Source of the DNA: Ophioderma brevispina
Taxonomy: Eukaryota > Echinodermata > Ophiuroidea > Amphilepidida > Ophiodermatidae
Assembly (NCBI GenBank): GCA_023653785.1
Contig: JAMKCH010011872.1
Span: 31,539-95,538 of the forward strand
Direction of reading: 5' to 3'
DNA: 64,000 bases
The translations under genes and the position numbers were made by a program. The notes beneath the pieces are model-generated. The model saw only the letters and a list, made by a program, of their open reading frames with translations. It had not been told where the DNA came from and did not search any database. This document shows positions 1 through 64,000 of the stretch, in pieces (position 1 is the first letter of the stretch; every line of letters starts with the position of its first letter).

Positions 1-198
1 TTCTCCGTTTCACAGTATATAGTCAAACTGCTGGCATTGTTACATTATACATAAAATAATTAAGTGAAATACACATTTAATACACCACAGTTAAATTTAC
101 AGCATGAATTGTATACGTGTGATGTGGGCCCAATAGTAAAACCAGCACTAGACTGTCCAACATCCAAGAACTAGGCATACTCTGATATACATGTAATA

Positions 199-747
199 TG
201 GAATAAAGCACAAGGCAGCTACTTGATTGTTATAACATTATATGAGTATCCACAAATAACTGCCATATGCTTATACGGAATAAAGCATAAGGCAGCTACT
301 TGATTGTAACATTATATAGGCAGCTATTTGATAGTAACATTATATGAGTATCCACAAATAGCTGCCATGTGCTTATATGGAATAAAGCATAAGGCAGCTA
401 TTTGATTGTAACATTATATGAGTATCCACAGATAGCTGTCATATGCTTATATGGCATGAAGTATAAGACAGCTATTTGATTTTAACATTATGAGTATCCA
501 CAAAAAGCTGCCATGTGCTTATATGGAATAAAGCATAAGGCACCTATTTGATTGTAACATTATATGAGTATCCACAAATAGCTGCCATATGCTTATATGG
601 AATAAAGCATAAGGCAGCTATTTGATAGTAACATTAGATGAGTATCCACAAATAACTGCCATATGCTCATATGGAATAAAGCATAAAGCATAAGGCAGTT
701 TTTATTGTAACATTATGAGTATCCATAAATAGCTGCCTTATGCTTTA
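199..747. repeat. ~76-bp tandem repeat, hairpin-forming, ~7 copies
   Basis: About seven copies of a 70-78-bp unit, recognisable by the phrase gtatccacaaata at about 246, 343, 421, 489, 565, 640 and 717. The 246-343 interval is longer because it carries an extra partial copy. Within each unit, gcataaggcagctattt is followed about 25 bp later by its reverse complement aaatagctgcc(t/a)tatgc, so every unit can fold into a hairpin with arms of about 17 bp. Divergence between units is modest. No coding potential was seen. Confidence 0.9.
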
Positions 748-840
748 ATCCATTTTATAGAATTATATCAGGGTATCGCCGAGCAAAAACACAAGCATCT
801 TAAATGACATACATTGTATCTGCTGTGCTTAAATTATTCA

Positions 841-1373
841 TTAAAGCAATAATGGCATTTTTGAAGAGCGCCCCCAATTTTCAAAAGTTTATATTTTGGC
901 ACAGTTATGTTGGTAATTGTCTAGGAAACTATTCCTGCGAATGAGAATGCTAAGAAATGCGTATTTATCATAAAATAAGCGATTTTGTAATTAGAATTGG
1001 GATCCCAGATTGGACTTAACGGCAGAGCTGGATATGCTACGTTTATGTCCGTCCATGATGAAATAGTGCCACCTCGAGAAGATAACCACTAACTTGACTT
1101 GCCTGAAACAATAAAACAACTAATGGATGAGCGTAGACATGTACATGGCACTATTTCCTGGCTATTTCACATTGGAAGGCCGTTTCCAGCAGCCATTGAA
1201 TTATTATCGAAGATCTCCGATATTAACTATTCTAATTACAAAATTCCTTCGTTTGCAACATAGACATTTTCGAGCTTAAGCATTCACAGGTATAGTTTAC
1301 TAGCAACCGTGTAAAAATCTCAAAATTTTTGAAAAATTGGGGGCGCTCTTCAAAAAATGTGCTATTGTTTTAA
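841..1373. mobile_element. TTAA-flanked MITE, family alpha (full copy)
   Basis: The two ends are inverted repeats: left agcaataatggcat then gaagagcgccccc, and right gggggcgctcttc then tgctattgtt. TTAA is found at both edges. The interior has no coding capacity. A second, one-ended copy of the same arm lies at about 12081-12235. An exact 16-bp direct repeat (TTAAATTATTCATTAA) sits at 829-844 and 1370-1385. It may be an unusually long target duplication, or TTAA inserted into a pre-existing 12-mer repeat. Confidence 0.8.
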
Positions 1374-1454
1374 ATTATTCATTAACAGTCTGCATGATAG
1401 TAAAAATGCCCAAAGAGGTAACAAAGCACAATAACTGTCAACCTCTTCAAAATA

Positions 1455-1733
1455 TTAAAGGAGGATGGCCCGATTTAAGTATATGAAGTTTTCATCTTGA
1501 TAGAATGGCCTTTACCCCAAAACCTCATCAGTAAATTTTCGCGCCGATATTTCAATGCATTTTGATGTGAGAGCTAAAAACGTGATTTTGTAAGCCCGTT
1601 TTAATTTAGCCCTAGGATTTCATAGGGTAAATGAGAAAAATAGCTTTTTTCTGATACCAAATTTTAACCACTTCCGGTAAAATGTGGGGTTCCTGGGGAC
1701 GAGGCTATTAGCAATCGGGCCATGGACCTTTAA
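1455..1733. mobile_element. TTAA-flanked MITE, family zeta, copy 1
   Basis: Left end TTAAAGGAGGATGGCCCGAT and right end ATCGGGCCATGGACCTTTAA are imperfect inverted repeats with TTAA at each edge, about 279 bp in all. It is related to the element at 3762-4100 and to the chimeric copy at 2702-2947. It supplies the left recombination partner for the tandem duplication that follows. Confidence 0.75.
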
Positions 1734-2814
1734 AAGTGAACATTTTGCAATTTCTAAGTCATACAACATAATGGTACACATGCTGCTTTTAACAAACAGT
1801 TCATTTGAGCAGAAATAATGAGTCTGCCAATATTGATGCCTCTCCGGAACGATTATTTTCTTCTCATGTTTACCAACCTAGAGTACCCAAGTAATTTCAA
1901 ATCATAAACAGTTCATTTGTCTGTTTTCCAAATACTCCGTTATTAAATATTTACAACATTCAAAACTGCTTAATTATAACACTTCAAAATTTCTTCATTG
2001 CTGGTTTTATCTGCAAAGTGCATAGTGACAAAAGTTTTCACACTGCTTGAATTGCGACATAGGTCTCGATGAAAGAATAAGTGATCTTCATCTGTGCCTA
2101 TTTCTTGTTCTTGGTGGTTTCAGAGCACCCATACCAATGGCGGATCCAGGATTTGAAAAATGTCAAAATTATCGGGGGGCTGAAAGGCTGTAACTGGTCC
2201 AAAATAGCTAAAAATGGGCTGATTTTGCAAGAATTTGCAGAATTACCGGGAGGCGCGCGCCCCCTCCCTGGATCCGCGCCTGCATACTCAAATCTGTTCT
2301 ACACTGTTTGAGTTGGACTGACACAATGACTCTCTGCTGTTAATATGGCACCGTTGACTTGAATGTTTGAAGTACTGCATGGCCATATACACGAATCGGA
2401 GTCAGTGGCAAAACCAGAAGGAGTCGGGGGAAGCTCCCCCACCCCATAAGAATCTTTCCCTCACCCCCCATGTAGTAATTAGTACATTTCTGTACACACA
2501 CACATCATTATAAACATTAAAGCAACATAGGCCTATATTGCACTAAACCCACTTTAATATAGGCTTATACCCCGACCCCACTCGGAAAAAGCTGCTTACA
2601 CCACTGATCAAAGTGCAATGTAGCGAGGCGAAGTCATTACCAAATAAAATAAATCCATACAAAGAACTCTGAAACCACCTCCAACAAGAAATTGGTTGAA
2701 CATCAAGGGGGCAGGGGTGACCTGATTTTAGTATATAAATTTTTCATTGTGAAAGAATGGCCTTCACCCCAAAACCCCATACGTGTAAAGTTTTAAAAAA
2801 AAAAAAAAAAAAAA
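1601..2814. repeat. Tandem duplication, copy A (with MITE insertion)
   Basis: This block repeats almost verbatim at 2815-3853. Visible differences are a few single-base changes (for example gaatcgga against gaatcgaa), a 3-base indel near 2475 and a 148-bp insertion at 2135-2282 present only in this copy. It starts inside MITE zeta copy 1 and ends at a 20-base A run. No gene is seen inside; the short open frames are not protein-like. Confidence 0.9.
2135..2282. mobile_element. 148-bp MITE with 5-bp target duplication
   Basis: Begins caatGGCGGATCCAGG and ends CCTGGATCCGCGCCTG, giving terminal inverted repeats of about 16 bp. It is flanked by CATAC at 2130-2134 and 2283-2287. The sister duplication copy has a single CATAC at 3344-3348 and no insert, so the boundaries are exact. 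The superfamily is not assigned. Confidence 0.88.
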
Positions 2815-2947
2815 TTAATTTAGCCCTAGGATTTCATAGGGTAAATGAGAAAAATAGCTTTTTTCTGATACCAAATTTTAACCACTTCCGGTAAAATGTG
2901 GGGTTCCTGGGGACGAGGCTATTAGCAATCGGGCCATGGACCTTTAA
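2702..2947. mobile_element. Chimeric MITE zeta at the duplication junction
   Basis: The left half (to about 2790) matches the 5' half of the element at 3762-4100 (gggggcaggggtgacctgat and following). The right half from 2815 matches the 3' half of the element at 1455-1733 (ttaatttagccctaggattt and following). A run of 20 A separates the two halves. This is the configuration left by unequal recombination between the two MITEs. Confidence 0.75.
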
Positions 2948-3853
2948 AAGTGAACATTTTGCAATTTCTAAGTCATACAACATAATGGTACACATGCTGC
3001 TTTTAACAAACAGTTCATTTGAGCAGAAATAATGAGTCTGCCAATATTGATGCCTCTCCGGAACGATTATTTTCTTCTCATGTTTACCAACCTAGAGTAC
3101 CCAAGTAATTTCAAATCATAAACAGTTCATTTGTCTGTTTTCCAAATACTCCGTTATTAAATATTTACAACATTCAAAACTGCTTAATTATAACACTTCA
3201 AAATTTCTTCATTGCTGGTTTTATCTGCAAAGTGCATAGTGACAAAAGTTTTCACACTGCTTGAATTGCGACATAGGTCTCGATGAAAGAATAAGTGATC
3301 TTCATCTGTGCCTATTTCTTGTTCTTGGTGGTTTCAGAGCACCCATACTCAAATCTGTTCTACACTGTTTGAGTTGGACTGACACAATGACTCTCTGCTG
3401 TTAATATGGCACCGTTGACTTGAATGTTTGAAGTACTGCATGGCCATATACACGAATCGAAGTCAGTGGCAAAACCAGAAGGAGTCGGGGGAAGCTCCCC
3501 CACCCCATAAGAATCTTTCCCTCACCCCCCATGTAATTAGTACATTTCTGTACACACACACATCATTATAAACATTAAAGCAACATAGGCCTATATTGCA
3601 CTAAACCCACTTTAATATAGGCTTATATCCCGACCCCACTCGGAAAAAGCTGCTTACACCACTGATCAAAGTGCAATGTAGCGAGGCGAAGTCATTACCA
3701 AATAAAATAAATCCATACAAAGAACTCTGAAACCACCTCCAACAAGAAATTGGTTGAACATCAAGGGGGCAGGGGTGACCTGATTTTAGTATATAAATTT
3801 TTCATTGTGAAAGAATGGCCTTCACCCCAAAACCCCATACGTGTAAAGTTTTG
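2815..3853. repeat. Tandem duplication, copy B (empty-site copy)
   Basis: Near-identical second copy of 1601-2814 without the 148-bp insertion. It ends where the flanking MITE copy (3762-4100) diverges after acgtgtaaagtttt. The low divergence is compatible with a recent duplication or with two alleles placed side by side by an assembler. Confidence 0.9.
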
Positions 3854-4100
3854 GTTTTTTTTTATGTGAGAGCTAAATTAAAACATGATTTTGTAATCCC
3901 TAGAGTACTCTGTAAAATTAATATTGGCGACCAAAACGGGGCACGTTTTTGCACATACCAACCAAACCAAATATCTTTTAGCCATACAGGATAAATGAGA
4001 AAAATAATAGCTTTCTTCAGATACCAACATTTTGACCACTTTCAGTAAAATCTGGGGTTCTGGGGACAAGGCTATTAGCGATCAGGCTATGGCCCTTTAA
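3762..4100. mobile_element. MITE family zeta, copy 2 (divergent)
   Basis: Starts near aagggggcaggggtgacctg and ends gatcaggctatggcccTTTAA. The internal sequence (gagagctaaa, gataaatgagaaaaat, tctggggttctggggac) is a diverged version of 1561-1733. It is the right-hand recombination partner for the tandem duplication. Confidence 0.7.
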
Positions 4101-4787
4101 TATTCTTCTATACACACAAAAACAATTTCACAGGGATCTTGCAAATTGGTCACCAATATGCTCTAAATTGAAAACTCATCTTTGAACAGATACAATTTTT
4201 GCCCAAGGGTTTGAAATTATTATCACATACAACAGAGAGCATTGACTCTGACAAATCCTTAACCAACACTAGGCATTTGCACATATCAATCTACAAAATA
4301 ATGCAGCCTGTACCAGAGACTAGTGCCTGAAGTAGATTCATACTGGCATTTACTATTAACTAGACAATATACACAATATTGTTTACATAGAAAACCAATA
4401 TTGCATATGAAGCATTTTGTGTCCAAATTTGTATGTGGTATTTTGCTGGTGTTTGTAGTAATAAAGTACAAGCTTAAGGAAACCATTAACATATTGAAAC
4501 CCAATCATCAGAATTCATAATTGAAAAGAATTTTACAAATACAATCTGGTTCAACTCTTAGCACTCCTGCTGATTAATTTTGCAGCAACAAATTTTTAGT
4601 TCGCTTAAACTTTGAGTTCAAAGCTTTTTTAAATTTAATTTTTGATCTTCCTTTCAACTTTTTTTTGCTCTACAAACCTTTTTTCTTCCCCTGATAGGTG
4701 TTCTACAACCAATCAGATGCAAATACCGCATGAAATTTAGCAGTATCATTTTCAATCTATTTCATTAATGATCATTCACTCTTGCAC
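4101..4787. other. Intergenic stretch, nothing recognised
   Basis: A+T-rich sequence with short open frames on both strands (about 60-72 codons) that overlap each other and resemble no family. No repeat boundary or RNA gene was recognised. Confidence 0.6.
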
Positions 4788-5345
4788 TTAAAGGGATTAG
4801 CAGCCGATGAATGCGAGAGAATCGAAAAAAATGTGGAAATGCATGTTTTTAACTTATAAACCAGGGATAAGTGTGTACAATTCCATATAACTGCTTAATA
4901 TAGAAAAAACCACCAAATAGTGAGAAAATGAAGTATTTGAGGAAATTTGTCATACCGTCTCCCGCAAATTGACAAACAGCTACGGCATCTCAAAATCTGC
5001 ACTAAACAGCTTAAATTGTGGTTTACACCAGTACAGAATAAACAAAGATCAATAATGTTTGTGTTTCAGGTCAAACTGTAATGATCAAGGTGCACAATAT
5101 CACGCTGAAAATCTGTGATATTCACCGGGAAAGGCTTTTTTGATCTGAAGTCGGAATTTTGATACGCACGTATAGAAATTACAGAATCAGATAAAAAGTA
5201 CTACCTTGTCTTATATGCGGATATCAAGCCAACCACTTGCAAGTCATGTGCGCGTATCCATGCCAGTAACAAAAATATAAAAATATGAATTTTGATGACT
5301 TTTTCGATGTTTCGGCGGATTAGCAAATCGCTGCTAATCCCTTAA
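4788..5345. mobile_element. TTAA-flanked MITE, family delta
   Basis: Left end TTAAAGGGATTAGCAGCCGA. The right end, reverse-complemented, reads TTAAGGGATTAGCAGCGATT. Length is about 558 bp with TTAA at both edges and no coding interior. The TTAA target preference is that of piggyBac-type transposases, but no transposase is seen. Confidence 0.82.
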
Positions 5346-6741
5346 CTATTGTGCATGACGGCAAACAAAAAATAAACTAAATCAAATAAAAATAAAACCA
5401 TCTTTATTATGAGAATGCAGTATTTCAGCTTATTTGCTTCAGTTATTTAAAATCCTGTTTTTGTTTTTTTTTAAAGTGGAACTAATTTCTGGAAATGTCC
5501 TTGTATCCATTTAAAGCCCCAAGTTTGTTTTGATTTCTATTCAAACCATTCCTTGGGTTTGTCGAATGCTAACCCGGTACAAGTTGCTCACTGGATTTTA
5601 GCAGTGTTATTTTATGCTAGCATAGTTTAAACATTAAAAATGCACCCACAAATGCATTAAATTAATTTGAGCTATAAAAAAGAAAAGAAATAACATTTAT
5701 CAATTATAAATGGGACCAGAGGTGGCAATGGAGGAGGGTCTAATGATGAGCAATTCATCGCTTCAACATAGCCTGCAAATATTTTGAGTGCCAAATATGC
5801 ATTTCAAACTGGAAAACTTCAAATTAACCTTAAATGCCCTTTAACCTCCAATTTTCCTTGACCATCTTGTGCGATAGGGAGCATTTGGTAAATTTGGACA
5901 GATAGACGGATATATCAACATATCCCCATCGGCCTTAACATTAGCTCATCATAAATGCCAAAATGCATAATCACAATCAAGTAAAATTTTGTAAGTAGGT
6001 TTTCTTCCACGATATCTTTTGAACTATACCCAAAAGCAAAGGTGCTGAATCAAGAAAAGCAACTTTAAAGCCACTATCGGCGATATTTCTCAGAGTCTAT
6101 TTTTTTTTGTACTGTTGTATTGTATTGGAAATTTGTTGTACATGTAGTAATTAAAGATTCCTGTAAGTGGTTAAGCTTAACACGCTGTATTTGTCAAGAA
6201 ATGATGATTTTTATGCATTGTTTACTAATAAAAGTCAGGATCAAACTTTTTCAGGTCTAGAAACTGTCACAAATAGCATCTTCAAGACCGCTATACCATG
6301 TTTTACTCACAGTTTTTCACAAAGAACAGTAATATAAGATGGATGACATTAGCAAGGGCATTTTCAATTTGAAAAAAAAAGACTGATTGTGGCTTGAAGT
6401 TTTTCTTTTTTAAACCAAGGTTTGGTAAGAGTAAATGACAAGTATGTCACCTCAAGCACCACCTCTGATCATTATAAACCAACACAAATAAAACTCAATA
6501 TGATACATATTATTGCAACTCTACAATTGGTGTCAGATATCATAACACTACACTGAATTTGGCATCAGCTATGTACATCAAGCTAGTACTGAATCAAATC
6601 CTCTTTATAATGTAATGATGTTACAACAATCAATTGAGAAGTTTCATTCCATTCTACCTTGCTAGAGGTAAATTGAGTTTTTCCTATCCGGTCTCTGTAA
6701 AAGACGTACTGATGTAGTACAAGCTATACTTTGTATCATCT
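5346..6741. other. Intergenic stretch, nothing recognised
   Basis: A+T-rich noncoding sequence. No open frame longer than about 60 codons and no clear repeat structure was seen. Confidence 0.6.
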
Positions 6742-6868
6742 GAAGTATGAAGTGGCGAAACGTGCATACACCCTGTGCCGTCTTTCAGTTGCAGTGCGCT
6801 TGTGCTTCACCTACGCGCCCGCTGAAAGTCGGTTCAATGTATACGCCCGCGTTGCTACTTCATACTTC
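6742..6868. mobile_element. Short palindromic MITE (~127 bp)
   Basis: GAAGTATGAAGTGGCGAAACG at the left is matched by the reverse complement of CGTTGCTACTTCATACTTC at the right. The arms continue imperfectly towards the centre, with CTTTCAG and CTGAAAG inside. The block is C+G-rich compared with its surroundings. A small open frame runs through it but is a by-product. Confidence 0.7.
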
Positions 6869-9353
6869 GAGCTGGACAGAGTATACAGTAGTGCAGTAAT
6901 AGAACGAAATGTGTATCAGTAACTCGGTAAGCCTTTTATAAAGAGTCTCTGGTGCAACTGCTGAATCCCAAGAAAGACAACTTTGCATGTGTTTAATACA
7001 GAAATATTTACTATCAATGTAATCAAGAGAAAATTCCTTACAAACACTTCCTATGTTACAGTCAAAAGTGACAAGTCTTTATAAATAATACAACCTATTT
7101 GTGACTAGTAAGCCAAATTTGACACCTTACTGGCTTAAGGTAGGTTTATTGTGCAGTGCTGGGAGGTAAAGCCTAGTTGCGCAGAAGGTATATTGCACCA
7201 TGCTTGCAGATGGAAGCTTTCAATGCATAATGCCATATTGGATGGGACCTGCCTGTCTAATGACAACAACTCTTTTGTGTGGTAACAATTTTCTTCCCAA
7301 ATCTAGCTGTAGGCATATTACATGATGGCAGTACAATTGTAATATGTATACACAAGCAGATTTTAAGGACATTTTTATTTGGTTTTATGACTGAGGGAAA
7401 AAATATATGCAAAAAAGGATTTGAAAATAACAACTAAGGTATGATAGTACCTTCACCTAACATACTTTTGAGCATTACACACATAATATATGTAGAGGGT
7501 AGTTTCCGGGTGTCCAAAATACAGAATATACTCTCGATCAAAAATCGCACCTACTTCCTACTGGGAAGGACCTCTGAATTTCTTTCCTGTATTTATTTTT
7601 ACTGCTAATAATGTGAAACCAAAGTAAAAAATAAACTTGATGCTGCACTTCCCTATTCAAAATTGTTTCCCTTTCATATTCTATTTAAATATGACAATTA
7701 AAAGGTCCTTCCTGATAGGACTTAATCCCAGATTAACATTTAAACCAGGACTAAACTGTTTTGGGACTATTTGTACGGACCAATTACTCCTGCCTACCTA
7801 AATGTTATGAGATCATTTCAAAAGAAAGAAGCCCAACATTTAGGCAACTTCCAAGAGGCGACAATCATAAATGGAAGTAAACTCCAAATTGTATGCCTTT
7901 TGCATTGGTCAATCAGATAAGCAAGACTGACTTACACTTAAGTTTGACTTAATCCAATTATGATATGTGCTAGTCTGATTGAGAGATAACGCTGGACATA
8001 ATACATTTCGCCGGTATTCTCAAAGGTAGTTGTTAACTTCAGACCTGGATTTAAACCAGATCTACCTGAGTGGACAAGAAGAGTGCTATACTGCATGAAA
8101 ATCCCTCATGGACGGAATTTTCTCAACCATTACATTGAACTTTCACACAGTATCAGTTTCACTTCCACAGACTCTTTGAGAATACTAGCTCCAATTTCAG
8201 GTAGACATTTCATATAGAAATCCCAAGTATGCAAATGAAGTATTGCCATGTATTCACTCAAGTGCTACTGCACAACATATAGCGCATGACAGAATCAATT
8301 GTGGTACCGTACCTCATTTACGTACTTGGGACTTCGACAACCTAATTTTAAATGGGTCCTTCACTACACGTGGTTTTTCATCACTTCTTGTTGTCAATTT
8401 CTATCATGTTATTTATTTTCAAAGTGTAGCTATAAAAAATTAGATCCCTTATAGATCCCTAAACCAACATCAAGATTTTTTTACTACAGACAGTGCTAAA
8501 TTGCTGATGTAGTACACATTAGTATCCATTGGTTACTGGTTCAAGCCTTAGCTCATGCACCTGTTCCGAATTATGATACAATAGGATTTGTATTGTGATC
8601 AATGTGATCAGTGGCTCATACCAAAGTTAGTGTGAGCCAGTTGACCTGGCAACGGTCTTATTCTAACATGCTCTACATCAGTGAATTACTCCACTAATGA
8701 AGCCCATACTCTGTTAGAGAAAAAAATTAACTTGCTGTGAAGGTTTAATGTGGATTCCCATCAAAAAAGATGCTTGCTTTTTATTGAGCTCATTTTGGGA
8801 ATGAAAAGAGCTCAACGCGTTAGATATCACACATATTCACCACTTACAAGAAACCAAGCAACTTATAGTACTACAGCTGAATTTCAGATCCGGATTGAGT
8901 TGGAACACAACAAAAATACAAATTCAATAAGACTGAAATTTCTCCAGTAGTTCTCAGCTTCATTCCTGTGACAATCAATGCCTCTACTTTTTGTAATGTG
9001 TCACTTTCAATTTTTCAAGAAAGGGAATCGTATTATGAGAACCATGTCATGGAAAAACTTAAAAAAAAAAAAAAACAACACCAATTCAATTTAGAATTAC
9101 ATACAAACAATCAACTGATAGAATTTCTTACATATGTTACAATTATAATACAAATTTTAAATATTCTCATTCAACTTTTTGTGAAACTATTGCTGGGTAA
9201 TAATAAGAATCATCACATAACTATTAGTAATACATCAATATCTCTTCATGATAAAGTCACATTATTTTTAAAGTGCACCCATGTTTTCCAATTAGCAGCC
9301 ATGGGGGTGTTATACCTGGGTTGCTGTTCAGATGAAGTAATTAATATTGGAGG
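6869..9353. other. Intergenic stretch, no gene recognised
   Basis: A+T-rich DNA. The longest open frame here (from 8968, 157 codons) has lysine runs from an A tract and resembles no family. The sequence near 7715-8070 has two retaaaccagg-like phrases that may be a decayed element, without clear ends. Confidence 0.5.
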
Positions 9354-9566
9354 TACTGGATATTTTCGCGGGGTAATTTTTCACAATTTTACCAGTTTTG
9401 GCCATTTCAATGGGTTTAAATATTTGCGCATTCAAGTTTAAACATATTAAAGTCAATGTAAAAATAACATTTTTGCGGGGGGTTTAAATACCCCTCGCAT
9501 TTAGCTGCATGAACATGAAAAGCGCGAAAATTAAAACCCCCCGCGAAAATTTCCCGCTATACAGTA
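9354..9566. mobile_element. MITE with TACTG...CAGTA ends
   Basis: Left TACTGgatattttcgcgggg and right ccccgcgaaaatttcccgctatacagta form inverted ends. The interior has further GCGGGG/CCCCGC phrases. Elements with a TACTGTATAGCGGGAAAT-type end are, from memory, widespread in marine invertebrates. No coding sequence. Confidence 0.65.
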
Positions 9567-9760
9567 TTCTGTCAGTCAGCGTGATGTCACAAATTGGAAT
9601 TCTGCAGCATGATTGGTCAACTGTTACAAGTTACTCCCTGGCGTGAAAGATTACCTTTGGCTTTGGAGTGAATGATGAAGTCAACAAAATCCATAATAAA
9701 TTTCACGCCAGTTACAGGGAGTGTGTGTGCCAAATTCAACAACCATGACTGACAGAATAG
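9565..9760. mobile_element. MITE with TATTCTGTCAGTCA ends
   Basis: TATTCTGTCAGTCA at the left and its reverse complement TGACTGACAGAATA at the right bound about 195 bp. The interior carries a second, looser inverted pair (agttactccctggcgtga and tcacgccagttacaggga). It directly abuts the preceding element. Confidence 0.75.
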
Positions 9761-9840
9761 TTCAAAGGTCACTCAACAAAAAGATGGCAAAAAATATGAA
9801 ATGAACCTTTCGTTGGTTTCTAGCACAGACAAGTTATTCA

Positions 9841-9960
9841 CAGGTATACTTGTATGACTTTTCTTTTGTTAAAATTAGACACACAAGTAGCAAAATTAGA
9901 CACATAAGTCATGACAGAATAAAGCAATACATAAGAAATGGAGCCACACAAGTATACCTG
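9841..9960. mobile_element. 120-bp MITE with CAGGTATACTTGT ends
   Basis: Begins CAGGTATACTTGT and ends with the exact reverse complement ACAAGTATACCTG. The interior has repeated aaaattagacacA(t/c)aagt phrases. Noncoding. Confidence 0.75.
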
Positions 9961-10159
9961 AGTTGGCGCACCTGGACTTTTAGTAGTGGGGTCAGGCTTA
10001 CCACCCCAAATTCCCCAAAAATATAAAACTACATTTTTGTCCCCAAAATTATGGAAATAATCTCAAAATAAATACACAAAAGATGCAACTTGCTATGCTG
10101 TCAAATTTCAGTCCTATTTGTGTAGACCTGCCTTGGAATGTAATCAAGAAATTATGTCC

Positions 10160-10331
10160 AATTTTAGAGGGTTGGTACATTTACTGCACCCACTTTGCCT
10201 GCTCCCAGTCAAATTCAGCAGCCTTGACGGAATAAAGTGCACATGATACTGTACTTAATTCTGTCAAGGCTGCTGAATTCAACTGGGAGCAGGCAAAGTG
10301 GGTGCAGTAAATGTACCAACCCAATTTTAGA
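10160..10331. mobile_element. Mutator-like fold-back element with 9-bp target duplication
   Basis: Two arms of about 62 bp form a near-perfect inverted repeat around a loop of about 25-30 bp: gggttggtacatttactgca at the left and tgcagtaaatgtaccaaccc at the right. The 9-bp direct repeat AATTTTAGA lies immediately outside each arm. A 9-bp duplication with long inverted repeats is typical of Mutator-superfamily elements. No transposase is present, so it would be non-autonomous. Confidence 0.8.
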
Positions 10332-10433
10332 AATGCAAGCAAAAACCTTGGTGTTTTTCCACAAATTTCACTTTGGTTACAAAATGCTGTAAACTGTACA
10401 GGAGCATTACTCGAAGTGTGCATTCATAGAACG

Positions 10434-11280
10434 TTAAAGCGGCACTGGCACATTTTCACAAAATATGAAATTTCTTCAATTTGATCGCAAATGATAGTCT
10501 AGGCCATTGGCAGAATAGAGATATATTTACATATAAAAATAACATAGCCAAAAACCAGATAGGGACATTAAAGGTGCAACGAGAGATTTTGAGGCAGCCA
10601 AATATTGTGTCATAATAGTTATTTCATATAGATTAGATACTTAATAGATTTCTTACCTGATATTTGGCTACAGAAATGTCTTAAAAGAGAGAAAAGGCAA
10701 TTTTTATTTGCTTATATTTCAATATAAAACATAGGCTGAATTTCCTATTTGCTCCTATACGAAATTAGAAATGTCACAATTTTTGTACCAAGGAAACATT
10801 TCTCAGCTTAATCCTTTCAGATGGGCTTATTTTGATGGAAAACTTTACAATAGTGCAAAAATCAGAATTTTCACATTTTTTCACATTTATGTGAAATCTC
10901 TCGTTGCACCTTTAATAAGAGGCTCAAGACATTCAGGTAATTTGTAGGCCAACTTTAAGTTTGCCATTGCCATAACTTTAATCAACGAATGTCTATTACA
11001 TGAATATCATAGACTCGTACTCATTGATATAACCAAAGGGTCACAGACCGGACAAACGGGGTTCATGCCATGGGAATCAGGCTCCGGCATGTGTTTTCTT
11101 GTGTTAAACGCTATTTCCGTCATCTCGACATTAATTATGAAAATCGTTCTGCTTACCCATAAGGGTGTTGAAGGCTAAGGTGAGGGCTAATGTATAAAAG
11201 CTTAATGACCATGCAAAAAATATCAATTTTGAAAAATTGCGAGGGCACACTATTTTTCAAATGTGCCAGTGTCTCTTTAA
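10434..11280. mobile_element. TTAA-flanked MITE, family beta, copy 1 (interrupted)
   Basis: Left end TTAAAGCGGCACTGGCACAT and right end ATGTGCCAGTGTCTCTTTAA are inverted repeats. A second full copy is at 29941-30448 and a reversed partial copy at about 25600-25906. This copy is longer because another MITE has inserted at 10568-10915. The tail (from about 11205) is included in the duplication that also carries the zinc-finger 3' end. Confidence 0.85.
10568..10915. mobile_element. Nested TTAA MITE, family gamma
   Basis: Left TTAAAGGTGCAACGAGAGAT and right ATCTCTCGTTGCACCTTTAA. TTAA is present on both sides, while the uninterrupted family-beta copy at 29941-30448 has a single TTAA at the equivalent point (gggcattaataagaggct). 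About 340 bp, noncoding. Confidence 0.85.
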
Positions 11281-12061
11281 TATACATATTACAATTTTGC
11301 AATATTTAAAAGAGTTTGTAATTAAGTCATTGTTGCTAAAAAAATTTAACTCATCTAAATGTTTGTCCAATTTTGACCTTTTGACCCACACAGTGACACT
11401 GTTCTACATAGCATTGTCAAATCTCAATGCAGTTAGTGCATACAAGCTGTCACAACATGGTGTGACAAACAATTAAATAGTGCCAGATCTACTGCTGACT
11501 AGCTGTTGTACTATCTTTTGAAACTGCTATTTGTTGAAATGAAAATTGAGCATTTTTAAAAATGTACATTTACCACCGCAGCAAAATACAACAAAAAAGT
11601 CAATTTTCTTGCCTCTTTCCAACAATGGGCAACTTTACTTGAGAATTAACCAGTACATTCACAGATGTGGGTTTACTTTTATGATTATTGATACAAAATA
11701 GTATTGTTCTTGACATTTTGACTAAATTTTTTTCCTGGAATTGGGATTCATTAAATCACCTCACTATTACTGTGTTAGTAACACTGTTGAGATATTAAGT
11801 TATCTTCATCTGAGAAGTTGTGTTACACACACCACACATATACTGTTCTTTCCCGGTGTGGGTAATTTCATGACGGCGCAAGTCGTGAATTGTAATGAAC
11901 GACTTGGTACAGAACCGACACTGCTTGCCTTCAATGTCCATCTCCTCGCCTCTTCTTCAAATGATTCAACAGTTCAAGATAGTGAGGGAGGACAGTGGTC
12001 CTCTCATTTTCCTTCTGTCCCTTTGATTCCTCATGCTCCTTTGCATAACTAGATTCTTCAT
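11205..12061. repeat. Duplicated block carrying the zinc-finger 3' end, copy A
   Basis: Matches 12236-13080 through MITE-beta tail, about 500 bp of 3' flank and about 270 bp of zinc-finger coding sequence. Divergence is visibly higher than in the 1.6-3.85-kb duplication, with scattered substitutions and indels. It ends abruptly at an A run of about 20, followed by a fragment of MITE alpha. Confidence 0.88.
11786..12061 (-). pseudogene. Truncated duplicate of the zinc-finger gene's C-terminus
   Basis: On the minus strand this stretch corresponds to the last two fingers of the gene at 12790-13554 (CRFCTKSF...[10 protein letters not shown] and CGVCNTTF). It is truncated at the A run at 12062, and relative to the parent it has several indels in the acidic linker. 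The final finger is broken: the parent reads [11 protein letters not shown] then stop, whereas here the zinc-binding histidines are lost (NLISQQCY then stop). It cannot encode a product on its own. Confidence 0.8.
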
Positions 12062-12080
12062 AAAAAAAAAAAAAAAAAAA

Positions 12081-12235
12081 ATGGGATCCCAATTCTAATT
12101 ACAAAATCGCTTATTTTGTGAAAAATACGCATTTTTTAGCATTCTCGTTCGCAGACCTTTCCAAGACAATTACCAACGTAACTGTGCAAAAATATTAAAT
12201 TTTGAAAATTGGGGCGCTCTTCAAAAAATGTGCCA
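12081..12235. mobile_element. One-ended fragment of MITE family alpha
   Basis: Contains the reverse complement of the left arm of the element at 841-1373: gggatcccaattctaattac, then ttggggcgctcttcaaaaaa, ending ccaatattgctttaa. Only one terminus is present; the other side is an A run of about 20. It lies exactly between the two copies of the zinc-finger 3' duplication. Confidence 0.75.
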
Positions 12236-12789
12236 ATATTGCTTTAATGACCATACAAAAATATCAATTCTGAAAAATTGTGAGGGTGCCCTATTTTTCA
12301 AATGTGCCGGTGTCTCTTTAATATACATATTACAATTTTGCAAATATAAGTCATCGGTGCTAAAAAAATTTAACTCGTCTAAATGTTTGTCCAATTTTGA
12401 CCTTTTGACCAACACAGTGACACTGTTCTACATAGCATTGTCAAATCTCAATACAGTAGTGCATACAAGCTGTCACAACATGGTGTGACAAACAATTAAA
12501 CAGTGCCAGATCTACTGCTGACTAGCTGTTATGCCATCTTTTGAAACTGCTATTTGTTGACATGAAATTGAGCATTTTTAAAAATGTACATATACCACCG
12601 CAGCAAAATACAACGAAAAAGTAAATTTTCTTGCCTCTTTCCAATAATGGGCAACTTTACTTGAGAATTAACCAGTATATTCACAGATGTGGGTTTACTT
12701 TTATGATTATTGATACAAAATAGTATTGTTCTTGACATTTTATTTTGACTAATTTTTTTCTGGAATTGGAATTCATTAAATCACCTCCA
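12236..12789. other. 3' flank of the zinc-finger gene (duplication copy B)
   Basis: Noncoding DNA downstream of the minus-strand gene, homologous to 11205-11785. It begins with a MITE-beta tail (aaatgtgccggtgtctcttt). No polyadenylation signal could be singled out with confidence among the A+T-rich candidates. Confidence 0.6.
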
Positions 12790-13554
12790 CTATTTACTGT
12801 GTATTAAACTGTGAGATATTAAGTTATCTTCATTTGAGAAGGTTGTGTTACACACACCACACATATACTGTTCTTTCCCGGTGTGGGTAATTTCATGACG
12901 GCGCAAGTCGTGAATTGTAATGAACGACTTGGTACAGAACCGACACTGCTTGCCTTCAATGTCCATTTCCTCTTCTTCAAATGATTCAGCAGTTTCAAGA
13001 TAGTGAGGGAGGACAGGTGGTCCTTCATTTTCTTCTTCCATTGACTCCTCATGCTCCTTTGCATAACTAGATTCTTCATTGAATGTCAAACCATCTTCAT
13101 GATTATCCTCAAAATTACTGTTTGCTTGGTGATTTGAGCCTTCCTCTGCAGCAGGGTCGGGATACGAGTCCAGTGATGGATATTCCATTGACGCATTCTC
13201 TTCCTCATCTGATATCGGCTCAGCTTTGATGTGAATCGGTAGCTCGGGGTACATCTCATCTGACATCTCTTCCTCTGGTTCTGTAGGAGTCACAAATGCC
13301 TCAGCAGCATGAACCGATTCCTGGTGTAATTTCAGGTGATGGTTACGTGAGAATTGTTTCAAGCAAATTGGACATTCATAGGGCTTTTCTCCTGTGTGTG
13401 TCCGTATGTGTCGGACAAGGTCCCCAGATGAGCCAAAAGATTTGGGACACATGTCACATTGGTGACGTTTCCCATGCCCATTAGAGTCCCTCATTCCACT
13501 AGTACTCTGCCGTGTGCCATTGTCCTCAAAACCTTGATCACGGTCTTTTGACAC
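12790..13554 (-). CDS. Zinc-finger gene, C-terminal piece (4 C2H2 fingers)
   Basis: The 254-codon open piece carries the last four fingers: CDMCPKSF...HIRTH (residues about 33-53), CPICLKQF...HQESVH (61-82), then a long acidic Ser/Glu/Pro linker of about 120 residues, then CRFCTKSF...HEITH and CGVCNTTF...HSLIH, ending HSK and stop. The first pair is joined by a canonical TGEKPYE linker. The acidic linker could be a disordered regulatory region, but this is inference. The first Met is not a real start: the frame extends upstream ([11 protein letters not shown]) until the frameshift near 13584. Its last third is duplicated at 11786-12061. Confidence 0.85.
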
Positions 13555-13567
13555 CTTAAATTCATCT

Positions 13568-14131
13568 TCACCGGTAGGTTCTTTTTAACTTTACTAGATT
13601 GAGGTGCTCCACCCATGTGCACTTTTCATGCTGCGCAAGATATCGTAGTGCACTACAGACCTTACTACAGAACCTGCACTTGTATCCTTGTTGCCCAACC
13701 TTCTCGGGAATATCGTTCTCTGGCGTAAGTACTGGCATCGAGTTAACTGATTGGATTTGGGTATCGCTTAGATTCCATGAAGCAAGTGGCATGCCTTGTT
13801 TGTGGATGACAAACATATGCTTTTTCAAGTTCTGACTTTGTGAGAACTTTTTTGGGCATAGTGGGCAGGGGTAGGGTTGTTCACCTGTGTGCGTCCTGAT
13901 GTGTCGCTTCAAATCGGTAGTCGTCAGGAAGCGTTTGTCACACCAATCACATCCATGGGGTCTTGTTTGATCAAGTGTGGACTCATGTGTTTTTACCAAG
14001 CTTGTTGCAATGTTTGGCACTTCCTGATTACTGCTACTGCTATCACTGCTGCTGCTACTGCTATGCCGTTGAGGGGACTCTTCCTCGTTACCGTGGCTGT
14101 TTTCTCCAGTATGACATCTTTCATGCGACAT
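13568..14131 (-). CDS. Zinc-finger gene, piece with 3 fingers and Ser-rich linker
   Basis: The 187-codon piece begins with the tail of a finger ([13 protein letters not shown]), followed by a serine-rich tract ([12 protein letters not shown]). Then come CDWCDKRF...HIRTH, the linker [15 protein letters not shown]...HMFVIH, a spacer, and [20 protein letters not shown]. In the last finger one base is missing after the cysteine codon at about 13616. Restoring the frame there would place the expected final histidine, so the break hits a zinc ligand. A second single-base loss lies in an A run at about 13584. The start shown is a frame artefact: the upstream piece overlaps it by 11 bases. Confidence 0.85.
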
Positions 14132-15881
14132 TTAGCCCTGCTTTGTTAAAGAATGTTTTAAAACAGTGACGGCATTGATAGCGTTTTTCTCCTTTGTGTG
14201 ATCTCTCATGCATAGTCAGCCCTCCACGGTTGGTGAAAGTCTGCCCACAGAATCGGCACTCCATGCTTCTATCAGCTTCCATGTGATCTTTCTCATGGGC
14301 GATGAGACTACTGCTTTCGGAGAATGTCATGTCACAATGCTGACACATAAACAACGACTTAGTGGTGTGAGTTGCTTGATGCTCAATCAAAGCTGACTTC
14401 AAGGAAAACATCTCATGACAGTAAAGACATCCAAATTTTACACCACCAGTATCTGCCTCCTTTTTCTTTTTGGGAACTGCCGGTTTTTCTAGTGGGAAGG
14501 GCACCTTGGGCTTCACTCCGTGAAAATTACGTTTGTGCCTTGATAAATTTGTACTCTGCGTGAAAGTCCTATCACACATGTTGCAAGCAAATTTCCCTCC
14601 TTTGGACCTTGAGGACACCGCAGTTTTAAGAGATAGCCCAAGATGCTGTGGTAATGTAGACGACTTCTGCGCATGCACTGTTAATTTTGGTTGATGTGAC
14701 GTTGCTGAAGATTTCTTGGCATCGTTTGCACGCCCTGAAGCCTGCTTACCATGCAGTAAATTTCCCAAAATATTACCCATGGTTGGTTTCTTGTTATGAA
14801 ACAATCGCTTGTGTCTGGACAAATTTCCACTGTTGCTAAAGGATTTGCTACACCAAAGACAGAAATATTTCTTGATGCCATCTATCACTTGCACAACAGA
14901 TTTTGAATTCTGTGTTTGACTTGCATTTTGGACTGAGTTTTTGGAGCTTTGTGTCTGAACATTTACTTTTGGTTTCTGAAATGGACTTGCGGGAATTCGA
15001 ACCTTTGGTTTCTGCCCATGGTGAATGCGCCTGTGTTTTGAAAGGTTACCACTGCTACTATAACTCCTGTTACATGGTTGACAAAAATATCTCTTGGTTG
15101 AACTTGGAGGTGTAGGCGTAACAGCTACTGGAGGCGGTGTCGGTTTCAAAGCTGGTAGCGACTTTTTCCCCTTGTGAAATATCCGAAAATGTCGTGAACG
15201 ATTGGAGCTGCTTGAAAAGTTCTTCCTACACAAGACACAGGGGTAAACTTTCCCTGCTTCTCCCGAACCTGCAGGTTTGCGCTCTTCTTTTACAGTTACC
15301 GCAATTTCTTTATTTTCTGCATTAGAATTTACGTTATGTACGAGGAAGATGTGCTGTCTCAGCTCATTTGAATTTGCGAAAGGTTTTGAGCAGTATCCAC
15401 AAATTTGGGGTTTCCTGTCTACTTCTTCACTAACTTGTCTACTTAAACCAGTGGCCATCTTTTGTGGTTCTCTTTGAGAGGTAGCTTCTTTATCAGCTTT
15501 TACCTTACCAGACACTGCTGTATTGTGCTCCTTCTCATGCTTTTCCAGGATGGCATTTGTTTCAAAAAGCTTGAAACAAATCTGGCATCTGAATGGTAGT
15601 TCTAGTAAATGAGCCCTTTCGTGGAGTCTGAGTTGTGCTTGATCAATGAAAGTAGCTTCACAATATGAGCATTTATATCCTTTAATACTTGTTAAGGGAG
15701 TTGCACCTGTCTCTTTCTTTAAAGTCATAGTACTTCCTGAATCTCCTTGAGTTGCCAAGCGATCATTAGCCAAAAGACTGCTTCTGACACTTTTCTCCAA
15801 TTTACTACCTTTACCATGTGCTGTATGACTCAATTGTTGATTTGATCTAACAATGCTTGCGAGCTGAAATTGCTTTTGCAA
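14121..15881 (-). CDS. Zinc-finger gene, central piece (~10-11 fingers)
   Basis: The 586-codon piece contains, in order, CSYCEATF...HERAH, CQICFKLF...HEKEH, CGYCSKPF...HIFLVH, CVLCRKNF...HFRIFH, CQPCNRSY...HRRIHH, CLWCSKSF...HKRLFH, CNMCDRTF...HKRNFH, CLYCHEMF...HQATH, CQHCDMTF...HEKDH, CRFCGQTF...HERSH and the start of CRHCFKTFFNKAGL. The run of fingers with SxSGNLSRH-type helices (four in a row, about residues 215-460) looks internally duplicated, separated by basic Ser/Pro/Gln spacers of 40-60 residues rather than TGEKP linkers. The last finger is interrupted by one extra A at about 14130. The apparent Met start lies in another finger and is not a true start. Confidence 0.85.
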   Translation of the reverse strand: MQKQFQLASIVRSNQQLSHTAHGKGSKLEKSVRSSLLANDRLATQGDSGSTMTLKKETGATPLTSIKGYKCSYCEATFIDQAQLRLHERAHLLELPFRCQICFKLFETNAILEKHEKEHNTAVSGKVKADKEATSQREPQKMATGLSRQVSEEVDRKPQICGYCSKPFANSNELRQHIFLVHNVNSNAENKEIAVTVKEERKPAGSGEAGKVYPCVLCRKNFSSSSNRSRHFRIFHKGKKSLPALKPTPPPVAVTPTPPSSTKRYFCQPCNRSYSSSGNLSKHRRIHHGQKPKVRIPASPFQKPKVNVQTQSSKNSVQNASQTQNSKSVVQVIDGIKKYFCLWCSKSFSNSGNLSRHKRLFHNKKPTMGNILGNLLHGKQASGRANDAKKSSATSHQPKLTVHAQKSSTLPQHLGLSLKTAVSSRSKGGKFACNMCDRTFTQSTNLSRHKRNFHGVKPKVPFPLEKPAVPKKKKEADTGGVKFGCLYCHEMFSLKSALIEHQATHTTKSLFMCQHCDMTFSESSSLIAHEKDHMEADRSMECRFCGQTFTNRGGLTMHERSHKGEKRYQCRHCFKTFFNKAGLNVA

Positions 15882-16489
15882 AGATTACATGCAAAAGGTC
15901 TCTTTCCGGAGTGTAGAGACATGTGTCTTGTGAGGTGTGTGGACTGGAAGAAACCACGCTGACAAATGTCACACTTAAAGGGTTTTTGTCCTGTATGAGA
16001 AATTATGTGACGGTTTAGATTGGACGAGTTGGAGAAGGCTTGTTTGCAGATGTGGCACTGACGACGCCCGCCTCCACAAATGGTCATCTTATGCTTTCGC
16101 AATCCAAATGTATCTCTGAATCGTTTACCACATTTGTCACACTTAAGACTATACAAATTCTGTGTCTTGATGAGTCCAACAGGAGGAGGAGGGGGTGGTG
16201 GGTTAGCATCATCTTTGGCATCAGGGAGGTCAGTTGGTAAAGAGTACTTTGATACAAATGGATTCTTGATCATATGCACCTGTTTTAAATGCTTTCTAAG
16301 ATTAGACGGGTTGGCAAATTCCTTCTGACAGAGGTTACATGTCTTAGCATCTATTCTCCCTTTGTGTACAGTCTGCAGATGTTTGTTCAGATTCCCAGTA
16401 CGATTGAAGGCCATGCCACAGACTCGACAATGAAGCAAGTCTTCCTGCGTGTGAGTTCTCTCATGAACTTTTAAGCTCCACTCAGACAT
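15830..16489 (-). CDS. Zinc-finger gene, piece with ~6 fingers
   Basis: The 219-codon piece begins inside a finger (MSEWSLKVHERTH), whose cysteines CKFC lie just upstream in another frame. It continues CRVCGMAF...HLQTVH, CNLCQKEF...HLKQVH, a proline run (PPPPPPP), CDKCGKRFRDTFGLRKHKMTIC (a Cys replaces the last His, giving C2HC), CHICKQAF...HIISH, CDICQRGF...HMSLH, and CNLCKSNFSSQALLDQ, where the frame is lost near 15845. Linkers TGQKPFK and SGKRPFA are near-canonical, pointing to a contiguous DNA-binding array in the second half. Confidence 0.85.
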   Translation of the reverse strand: MSEWSLKVHERTHTQEDLLHCRVCGMAFNRTGNLNKHLQTVHKGRIDAKTCNLCQKEFANPSNLRKHLKQVHMIKNPFVSKYSLPTDLPDAKDDANPPPPPPPVGLIKTQNLYSLKCDKCGKRFRDTFGLRKHKMTICGGGRRQCHICKQAFSNSSNLNRHIISHTGQKPFKCDICQRGFFQSTHLTRHMSLHSGKRPFACNLCKSNFSSQALLDQINN

Positions 16490-16881
16490 CAGGTGTTTAC
16501 CACAAAATTTGCATTCAGTCTATCCTGGTAGGGTCCTTCTGATTTTGCTTGCATAGTATTCTGTTCTATCTGTGGTGGCGGTGGTGGTTTCACATCACTG
16601 TTTTCTTCTTTGTCGATACGGAACCTTGAAGACTTAACTCCGTGTACATTAATCCGGTGTATTTTCAAGTTCCATGTTCGATTGAAAGCCTTGTTGCAAA
16701 TATTACACACATAGGGCTTCTCCCCAGTATGTGTTCTCTCATGTCGTTCATATTCAGTCCTTCGGAAGAATATCATTGGACAAAACTTACATGTGTATGT
16801 CAATTCACCCTCAGAACCATGTGATTTCTCATGACTCAGCAAATTTTCTCTTGTGTCACACACTGCTTGCAAAAATGACAC
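16489..16881 (-). CDS. Zinc-finger gene, short piece (2 full fingers)
   Basis: The 130-codon piece starts with the tail of a finger (TRENLLSHEKSH), continues with CKFCPMIFFRRTEYERHERTH, linker TGEKPYV, CNICNKAFNRTWNLKIHRINVH, then a spacer with a five-proline run. It loses frame near 16520, where the other frame reads TECKFCGKHL into the next piece. The split of one finger between this piece and its neighbour at about 16860 (CHFCKQC in one frame, TRENLLSHEKSH in the other) shows the two belong to one gene. There is no splice-site arrangement that would explain the shift. Confidence 0.8.
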   Translation of the reverse strand: MSFLQAVCDTRENLLSHEKSHGSEGELTYTCKFCPMIFFRRTEYERHERTHTGEKPYVCNICNKAFNRTWNLKIHRINVHGVKSSRFRIDKEENSDVKPPPPPQIEQNTMQAKSEGPYQDRLNANFVVNT

Positions 16882-18569
16882 ACATGGTTTCTGTCACCGT
16901 CTTGACTCAAATCCATCATGTCTTCAGTATAGTTATCTTCAAAGGCTTGGTAATCTTCCTCTTCATCAATACTCTCATCTTTGTGGAAAATTCTGGGCAC
17001 TGTTTTGGTTCCTTTGTGAGCTTTCTTCTTGTGTCTTGTCAACTGATAAAGCTTGCAGAATTTAAGCCCACAGGTGTTACACTGAAATCTTCTGTTAGCT
17101 GTGTGGATGACCTCGTGTTGTTCAAGGTACATCTTTCTGGAACACACTTTATCACAAAATCGGCACTTGAAGGGACCAGAGCTACCATGAGGAATGACTG
17201 GCAGTGGTTTGTCAACCTGACTTTGATCCGTCGTTTGAATTTCTGGGTTGGTGTAACTAATGACAGGCAAAACGTTAGCAGCCTTAATATACCAGTACTT
17301 CCCATAGCGTTTGCGATGACTTCGCATATGACTGAGCAGGCGTTTATTTTTTCTACAGAAACGGTGGCCACAATACATGCACAACAACCCCCTTTTGCCT
17401 GGCTTGTACTTTTCAGAATGACTGCTTTCAATGGAAACTGGGCTCAGCAACGAAGCATTCTTGTGTGCAGATTTGACATGCCTTATGAGTTGCAGATGGC
17501 GTAAGAAACTTTTGGTACAGATTTGACAAATATACTCTTTATGCGTGTTTTCATGCTGTCTAAGTCGACGTCTAACATCAAAACCTTTCCCACACTTCTT
17601 GCATTTGTAGCGATTTCCATGTGTATGCAGTTTCTCATGAACCAAAAGGTTGGCATATTTACCACAAACTTTACTGCAATATCTGCATTTGTATGCTTGA
17701 ACTTTCTCGTTCACTTTAACATCACAAGATGGTAAAAGGTAAGCCTGTGGAGAGGAGAAATCTTCAAATGCCTGCCCAGCGTTGTCTACTGTTGATGATA
17801 CATCTTTCTCCACCTGTTTGCTCATCTCCATACTTGATTTAACGTCTGCGTTATCTGTTGCCATTGAAGTTTGGTTAATTTCTGCTTTGACAATCCTAGA
17901 CTTGTTTTTCAAATGCATATTCTCATGTGTCACTAAACCAGACTTTGTAAGAAAGCGTCTCCCACAATGCCTACACTTAAAAGAGTAAGTTCCTTTGTGG
18001 CTCTTCTCATGGACAACAAGGCCAGCACGATTCAGGAAACGTTTGTTACAGAATTTGCAAGGAAATAATCTATCTAATCCTTTCTTCAATTCTCTCTTTA
18101 ACTCTGTCTCTTCTGTATCCTGAGGAATTGCTGTAAATCCCGTCTTGGCTGGAGTGTGTGCTCGCTGGTGCTTCATAAGACTTTGCTGATTAGGAAACAT
18201 CTCCTCACAGTAAAAACAACCAAAAAGCTGGGTTGCCATCCTGTTTGGTGGTGGTATACCTTTACAGATTTGCCTGTGTCTAAAGTAGTTACTTTTACGG
18301 TGGAATCTCTGTGGGCATTTTGTACACGCGTAAGGCTTTTCCCCTGTGTGGGTCCTTTCGTGCTCAATAAGATCTCTTCTGATGGTGTAAACTCGTGGGC
18401 AATACTGGCAAGCAAGCGGTGCTTTGGATTGAGATGTACTGGCAGATCTGACAGGAGTCCTTGGTTTCTCTTCAAGTTCTGTTACCTGCACTGGTGGCTT
18501 CTGCATATGTGATATGGAGGAATCCTTTGTCAGTTCCAATGGGTAAACCTGCAACTCACTTTCATCCAT
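16836..18569 (-). CDS. Zinc-finger gene, N-terminal intact piece (~11 fingers)
   Basis: The 577-codon piece has fingers CQYCPRVY...HERTH (residues about 54-74), TGEKPYA, CTKCPQRF...HRQIC (C2HC), CFYCEEMF...HQRAH, CKFCNKRF...HEKSH, CRHCGRRF...HENMH, CRYCSKVC...HEKLH, CKKCGKGF...HENTH, CQICTKSF...HVKSAH, CMYCGHRF...HMRSH, CRFCDKVC...HEVIH, CNTCGLKF...HKKKAH, then an acidic segment and a split finger. Two fingers of the form CRxCxKVC lack the usual phenylalanine. The Met at the start is plausible, but the frame remains open upstream (IHIETEPPPPSTFTDDFTSFNN) and continues into decayed finger sequence, so the true start is probably beyond 18.6 kb. Confidence 0.88.
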   Translation of the reverse strand: MDESELQVYPLELTKDSSISHMQKPPVQVTELEEKPRTPVRSASTSQSKAPLACQYCPRVYTIRRDLIEHERTHTGEKPYACTKCPQRFHRKSNYFRHRQICKGIPPPNRMATQLFGCFYCEEMFPNQQSLMKHQRAHTPAKTGFTAIPQDTEETELKRELKKGLDRLFPCKFCNKRFLNRAGLVVHEKSHKGTYSFKCRHCGRRFLTKSGLVTHENMHLKNKSRIVKAEINQTSMATDNADVKSSMEMSKQVEKDVSSTVDNAGQAFEDFSSPQAYLLPSCDVKVNEKVQAYKCRYCSKVCGKYANLLVHEKLHTHGNRYKCKKCGKGFDVRRRLRQHENTHKEYICQICTKSFLRHLQLIRHVKSAHKNASLLSPVSIESSHSEKYKPGKRGLLCMYCGHRFCRKNKRLLSHMRSHRKRYGKYWYIKAANVLPVISYTNPEIQTTDQSQVDKPLPVIPHGSSGPFKCRFCDKVCSRKMYLEQHEVIHTANRRFQCNTCGLKFCKLYQLTRHKKKAHKGTKTVPRIFHKDESIDEEEDYQAFEDNYTEDMMDLSQDGDRNHVCHFCKQCVTQEKIC

Positions 18570-19450
18570 ATTGTTGAAGCTAGTAAAATCGTCAGTAAAG
18601 GTCGATGGTGGTGGCGGCTCAGTCTCTATGTGAATTTTCGAATGAATCTCCAGCTATCCTGTGATGTAAATAAGCGTCCCTACAGAACATCTTAAAACAA
18701 TGCACAGTAGGATTCATCGTTCGCATGTGTTTGGTGAGGTCACTCTTTGCGGGCTGTTTTCATGGAGCATATCGGACATCTGTGTGGTTTTTCACCGGTG
18801 TCTTCCTCTCGTGTTCCATCAAGTCTCTTGCGCTTGCACTCTCTTGCTGTCAATACTGACAAACCTTTCCTGCACCTGCTGCACTTCTCATTTCAATTGC
18901 GTTTTTCTGGATATAGTCTATATCAACACTCTGCACACTTCGGTGTCATATCTCTCTTCTTTCTAATCATTTTATTTGCGGGTTCTTCTTCTTCTTCTTC
19001 TTCTTCTACTTTGGCTTCTTTTTGATTTGTGTGCGCGTACTATCTTTAGAGGGCGAACTTTCTTGTGCTTTTGATGAGTAACTTTTGAAATGTTCTTCGT
19101 CTCTTTCCATTGCTTCAACTTGAGTTGGCAGTGGTTCTTCTTGATTGTCCCCTGCGAGATGAATAACCCTGTGCACCTTGAGCTGTGAAGTTTTGGGCAA
19201 ATGTGGCATTACCAAAAGGAAATGTCGCAGTGCTTCTCATATCCTCTGATGAATTATCAGTCGTGTCTGGCGAGATGGCCTCTTATCTAAAACTTGCCCC
19301 GCATATACTACAAGCGTATGGTCGCTGTGTTGAATGAATTTCCATCATGTTGGAAACAGCTGATTTTCATTGTGAAAGGCATCACCAATCGGCATTTTAG
19401 GTTTTCCCTCCGTCATCAAAGCTATCTTCAGATTCATTGGTATCCCATGA
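18570..19450 (-). pseudogene. Decayed 5' part of the zinc-finger gene
   Basis: Minus-strand translation in changing frames shows finger remnants: LEIHSKIH before 18569, RCPICSMKT with DLTKHMRT and MEHER near 18720-18830, a Glu run from (TCT)n at about 18978-19005, SQLKVHRVIH near 19150-19200, and IHSTQRPYACSICGASF near 19275-19345, which is followed by a stop. At least five frame changes are needed in about 850 bp, against about six in the 5.8 kb of the body, so this part is clearly more degraded. Confidence 0.65.
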
Positions 19451-20079
19451 CAATGAGCTTGCTTTTCACGAGACTGACTTTTACTGGATCCCCACAAAAA
19501 GAATACATATTTGGTCTTTTTTATAATATTTGCGCCTAGGCCTACAATACCTGTGCCCTTGTTAGGATCAGTTTTATTAGCATGACCAAAACTTCCTGAA
19601 TTTTGTCTGGTTCCACAAGTGAGCTCGGTAGCGAGAAACATCGCCAGTGAACTTCGACCACAGTAATGCAAATGTGCGAGGATTCTTCTGCAGGTCCGTA
19701 TTTCTCTTACCTACGCCCTCGTTACATCTGTTGCGTGAGGCTTGTAATTATGGAATAATACAAAGAAAGGTAGTGTTTTGGCTGTAAATATTTTGATGGC
19801 GCTTGATGCATTCCCTCTATTTCTAGAGGTTTGCACGAGCAAATAATCCTTGACGAGCGATAATCTGCATTTGTGTAGTTAGATGCCATATGCAACTCAA
19901 GACCTGTGAACATTGACAGGAAAAGTAACATGTACGGAAAGTCACTTGAATTTTAATAACCCTGAAGCGTTTGAAAGGTGATTTTTTAATGTAACTATGA
20001 CACATGGACTAATAGAGGTTTATAAAGCCCAAAAGTTAGTGCAATTTATTGTGTTTTGATAGGATCAGCCCAGTATGAG
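19451..20079. other. Intergenic stretch, nothing recognised
   Basis: Upstream of the zinc-finger locus. It holds only short overlapping open frames of 60-108 codons without family resemblance. A promoter cannot be identified. Confidence 0.5.
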
Positions 20080-20400
20080 GGCACATGTGGTCCAGTGGAT
20101 ATGACGGCTGACTAATGGTCCAAATTTGTGGGCTCGAGCCCCACTGTGGCCAAATTATATGTTGTGGCCGTGGGTAAGGGGCACTTTACCTCATTTGCCT
20201 CGTTTACCCAATCGATATTCGGGTAGTTGTGATGGGAAATATTACAATCCTAAGTGCTGATAGGATTACGCGCTTGGCCAGGTGCTGGCCTAGATGAAGC
20301 AAAATATTGGGTGATTTCCTGACGGCGCATACTAATAATAATAATAAGGCACAGTATGCCATTGTGAGGGGTGATCTTGAAGGAATGGTGCTTTTTAAAG
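20080..20400 (+). mobile_element. tRNA-derived SINE
   Basis: An A-box-like TGGTCCAGTGG at 20088-20098 and a B-box-like GGGCTCGAGCCCC at 20130-20142 are spaced as in a tRNA gene (internal RNA polymerase III promoter). The tRNA-like head is followed by a conserved-looking body (gggtaaggggcactttacct, cgtttacccaatcgatattc) and a (taa)n tract near 20333-20347. The head does not fold as a functional tRNA by eye, and there is no anticodon claim. Confidence 0.75.
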
Positions 20401-20794
20401 CCACATAATTATGATATTATTAGTAGTATTAGTAGTATCATTACTCTTTTTAATATTATTTTTTTAACTCTTTTAATATCCAAGTGTCACAATGACATGT
20501 AGCATAAAATCAGTATGATTTAACACCCAACTTTTATTGGTCCCACTATGAGTTTTAAAGTATTGGGCTTGACTACGCCTCGCCCAATATTTGTGCACTC
20601 TAGCTCGCCCAATAAATTTGGGCTCATCGATCCAATTTTATATGAAACATCGATGAAAAATGGATACACCAAGCACCTTGAATCTTTTGACCCTTTTTGG
20701 AGTATGACCTCAATGGCACAAGTGTAGTTTAGGACCCTACATTGTTTACTGTTAAATACTACGTAAATTGCCACCAAAATCGATCCTATCTATC
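20401..20794. other. Intergenic stretch with short palindromes
   Basis: A (tta/gta)n-rich patch at about 20417-20462 is followed by repeated attgggc / gcccaat phrases between 20565 and 20635 that can pair. No gene. Confidence 0.5.
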
Positions 20795-22330
20795 TTCTAA
20801 CGGCCGCAGCCGAGAATGCTGTTCACCATTTTGCGCCAAATGTCCCTGTTGTCATTAGGTGGGATATCAATGGATCTCCCCTGCTGGATAAGTCTCGAGC
20901 AAGCCATCAATGTAGTTCAAGGGGCTGACGACCCCTGTTTTGGCATTGTAACTTCGCACTGTGACGTCTGAGACACTTGGTCAATCTCACGATGACAGTG
21001 ACTCGCAAATCGTGCCTGCGTTGGCAAACAAATATGAACTTGGAGGGATATCTCCATATTGCCTATCTGTGCTTTGGTCTTGTGCTCGCGCCAGGATATG
21101 TTTTGTCCTCGCATAAGAAGCTTGGTGTAGTGCCATCCAGTCTATCTGTAGCTCTTTCTTCATGGTCCAGTCTCAGATCCAATAACAGGATACTCTCTAC
21201 ACCGGCTCTAAAGAATTTCACCTTGGTTTAATTGGAGATACCAGATGGCATAAGTGGTGTAGTTTATTGCGCAGGCATTCCAAGCTTGTCCTTTCGTGAC
21301 AGGAAGTCTTTCTTGCTGTCGGCAACATAGGACCCTAGGTACTTGAAGTCCTTGACCTCTTTGAGTTGGCTACCCATCTGCTGTGAAGATAGGTTGATGA
21401 TCGTCTTCCTCATTGACAGTCATATATTCAGTCTTATTGGCATTTAGATGTAGGGCGGACTTTTTCTGCAGCATTCTCAAGTGATGTTAGTAGATTTGTG
21501 CAACCAAATATCAGATCCAGCTGTTAGAGCTAGGTCATCTGCGTAGTCAAGGTCTGTGGACTGCTGAACCCATGTGACGTCTGAAACGCTTGGGTTTGAT
21601 GGCGAGTCCTTTTGTCGTTCATGATGTCAAGGTTCTGTCTGAGGATGTAATCAACCACGACTACAAAGAGACAGGGAGCAAGCGTATCTCCTTGGAGGAT
21701 CCGTAGTTGTTAGGAACTCCTTTGTGGGCCCATCCCTGGTCTGCAAAAAGCTAGTTGGGTTATCATAACATGACTGGCAATTGCCTTTGACAGTCTCATC
21801 TGGACACCTTAGTTGGCGAGAATATGCAGCATTACATCCCTGTTAACACGTCAAAAGCCTTGGAAAAAACTACGGAACACAATTGAGCTTTTCTCTTGGA
21901 AATTCTCCAACTCTTCTATGATCCTGAAGGCAAGTATCTGAGGTAGTGTTGATCTGCTTTGCGAAAAAACCGTTCTGGTTCCGTCTGAGAATGAGGGATC
22001 TATGTGAGGAGTGATTATGTTTGAGCAGAATGGAAGTTGTAGAATCTTAGAGGGCCATTGGCTGACAGTGTAAGTCCTCTGTAGTTTTGGGGTTGTGAGG
22101 TCGCCTTTCTTGGTAGAGGAATGATGAATGAGTTGAAAAGGCAGCTGGTTTGTTTCCCATGTAGGTTGTGTTACAAATTCTTAACAGTGATCATGGAATA
22201 GGGAGTTCTTCCAGCCCACCCTACTGCAGGAATGTTGCGGGACCAGGTGTCTTGGTGTTCTTCAGTTTATTCAGGCAGATCTGAAGCTCCTCCATAGGAA
22301 AGAATCAACTCACTTTCAGAACCCTCTTCT
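20795..22330 (-). mobile_element. LINE copy 1, 5'-truncated non-LTR retrotransposon (unedited reference copy)
   Basis: The minus strand encodes the RT and C-terminal part of a non-LTR retrotransposon. Recognisable pieces are RRNQNGF near 21975-22000 (the NQxGFR motif), LQGDTLAP near 21680-21705, DLDYADDLAL at about 21527-21556 with catalytic YADD at 21534-21545, and the tail RFASHCHR...VTMPKQG and DNRDIWRKM-like residues at 20830-20980. Several frameshifts make it non-functional. It lacks the endonuclease half. It is collinear with the LINE at 49975-53010 and is the natural comparison for the A-to-G changes there. Clade assignment (CR1/L2-like) is tentative. Confidence 0.85.
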
Positions 22331-22835
22331 ATCCAATGGCTGCATTTAAACACAAATTTTGTGTTTCAAATTAGTCTTTAAATTGAAGAAAAATGTGACC
22401 ACAACACGCGTAACTCGTACGGCAAAATTCTACCACCATCCCAAAACTTATATCCATATGTCAAAGCCCCGCCAAGTTACCCAAAAAAAAACAACAAGCA
22501 CAAAATCAATCAAATTTAAAAATCAAAAAACAAAAAAACACGCGTTTTTAACCTAATTTTAAAAAAAAAAAAAAAAAAATTCATATCCATACGACAGAGC
22601 ACTGCCAAGTTACCCAAAAACGATCCCTGAATACCTTTGACCCCCAAATGACCCCTCAAAACGTGATCAACAAACTTGTATGGCAAAACTACCAACCATA
22701 AAAGCCAAAACTCATATCCATATTCAAAGCAAGATAATCACCCCTGGATGACCTTGACCCAAAATGACCCCTGGCCCTCAAAGCACGGCCATTTATCCAA
22801 TAACTACCCCTGAATGACCTTTCAGTCCGCTGCCA
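22331..22835. repeat. Degenerate ~150-180-bp tandem-like repeat with A run
   Basis: The phrases catatccatac/atg..., ccaagttacccaaaa, and gacccc(t/c)aaatgacccct recur at about 22445-22490, 22580-22645 and 22705-22780, separated by a 19-base A run at 22561-22579. The block looks like decayed copies of one unit; no open frame fits. Confidence 0.55.
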
Positions 22836-22837
22836 AC

Positions 22838-22960
22838 ATTGGATTTTGGAATCAAGGGAGATTTTATCTTGGAATCAGGGAGAATTTGATCTTGGAATCA
22901 GGAGATTTTGCTCTTGGAATCGGATATTTGGATCCTTTTTGGAATCAGGGAGATTTTTTT
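22838..22960. repeat. Short tandem repeat, ~22-bp unit
   Basis: About five copies of a cttggaatcagggagatttt-like unit, imperfect. Confidence 0.8.
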
Positions 22961-23025
22961 TGTTTTTTTGAAATTTAGTGAGCATACTAGTCCTCAAGAA
23001 GGGATACAGCCAATGGAATCCGTCC

Positions 23026-23400
23026 TTAAAGACACATCAGTGATTTTGCTAAATCAGTAAACCAAAAAAAATCATCAAAAATCAGATTTTTGCATTTATG
23101 TAACAAGTAACAGGTATCCTAACATACCCTGCAAATGATAAGACCAGAAGCAACCCTAATAAGTGACAGAATCTGAGATTGTAGTCATTTAAACTGTTCC
23201 TTTCGGACACGTACTACAACACGTAATTGCAATGGAGAATCGTATCTTGGAACACTTGCCGTTTTCTATTTTCCTTTTCTTGTCCAATTCTACAGCTAGA
23301 AAAGGGTAACTTTGAGAATTCTACAGACTTATTCTCCCTTGAAGCTTTCCATCCCTTGCCAATTTCAAATTTTTTCAAATCACTGATAGTGTCCTTTTAA
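23026..23400. mobile_element. TTAA-flanked MITE, family epsilon, copy 1
   Basis: TTAAAGACACATCAGTGATT at the left, and a right end that reverse-complements to TTAAAAGGACACTATCAGTG. Related full copy at 44426-44792 and one-ended copy at about 40305-40378. Confidence 0.8.
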
Positions 23401-23461
23401 AGATCAATTTAATGCTTCAACTGTCAGTAGGAACTTAGTCCATTGCATTTTTTAAAAGAAC

Positions 23462-23840
23462 TGACATGAAGTTTGAAGTAAGTCAACTTGAAAAGGTTCG
23501 TAACTTGAAACCGGAGCCACCTACATAGTTATGAACGCATCATGAGATAGAGCTCTTTAAAATAAAGCTTTCTCGAAAAAAATTGACAGGGCTCCGCCGT
23601 CTGCCAGCCCCCCATTTAAAAGGAACTGTCACAGAACTCTCAATATTGAGATTTAAAAAAATTTGAAATGAAAATTTGAAGTAAAAAGTCAACTTTAAGC
23701 TCATAACTTGAAAACGGGAGCCATCTACAAACATGTGAACTGCAAATCATGAGATAGAGCTCTTTAAAATAAAGCTTTCCCGAAAAAAATGACAGGGCTC
23801 CTCCGCGTCTGACAGCCCCTTTATGGAACTGTCAGGGGAA
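23462..23840. repeat. Two-copy tandem repeat, ~207-bp period
   Basis: The phrases cataacttgaaa.cgg.agcc, catgagatagagctctttaa, ataaagctttc.cgaaaaaa and gacagggctcc occur twice, about 207 bp apart, with substitutions between copies. Confidence 0.8.
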
Positions 23841-25599
23841 CAAGGCCCAACCAGTCAACGAAAATCATTATAACCTAACACTTTTGCATTATACATGATG
23901 GAGCAATATTCAAAAAGGCAAACAGCAAATCACAACAGGTTTTCATTATCTTTTGTAGCCTGTAGGCCTATCCCTTTGCACCAATGAGTTAATTTGTTAC
24001 ACTTTAAACACAGCATACACTAATGTAGGCAAATTTGGGTCTCCTCCATAGTCGTACTTTTGCCGATTATTCTCTTAGACTTGGTTGCCAAATACCACCC
24101 GAGTTATACATAACGTAAGGGCCTTCTGATCATCTGTTATACATCTTTTCATAACCATTTCACTAATTGACATTGAAAGTTTTACATCAAGTTGTAGCAC
24201 TTTAGTCATTTGACCTTACTAACTAACAGGCCCATGGTCACACTTACCTCAGGAAGAGGGAATATTTGAACAAACATTTTTAAAACATAATCTATATTTT
24301 TTAATTCCCATTAAGGGGCCTTCTTCTTGATAACCAAAGTTAACTTTAAATATTTATTAATTTAACTCATGTCTTCACAATTATAAACGCAAGTTTTTAA
24401 GTCATTTCACCACTCAATTTCCCCACCTTCCATGTGAAATTCAGGGCTCCTGCAAAAATGTTGATGTTTGGTCTTGTTTGGTTTAAACTAAATCTACTCA
24501 AGTCGAATGAACTGGCACTTGTGTTTGATCTCGGTCCCTGGTAAGCCCTTGAATGCTTGGTAGATATGGTAGGTTGGTAACACGATCACCATTACATTTT
24601 CGCCCGAAGAACCCCCCTAGAACCGTTAATAGGTGACACATAACCAATCATTAGTAGACAGAACGACAAGCGCGGCATCAAATGATTTGTCCCAAAACTT
24701 GACACAAGATCAAAAGTTACGCAACCTGACTCCCGTCCACTGAAAATTTAAAAAATCAAGCCCAACAAACTAGATTCCCCATGTGTCTGACTTCCACTAG
24801 TCAGCTTTTCGTCAAAAATGCGCGACTAGTAGAGAAAATAAGACAGCCGCGCTCGATAGCAATCTCGATGGTTACTAACAGTGAGGCAAATCAACCTGCG
24901 TGTGCAAGAAACTATTTGAAATCATTTATTGTGATTAATTTTTTGTATGTTTTCCATGGCTGTCATACTGCCATTTTGAGTCAAGCACTTTTGATCACTT
25001 TCTTGATAAAGCATGTTATAATTTTAACCATTTTGTATGTACATGTATGTAGTCATGTACGTATGTTTTGTACTAATGCAAACTAAATTTTAGTAACATC
25101 AGCATTTTCAATGTCACACACTGGTCCTCATGCTCCTATGTAACAGAATGCAAAGTTCCCTCACACACAAAAATATACAAACAGCACAGAGTAAGTGGAC
25201 AATTAATACCAAAATTTGACACCTCCAAAACAATTCAGAACAAACCACAAAACACGTAAAATAATTCTAACCCTGAAATGAAAATTTACACGAAATTGCC
25301 AATTTCAAACAATTCAGAACTCAGCGCCAAAAAAAACAAAAAAGTTAGGCATGCTAGACTTCTTGAAGAAACACCTTTTTATATTTTTTTTTAACCTTCA
25401 TACAGTCATACTATGCAAACATCCTCATAGTTCTCAGTGTTTACATGAATTTTATTTTTATACTTAAAAACTGACCTATCTTACTTTTTAAAACTATTAC
25501 CCCAAAACAATTTTGTTCCATTTTAAGTCTGAGGTGTGTTTTGAACCCATCCCATAATGCATTGCACCGTGTCTATACTTCTCTGTGGTAACTCAATAC
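23841..25599. other. Intergenic stretch, nothing recognised
   Basis: A+T-rich sequence. A 101-codon plus-strand frame from 24781 shows no family resemblance and A/T-driven composition, so it is not called as a gene. Confidence 0.5.
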
Positions 25600-25906
25600 A
25601 TAACTAATCTGGCTGCGTCAGGCAACATTTATGCACAGACGACGGAAATGGGCGTTTAAATAACACAAGAACGCACGCGTCTGCCATGTTTTCCCACGGC
25701 AGTACCTACCCTGTTGACTGGTCTGTGACCGTTGTGGTTTTAATATCAATGAGTACGGTCTATTCTATTCATGTAATTACACATTTGTTGATTAAAGTTA
25801 TGGGAAAGTTAGCCTCAAATTACCTGATGTCTTATAGCTCTTAGCATTTGATAGTAAATTGAAGAATTTCATATTTTGTGAAAATTTGCCAGTGCCCGCC
25901 GCTTTA
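25600..25906. mobile_element. MITE family beta, copy 3 (reversed, left end diverged)
   Basis: The right end (catattttgtgaaaatttgccagtgcccgccgctttaa) is the reverse complement of the family-beta left end. Internal agreement with 10434-11280 and 29941-30448 includes gattaaagttatgg and gagtacggtctat... in reversed order. The other terminus was not located. Confidence 0.7.
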
Positions 25907-27045
25907 AGTATAGGATTTTTGTGGGATCACATGACCTTATTGAGGTGAAAATCCCAAAACGGTGCATTCCTGTTGCATTGTGGGATTGACTGAATACACC
26001 CCTCTGATTTTTAACGTCACATCTCGCTCATCTCACAATTTTGAGAAAAGTCTGGCAGGTTTTCTGGCATGTTGATTTGCCAACTATTACTCAAGACACT
26101 TAACACTGGAAAAACGCAGATAAACCTTTCAAATTAATTCCTAATATTGCCCTTTTTTCAATCTGTCACAACCAAATTTTCACACATTTCCTACTTCCGA
26201 AATGTTCACACACACAGTCGGGTACTCGGAAAAATATACTGGAGCGCCAAGACATGTTTAAAAGGTCAGTGCTTCTATCACCCTCCCATGTACTCAATGC
26301 ATCCTGGGAACCTACATATCGCACCGTAGAACTGCTACGGGAAAGCCATGAAGGGTGACCTCAGGGGGAACATGGGGAAGGGGAACCAAAGCGCAGGTGC
26401 CTGTGGCAACCTGATGCATCCAGCATATGAGGGGCGCGCGTACCCCGGAAGTTCTCAGTAGGTTGTTACCTGCTTTTTTAAATCAAGTCCCAGGTACCCT
26501 GTAGCTCAATTTGCATGCTTATACTCAGCCCCAAAAGCCTGTTACCGATTGGGTTACTCATTAGTTTTTAATAGGCAGTACTGGAGTTAACAAAGATGCC
26601 TTGGGCCCTTCGCAAGGCATTGGGATTTTTGAACACATCCAACATACCACCTGGAAACTGTTTTTTCAGCAAGGAGTTTTTACCTTATTAAGTCACTACA
26701 ACAGTTGCTGTAGATTCAGGTATGACATACTGATATCCACATAACAGACATTGTGCATGATTCTGCGTACCGACCCTATTCCTAGTACAACTGTCTGTCC
26801 AAAATTTTGAAATCTGAAGCCCAACCAAGCATTGAAGCCATGACATACTTCCACTTTGTTAACCGAGGCCTTTTACTTGCTGTTTGCAGATATTGTCTTC
26901 AACTTTTGGTACACGATTGTTTTGGGTCATGATTAGGGCTAATGATCGACTCATGAACTTATGGCCTTGGGTCTGTTCCTGAAATCATCGTAAATCTACG
27001 TGGCACAGGGGTCAAAGGCATTACCCTACCACGGACCGGGTCGTT
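25907..27045. other. Intergenic stretch, nothing recognised
   Basis: Mixed-composition noncoding DNA. No open frame over 60 codons and no clear element boundary. Confidence 0.5.
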
Positions 27046-27089
27046 TTGCCGGCCACGTCCCAATGCAACAAAGGCAACTATTTTTTATT

Positions 27090-27360
27090 TTTAATCGCCC
27101 AGATGCAACGAGAGCCAAGTTTGCGTTGCATTGCATCTCGGCCGTTTTTTTCTTTCCCGGCACAGAATAGTAGCGTACAGTCAATAACGGCCCATATGCC
27201 ACGAAAAACATCGCGCCATTTTCCCGGGAAGACGGCCCAATGCAACGACCAACAATCGCGCCATTTTCCCGTGAAGACGGCCCCAAGATGCAAGCGAAAA
27301 CAATCGCCCCATTTACCGGAAAGGTAGCATCCCAGATTGCAAGAGAAACCATCGCGTGAA
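27090..27360. repeat. 44-bp minisatellite, block 1
   Basis: Three to four degenerate copies of a CpG-containing unit built on cggcccagatgcaacg, aaacatcgcgccattttc and cgggaaga, with period about 44 bp. Open frames on both strands across it are repeat by-products. Confidence 0.8.
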
Positions 27361-27720
27361 AATGGCAAATAAAACTGGTAATAAAGCATAAAGAAATAAA
27401 TAAATAATGATGCGTACGCACACTGATCTGCATGAATTTTGTAGCTTCTAGTTCGCCAGTCGTGAGTGGCTCTATTACGCTACATCATATTCGTGCGTTG
27501 GCGCTATATCTACGTACATGCTCCCGTGTTTAACGTCAGAATACGTTTATGCATATTAACCCAATTAAGCGTATTCGAAACTGGTGCGCTATCACCATCG
27601 AAATCGAATTGTCTCTGGGCATTTGTACATCATCACCTCCCCCGCCTGATTTAAAGCATTGCGCCTTCTGCGGGCAAAAAAACGTCGCGAATGCAGTGAA
27701 AGTGCCATCGCATCATTTCA
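27361..27720. other. Spacer between the two minisatellite blocks
   Basis: CpG-richer than most of the window (for example cgcgaatgc, gcgctat). It contains agtcaataacg just before block 2, and a similar phrase precedes block 1. No gene recognised. Confidence 0.45.
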
Positions 27721-27885
27721 GTCAATAACGCCCAGATGCAACGAAAAACATCGCGTCATTTTTTCCCCGGAATACGGCCCAGATGCAACGAAAAACATCG
27801 CATCATTTTCCGGGAAGACGGACCAGGTGCAACGAAAACAATCGCGCATTTTCCGGTAAACGCCCATATGCAATGAGAGCCAATG
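27721..27885. repeat. 44-bp minisatellite, block 2
   Basis: Same unit as at 27090-27360: three copies of cgg.ccagatgcaacgaaaa followed by catcgc.(t/c)catttt, ending in cgcccatatgcaatgagagcc. Confidence 0.8.
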
Positions 27886-29567
27886 ATAGTCAAGTTGCGC
27901 TACAAAAAATAGTTGTTGACTGGCCCCAGATTCCCACTAAAAGCATTTTCCGACCGTTACCACTTTTCAGGTTGCCTCTCGATTTCCCTCTCGTCCCGCG
28001 TTTTAGGGTTAAGGGGCACTTCCAGTCAATGTGATAAATCTTCCAAAAATCATATCTGCTATATGCAAACATTGCATAGTCCACATAACTCCTGCATATG
28101 AAGCAATTTGAGACTCTTCAACAAAAGTGCTCAAATAAGGGTCAAAGGTCATTAGGGGGAACTTTTGTCCATGTATTAATGTGAAAAAATATCTTTATAA
28201 AACAAATCATATTCTGTTATTTTGCAAGTAAGCATGGTCATGTGACTCATTCATATGAAGCAGATTGATACCCTTCATGCGTTTATATTCACCATCGACT
28301 GTGTACCAGTGGCATATGGAATGGGCCCACAGAACTCTAGTTTGTTTCCTTTTTTCTACTTATTCAATGCCTTTAAGACTATCTTTTTTAAGTAACTTTG
28401 CAACCTTATGTTAAGCCCACAACCCACAGGTTGAGGAAACGATGCTTGCAGTTTGTCCAAACCGTAATAAGCTTTCAATTATATTTACAAGAAAAAGTTT
28501 GACCTTTAAGTCTCTTTTTTATGTCATGCATATCTTGGCATTATAGCTGTAATCAGTGATTAACGCCTACAACTAGGCAACCACAGATAGCACGCTGGGT
28601 TTACAGACAGTCACCACTGTTTCCAACAGCATGGGGAATAATTGACTGTGTTAGGTCTTTTTTTAAAATGGCTTCATTTTCCCCTTTGTCTTTCAGATGC
28701 GCCATGGAGGAGAGCGGATAATTTCTTTAATGCATGTTTTTTTTATTTTATTTTGTTTTAAATTCTCAGCTACAATTTTGTCATTGTTTCAAACCAAACT
28801 GAGCTTAATTTCACTCCTATCCTTTGATGTTTGACTTTGAAATTTTATTTGAGCAGATGTTGATACTTGTGCATCCAATTCCTGCAGTGTTGTCCTGGAG
28901 TTTGTTGTCATCACTTGCAAAATTTACAATTTACTGGGACCCGTGCTTAGGCAATTCCTGGCCTCCCACACCCAGGACTTTTAGTGATAAAGATGGGCAA
29001 TTACTGACCTCCCGTTAGCAAATTTGTGTGGGCAGAACAGATGATATGGATTTCAGTTTCATGAAAAAAAGCCCAGAGGCGAGACTTAGGTCTTGATATC
29101 AAGGGCAGTTTTCCATCCCGAATTGGCTATAAACCCCTCGAGCTTCAGCATTGTTCAGCATCACTGCGCTAACATAATGAAATTGCTGAAGTCCCTACAA
29201 AGGGGTTAAAAGGGCTGGTTTCCACACAGCAATTCCGCACCTACCTTGTTTTATCAATCATTGATTTGTGCATGCTAGTAACATTCTCTTATTTTTCAAA
29301 CAGACAGTCAAGTTAAACTCTTCTCCATTGGTGACAATAACATTTTACAACAAAACAAAATGCACTTGCCTATTACTGTCGACTCTGTGCTGCCGGAAAT
29401 ACACAAAGATTGCATAAGGCTGCATTATACGCATTCTTTTGTTAACTCATGTAAAGGTATGAGAGGCCCTCACTCGGGCTCATTTTCTTACATGATTGGG
29501 GAGGGTGCTAACACACAAGATTTTTCCCGATCTCGTATAAAAAAAATAATACATAAAACAATTGGGC
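27886..29567. other. Intergenic stretch, nothing recognised
   Basis: A+T-rich noncoding DNA; only small open frames without family resemblance. Confidence 0.5.
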
Positions 29568-29714
29568 AAGAGTTCCATATGTACCCCTCTTCAAAATTCT
29601 ATATGTAACAAATTCTTTTTTATTTTTGGTCTTAGGGTTAGGGTATTTGTTAGTGTTAGGCTATAAATAATTTGTTTCCTGTATAATTTTAAAGGAGGTA
29701 CATATGGAACTCTT
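29568..29714. mobile_element. Inverted-repeat MITE, ~147 bp
   Basis: AGAGTTCCATATGTACC at the left pairs with GGTACATATGGAACTCT at the right. Pairing continues imperfectly inwards for about 45 bp (caaaattctatatgtaacaa against ttgtttcctgtataatttt). The centre is ggtcttagggttagggt. Noncoding. Confidence 0.8.
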
Positions 29715-29940
29715 TCCAAAAATTGAAAACCTGGCATTTGAGCACAAATAACGTGCATGTTTTTTCTAACACGTGTGGCAGCTTTGAGACAAACAATAAA
29801 TTATGATGGCATAAGACTTCCATGTACTATGGCATGGTATTTTGTGTGTGAAAATGCTTCGTTCTTACCTGATCTTAGTCTATCATTTGAGGGCAAACTG
29901 AAGGACTTTCATATTCTGCTGAAAATGAGCCGGTGTCACT

Positions 29941-30448
29941 TTAAAGCAGCACTGGCACATTTTCACAAAATATGAAATGTCTTCAATTTGCTCGCAAATG
30001 ATAATCTAGGCCAATGGAAGAATACAGATATCTTTTACACATAAAAATAACATACCCCAAAACAGATAAGGGCATTAATAAGAGGCTAGAGGCCAACTTT
30101 AATTTTGCCGTAACTTTAATCAACAAAATGTGTATATTACATGAATATCATAGACTTAGACTCATTGATATTAAAACCACAAAAGTCATAGACTGGTCAA
30201 ACAGGGTGCATGCCGTGGGAATCAACTCTGGTGTGAGTTTTCTTGTGTTAAATGCCATTTCCGTCGTCTGCTGAATAAATGTCGCCGGAGTCATATAAAA
30301 TTGGTTCTGTTACCCATAAGGGCACCGACGTGGTCTTCATCATTTCAGGTAAGGGCGAATGTATATGAAAGCTTTACAACAATGTAAATATATCAATTCA
30401 AAAATCGTGAGGGTGTGCTATTTTTCAAATGTGCCAGTGTCTCTTTAA
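29941..30448. mobile_element. MITE family beta, copy 2 (uninterrupted)
   Basis: TTAAAGCAGCACTGGCACAT to ATGTGCCAGTGTCTCTTTAA, 508 bp. It preserves the empty site for the nested element of copy 1. The bases just before it (gccggtgtcacttTAA) look like the tail of another family-beta copy, so it may have landed in or beside one. Confidence 0.85.
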
Positions 30449-31105
30449 CAACATTTGAAAAGACAAGTGAAAATGCTTAAGGCAAACCACGGCAGCAGCA
30501 ATCCTACAATCATGCCTCAAAGCATCTTTGACAACCAATTGTATCTTTTTTAGCACAAATGTTGACAGAGATTCAACTGATTTGTCTAAAAATATTCCCA
30601 TCAAGCAAAAATGTTAAAAGTCAGTTTACAGTTATATGCCACAATAGTGCTGAAATTGAACACGTAATTGAATTTCATTTGCTTTTTGTACACCTGCACA
30701 GAAACTAAAATGCATTATTATATCTTAGAGTTGAAATGGAGAGCCACAGCTATGATATTGGTAACCACTCTACACTTAGTATTCTCTTGAGTAACTCTCA
30801 GCCACATTAATGGACGTACTCTATTCACTCTTAAGTCCAGAGTGCAAGGCCTTTTGAGTTAACTGATCCAAGATATCAATATTTCCATTCTAACGGATAC
30901 AAAGTTTCCAATGCAAATTTCACAATAGATTTCACACGACTGTATTGTCACCTAATTCATGCATACGTTGGATCTTAACCCTCTGAGTGCTATTTGGCTA
31001 TTATTCGCATCTAGCACTATTTTGATTGGGTTACTTGGAAGTATCAGTCATTAAATGGGCAAATCAAGAACTGTGAGATGTTTATATGTTTACATGAGAT
31101 TTGAG
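30449..31105. other. Intergenic stretch, nothing recognised
   Basis: A+T-rich noncoding DNA with no open frame or repeat boundary identified. Confidence 0.5.
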
Positions 31106-31760
31106 CACTATTTTGATTTGTTACTCCAGGGCCATATCAGTTGTGTCCTGTAATGAGGGCCAATAAAGATTGTATCATAGGTGGTAGGGTAGTTTCAGGT
31201 GGTTATCTTATGACTAAAATCAGCATGATAATTGCATTCAAATTGGAGTCCAACAGCCTAGCCTTGTTCAAGGGCCCTACCAACTTCATTCACTGGTTCA
31301 CAACATCTGATGTCAAAAATTCATATTTAGGCAGAAAATCATGTGAGGAGTGAAGCATATTTCCCCCTCCATAAAACTAAAGAAATAGCAATAATATGGC
31401 AAAAATTCATTTTATCAACCACCTAATTTGATGGCTCTAATTCCACCTGGCCCATGCTCCATGCTTGCAGCCTTCCAATGCAAGTTCAATAAATTCCACT
31501 CAGGCACGAGTAGCAAAGCCACTGCACCTGACCACAATAGGTATTTGTGGTTTTATACCCAGACTAGCAGTCTCCTAGATCCAGTGTGCACAACAGACCA
31601 TCAAGGAGTATACCAATTTATTTTTTTTATTGAATCTTTGTCTAGACAGGGTAGCCCTTCAATGCTAAAGCACTGATTTCAAACCTGCAAACATAATGTT
31701 CAAAATAAATGAGAATAAATGTCAATTAAAACTTAGCAAGTTTGTTGGGTTTTCTTATTA
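31106..31760. repeat. Interspersed repeat segments shared with 40.65 kb and 62.8-63.45 kb
   Basis: The segment at 31120-31185 (tgtcctgtaatgagggcc, aagattgtatcatagg) recurs at about 40655-40723 and reversed at about 62828-62900. The segment at 31645-31755 (agggtagcccttcaatgcta, aaagcactgatttcaa, gcaagtttgt) recurs reversed at about 63345-63455. Their relative order differs between loci, so these are composite or rearranged. Confidence 0.65.
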
Positions 31761-31802
31761 GACGCCTGAACTAGTAAAACAAGCCGTTTGGGTTCAGTTT
31801 TT

Positions 31803-32070
31803 TGTGTCATCTGCGAAGCAAGTGACACATAGGGATCACTTTGGTAGTGTGTCTGTCTGTGTGTCTGTGTATCTGTCTGTGGTAAAATGTTGACCCAAAT
31901 GTTAACCCTAAACATAATTGCCCATTGTTTCCTCATGTGTGCAAACATTTTTATGACACTTGCATAAAATGGACCTTGGGTAGTGTCCCAAAAGTTGGTG
32001 ATCTCATGCAACCATGGTGACCTTATGTTACCTTTGTCACCATTCACAAACTACGACGGCAGACGACACA
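31803..32070. mobile_element. MITE with TGTGTCATCTGC ends
   Basis: Left TGTGTCATCTGCGAAG and right gacggcaGACGACACA (reverse complement TGTGTCGTCTGC) form inverted ends. The interior has (tgtctg)n and atgttaaccctaaacata. A related reversed copy runs from about 41798 down to about 41600. Confidence 0.75.
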
Positions 32071-32164
32071 TACATTAGGTGAACGTTGTATTCTTTTTTT
32101 TTTCAAACAGCTTTTAAAAACATTGACTTATCTATCAGGGTTGAAAAGATTTAAACATTTGATC

Positions 32165-32420
32165 AGGGCCATACTCAGAATGGGGTGCGGGTCTTCGAAA
32201 AAGTGGACTTTTTTGGAAAAATGAACCTTACCCCACTAAAATGGTCCTTTTTTTGGATGTTTTGAACATGTCATCACCAAAAAGTGGACTTTTTCATCAA
32301 ATTTTCTCTAAATTTTGGACCTTTTTATCAAAAAAATTGTCAAAAAGTGGACCTTTTCCACCTTTTGTGGAATTTGGGGGGTGCGACCACCCCCCCCACC
32401 CCCACGTACAGGCCTGCATT
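32165..32420. repeat. Repeat with 'aaagtggactttttt' phrases and C run
   Basis: Repeated aaaaagtggac.ttttt phrases (four or more) are followed by a run of C and CCACCCCC near 32390-32405. It looks like a decayed short interspersed element of the kind with low-complexity interior; ends are uncertain. Confidence 0.4.
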
Positions 32421-34633
32421 TGATTGATATTATGCATTTCATTAGTTCATTCAAGAAGTACTCTTTGTGTTTTGAATTTGTTTTTGCAGTGGGTAATCCA
32501 AATCTAATCCTTTCTTATTGGTTTTGCTTAATCATCTTAAAACCATGCAGGTTTTGTGTAGAAAAGAATGTAAAATCTTATTTTGAAATTGTTCAATTAT
32601 CCAGGAACCCAAAAATACTAAGAATAGCTACAACAACTCACTTCAACCTTATCTTAGAACTCAACATTTACCCATCCCCATCATTTAATCCCTCCCCCTT
32701 TTTAAGACTGCTCTCAGAATGTGAAATAGAAATATAACACACTGCCGACATTATCTTGCAAGTGTAAGAGTTACTATGTTTTCCCATATACACTAGTTGG
32801 TAAAAGAGTGGGTCTTCACATGCCACTGAAAGGGCACTAAGTGGAGTCACATGACCTCATTAGGGGGTAGATTCCATATCATAGTACAAGTTGGGAATTG
32901 ATTTAAATTATCCTCAATGATGCAAAGTCTGTACTTTCATCCTCTAATATCAGTTAGGGAATTACTAAATATGGGAGGATGGGTATTTTTATCAAGTCAA
33001 TCAAGATTTTTCTAGTATTGAGCACTGATATAAAATATGTTGTTAAATGATTATAGCAATTAGCATAGACTAACACCGGTACATTTTCTTACAATACATG
33101 TCTCAGAGCATCGATGGGCATCATTTTCACCGTAGGAAATATTCTTTTTTGCTGATAAGATAAGCTAATTTGTCTTATTAAGCTACAAATAATTTGTATC
33201 ATATCCATGCACAAATGTTGTGTTACTTCTGCACAGCGTGTGTAGTAACAATGAATATAGTGTGCAGTGGTGTTTCAAACCCACCCTTTATATTTTAAAC
33301 CCACCCTTTATATAAAAACACCCTTTATGCCGAGAAGTCATAACCCACCCTAAGCCTTTTTGCTTTTGCAAGGGAAACGGCTAACCAGGATCAGTATCGT
33401 ACCTGAACCCTGGTACCTACATCTAATTCTGATTATGAATGATCATAAAAATGTAAAGTCCATTTTTGCGTAGATATTGTAGGGCACAGTGCAGTAGGCC
33501 AACATATACACTACTATATGATCTCCATGTAGGTTTTTCTTTCTAGCTTTTGGAATCTTTTCAGAGTGTTTTGGGTGTCCAATGCCTACACTCAGTCCCT
33601 ATCTCATTCATGACATGCCCGCCATAGGCATATAGCATACTGCATAGAGTAACTTCTTCAGAAGTGAGTCTAAGTTTGAAAAACAAAAAATCAAAATTAG
33701 CTCTATCAGTAACAGGTTTTAGATTCTGATTTCATTCTTAATATATTTGTCAGTTCTTACTAGAAACGCACTCAGTTTAAAGAAAATCAATAATCAAATA
33801 CATTTAACGGCACAAATATGCCAAAGCAACATCAAAATGTTACCGACTTCGGCACCCTTGACGAACGGAATTTGTACCCGGAAGTATAATCTTTGCTACC
33901 AAAAAAACAAAATTAAAGTTTGACAGGCACCATTAGCACCCCCATTAATATTGAACACACGCTAAAATGTTGCATTTTCTCCTGAAATTCCTATAGCGCT
34001 ACGGTATCGTGATACTAGTCGGCATCCTACTGTCTTGTTGTTATGGGTGGCCATGTTGGAAACGAACTGCCGAACTGAAAGCTGGGAATTATTTCACACT
34101 ATCAATGAAATTGCGGCGAAAATCTCAAGCTGTGCATGGTATTCACATCTAATTTAGTGTTATTCTTGAGTATTATACGGGAAGTAATTATACAATCACT
34201 ACAAGAAAATCTTACTTTCATTTGATAATTGACAAGACTGAGTGTTAGTACAGATTTTCAGTTACAAAAATACGCACAACAGTTCTGATTTCGCAAAGCA
34301 ATATGGAAAAAAATGAGCGTTAAGTCGACTGATTTCATTCGTTTCAGAGCTTTTCAGCTAGGTAGAAATGCGAATTACACTTATTTTTTTTTTTGCACGC
34401 TTTTTAAGAATACACACATTTTAGTTTCAACTCTCCAAAACCCACGCTTTTTGAGGATTTGGTGTTTTTTTCAAACCCACGCTTTCTAAAGCGTCCGATG
34501 CACACTATGCTGTTCGCACTGTTGATACGACGCAGATAAGATTAATATCTCAGTAATTAGGGCACACCCACTTTTGTAGTTTGGTGTATATGTAGTACTC
34601 AACAATACACATCCACAGAAATTCAGTTTCAAT
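32421..34633. other. Intergenic stretch, nothing recognised
   Basis: A+T-rich noncoding DNA. A short aacccaccctttata direct repeat occurs near 33280-33315. No gene. Confidence 0.5.
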
Positions 34634-34957
34634 CAGTTTGAAAACCCAGGATCCATGTATTGGAATGCCATTTTGAAAAGCCCAGGATCCACATACTGGA
34701 ATGCCATCAGTTTTGAAAAACCATTGATCCACAATTTTTTTTTAATGCCATCAGTTTGAAAACCCCAGGACGCACATATTTAGAGCAATTAGTTTGAAAA
34801 ACCCCAGGATCCACTGTTTTTTTGGAATACCATCAGTTTGAAAAACCCAGGACCCACTTACTGGAATGCCATCAGTTTTGAAAAATCCAGGATCTACATC
34901 TTGGAATGTCATCAGTTTGAAAACCCCAGGATCCATGTATTGGAATGCCATTAATTT
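34634..34957. repeat. ~40-bp tandem repeat, 8 copies
   Basis: Eight degenerate copies of atcagtttgaaaa, cccaggatccac and ata.tggaatgcc. Some copies carry inserted T runs. Open frames here simply translate the repeat. Confidence 0.9.
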
Positions 34958-36389
34958 CATTCTTTTCAATGTACAGGTGGTGGGCATAGTGTACATACAC
35001 CGACTCCATATTCAGTGGCATATCTTGGGGGTGCTTTCAGGGTGTGCACCCCCAGGGGTTCATGGCAAAACATGCAAAATCACGCAGAACCCCCCCCCCC
35101 CCCCCCCCCCCCCGCCTCCAGTACCCTTCAAAAAGCCACATCTGGAAACGTCAGTGATATTAGAAAATTCTCTCAACTGAAATGCAATTGTATACAGTTA
35201 ATTCAGCTTCTCTTGAAGGCACCTTTTGAAACTGCAGCCATACCCCTATTATTCACCCATCAGACTGGTGATGCATGATGGAACACAGAAACATATTTTG
35301 ACATTTTTTCTCCTGCCTCAAGCCTTTCTATTTGAAATCTTTAAAAACATTTTCTGTGGGTGTCTTCACAAGAAATAAGAACAGTGGGAACTCCAGGGCA
35401 TTGTAGTAAGGCTATTTAAGCAAATACAGACAAATCCAATTCATGTGAGACTTAGACATGGGGGCTTTGGGCAGGCCCACCTTTCCGTTTCATGTATAAA
35501 GAACTAACCTCTCACAATCAAACTGCCTGGTCAATTAATTTATTGTATCTAGCTTTTCAAATGTACAATCGTATGTTAAGCAGCTTTGCTCTATTTTCTT
35601 GTAAATGTCCGATTATTGAATACTTGTCCCGATTCCCATGAAATATGGTCCCATTTTTTTTTAAAGAATAAAAATTGAATACAAGTGTTGAAGTACTACG
35701 AATCCTAATACTTTGGAGATAACTAAAATATAATGCTTAAAATCCCTCGTATTTCGAATTGACCCCATGACCCAGAATAGGTTAACAGTCACTCTCCCAT
35801 CAAACTTGATGTAAACCTTTAAGGGATGACTACACACAGTATGATCCCAGCATTCGTTGTTCTTTTGAGTTAATCAATGTGCAACAATTCAAGTGGAAAA
35901 TTGACCCTGTTATGTGGAAATAAGGTCAAGGTCATTCTCCATTGAACCTGATGTAGACCTCTAAGGTTAATCTACCAAGTTTTCCATGATCCTAGAATGT
36001 GGTTTTTGTGAAAATGCATGCCAACAATTTCATATCACCCCAGCCATGATTTGCGATATGGCCGAGGGGACAATTAGTGACATCAACGTTTTTGCAAAAT
36101 TGCGATCAAACTACCAAAACAAGAATTACAGGGTGCATAATGAACATGGCCCCACAACTAAAATCATCTCTGTAGAATTTGAAACATCTAAACAGTCAGA
36201 AGAGGCACTTGCATCAAGTATTTCATGTGGATGAATGAAGCATAGGGTCTGATTATACAGTAAAAACTCTCAACACCTCATTTATAGGCACCCATCTGAT
36301 ACTGAAGTACCATCTCACAAATAAGAAACTGCATCGTTCTTTAAAGATTGGAGAAGATTAATGGCAATTTGCCCTGAATTATGCAAAAG
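34958..36389. other. Intergenic stretch with a poly-C run and a two-copy degenerate repeat
   Basis: A C run of about 24 bases lies near 35090-35113. Two related segments at about 35760-35850 and 35905-36000 share aaggtcaaggtcatt/acagtcactctcc, catcaaacttgatgtaaacc and taagg. No gene. Confidence 0.5.
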
Positions 36390-37126
36390 GGTGAGTGAGT
36401 GAGTATTAAAGTTGAAAATGACAACTAACAGCAATTGTTCATAACGGGTCATTAAGATTAAAACTCAAACTTTATAAATCCTACACCACAGTAAATTCTA
36501 GGTCACAAACATTCAATGTAATTACAACAATTGTAAATAGATACACTCATCATACACTGATGAACCAGATCATCACCCATCCCTGTATACATAAGATACC
36601 CAATTGATAAAAATACAATACACATAGAGAACCAGCTTCACAAGATACAACTCTGTTCCAAATTATAATTATGGCATTATACACAATCATACACGATGAC
36701 AAAGTTCATCAACCCATCCATGTACAAGAAAAAATTTTCAACTACAAGACAAGAGAAATCAATACAGATTGAAATATTAAGCAATATTTTAACAGATTAA
36801 ATAGGTGGTCCTTACATATGTACAAATATAATTGCATAAATAGTAGTTTTCATGTTAACTGATACAGAGTTTAAACTACTTATAAGACAAGTAATCACCC
36901 AAGAGAACTATTACAACTATTACAACTAAACCTAAAATTTAAATACACCCGTCTGTTCGATACCAGACATAGTTGCTCCTTATAGTCGCCTTTTACGACG
37001 TGTAAGGGGGACATGCTGGCGCTATTCTAAACAAGCCCCGAAGCCCGACCAGGGGCCCTTTTGTCGCCTTTTATGACATGTAAGGGGGACAGCGGCCTAT
37101 GCATAACCCCGAACCACCGCCAGGGG
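36390..37126 (-). mobile_element. Retroposon with 16-bp target duplication and GAGT-type tail
   Basis: An exact 16-bp direct repeat, CTGAATTATGCAAAAG, lies at 36374-36389 and 37127-37142 and brackets 737 bp. Read on the minus strand, the insert begins agcccctggcggtggttcgg, contains two copies of gtc(g/a)taaaaggcgac, and ends in a short (ACTC)n run (gtgagtgagtgag on the plus strand). A long exact target duplication plus a simple-repeat 3' tail is the signature of target-primed reverse transcription. No ORF is evident. Confidence 0.75.
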
Positions 37127-37142
37127 CTGAATTATGCAAAAG

Positions 37143-38743
37143 ATCTAATTATAATACTCATTAATAGGCAATAATCAAATACTATATACTATATTGCATA
37201 TCAATACCCATGGTTTCCACCAAGTTTGAGCCAAGGTGCACAACACACAGTAGTATTAGAGTGGATTTTTAAAACATTGACTAAGAATTTGCAAATTTGC
37301 TAATTTAACTCATCATCCCCCAAATATTAACACAAAACAAAAAAAATATACCTCATTACCAGATGTTTGTAGCCATTCCGGGGAGGGTTCGCAGGGGTTT
37401 GTTGGAGACCCATGGCCTCGAGAGGTTCTGAGACGGGGGTACAAGGAGTTGTAGAAAAATAACACACACCTACCGTCGCGCTAGCCACCATTGTGTCAAA
37501 TAACACCCAACTCTAAAACTCACAGGCTACTATGCACTAGATTGTATTGAATAACGATTTTGCTTTGCGATCAGTCGAAGGCATCGTGGATTTGGCCTAA
37601 CAACACCACACAATCCATGGCATGTTACAATCAATGCATTGGCTACTTGTTCTATGCTCTAGAGGTTTTGAACCCAATAATCTTAGTTCTTCAAAGAATC
37701 TCCCATAAATCCACAAAAATGCACTCTGTAAAGAAAATGATTTGCAAACTTTAATGACTATTTGAAGTATGGCAAATTGTATCATTCCCGCTGTGTCTCC
37801 TTTATAATCCAACTGTCACAAGTAAAATAGATACCAGTCATAATATCAGTTGAACCAAGCATAGCTAGCTGAAAAAAGAGAGAATACGCAAAGCATGAGT
37901 ACATTAATTCTAATATGCTTAGCAAAGCAAAGAAAGAATGAATAATAAAATAAATAAATGCAGGACAGTAGTCGAGGTGTTATGTAAAGGTATTACATTT
38001 ACTCAACTTGCGAATCCAGGCATCCTATAGACAATAAAATGCTTTTTAAAATTTTAGCCTTCCCTTAACAAGGAGATCTTGAACCTGTTGCCTGATTGGA
38101 GTTGATCACCTGGGAGATGACATTGACCTTCAACCGTAGGTGAGTGTATTAATTTAAGGGAAAAAGGAATGGTCAAAATTTTGGTATCTGCAGAAAGCTA
38201 AATATTTTTCTCATTTACCTGTGAAATCTTAGGCTAAAGATGTTTGGTTGGAACCAATCCCTTAATAAGATGACATGGGATTCCAAAAAAAGGATGCAAT
38301 AAAGTGATCCACAATTTACCAGGGATTCTTTAGGTGGAGTACCTTTTATTTCTACATAGTCCAATATAAGTAATGTATTAGAAAGTACATATATGCTGAA
38401 GACTATCAATGGCTTCATAAATAATCTATAGCATTACCCAGAAATATAGAAAAAAACCAAGTCATAGCACACTGATGAATCAATGCCCAAATCACTGCAA
38501 AATGGGGGGAATTATTTTTCCTATGTGGTTGTGACATTTAATATGCAACTGTTCCTCCTTCAGAATATTTAACCCAAACGTATATACTGCATGCTAGGTA
38601 GTCATCATATTTGACAGGGTTGAGTTGAACTGTACAAAGTATTCACACAACATCTCATTAAACCCCTTAGACATTCTATTCATTGGGTGAATAGAATGTA
38701 AGTGGAATTACCAATAGCTGTCTTTGGTGTTTGTCTGTAGAGG
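37143..38743. other. Intergenic stretch, nothing recognised
   Basis: A+T-rich noncoding DNA without clear elements. Confidence 0.5.
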
Positions 38744-38864
38744 GTCGTCGAGTGCCAAATTGTGTAAACACGTATTTCAATACGAATAACATCGCAACTC
38801 ATCAGAGTGCGCCGTTTCACACTCCATAGAAAAAAGTTTTTGCTTACACAATTGGCACTCGACC
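38744..38864. mobile_element. Inverted-repeat MITE, ~121 bp
   Basis: CGAGTGCCAAATTGTGTAAACA at the left (one A longer) pairs with TGCTTACACAATTGGCACTCG at the right. The interior is noncoding and CpG-containing. Confidence 0.75.
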
Positions 38865-39344
38865 AGTGTGGATGGAAAGAGTGTTATTATAGAGGAGAAT
38901 TGCGTCCTGTACTTGAAGACGCTTTGACTGATTATGTTATATCTCATTAAAGAGAGAGTTCAGAGTTAGAAAAAATTATTCAAACATACTAAAATGAGCC
39001 CATACGGCAACTACTTCAACCTATTTGAAAATGATTTGGTGTTAGAATTACCAATTTTAGATTGTGCTACAAATAAGGCCCTGCACACAGGATTTTTAGT
39101 TTCTTGTTGGCAACCAGGCCGGAAATTAGCATGCCAGGTCAATTAATTCATTAATTTGTCATATTCATTTGGGGTTTCCTTTTGAAAAGGTTAATATAAT
39201 CAATATTTTTAAATAAGTATAATAAATTAAAGAAATGAATTGGGCACTTCAGGGTTAAGTTTTGGGGACACTCTGTATATAATTACACGTTGTTAAGGAA
39301 CTTAAAATCACATTGATCAAATTTTTGACCATGGTCTAATCAGG
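38865..39344. other. Intergenic stretch, nothing recognised
   Basis: A+T-rich, no features. Confidence 0.5.
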
Positions 39345-40060
39345 GGGTTGAAACTTAGCGCCTGTCGTCTTTGCTCCTTTACCCACAATACGGCTATGGC
39401 AAAATGCGAAAGTTCGCTCATACCAACGAAAATTCACGGTCCCTCCTGTATAAATAACTTGTGGTATAATAGAGTTACGTGTACGCCATTTGTAACATGA
39501 CAATACAAACTCACCATTGCAAGACTCGGCATATATAGCTAGCACCCACAGATGAACATAGGCCCAACCCAGTTTAAGAGGGTTGGTACATGAATAGTTT
39601 ATAATATAATTATTTGTTTTTCAAATGCGGCCTGATCAGTTATTTCAAGGTCACATTTGGGAGTTTAGTATTCAAAAATTTAGCTCCTTTAATGCTCTAG
39701 ATTTATTAATCTATTTTATGAATCAATGTTATATATTTTACTACAGCACTTTGCAGTCTAACAAGTCGGGTCTCTTCAATTGAAAATCTCTGGAAATTGT
39801 AGTTCTCTACTATTTGCTTTTTGTAATAATAACTAATTCACCGTATATCTATATTTATAGCAATTCCAGAATTCACAGTTTCATTATAACACCCAATTTC
39901 ACGGTTTAAGTCTAAATAGTCTACAAGATTATTATGTATGTTATCCCCGAGTTTTACCTTGACTTTTAGTGCTGTGTCCCACCCCCTTAAATCTAACCCG
40001 AGACGTTAGAGCGCCCCCTGTAAAGCAAGGCCCAGGGACCACCGTTCGTCCCCAAGTGTC
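39345..40060. repeat. 0.7-kb interspersed repeat, copy 1
   Basis: Collinear with 49215-49880. Shared phrases run in order: gcctgtcgt.ctttgctcct, atggcaaaat.cgaaagttcg, ggtccctcctgtataaat, caccgtata, ttatccccgagttttacctt, agtgctgtgtcccacccc, agcgccccctgtaaa, and ggaccaccgttcgtcc. Divergence is considerable. No coding frame is conserved between the two copies. Confidence 0.85.
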
Positions 40061-40304
40061 ATATCCTTATTTTAATCCCCTTGGTCTAATGAAGTTCACC
40101 AACCCATTGTTAGTTAGTGAGTTATCATCACTGGAACACTGGAATCTATCTCACATACAGCAAGCATAGATCAACAGTTACATGTCTTTAAATGGTACAA
40201 AAACCTCATGTTCTAGTGCATTGACTATATGGCAATCTCTTGGTTGATATTTGTCAATTTTTCAATTGGAAAAAAATACATACGAGAATCCACAGCCTTA
40301 TCCT

Positions 40305-40378
40305 TACTTTTAAGCTATTCCTGCAAATTTCAACATATTTTTACTCACTTTCGGGTGGATCACTGATAGTGCCTTTAA
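40305..40378. mobile_element. MITE family epsilon, one-ended copy
   Basis: tttaagctattcctgcaaat and gatcactgatagtgccTTTAA match the right end of 44426-44792. The left part is not recognisable. Confidence 0.65.
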
Positions 40379-41599
40379 CTCATCTGAAGCACCATTCACT
40401 TTTAAGAACTCTCTTTCAATGCTTCTCTGTATAATACACACTCATCTATGGTAACACATGCCTTCCCATCCTCAAGACTACTAGAGAATGATAATGCGTT
40501 CCAAGCTCAGAGTATGGTAATTTCCTTCAAGCACTCTCCAGGTCTTAAGAGTAAACTTAAGACACATTTGTTCAATAATATTACTGCTTTCATACTAACT
40601 TTAAATGTTAGTGTACAGTGAAGTGGGCTTTGTTAATTAAAAGCAATCTGATTGGTTACTCAGGGAGGGCTACTCCATTGCTGCCCTGTAATGAGCTAAT
40701 TAGAAAGATTGTATCATATAGGTGTTTGTTGTTAAAGCCAACTGGGACACAATTCCGACAATGATATATGAGAGCATACAAGAGGAAAAAGATCCTGAAA
40801 AGATCAGACGGCGATCCATGAAGGAATCTCCATAGGCCTACAAAGTAATGACAGCATGTTATAGCACTCTCCGGTGCTAAAACTAACTAAAAAAATATGT
40901 GAAAACTAGATTTTGAAGAAGAAAAATCAAATTTGCCACATATTGATATTTCATAAAATTTTGACAGGATGTAGCTAGTAAAATACATCTAAATCTGTTG
41001 TCAAAAATGTGTCACTGCTGAACATTTTTTGTTTGATTCTAGTTTTTATAATAAATGTGACTTTCAAGCCAACACGCTGTGATTTCTGCCAATATTTTTT
41101 TTTCCCAAAAGTAATCCGTTTGACGAACCCCACAATACTATTCAGACAAAGAACAAAGGCTAATACAGCAATCAATCATCGGTTGGAAAACGAATGGATT
41201 TTTGAACCTTTTGAAAAATTATTGCCATATCAATTAATAAATCCTGCATCTGATAAGTAATAATATCAGCATGGGTCTCGTCTGCTTAAAAGATGATCCT
41301 ATTGACTGGTATTATCTGATTCACAATAATTTTTTTCAAAAAGTTGGAATAAATATTTAATCATTACTGGTTATAGATCAACCTAGTAACCTACTAACCT
41401 AGTAACCTAGCTAACTCTTTATCTGCTACACATCGCCTGTGAGCATTCAAGTTGATTCAGTGCAGTTAATGCCACCACAGTTCAATGTAACCGTATCTAA
41501 AGCAGGCTGAATCTGTAAGTCCTTTCTTTAAGATGAAAACAGTTCAGTCTCTCCTGGGTCACTGCTGATTGTGCTTGTGGGGACACAGCTAGCATGGGG
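40379..41599. other. Intergenic stretch, nothing recognised
   Basis: Includes the short shared segment at 40655-40723 (see 31106-31760). Otherwise A+T-rich noncoding DNA. Confidence 0.5.
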
Positions 41600-41798
41600 C
41601 AAGGACCATTGTATATAAAGTGTATGAAAATGTGTGCATGTAGTGGAAACAGTGGGCAAGTATGTTTAGTGTTAACATTTGGGTAAATATTTTTACCACA
41701 GAAGGACACACAGAGACACTACCAAAACAATTCCTTGTGCCAAAGCAAATTACGCTTGGCAATTCAAAGTATTTCCGCTTGCTTTGCAGATGACACAA
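41600..41798. mobile_element. Reversed copy of the TGTGTCATCTGC element
   Basis: Reverse-complement reading from 41798 gives tgtgtcatctgcaaagcaag, ttttggtagtgtctctgtgt, acccaaatgttaacactaaa and cttgcccactgtttcc, matching 31803-31960. The far end is unclear. Confidence 0.7.
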
Positions 41799-43544
41799 AA
41801 ATTGAGATCAACCAGAAATGCTTTGTGTTGGCAATGAGCTGTATCTCTAGGTCATACTTCATTTCTGCATTACCTTGAAATCAGTAAAAAGACCTTTAGA
41901 TTTCAGGTATAAGTGGGTGCAGCACAAAGGAAAACCTACTTATCATTTTTGCATACACAATGTGCTTGTTTTGTATTTATATACTCATTTCATAATTTAG
42001 TGTCCTCATTTTCAAACAAAACCATTTTTAATAATATTGTGAAATAAAATAGCTGAACAATTTTGCACATAATTAACAAACAGAGAAATGACTAAGTAAA
42101 AACCAATTTGGTGAATAAACTCCTATCTTCTGATTCTAACCAAGCATTCACACTGGCAATGTTTTTAGGCAAACTAACCTACGCAACTATCTTGCACTTA
42201 AGGACATAACGGGAATTCTCTGAGTGACAACAAATTTTCCTCTGGATTCAGATTGGTTGTCGAAAACCACTGAGATGTTTCAAAGAGGTTATTTGACAAT
42301 CAACGTAGAAAAAACAAAACCCTAAGTTTTAGTCCCCTAATCAGACCCTATAAAGAAGATGCTTCGATTTCCTGTCGTCACAACAGAAAATAATAAATCG
42401 TCTGATTCACTTGAGGTGTTTAAATGGGAATTTTTTATTTTTTTTCTGGCAAATGTCCTTGTGTCTCCTTTAGGGCAACCAACATGACGCAGTAACTTGC
42501 ACTTAAATAAAATTCCAAGCCTAAGCTTTCATATTTTTTTGGGCTGTCCTTCATGCAGTTTTATGCTAAAGGTTATACACCACTAACTATGCTGCCAGAC
42601 GGTATGACGTGGGCATATTAACCTCAAATAACATCAATACACAGCGTGTAATACCCAGTCTACATTGCGAATTGAAACATAGCAGGAACCAATAAATGCA
42701 TAAATCCTGCATCTCTGAGAATATCCTTCAAACCACAAGTTGCAAGGGTATTATGGAATTAACCTTTATCTTGAATTCTTTTGTTTTCAGGTAGCGCAGA
42801 GTGGGAGAACATGAGTGTTTCTCGATGGATACCTGTCAAATGATCTGCTAACCACAGGGGTGCCTGGATGATGAATTGCCAAGACACATGGATGTAATAA
42901 AATTTCCTCCAACCATTCCAGCGAAGTCACCCATCTAAAAAGAAGTGCCCCTGGCCATTTCCCATATGGACCGTGGATGATCCAGATGCTATGATGTTGA
43001 CAATATTTACAAAACCAATTGGGTTGTGTGGTCAGTTAACTTTTTAACGACATTTTCATGCTATAAATTTTGCCATTGTGACTGGATTCACACTCCTGCT
43101 GCCATCAGGAAATAGAAATCCTTAGATATAAGACTGGGAGTTTGTCAATTAGCAACGTCTCATTCCACACACACACTCACTCAAGTAGGCAGCCTGTATA
43201 GAAAGGAGGTCAACAGGAGTAGGGGGCAAGAAACTGTTGATGTATATATATGCGTGACGTTTCTGGCATGACTGTTTGTCCCCCTTTAAGATGTTCTAAA
43301 TGTACTCACATAGCATTTGAATTAGCCTCGTACTGACAGACATTTCTAAACTTAGTATATTAAATTTATACGCCTGGTTTAATTTGATAAATAATCCAAA
43401 GTGCCCTACAGATAAATGATATTCGCATGTATAACATATATTTTGGTGCTCGTGCTGTAAGTTTTCCTCCTCCTTCTCTCCTTCTCCTCCAGACGCTTGC
43501 AAACAGACACTCGAGAACCCAAGCAGCCTCAGAGCCCAAACTGT
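41799..43544. other. Intergenic stretch, nothing recognised
   Basis: A+T-rich noncoding DNA; no open frame of interest. Confidence 0.5.
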
Positions 43545-44235
43545 GCTTATAGCCCCTGGGCCCTGATGTGTCTTTTGGATATCTCGACCCCATAGGACAA
43601 AGGGCATGGGCTACAGGGGCCAAATGTGAAAATATAAGGACCCCTATCTATAACTCAGAACCACAGACCTCAGGTCCCCATTGTGCAGCCTTATAGCCCT
43701 TGGTCCCCTGAATGTGTTGCCTTTTTTGGGATCAAAATCGATCCCAGGGTCAAAGTTCAGGGGCTACATGGGCCAAACGTTAAAAAAATGATAGGGGCCG
43801 TCCATAACTCAAGAACCAGGACAGCCCTCATGAGAGAGCCCAAACTTGGTAGGCTTATAGCCCTTGAGCCCCTGATGTGACTTTTGGAAATCTCGATCAG
43901 ACAGAGGCCAAGTTCAAGAGCTACAGGGGCCAAATGTTAAAAAATTGTAAGGGCCCGTCCATAAGTCAAGAACAAAAGCAGCCTCAGAGCCCATACTTGA
44001 TGGGCTTATAGCCCCCGAGCCCCTAATGTGCGCTTTGGGTATCTCGTAGTCCATAGAGTCCAAGAGTTTCAAGATATACAGGGGGCCAGATGCTAAAATG
44101 TAGGGGCTGCCCATAAGTCATGAACCACAGGAGCTTCACAGCTCAAACTTGTGGGCTTATTGCTCCCTGGACCCCCAAATGGTATGTTGGGAACCTCTAC
44201 CACAGATATCTAAGGTCCACATGCTCCATGGCACC
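43545..44235. repeat. ~150-bp satellite, ~5 copies
   Basis: Units start at about 43550, 43691, 43857, 44008 and 44158 with ta(t)agccc..gagcccctgatgtg, and share tttgg.tatctcgat, gggctacaggggccaaatgt and ccataactcaagaaccaaag. C+G-richer than its surroundings. Overlapping minus-strand frames are repeat translations. Confidence 0.88.
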
Positions 44236-44425
44236 TGCAAATATACCTGTGTTTGCTAAACACAACTGTGTATCTATAATATTCTGTTAGTCAGGATAGA
44301 TTTTCAGTCTTTCACCTGACTTAGACTTTTTGACTCCCTTCTCTTAAGTACATGTAACAGTACAGAAAATGTTAATTTTGGGGTGTTTTTCTTTACAGCT
44401 TGCTTTCTTTAGGCAGTGTAGCCCC
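44236..44425. other. Spacer between satellite and MITE
   Basis: A+T-rich sequence, nothing recognised. Confidence 0.5.
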
Positions 44426-44792
44426 TTAAAGGCACTATCAGTGATTTGCTAAATCTGAACCTCGAAAAAAAAATAAATAAAAAAAAAACCTCAAGTTTTT
44501 GCCTCTCTGTACACAAGTAATACGTGTCCGAACACACACCCTACAAGTGATTATGACCAAAAGGCAGCCCTATAGACAAATCTATATTTTAAGTCAATAC
44601 GTCCCATATGGACACTTACAACAACACGTAATTGAATGAAGATTCATATCTTTGAATACTGCTGTTTTCCTCCTTTCTTATCAGTTTTTCATTTTGGGAA
44701 AAAACCTTGTGAGACTTATCGTACACTTTAAGCTATTCCTGCAAATTTTAGTATTTTGACTTTTTTGAGCAGATCACTGAAAGTGCCTTTAA
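44426..44792. mobile_element. TTAA-flanked MITE, family epsilon, copy 2
   Basis: TTAAAGGCACTATCAGTGAT at the left; the right end reverse-complements to TTTAAAGGCACTTTCAGTGA. 367 bp, noncoding; collinear with 23026-23400. Confidence 0.82.
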
Positions 44793-47700
44793 AATGCTAA
44801 TGCACTGGTTTCCAAGGAGGACCCTGCAGTTACAATGTGCAAGATAAAATACATAACATAAATCACAACAAAAATCAGGCAGGTTTTATAAAACAATAGT
44901 TTTGAATTGGCCAAGACTCATGTTAAAATTGCATCTACATCTGCCGAATGCTAATTTCCAAATTTTGGTAGCACATGCATGGAAAAAAATTGTTCTAATT
45001 CCTGTGGTTTGTCCATGTAGAATTATAAAGTTTTGTATAAAACCCTTCTGAACTGATAATGTTGAACTGCCAAATGGGTCCGATTATGTGCTCATCAAGG
45101 AAATGTAGATAGGTGCCATTTATTCTGTGGGGGTAGAATTTAAGTGCCATTTATTCTGTGGTAAAATAAAGGTATGTGTGTGGTTTAGAAATATGAACTT
45201 TGCAACTTGATGTAATCTACTCTGCCAGAGTATCAGAAATTGAGAAGTTGGAATCATCATTACCACCTTAATATGTGCTAGTAACTTACGGTCTTAAAAA
45301 ATTATTTTTATTGTGATTTTTTGCTGAATTTTATATCTTGAGGGACCCGGTGTGGCACTTACAACTTACAAGGTTTATTTTCTATGCATTGAACATTTTC
45401 AGACTTCTTGCCCTAACAATGTTTCATAGTGTAAAAAGGTCACATATATCAACTTCCTTAATATACAAACAAGTGGGAGGTGCAAAGCAATATTGGAAGG
45501 TTGAACTTAACAACCAACAAAAATGAACAAACACAAACACACAAAAAATACCAGTTTTTGGTGTTGTACTGTCCAGTCAGCAAGGTTGGGGTCATAAATC
45601 TAATCTAATATTCTAGTATAATCAATTCTCTTCATTACAGCCCTGCCTGTGGGTCCAAGTTCTAACCCCATTGAATTTGTATAGAAAGTACAATTAAAAT
45701 TATGACTGTGGGGAATGTGGGGCGAAGAATGATGAATGTGAAACTTTTACCTTTAGTAATACTATCTATCTGATAAATAATTATGTGTGACTCTCCCAGG
45801 TGGATAACTTCTTTTTAACATATACATCTTGTTTTGTTGTTTTTTAATTTTGTAAGGAAAATGAGACATTCAAAGTATTAGACATGTGTTCTACATGTAT
45901 TTTGAGTGAAATCCTTTGGCATGGGTCGACACATGTATTTTGAGTGGTAAATTCTTAGACATGGGTGCCATTTCGTCACAAATAATTAATACTTTAAAAA
46001 ATTGGTAAGGTAAGTTGGGGCATCAGCCTCACACCCCCTATTACACCACCAATATAGGTTATCCCCATGGCTCAAAGCCCACGATGATAGAACCCCTCCC
46101 CATATGCTCTAAGCCATGATGATAGAACTGACTCTTTCATTTACAGGTTCAACCACCTTGCATTCACCCTACAAGTCAAGTCCAATTGACTTCTATTAAG
46201 TCCCGATTTTTTTTTTTAAAAAGTAGGTCACTATGACAGTCTAGACTAATGTTAGCCATGCGTGGGAACACCTATTGTTTTAGCTAGATAGCCATGGACA
46301 CACCGGCGCTCCCGTTTACAGTCGGGTTTTTAGTGCAAATTTGCCGTTGATGTTCTCAAATTACTAAATTCTCACCAAACAAACATTATCGGCTTGCTAA
46401 CAAGTTTAACGGAGATGTTTTCCCCAGCGTGTTGACGCTTGACATATGTAATTGAACTCTTTGGGTTCGTAAGTGCTTACACGTTGATAGAATAAGCAAT
46501 TACACCACAGTCAGTAGATGTACCTTACATGCTATATTGGTGACTGGATTCCTTGCACAACCAGGCCTTGTAAAAATCCACAAATGATACACCCCAAAAC
46601 AAGTTTATTCATTAACAATGTCTAAGACAATCATTTGAAAATAATACCTGCAACTCAGTTTTAATCTTGAATATTTTGATTTTGTGCCATGAAAAATGCT
46701 TTTTGTGTATCAAATTGAATACCAAAAAAATAGGGACAGTTGTCCCAAATCAATTTGGTTATGAGCCTCCTAAGTGGGAGATCCTACATAAGACCCCCTC
46801 CCCTGTCTCATGTCAAAAGCTACCAAGTTACAAACTTGATCCATCACTGCATTAAAAGCTAAACACATTTTCAAAGGTATACCACAAGTAGGACACATAC
46901 ACAGCACACACGCACACACTGACCATGGGGCACACACACACATGAATCGTGCTGCCATAAAGGTCTTCAGATTTCATCAGCTTCAAGAAACTAAACAAAC
47001 CCTCCCCCCATGCCTATACAGAGTCGCGCTGAAAAAGGAGCTGGGGAAAAGTTTTAGATCAATAACCTTAGGTGAAATAGGAAGAGGCATTTTAATCGCT
47101 CCACGTAATCACTTCGTGCCTAAACAATAAGAAAGTTGACTTGAAAGGAAAAGGGCAAAGTACAAAAACTAATTTTGTTACTGTACTTTCTGAATTGAAC
47201 TTCGTGCAGTTTTAATACGCTCGATTTATAAATCATGCAATCACGTAAGGGAATTGTACTTAGGAATAACGGTTTTCCTGTGGTCACTGCGAAAACGCAT
47301 CTTTTAGTGTTTAAACGTGTTAAGTATTTGAATTGCAAGTGTTGGCTTAGAATGAAGGAATTAAAATGATATTTAGAATTACGCGTAAGCATGAAAAAAA
47401 AAAAATTTTTTTCCTAACACATTGTTACAGTATGGTACCAATGGCAACACCAACACTTACTTGCCTTCAATCCTCTGATTCCGATGCCCACTGATGGCCA
47501 CTGACTTTGTATTAGTTTAGGTAACGTATGAAAGTAATGAGAGGCCCCGTATCACCTGTGTGGAAGCGCAAAAAACCATGGGTACCATATTCGGATTCAT
47601 GAGGGCCACCTGCTATTACATGTAGTATTTCACATTTTAATGTACGTTACTTTTACGTGACCCTCTATGTTTTGACGACTGCACCGTCGTATTGACCGTA

Positions 47701-48740
47701 AGCACACGAATTAAGAACAGACGGACTAGGAGTGCTGCCCAAAGTTTAAATGCTGTGCGCCCCTCATAAACAGTTCTCACCCGACGAAAAAAGTACAGTT
47801 GTCCCTTTCAAGCCGCGAAAAAAACTCGGAGTATAAATTATGGAAGCTATTTTTTGCATTTCCCGGGGAAAATTTTTTTTTTTTTTTTTTTTCAAACACC
47901 AAGAACAGGAAAATTCCCCGTAGATAAATGCATTTTCCAGCAGTTCACATTTACAATTTTTGGGAACATCACAGGATAAGATAACATTGGCAAGAACAGG
48001 GAGAAGGTCTTATCTCATCTGAATATAGGATTAACACATTTTCAGAACTAGCTAAGTAGGGGTGTTGAAGAAGGGATGAGGCTCACCTGTATGTAGAGTC
48101 TACCTTTTGGCTTTCAAGAAAATTAAACGAAAACAAACTGTATACTTTTAAAGGTTTTCTATTGTCTCAATTGCCTTGGCTCAACTTAGATGTTTCAGAG
48201 TTACCAGCACTGTAGAGGTTATCGAATGATGAAACCTTAGTACATGTAATATTATCCACGTCTTGAATAAAATATAACAGATCTTTCAGTCTCATCTTTC
48301 TGTGCTGCTCCCTACCATATTATTCTTTATTTAATCATTAAAATACATTTAAAATTACAAGTATGTACAGGACACGCTGTAGGCCTGCATTAGCAAGCCA
48401 AAATGCAGTCAGGATGAAAGATAAAACAAAAACAGAGACATGTGACATTAACCAAGAAAACTACATTAACCGTTTTATTTAAGAGAATCCAAGAACCAAT
48501 GCAAAGTTTCTGAGCCCAAGGTAGAGAAAATGTGAGTTGTGCAGATTCCACTTACTGTACAAGTTTTCAACTCATCAAAATGACATGGAAATGTTTAGAT
48601 TATCTATGTTTTATCATTTTCTGACACCAAGTCCGGGTCCTTTCCCCAAACTTGTGCATAACCCTACGTGTATACCAACCCACGCGTAGTAATTTGTTCC
48701 TACATACGTTTCAATACTATACATTTTGGTTTGGCCAATT
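44793..48740. other. Intergenic stretch, nothing recognised
   Basis: A+T-rich DNA. Local features are (CA)n-like sequence at about 46885-46943, a run of 20 T at about 47873-47892, and a short direct repeat aagtgccatttattctgtgg near 45111-45160. No protein-like frame. Confidence 0.5.
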
Positions 48741-49065
48741 GGTCCACTCGGCAGTGGCGCGCCAGACCTCTTTTTCTGGGGGGCAACGTGAATTTTGGGG
48801 GAACAAAAATGAAATTCGCGCCGGGGGGTGGGAAAATATCAATATTTGGAGATTTTTAACAATTTTGGCCCAAAATTGCTGATTTTCCCCCCAACTTTGG
48901 TGATTTTTGGCCCCATATCGCCAATTTTGCCCAAAATCCCTCATTTTTCCTTTCACCAGAGGGGCAAACTAGGGGGTAAAGAAAAAGCACATACATTTAC
49001 GACTGAGTTTTTTCGGGAACGGACCCCTGGCTCCCCAAACCTCTCAAAAGTCAGCTCTTTTTGAA
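48741..49065. repeat. Low-complexity interspersed repeat (ccaattttgg/ccaaaat phrases)
   Basis: Starts near cagtggcgcgccagacctct. It contains tandem-like variants of ttttggcccaaaattgctga, gattttt and cccatatcgcc, and ends near cccctggctcccc. Similar base composition and phrases occur at 53930-54165. Probably a short noncoding transposable element. Confidence 0.45.
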
Positions 49066-49214
49066 GACTTGGGAATCATTTTCAAGAATTTCATCAAAAT
49101 TTCCATTTCAAGGCAGAGGTTACTATAATAAAATCACAAAAGAGAGGTAAGTCTCACAAGGGAGAATGCCTTGTCCCCCCCTTGGGATATTGTCAAAAAC
49201 TCTGTTAGTGTGTC
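49066..49214. other. Short spacer
   Basis: Nothing recognised. Confidence 0.4.
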
Positions 49215-49880
49215 CAGGGGCCTGACACGCCTGTCGTCCCTTTGCTCCTTTACCCTACAATATGGCTATGGCAAAATACGAAAGTTCGTGCATACCACGA
49301 ATTTATGGTCCCTCCTGTATAAATTAACCTCATGGTATAGAGTTACTTGTTCGCGGTTTGTACCATGGCAGTAACGAACTTCGCATTTCAAAACTTGGCT
49401 ATCCGATTAAGGGTTTGTACACTGAAATGTTTCTAATGTTAAGTAGTTGGTTTCAAAGGTCTTTTCAGTTTTTCAAGGTAAAAATTTTGTATGTTTAGGA
49501 TCAAATTGAGCTCCTTAATGTCTTTATATTTATTTAATCTGTTTTATTAATCGATTATTTTTGCGCTACAGCCCTTGTATCTACACAGTCGGGTCCCTTC
49601 AATGAAATCTCCGGAAATAGTGTACTTCCATCTATTTGTTTTTGTTTTACTTCACCGTATACTATAGAAATTCAGAAATTACACTTTCATAACAAACACC
49701 ATTTCGTTTTTAGTCCAATATCTACAAATTAACCGCCTATGTATTGTTATCCCCGAGTTTTACCTGGAGTTTTTTTAGTGCTGTGTCCCACCCCCCTTAA
49801 AATCTAACCGAAGTCGTTATAGCGCCCCCTGTAAACCAGGTCCAGGACCACCGTTCGTCCAAGTGTCATCTCCTAGTGAT
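49215..49880. repeat. 0.7-kb interspersed repeat, copy 2
   Basis: Collinear with 39345-40060 (see that entry for shared phrases). It ends about 100 bp before the LINE remnant that begins near 49975. Confidence 0.85.
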
Positions 49881-50099
49881 CAACTGCTCACCTCAGAAAA
49901 CTTCGCCAACGATGCGAAAGCCAGGGTTACTTGATCTAATTAGGAAATGTTTAGTTTAATTTACTCACTATTTGGTATCCCTACAGCTGCACTTAACTCG
50001 TACTGAATTAGTCCACAGCTCTCTATCTAAACGGCCCAAGAGCATCCGATATGCTTTTCCCAGTAGCGCCAATGCCCCGCCCGTCATCAGGTCGGGGAC

Positions 50100-51390
50100 G
50101 TCAGACGGATCCCGCTGGATGTCTCGAGCAATCACATCATGTTTCCAAAGGGCTAACGACCCCCGTCCCGTCATGGCACTTCCAACACGCGACGTCCGAG
50201 ACACCCGGTCAACCGCACGACGACAGCGAACCTGTCAAATCGCTCAAATCTGCTTTTGCCAACAAAGACGAAACCTGAGGGACATCTCCACACATCCGTG
50301 CCCCGGCCCCGCCCCACGCTAGGACATGCCCTGCCCTCGCACAAGAAGCCCTGGCGCAGGTGGGCCCATCCAGCCATCCCGCGCTCCCCCCCCACGGCCC
50401 CAGTCCCAGACCCGACACAACATGATACTCCCTACACATGCTCCCAAAGATTCCATCCTGGCCAACGAGACACCAGACTGCCACAAGTGGCTCAGCCGCA
50501 TTGCAGGCATTCCAAGCCCGTCCCCTGCGTGACAGGAAGTCCCCCCCGCCGTCGGCCCATGGGACCACAAACCGAAGGCCCGCACTCCCCGATCCGGCAC
50601 CATCTCCCGCCGCGCAGACAGGCCGACGACCGTCTTCCTCACCGAATTCCACCATTCATCCTCCTTGGCATCCAGATGTAGGCCAACCTCGTCCCGCAAG
50701 ACCTCCCAAGCGATGTTAGTAGATCCCTGTGCACCACACATCAGACCAGCCGCCAGAGCCAGACAACCCGCGCAGCCAAGGCCCGCGATACCTGACCCAG
50801 TGACGCCCGGCCACTCCCGGGCCCTACGGGAGTCCCCCCGGCGTCCACGACGTCAAGACGCTGTCTGAGTACTGTAACCACCACTACCACAAGAGATAGG
50901 GAGCAAGAGTATCTCCCTGGAGGACCCCCAGCAGTTGTCAGGACTCCCTTGTTGGGCCCATCCACGGCCTGCACAAAGCCACATGGGTTATCACACATGA
51001 CGGCAATCGCCCCGACAGCCCCACCCGGGACACCGTAGCCGGCGAGAACATGTCCAGGATTACATCCCTGTTAACACTGTAAAGCCTTGGAAAAATCTAC
51101 GAACACAATTTGAAGCTTTTCGCTTGGAACTTCTCAACTGTTCTATGATCCTTCTGAGGGCAAGCATCGGAGGTAGTGTTGATCTGCCTTTGCGAAAACC
51201 GCTCCGGTTCCGTCTGAGAATGGGATCCATGCGAGGAGTCGATTCCCGTCGAGCAGCATGGAGCTGTAGATCCCAGAGGCCAGTGGCGACATGTAATTTC
51301 CTCTGCAGCCCTGGGGCCGCGGATGCCTCCCCTCCCCGCAGAGGAACTCCGAATGACTTCGAAAAGGCAGCTGGCCTGTCTCCCACGTAG
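50100..51390 (-). pseudogene. LINE reverse transcriptase region, inactivated
   Basis: Motifs in order along the minus strand: RRNRSGFRKGRST with LALRRIIEQLRS (51165-51235), GVLQGDTLAPYL (50895-50935), the position of the catalytic YADD (50764-50775), and a C-terminal region where copy 1 reads DNRDIWR. At the YADD position the copy 1 codons TAC GCA GAT GAC are changed so that the tyrosine and catalytic aspartates are lost; most of the changes are A-to-G on this strand. Frameshifts also occur. It cannot encode active reverse transcriptase. Confidence 0.8.
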
Positions 51391-52429
51391 GTGCTATTAC
51401 AAAACTCTAACAGCTGATCATGAATAGGGGACCCCCCCAGACCACTGCAGTGGGGGGGGGGGACGCCGTCGGAACCAGGCGTCTTGCGTTCCCCAGTCTC
51501 CCCAGGCCGATCCTAACCCCTCCACAGCGAAAGTCCGCCTGGATGGGAAGGGTGTCTGCCATCTTGTGATTGAGGAAAGTTTCATTAAGGTTAGTGTTAT
51601 TCTGACCTGGGTTTGCCAAGTAGAACGAAATTCTGGAAACCATGTGTCAGTCTCTCTTCAGTTGTTTCACCTTTGATTCTTATAGGTGGGGTCGCCTTCT
51701 TATCGGTCAGCCTCCCCCTCAGGCCTCCCAGGAAGCACATGCTTGTTTTAATATGTAGGGCTCAAGTGCTTCAGCCTTGGACTTACATGCTCCTCAAGCA
51801 CCACCTTGTAAGCATCATCATGCGCCTTAGCAGCATCAAGGTCTGCTGGAGCTTCTGGTGGATTTAGTACGGTGCTTCTTGGCTGCAGACTTCATTTTTC
51901 TCTGGCTTTGCTGACTTTGTTATTTGAGGCAAAGGCAGTAGTCTTCTCCTTTCTTCTAGGTAGCATCTCAATGCAATTCTTTGTTGGTGAAGTGAGGACA
52001 TTATTACTGCGCTGGAGTCTTGTCTTCAAGCTCATAAACAAGAGTGTTGAACCTGTTATGTCCCGCTACAGTATACTGCTCCCAAAGCTTTGTATCCCCC
52101 ACAACCTTCCTCCAGTCTATTGTTTTCCTGGGATCTCTGGGAGGTGGTTACTCTGACGATAACTTATCGGGGCTCCGAAGAGACAATTCTGTGATCAGAC
52201 TTAACAGCTTCAAAAGTGTTGTAGGCTCTTGAGTTCTATAATGCTGTTAATCCACTTCTTTCTGAACAGAATATAGTCCAGTTGAACAAGTTCTCCATTT
52301 GGGCGCGTGTGTCCACAGTCTACCTGAATGATTTTGGAATTTGGTATTAGTGGGAACAAGGTTAAATTGTTCCATGAAGTCGTTCATGTACATTCCCATT
52401 TCTGTTAGACTCGTTGTTGCAAGTGATAC

Positions 52430-52990
52430 AGCGCGGCGTCAGGCCCAAGCTAGCGTTGTATCTCCCGGGATGTACAGAAGATTATGGGGCTGGAACTGTA
52501 CTGGTGGCATTGGAAAGTTCATGGTAAAGTGGAGAGACAGTTTCTTCTGGATACTCGTTGTGGGGGCTGTAACAGCAAATGACTGGTTGTTTCAGGATTG
52601 CCGTCAGTGTAAGCTTCAAGATGCGGCTCATTAAAGTTGACAAGGCTGGCACATGACCTGAGGACATTGGTGATAAGAAACCCCACAACCTCCTGTAGCT
52701 GCATTCTCTTGTTCTTCCATGCAGAGACTGTAATAAGTGCATAGTCATGGATATTCTCCTGCAGTAGAGGTTCACTGTGCACCAATGCGGTGTTCTTGTA
52801 TGCAGATGAAATCGATATCATACAGTTGTGCTTAATGTATGAGTTCTTTCTTTCCTTCTTGGCTGTTGTTACAAAGAAAGTGATCTGGACATTAATGTGC
52901 TTAATGATGAAAGCATTTTTTTGCGTCTAACAAAGTTGGGGTTCCCTGCATCTTTTGTCAATATCAGGGTTGGGGGGGGCCGTCCAGTAG
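52430..52990 (-). pseudogene. LINE AP-like endonuclease region
   Basis: In two overlapping frames the minus strand reads YDIDFICIQEHRI (the catalytic-Glu motif QEHR), then VHSEPLLQENIHDY, LITVSAWKN, GVGFLITN, LRSCASLVNFNE, ILKLTLT, VICCYSPHNEYPEETVSP and PGDT. These correspond to the strands and loops of the exonuclease-endonuclease-phosphatase fold carried by CR1/L2/Jockey-type LINEs. Frameshifts near 52640 and elsewhere break it. It does not show the T-poor composition of the RT half. Confidence 0.8.
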
Positions 52991-53010
52991 GCTTTAGGAC
53001 CAACCCCGCA

Positions 53011-53925
53011 TGATGCAATTGGTATAGACCAATGTTGCCTCAGAAGGCACAGACTTTAAATCAGGGCTTTAACCCTGGGTGCTAGTTTTTGGAACTATTC
53101 ATCTTGTCAATTAGCTAACTATTGTCTCTATCTGCTTTTCTGGTTAAAGAAAGTCTCCCATGTACAACCGAAAGGCACTAGAAATTTTCGTCGACTGACC
53201 TGCTGGAGTGTCAGAAAAGGTTTAGCAAAGGTCCTAGGTTAGACGTTGGCATGAACGATTCAGCGTAGAATGCATGTACTCTTGTACGTGCGTAGTAGCA
53301 TCTTTGTAAGAGTGATTAATATTCCGTTCGCACAGCAAGACCATATTTAGGAGCTTTTAGTGTCACCGGAGCGATTTTTATATTCGTTTGGATTTTGACC
53401 CGACAGAGTAAAAAATCTGTGATTAGGGTGAGTATTCGGACTCATATATTCTCATAGGTATTTATAATTCGTTTCGAGGGCCAAATACTTACTCAATATA
53501 GGGTAATGGCTGCAGAAAAAAATTCCTGCAGCCTATTTCTTTGTACGGTAATGAAATTAAGAAAGCATGTGAATACCTTTTTCCCCAGACCGTCGCGCTG
53601 CGCGCTCGAGGGCTGGTTCTGAACGGACTATGTCTCTCCTATTTTTATCCTCCTTGTGTGTCCCAATGTACAAGGAGAACGCAAAATATGATTGCCACCT
53701 CAAGTCCCATGTTCCATTTTCTTTCCTATCTAAAAAAATGCTAATTTTTTTAATTTTTAATAAAATTTTACTTTTTTTATTTTTAGTATTTTTTGTGAAG
53801 CCTTTTTTTAATTTAGGCCTACATATTTAAAATGTACAGCTTACCCCATTCCACCTTAGGCTCAGAACTTTAATTGCACACCCCTCGTATTATAAGCAGC
53901 CAAACTAGAGTCAAAACCAGTGAAA
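53011..53925. other. Intergenic stretch, nothing recognised
   Basis: A+T-rich at its right end (ttttaatttttaataaaat near 53745). No gene. Confidence 0.5.
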
Positions 53926-54165
53926 GCGCGGAGGAGCATGGGTGAATTTCCCCCCTCCCCCCAATTTTAAAACAAATCCCCCCCCCCCAAGTTTTTTTCT
54001 GGCCTCCCCCAGTTTTCCCCCTGGCCAAAAGAAAAAGTCCAGATTTTGGGAAAAAATCAGTGTTTTGGGCCAATTTTTTTTTATATTCCCCCATAATTTC
54101 ACTTCTGCCCCCTCCAAATTCACTCCCCCCCCCCAATTCCCCAAAGAAAATAGATCTTGCCCACC
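53926..54165. repeat. C-run-rich low-complexity repeat
   Basis: Alternating C runs of 6-11 and aattttaaaac / aagttttttt phrases; the minus strand is G-rich. Glycine-rich open frames are by-products. Compositionally similar to 48741-49065. Confidence 0.5.
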
Positions 54166-56807
54166 ACTGTCTAAACTAAAACTGGTCACATAAGTAGTAG
54201 TGTTGAGGGTGACTACGGCTATGAGCCACATCCCACAGCTTGTTTGATCCCATGCAATTTGTCTCTTACTTTTAGAACAGTTTAATCAGTGGGGACACAA
54301 TATTACAACTGATATAAGTACGGACATGCAAGAGCTGTAAAAATTAGAAAATCCATTGCAGGAATCTTGCAATAAAGGCCTCCGAAGGATCATGATATTT
54401 ATGTTATAGCAACCTCTATATCCTCATTCTCCATAGAAACCTGTATAAAAACAGATTTTTTGAGAAAACAGTTGCCCCAATGAAATTTCATAACATTTGT
54501 ACCAAAGATGTAGCAGTAGAATAAATAACCCAAGTACATCGTCAAAACTGTGTCGCCATTGATATTTTGTTTATTCTGGTTTTGTCATAATAAATGAGAC
54601 TTTTTAACAGCTGTGCCCACCTGGGTTTCATTATGCAAATTCCGAACTGTATAGCTTCTGTACTGATTTGTTTGGAACCATCTGAAATTTAGCAGCGATA
54701 AATTTGAAGGCAGCACACCATTTCTCTCACAGTCTCAGTTGTGATCAGGCCTTTGATACAGATTTCAAAACACTCTAGATTTATAACACTAAAGAGGCCC
54801 GAATTATTTGTCTCAATTGTTGATTCAAAGGCTAAAAGTAATCTCTCTCTGTGCGTGTCTTCTAAACCAATGCAAGAATCACCATGTGTTTGTTGTGTCC
54901 ATGTTGCACCTATGCATTCTTATTGGTTCACCATGTATAGAAGTGTCCCTCCGATTTGGTAACCGATCAAAGTATAGCTAGCAGGGCATCCTGGAGAAAA
55001 AGTTTGTTAAGATATGTATTGAAATCAACTTACAGGATATTGGCCTATGAGATGTGTGACTAAGAAACCTCCAATGTGAACCCTCCTCCTTAGCACAATC
55101 CTGTTCTCATCTATTAGCCCAGTTGCTAGCACGCCTACAACAGCATCCTACAAAAAAAAACACAGTGAAGATTCCTTGTATTAACATTCACAACTCGTGT
55201 ATCAGTGCGATCCAATCAAATATATTGTCAGCCAAGAACAAAGAGTTATTGATGATTTTATGATTGTATGTCAAATATGTAAAAAAAACAAACACATATT
55301 TGTGCACAACACATAACAACCAACTTCTTCATGGAGTGCGTGAAATAACTCCCAGCAAAGGGGTACACCACATGCCAGCCCCCCCCCCCAATAAAGAGTG
55401 GGGATATTCATTCACCTAGATCCCTTAACCACTGTCACCCCATGTGTGAGTAACTTGCTATGGGTACTTCCATGCAAATTAGCTTGTGGCTCTGTATGAT
55501 TATTTTAGTAATCTGATCAATTATTATTTACAATTTTGATCAACCTGTGTTATATAGTTAAGCAGGCAACGGCAGAGTCCACTATAGGATAGTTACTGCT
55601 TAAAAAAAAAACAAGCTGTTATGCCCCAGTGGCTTGTGAACTTGCAAAATAATTGATCAAGGGGAACACTTGGAGTAGAGCTTAGAGGTAACACACAGAT
55701 AGCCTAAGCTTCTGGGTTACACTTAGTAAGGAATCTGGCTGTGTAAGCTATGTACCATGTGTGTGTATGTGCCATCATGATTGGTTGGTTAGTATGAAAA
55801 ATGAAAAAATATATCTATATATCTATATATATATATATATGATAGTTGTATGGGAAGGAGAAGATGACATTTTTAAGAGTGTCAAAGGCAAATCTCTTAA
55901 AGACGGTGTAACCTTTGTTTGGGGACAATCTCTGTTGGTTGAAGCAGAAGTCGTAGGCAAAGAATACCTACAGTTTTACACGGCTGGTAAGAGTTAAGAG
56001 AATCCACTTCGACCCAAAATGAAAAAATTGGAAAAAACAGAAAAAGCATGAAAATGATTGCTGTTTTATTGTTTAAAATTAAAACAAAATAGCAACAGCA
56101 AAAAGCCTGAAAATTTTGACTGCCTGATTATTAATGTCAAAGCAGGAGTGTTAACCTCTGTCACATGTACGGCAAGGAACTGTCTGCTCTTATATCTTGG
56201 AAAATGAAGCAACAATGTCCAACAATAGATTCAATAAGTTTATATGTTTATGGTAATTATAGTGTCTTAAAAATAAAAATCATAGTATGCATTAACCCAA
56301 TTAACAGGATAATCTGTAGTACACTACTGTCACCTGTTTCTTGAGTTTATAATTAAAGGGGGCAGGAACATTTTTTGGTAAAATTTAACGAATTTGGTAT
56401 CAACATAAAGCTTAAAAATGTGCTGACTTTATTTAATGAAAACAGTTTCCAATGAATTCACCACCATTTTTTATTAATTGCATAATAATCACCCCACCCA
56501 GCCATTTACGCTTAAAAACGTTTCCAAAAAAGTAACAACCCACGGTGACGCGTCAACCTGTTTAGCGATGTTGCCACTAATAGGGCACAAGAAGCGGGAC
56601 AAACACGCAATGCGAGAAGAACAAACAGCGTAAGTGACAACATTTGAAACAACTATTTATGAGGGCAAATTAATTGATCGGTATTTCAATCTTAAGAGTA
56701 CCATATTCGGTGTTATTGTGCGAGATTAGAACTTTATAGACTGTATAATCACTGCTAACATAAAGTGCTTGGTTTTGAAAAAATCAATCTTGTTTAAATT
56801 AATGAAT
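54166..56807. other. Intergenic stretch, nothing recognised
   Basis: A+T-rich. It includes a (TA)n microsatellite at about 55808-55840 and a left-end-like TTAAAGGGGGCAGGAACATT at 56354 without a located partner. No gene. Confidence 0.5.
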
Positions 56808-57122
56808 GAAAGGGGAAAATTAACTGAAGATAACAATACAATTCCCTCTTAATACTAGTGAACAGCAGAAAACAAGCACATAGCAGCATATATCAAGCTG
56901 ATGAAGCAAGCTAAAGCAAGCTACATAAACTAACCAAGCACTTGACAACATTAGGAACATTTGAGTGCACTCAAGGGAAGTACTTAGCTTTAAGTGCTTG
57001 TTTTTATCAAGTGTTTTGCTTGTTTTCCTTGTTGCTGAGCTGCTTTGAAATGTTATAGCTTGGTTATGTGTTTTTAGCTTGTCTTGAATAAGTTTATGTA
57101 GTTGATGTTAATTTCCCCTTTC
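56808..57122. mobile_element. Inverted-repeat MITE with GAAAGGGGAAA ends
   Basis: GAAAGGGGAAAATTAAC at the left and GTTAATTTCCCCTTTC at the right. The interior carries many caagc/gcttg phrases in opposite orientation on the two sides (gaagcaagctaaagcaagct and tagcttggttatgtg), so much of the element is an imperfect palindrome. Confidence 0.7.
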
Positions 57123-57409
57123 AACAAGAGGATTAGGGACAAGACATTTTTTCAACAATCCAAGCATTGTATGTTAGCAGTGTAAGCGAGCAAGCGTGAA
57201 TGAATCACAGCAAGTGCCGAATCAAAATCACGGCATCCTGTAATTTTTCCGGGATCAATTTGACCCAACAGTAGCAGCAGAAATTGACGTAAGTTTTAAG
57301 CCTTTATGTTCTCATTTTGAACATTTAAAAATGCTTCATTTCTCCCGGACTTTTTTTGCACTTGGATATTGTTGTACATACATACACAAGGTATTTTTTA
57401 TATTAATGG

Positions 57410-57444
<35 letters not shown>

Positions 57445-59288
57445 CTCACCCCACCCCCTCAAAAATACGACGGCAGCTTACGGTGGTGTGTACCTCGCCT
57501 GTACTGATTCAAGCCCGCCGTTTGCTCGCACAACAGATACACCGGGCGTGCTCAAGTATCTTGCGCCGTGGTCTTACCCCGTCTTACCGTGAATAACTAG
57601 TGTTTTTTCTCACTCCGAAGGGGTTGTTAAATTACAATTCAAAGCTTTTCAGACCAAATCATTATTAAACAAGAATCTCTTGGCCATGAGATGATGTGCA
57701 GAAATATTCTTGAAATGAAAATATTAGCACAAACACGGACCATTTATATCAGGGTAACATGGTAAATCCCCACTATGGGCACCCTAGCAGAGTGTCGATA
57801 TGCAAGCCGTCGTGTGTGGTTAATGTTATCAGGCTTCATGTCAGCGTTGAAAATGAAAGTATTAGCACCAAACATGACAATTAAATACCCCAATATGAGT
57901 TTTTTCGGTCATTGCAATACGGATGGCAATTTCTACAGCTAAACCTGTGGCAGCTCACGAAAATACACGAATAGCGACAATCAGTTCAGATTTGCAAAAA
58001 TTTACAACGAAAATCTCGTGAGATTTGTTTAAATTGCTTGATTTTTGTACTAAATAATTTAACAAAAGATTTAATTACCATTCAAATGTTCTCGGCCGCC
58101 AGCAAAAACGGTCATGGTTATTCCTGGCATTATTTGATACTATGGTTCTTGCGGGAGGCGCAAAAATATAGCATGAGCTTCGGTCCCCAGCTTGTACCTC
58201 GCGTTCTCTTCCCCAAAATCACCCCTACGTTATTCTCAGAAACTCTACTAGGAGCTCCACATCCAAAAGCTCTTCAAACCGCTCATCTGCCCCCATTCCA
58301 TTCCAAATCCTCATAATTACATTTCCATTTTTTGTAAAAATGTACGAAAAGACACCTGTACAGATTTTTTTTTGTAAATACACGCGGTATAGTCAGTCGG
58401 CACATATCATCGCGCACGTATGCAATTCTGCAGTGCTGCAACGGAAGGCCCTGGAGTAAAAAGGATGACGTCACGCATAATGCCTCCCAATGTATGAAGC
58501 TCTCCGCCCGGTTTTGAGTGCCTTCTTATGACCAATAATATGGACTCAATTAAAAATGTTGACGTGCTGATATAAAGTTAAATTTTTGCTATTTTGCTTC
58601 TATATACATGTTAAGAAGTTAAAATAAATAAATGAGACTGGTTCTAAAAGATGTCCTGCCCCCTGTAAAAGAAGTTACTGGAAATGGTATAGAGAAATGT
58701 AGATAGTTCAACTTGAAAATATCTACCAACTTCAAGGGCAATTACCCACCCATACTCATCCCCAACAATCCTGAAGATTTTTTTTTTATAAATCAATGGA
58801 GGCCTTGATTTTTTTCATTCTTACTGCAACATAGTTTGTTGGTTTCTTTCCCATTTACTGAAGTATGGAGTGACTTACTTTTTAAAAATACTTGTACAGT
58901 GATGCATGGTGTATTGTAAACTACCATCCCCACTAAATAAAAACGAATGATGGATTGAAATCAAATTTGGGGCTTAGGTGATTAGCGGTAAACATTTGTG
59001 ATGCCAGTTCCTGTAAAACACAGAAAATTATTATCATCAAGTGGGGGTATGTTCAATGGGCATATATTTGCAGAGAAGGTAAAAACTCAGGCCAGAAGGG
59101 ATGGATCTAGTGCTGCAGCACCAACACATTTTAATAGAGCTACCGGGGCCGGAATAAGAACATTTGTCATCATTAGCGAAAATTGACGTAGGGATGTGGA
59201 GTTCATGAAAAAAGGTGATGACAAATGTAAAAGTGGTGGTGGCAATTTTGCATACGACGCCATGTTCCAAATTGTAAGCCATCTTAAG
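57123..59288. other. Intergenic stretch, nothing recognised
   Basis: Includes an A run of about 29 at 57414-57442 and a C+G-richer patch at 57460-57590. No protein-like frame. Confidence 0.5.
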
Positions 59289-60266
59289 GCCAAAAAAACA
59301 CCTAAGAAGACAATTTTTTGGTTTGTTTGTTAAAAAATGTTTTTCTGGTCAAGGAGTTCAATAAAACTGTTTATCAAAACTATAAATTTTTGTATGTTGC
59401 CGATATTTTCCAAGAGGCTGACATTTTATTGGCACAAACCTTAATTTCTTATTATATACCTATTGAAGATGATTGTGGTGTCAATTAAAAATTTTCTGGT
59501 CAAGGAGTTCAATTTAAAAAACTATTTAAAAAATGTCAGGTAAAATATAAAACTAAGGAAGTTTTCATACGGTCATTTTCCAAACTGTTTCAACATAGGA
59601 AAAGGCAAAACTTTTATACCTCATGCTATACAGCACCTGAGGATGACGATTTGGTGACAAAGTGGATTGTTTTATAGGTCAAGGTTTTTCCAGCACATAT
59701 TCTCAAAAACTGTTAGATGAGTCGTGAGTCATTGTATAATGGACTACAATTGTGACACCCAAAATGTGACCCCTTGACTACTCGACTAGATGTTATTCAC
59801 CAAAACATATATCTGGAATGCATGGAATTTTGTTTTAGCTTGGATTATTTTAATAGAAACCGTTATTGTTTGTTTCAGATATGTCAATAGTAAAATGGCC
59901 CTGACTTTTGAACAATGAAATTGGTCATGTCACGTGCACCACCTATTGGTAGTCCATGTTTTGGGGGGTTTTCGTCATAGGGGCATAAAGCGCCGTTAGG
60001 AAGTTCTAAGGAGGCAGTTACCGCGGAGGAGTCTGTGTTGGTATTTTATACAAGCATCTGGGTAATATATTTTCACTTTGCCACATTCAGGCTGACATTG
60101 CAGTAAGTTTAACCCACTCTTGGGTACTTGTATTAAACATAGTGCGTTTAATCTTGGAAAAAAAAAAAAAGTGACTAATGCACAAACAAATAACCTTGAT
60201 ATTCAACATACAGTTTTAGAATAGTCTTATTAAACTCCTTGACCCAGAAAAAACCCTCATTTTGAC
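59289..60266. repeat. Region with repeated 'ctggtcaaggagttcaat' phrases
   Basis: tttctggtcaaggagttcaa occurs at about 59343 and 59489; a reversed version, ttaaactccttgacccagaa, is at about 60231-60250. These may be ends and internal copies of a decayed inverted-repeat element of about 0.75-0.9 kb, but other boundaries are not clear. Confidence 0.45.
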
Positions 60267-61417
60267 ACCAAAAATCATCTTCCTAGTTTATATAATAAGA
60301 AAAATACACGGTTTTCTTTGGAGAGATGTCGGCCATCTTTGAAAAAATAGCCGTGATATACATTCCCTTGGACTCAGACATCTGGCAATTGGATATTGAA
60401 CCTCTTGCGACCCAAGACAACATAACAATTCCGACACTAAGTCCAACCATCGTAGTGCTAGTACCTGTAAACTGGCCAGACCATTTTGCAAAAGCCTGGT
60501 TACTATGCAATTGCACTCACTTTTATTTTTGCTCATCACGTGTTTTATGAACTACACAACCCATGATCAATTTTAGATATGAGCAACTGTTATTATTCCG
60601 GCCCTGGTGGGTAGACATCTAAGGCCCTGTTCACTGAGACTGCAGCAATTAATCCTGGTTGGGTAATACTGGAACCTTCTTCCAGTACCTGAAAAATCAG
60701 CAATCCCATTACAGAGGCTGATAACCCCCCCCCCCCCCCCTTTCCAGGGTAACACCATTGTTTGGAAAAATTTGGTCTTTGGTGTATTTATAGCTTGTTA
60801 CTCTGGTGCTGAACTGTGATATTGTGTATTTCCTCTGTGAGAGTTTTAAAGGTGAAGAACATGCTTAAAATGGCATTTTTCCATAGATAGTGTGTATAAA
60901 TGAGTTCGTGGTGTATAACCATCCCGGGTCCCAACTTAAAACATACAAAGTGGTAACCATAAGAGTTTCATTTTTCAAAACCCCATTTCAATGATTTTCA
61001 TGATTTTACCCCTTTTTTTGCAAAATCGATTTGACAAAACTTAGGGTTAAAAATAACACCATCTATTTCAAGGTTCAATGAAAGATTTTGAGGACACCCC
61101 TTTCAAGGACTCTTATTAATTTACATATTAAGAAACCAACAACACAAGTATAAAAACATTATTTCTGTTATGCTGTACCCCAGCTGATCTCTGCTTTAAG
61201 TTGGGATTTTACTTGTATACTGATTTTAAATGAAAAAAAATGCAACAAAAAAAAAACTTCCTTGAAGAGTTATGTATACAAATGTTCTTAAAAGTATTTA
61301 GTCGACCACAACCAATTCTGTGAAATACCCCTTTTTAATTCAGAGACAGATGCTCAGAATACCCCTTTTTGGGATTTTGCGGTCCGCGAGACAGTTACAA
61401 AATGACTGCTATGAGGA
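60267..61417. other. Intergenic stretch, nothing recognised
   Basis: Includes a C run of about 15 at 60727-60741. Overlapping opposite-strand frames at 60283-60550 show no family resemblance. Confidence 0.5.
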
Positions 61418-61536
61418 ATGGTTGAAAACTATAGGCCCAAGGTGATCTCGAAACCATAACTATGCCCCGAGGCGTAAGCGAGGGGCATAGTATGGTTTCG
61501 AAGATCACGAGGACGAGGGCCTATAGTTTCAACCAT
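61418..61536. repeat. Long near-perfect hairpin (~50-bp arms)
   Basis: atggttgaaaactataggcc..., gatctcgaaaccata and actatgcccc on the left pair with ggggcatagt, tatggtttcgaagatc and ggcctatagtttcaaccat on the right, around the loop gaggcgtaagcga. The arms differ by a few small indels. Probably a palindromic transposable-element remnant; no flanking target duplication was identified. Confidence 0.85.
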
Positions 61537-61808
61537 GTCGCCGATAAAAACAGTCAATTATGTTTTTATATACCGAATCTATAGATTCTTGTCATCTGAT
61601 TGGTTTAAAGAACATTCTAGCCAAGATTCTTTCCACATCTAGGCAATATGTGTAGGCAAGGTTAAGTAACAACAATTTGTGTAACTTACCGATAGTTCTC
61701 CCGGATCCACTTTTATGTTCCAATTTAAACAACCAAAATTATAAACAGCAAAACGCGAAGTAATTCCAAAAAGTTCCACTTGCTTCTTTCAATTCCATGT
61801 CAACATTT

Positions 61809-61965
61809 TTAAAAAGTCTGCATCATGTCTCGTAAGCTCTTCCTGCCACGATTGCAAAAGTACAGCGTTATATCCAGGTACACCTTGTCCTTGGATGTAC
61901 CTTGTGGATCATTAAAATCCAGTGACTCTTGAATTAAGGCCTGTCCTTCTGGCGATATGGGATTT
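61809..61965 (-). pseudogene. Possible tyrosine-recombinase (Crypton/DUF3504-like) fragment
   Basis: The minus strand reads about 45 residues including QGTSKDKVYLDI and LDITLYFCNRGRKSLRDM before a stop. From memory this resembles the region of Crypton-type tyrosine recombinases and related KIAA1958/ZMYM-like proteins in which an LxLxLYFxxRGRE/QENLR phrase precedes a TxxxF segment. The resemblance is short, and key catalytic residues lie outside the fragment. Upstream on the same strand (62110-62000) is another open stretch (DDGDPFWTPTSLSSTQGRFD) ending at a donor-like AAG/GTAAGG, which could be a further exon. Confidence 0.4.
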
Positions 61966-62700
61966 TTTTTTTTTGCTTTACAACACCCTTACCTTACCTT
62001 GCTGTTTCAGGGTTGATGAGAAACATTTGAAAACTCGTTGAAGAATTAGCAAAATCTTCATGACCTATGATATCAAACCTTCCTTGTGTTGAGGAGAGTG
62101 ACGTTGGAGTCCAAAATGGATCGCCATCATCGACTTTTTTTTGCCTATACAAAGTGCCATTTTATGTCGGCAATTAAGATGCGTAGCAAGTCATTGAACT
62201 CCGAATTTCTTTGGGCACCTTTCACGGCCCCCTGCAGATTGGTTCGTCACGCTGTTCAAAATAATCCTCGCAATATCTTCACGGCGTATTTACCTTTGCG
62301 TTTGGTTTACGAACTATCAGCTGCGTCTATGATTCATTAAGACAAGAACGCGTGGCTGTGATTCAGCCATTTCGGTGCCCTTGTTCGGTGTTGGTTTGTA
62401 CAGGCTCTGGACCAGCAAGTGTGGTAAATGTGAAACATAAATTCCTAAAGAGATCGTCTGCTTACCACACCAGAAAGAAATGGGACCGGTGAGTTCGATG
62501 TTCGCGTTGTATCATCTCTACACCAGCTTCACCACCCCTACCGTACACTCATATACGGATGGATATATAGTCAGTACAGCGTCTCTATGTTGGGAAGAGG
62601 TGTCAGGGTATAGGTCATGAATGAGATGCCCCCGCTCTCCCAGGGAATAGTTCATTTTGGTAGTTATCGTTGAAGCTCGTTGAATTTATGCCTCCACTTA
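61966..62700. other. Intergenic or element remnant, nothing firm
   Basis: Minus-strand stretches around 62000-62320 have protein-like composition (SEFNDLLRILIADIKWHF, DDGDPFWTPTSLSS), but in different frames and without family assignment. Confidence 0.35.
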
Positions 62701-62825
62701 ACCAAATCAGAGACAGGGATCTATATATATGAGGTATATATAAATATAGACCCCTTTTCGCAAAATTTGGGGGAAACCACTATCATGGTTATCACTTTTA
62801 TGTTGAGTTGGGGGGACTGGGTATA

Positions 62826-63455
62826 ACCTATATGATACAATCCCGTCTGTCTGATTGGCTCTTACAGGACACAACACTGGATAGCCCTCTGAGTAAAATC
62901 CAAAATGAAGTGGGTTGATCAATCCCATCATGACTTCCAGCTCGTGACTGCAACAATGGCATGCCATTCCTGATGATCCTTGATCACTGTTCTTGAAGAG
63001 GGCATGCAACAAGATTTAATTTGGTCAATCCATCTGGTCTATGTCTTTTGGGCCGACTTACCTGTCCAAATGCCATTATATGATGATTTCTATTACGTCT
63101 CCTTTACGCCTTGCAGTACATGACAAAAAGCTTAACTTTTGCGTGTGGATATGGGGACAAACTGGCAACCTTTTTAGGATGTATCTCCCCCAAGATACTG
63201 TCATTTTCAATTCTATCCATGACGTTCAAGGCATGCACACAAGCACCACATCTCAAAAGAGTGATCCTACCCCTGGTCAGCTTTTGTAATAAGAGTCCAA
63301 GATTCAGAACCATTATGTGGCAATTAGCTTGTTCAAGGCTGATATGCTAAGACCGACAAACTTGCTAATTTTTTTATAGACATTTATTCTCAATATTGAA
63401 CATGTGTTTGTGGTTGAAATCAGTGCTTTAGCATTGAAGGGGTACCCTGTCTAGA
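62826..63455 (-). mobile_element. Degenerate repeat, possible LINE C-terminal remnant
   Basis: On the minus strand, shared phrases with 31.1-31.76 kb are found at both ends. Between them, shifting frames give LTRGRITLLRCGACVHAL and RPDGLTKLNLVACPLQ, with DHQEWHAIVAV-like residues that resemble the C-terminal end of LINE proteins (DxxxWRxxV). The resemblance is weak and the frame is broken several times. Confidence 0.35.
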
Positions 63456-63544
63456 GAGAGATAAATGAAAAAAAAACACCGGCGAACTCGTATTGATGCG
63501 GATGCGTAAAAATGTCCCCGCCGAAATTCGCGATCACTAACTGC

Positions 63545-64000
63545 GATAACTGCCAAAACACCCACCCCTTGCCCACACCCCGCAACACTCCACCCTCCCC
63601 AAACACCCTGCAAAAAACCAACCCCCTCCCCCAACACACGCAACACCCCACCCTTCACAACAACTCCGCAACACCCACCCCACCCCCCAAACAACTTCTC
63701 ACACCCAACCTCATCCCCAACACCACACCCCTCACCATCATGCTGCAAACACCCCCACCCCCCGCAACACCCACCCCAATACCCTGTAACACGCCTCTCC
63801 CTTTCCCCCCACCCCGCAACCTGCCATGACCCTCCCCACACCCTGCAACACCCACCCCCTTACCCAAACCCTGAAAACACCCGCAACACCCCACCCTTCC
63901 CCAACCCCTGCAACACAACACCACTCCCCAACACTCTGACAAATAAACACCCCCTCCCAACCACCTGCAATACCCAACACCCTGCAATACAATACCCCTC
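63545..64000. repeat. C/A-rich minisatellite running to the window end
   Basis: Degenerate tandem arrangement of caacacccaccc, ccctgcaacac and taccccaaacaccctg phrases, unit roughly 15-30 bp. The plus strand is almost free of G. Large proline/threonine-rich (plus) and glycine-rich (minus) open frames follow from this composition. It is not the vertebrate-type telomere hexamer. Confidence 0.85.

Follow-up and report, generated by a model that had tools for sequence, protein, structure and literature searches.

Strand-specific A-to-G changes in LINE insertions of the brittle star Ophioderma brevispina are consistent with ADAR editing before insertion

What process changed one of two related LINE copies almost entirely in one direction and on one strand? 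Both copies lie in the window, by which we mean the whole stretch of 64,000 nucleotides analysed here (Ophioderma brevispina, contig JAMKCH010011872.1, positions 31,539 to 95,538). The initial annotation had placed copy 2 at 50,050-51,540, had noted dense plus-strand T-to-C differences from copy 1, and had proposed that the LINE RNA was edited by ADAR before insertion. The LINE pieces of the window and an adjoining repeat are listed below, all counts referring to the plus strand; labels beginning with L denote places sampled in the genome.

20,786-22,302, minus strand: LINE copy 1, 5'-truncated and unedited (T>C 15/466)
49,228-49,874, plus strand: dispersed repeat adjoining copy 2, control (against 39,359-40,067: T>C 20, C>T 15, A>G 18, G>A 11)
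50,019-53,121, minus strand: LINE copy 2, near full length, 3' end at 50,019 (blastn against L005, L018, L020 and L021)
50,019-50,077, minus strand: LINE 3' end of copy 2 in the unedited state (two-state segmentation)
50,078-51,050 (about), minus strand: hyperedited tract 1 of copy 2, sense A-to-G (segmentation; T>C at 181/285 T sites)
51,051-51,201, minus strand: unedited gap within the edited part of copy 2 (segmentation and site list)
51,202-51,538 (about), minus strand: hyperedited tract 2 of copy 2, with a sharp end (T>C at 56/106 T sites; the last edited site of the run is 51,538)
51,540-53,121, minus strand: unedited 5' half of the same insertion (T>C at 16/445 T sites)

The T-to-C-dense copy exists as described, but the element reaches about 53,121 and not 51,540; the end point claimed lies near the true tract edge and also near the 5' truncation point of copy 1. 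By blastn, the 5' end of copy 2 falls about 24-29 bases short of the 5' end common to L005, L018 and L020. The 5' truncations of copy 1 (window 22,302), L022 and L009 lie at 1,510-1,521 bases, close to the end of the copy 2 tract (window 51,538; reference column 1,512). The reverse transcriptase (RT) frame runs on the minus strand in both window copies, with YADDLAL and RRNQNGF in copy 1, and plus-strand T>C is therefore A>G in the sense strand. At the YADD site copy 1 reads GTCATCTGCGTA and copy 2 reads CAACCCGCGCAG; the annotated change of NQNGF to NRSGF was also recovered, as RRNQNGF in copy 1 and RRNRSGF in copy 2. The edited part of copy 2 further contains a run of eight C at 50,386-50,393 and a run of 11 G at 51,452-51,462, the latter not accounted for by T-to-C change.

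The element is like non-LTR retrotransposons in joining an endonuclease to an RT, in its common 3' end and variable 5' truncation, and in the target duplications of some copies. L049 carries an Exo_endo_phos match (PF03372, E 5e-9) followed by RVT_1 (PF00078, E 1e-32), copies across the family share the 3' end and differ in the extent of 5' truncation, and a GATA-type tail stands at the 3' end of most. A named relative in Mnemiopsis shows 49% identity in the RT part. The family is presumably RTE-like.

Comparison of copy 2 with copy 1 on the plus strand, with generous ends, gave 231 T>C against 36 C>T, 40 A>G and 38 G>A; with tighter ends the counts were 202, 22, 20 and 28, respectively. The one-directional excess noted initially is thus reproduced. 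A comparable skew was absent from 12 other repeat pairs of the window, one of them self-aligned and uninformative, which rules out a general bias of window repeats.

Elsewhere in the window, a direct duplication spans 1,601-3,852 (1,601-2,134 against 2,815-3,348 at 100% identity; 2,283-2,794 against 3,344-3,852 at 99%), and a direct repeat of ~0.85 kb with 91% identity spans 11,202-13,079. Several long C2H2 zinc-finger frames follow one another on the minus strand at 12,793-18,653. The best named match of the frame at 16,839-18,653 is from the brittle star Amphiura filiformis (56% identity over 25% of the query), and its other matches come from many animal groups.

To place the direction of change, the genome (2.51 Gb in 65,844 contigs) was searched with the edited copy 2, which returned 43 matches, 40 of 3492 first-look candidates being scored. 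The aligned set comprised 31 copies (copy 1, copy 2 and L002-L030), and the family reference was the majority of the 11 low-edit copies, each copy being left out of its own reference. Relative to this reference, T>C was found at 15/466 T sites of copy 1 and 238/458 of copy 2, and the family consensus agrees with copy 1, not copy 2. Single unedited copies used as the reference led to the same outcome: against L021, L028, L026 and L023, copy 2 showed 261, 256, 248 and 193 T>C and 25, 25, 15 and 8 C>T, respectively. Only the direction of one pairwise comparison need be wrong for the polarity to be reversed, with C-rich copies ancestral and T-rich copies made by APOBEC-like or RIP-like C-to-T change. 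That reading we consider hardly credible: the 11 T-rich copies agree with one another (T>C 0.2-3.2%), the reference built from them retains a long RT frame, and the C states of the edited copies are independent, a pattern given below that refutes it.

Copy 2 is not alone in its family. Among the 31 aligned copies, 20 had T>C at 21-52% of T sites and 11 at 0.2-3.2%, and over the longer element the same copies gave 19-51% and 0.2-3.6%. For ten further matches L028 served as the reference, and only the matched piece was scored; nine showed 0-2%, and L058 showed 47/201. Altogether 21/41 copies were hyperedited and 20/41 unedited (the 40 scored places and copy 1), in a sample skewed by an edited query and by the choice of the best matches. 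We therefore also drew a sample that was not ranked by similarity, using a 30-base stretch with nine variable sites in which T was relaxed to Y and taking matches in contig order. The pattern matched 288 times in the genome, its reversed control 0 times. The first 100 matches by contig order comprised 72 unchanged, nine with 1-2 changes and 19 with 3-9, so where this stretch is preserved, about one fifth of copies carry edits in it; the pattern overlooks copies with a further mismatch, copy 2 among them. The corresponding A-to-R pattern, for plus-strand A-to-G, matched 258 times, and its first 100, counted by eye, comprised 85 unchanged, 14 with one change and one with two. At least three changes were thus found in 0/100 for plus-strand A-to-G, against 19/100 for sense A-to-G. 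Edited relatives of copy 2, which the initial annotation had suggested looking for, are therefore present in both samples. With copy 1 as query, the best 40 of 6191 candidates had 84-100% identity. The editing comparison covers one LINE family; a look for other LINEs within the sampled loci found this family and one weak 132-base match in L033.

The substitution table of the 20 edited copies, pooled on the plus strand, was as one-directional as that of copy 2. T>C was seen at 4643/14,024 T, G>A came next with 247, C>T numbered 166, and the eight transversion classes numbered 48-147 each (T>G 140, T>A 147). The 11 unedited copies together had T>C at 74/7229. An equal excess of plus-strand A-to-G, named at the outset as evidence against editing, was not seen (A>G 218/10,471 A). 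APOBEC DNA editing and RIP are rejected as going in the wrong direction (C>T 166 and G>A 247 vs T>C 4643). Diversity-generating retroelement mutagenesis, which changes A to any base, is rejected on the sense-strand counts of A-to-C and A-to-T (140 and 147 vs 4643 for A-to-G), and the context and tracts described below also speak against it. Editing offers no account of G>T in copy 2, seen 30 times in the edited part (50,019-51,538) and 10 times in the rest. With T>C set aside, edited copies diverged by 1.1-7.2% and unedited copies by 1.1-7.0%, and editing is therefore not restricted to one age class of the sample.

The changes are confined to tracts. In copy 2, sense A-to-G affected 238/445 A sites of the edited part and 16/445 of the rest (p 5e-69). 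The two-state segmentation model called 98 tracts in the 20 edited copies, with 4514/9135 sites edited (~49% of A); the tracts span a median of 205 columns. The model's sole call among the 11 unedited copies covered three sites, in copy 1. L020, L010 and L012 also switch editing off within one insertion. Tracts of this kind would fit partial duplexes. The LINE 3' end was largely spared: over the 20 edited copies, 25/278 sites were edited in the first 60 reference columns and 554/1259 in the next 240, as raw counts with all neighbour contexts together. This terminal stretch may be unpaired or bound, or perhaps only RNAs with an intact end get inserted. An unedited gap near reference columns ~1,030-1,120 is common to copy 2, L005, L007, L011 and L015, and might reflect local structure or an interruption of the partner RNA.

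We then considered the bases next to the edited sites (sense strand, within tracts). By 5' neighbour, the edited fraction was.665 for T (920/1384),.586 for A (1514/2582),.401 for C (1166/2911) and.271 for G (631/2327); by 3' neighbour it was.519 for G (1173/2259),.491 for A (1268/2580),.437 for C (1019/2332) and.379 for T (771/2033), with chi-square p 1e-167 and 1e-21, respectively. Copy 2 alone gave T.643, A.597, C.550 and G.378 on the 5' side, and A.579, G.571, C.527 and T.459 on the 3' side, A and G being level. The ADAR preference proposed for checking is therefore borne out, with 5' U/A over C over G, 3' U disfavoured and 3' G favoured, although its pooled advantage over A is small (.519 vs.491). 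In metazoan editing, 5' U and A are favoured and G disfavoured, and 3' G is favoured and U disfavoured, in most species, according to the available text of PMC9989829. PMC5625713, in the portion accessible to us, gives a downstream A preference in amphibians and invertebrates, so the 3' side here fits the former account better.

These observations bear on a further reading, in which the reverse transcriptase misreads A, or the nucleotide supply is skewed, so that C is placed in the cDNA. RT error of this kind would likewise yield A-to-G on one strand. We regard it as very unlikely, since copies are either strongly edited or hardly at all, the rate drops from about half to near zero within one insertion, the neighbours follow ADAR, and sense A-to-C and A-to-T are low (plus-strand T>G 140, T>A 147).

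If editing preceded insertion, the change should end where the insertion ends. In the testable flanks of edited loci, that is, stretches matching another sampled flank or the window, we counted 123 T>C, 101 C>T, 110 A>G and 111 G>A in 6943 aligned bases, with no skew; the 5' flanks of L015 and L003 were omitted because further LINE pieces lie there. The even counts rule out that flanking repeats are biased in general. At L015, an antisense copy of this LINE, itself unedited, is split by an edited insertion and resumes after it with an 11-base overlap, the target duplication. Inside the insertion T>C was 329/719, and in the interrupted copy beside it 0/15 and 5/116. In L043 (1,432-7,120), too, an edited LINE sits within an older copy of its own family in antisense orientation, and a second instance of this arrangement, at 5,248-7,120, looks like a duplication that followed insertion. 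Of 19 edited copies with a readable 5' end, eight carry direct repeats of 10-13 bases close to both ends, shuffles reaching 7-8 bases at the 95% level; seven of the eight repeats lie within 14 bases of the 5' similarity end and that of L005 at 22, while a 10-base match 60 bases away at L010 was left uncounted. No clear target duplication was found at the ends of copy 2.

The flanks and L015 also weigh on a DNA-acting deaminase, which would change sense adenines of LINE DNA hybridised to antisense RNA, either at insertion or later. Such DNA-RNA hybrids can be substrates for ADAR domains in vitro, and the same strand and possibly the same neighbours would be expected. The testable flanks nevertheless carry no bias, and at L015 the bias stops at both edges despite the adjoining antisense LINE. 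Editing of the first cDNA strand, moreover, would give sense T-to-C, which is rare (plus-strand A>G 218/10,471), and we judge this route improbable. An assembly or base-calling artefact might be suspected from the use of one assembly and from the long C and G runs in copy 2. It is scarcely conceivable given the same signature in 21/41 copies at separate places, the ADAR context, the clean tested flanks and the sharp edges within single contigs.

Edited copies might descend from one edited master that spread. With copy, local density and trinucleotide accounted for, the residual correlation between copies had a mean of 0.085 and a maximum of 0.22. These low values indicate that the edited copies are separate events and rule out a single master.

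A profile search for PF02137 gave 11 matches in the genome. The frame in L060 contains two dsrm stretches and profile positions 1-152 of 329 of A_deamin, with HAE and PCG motifs, and its best solved relative is Double-stranded RNA-specific editase 1 (E 3e-130), which we take to be ADAR2. A match to A_deamin positions 152-321 lies on the same contig, 31 kb downstream of this frame. The genome thus encodes a predicted ADAR2-like protein. A second adenosine-deaminase-domain frame, at 78-980 of L062, had no dsrm match within the stretch read; perhaps it is a tRNA-type deaminase.

Taken on its sequence, copy 2 is very probably a LINE insertion whose RNA, in a duplex with antisense RNA, was hyperedited by ADAR before its reverse transcription and insertion. 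ADAR editing before insertion, as first proposed, is supported by the spectrum, the strand, the context, the clean tested flanks and the nesting at L015, and the signature together with the ADAR2-like gene points to the enzyme. The LINE RNA would pair with antisense RNA, ADAR would convert about half of the adenosines within the paired tracts, and reverse transcription would read inosine as G. Antisense RNA is the presumed partner because the LINE lacks a long inverted repeat: none was found in L049, where the longest inverted arms are 16 and 19 bases. An edited RNA could scarcely code for a functional RT, so insertion would depend on enzyme translated from unedited transcripts or already bound when editing began; the timing and the mobilisation in trans are conjectural.

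More broadly, though with less assurance, we favour the view that ADAR acts as a germline mutagen of this LINE. A large share of the insertions would be dead on arrival, the unedited 3'-terminal recognition stretch would let the RT of intact copies insert them, and the genome would record, base by base, past dsRNA and ADAR activity over the life of the family. If the RNA was edited before copying, the genome would be an archive of the RNA editing of a retroelement. The family makes the relation of ADAR to retrotransposition testable, since each insertion appears to record which RNA parts were paired and which neighbours were preferred. The data also say that hyperedited RNA would remain a substrate for reverse transcription and insertion. 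As far as their accessible parts go, a 2016 review (PMC4982230) treats a role of ADAR in suppressing Alu retrotransposition by mutation as not determined, and a 2019 review (PMC6757416) describes LINE-1 inhibition by ADARs as independent of editing. Among the open-licence papers listed, judged by titles and the beginnings of abstracts, we found no report of ADAR-edited germline LINE insertions.

That cytosine deaminases leave genomic scars on retroelements is well established. In mouse, APOBEC3 has left G-to-A clusters in genomic copies of IAP, and the signature described here is likewise a one-strand deaminase scar on reverse-transcribed copies (PMC2873906, available part). It is unlike APOBEC3 editing in that the base change is the opposite one and the target would be RNA, not cDNA. 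High-quality DNA traces of human and Xenopus showed no excess of A-to-G or T-to-C in the same part of that study. ADAR-linked A-to-G hyperediting, in clusters within a reverse-transcribed element as here, appears in RAV-1, an avian leukosis virus, and in HTLV-2 and STLV-3 in culture (PMC8586724, accessible text). Those retroviruses are infectious, the T-cell viruses having been followed in cell culture only, whereas here a germline LINE family carries the clusters in many independent insertions. As for metazoan RNA, the portions of the two surveys available to us describe repeats as the main hyperediting target, with sense-antisense pairing as the duplex source in some lineages (PMC9989829), and list sea urchin among the hyperedited animals (PMC5625713). 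The brittle star LINE resembles the ADAR hyperediting of repeat RNA, as far as the former describes it, in its dense sense A-to-G clusters with 5' U/A favoured and G disfavoured (PMC9989829). It is unlike metazoan RNA hyperediting, in which the edits lie in RNA and the genome is unedited, in that the changes are fixed in the genomic DNA of new insertions.
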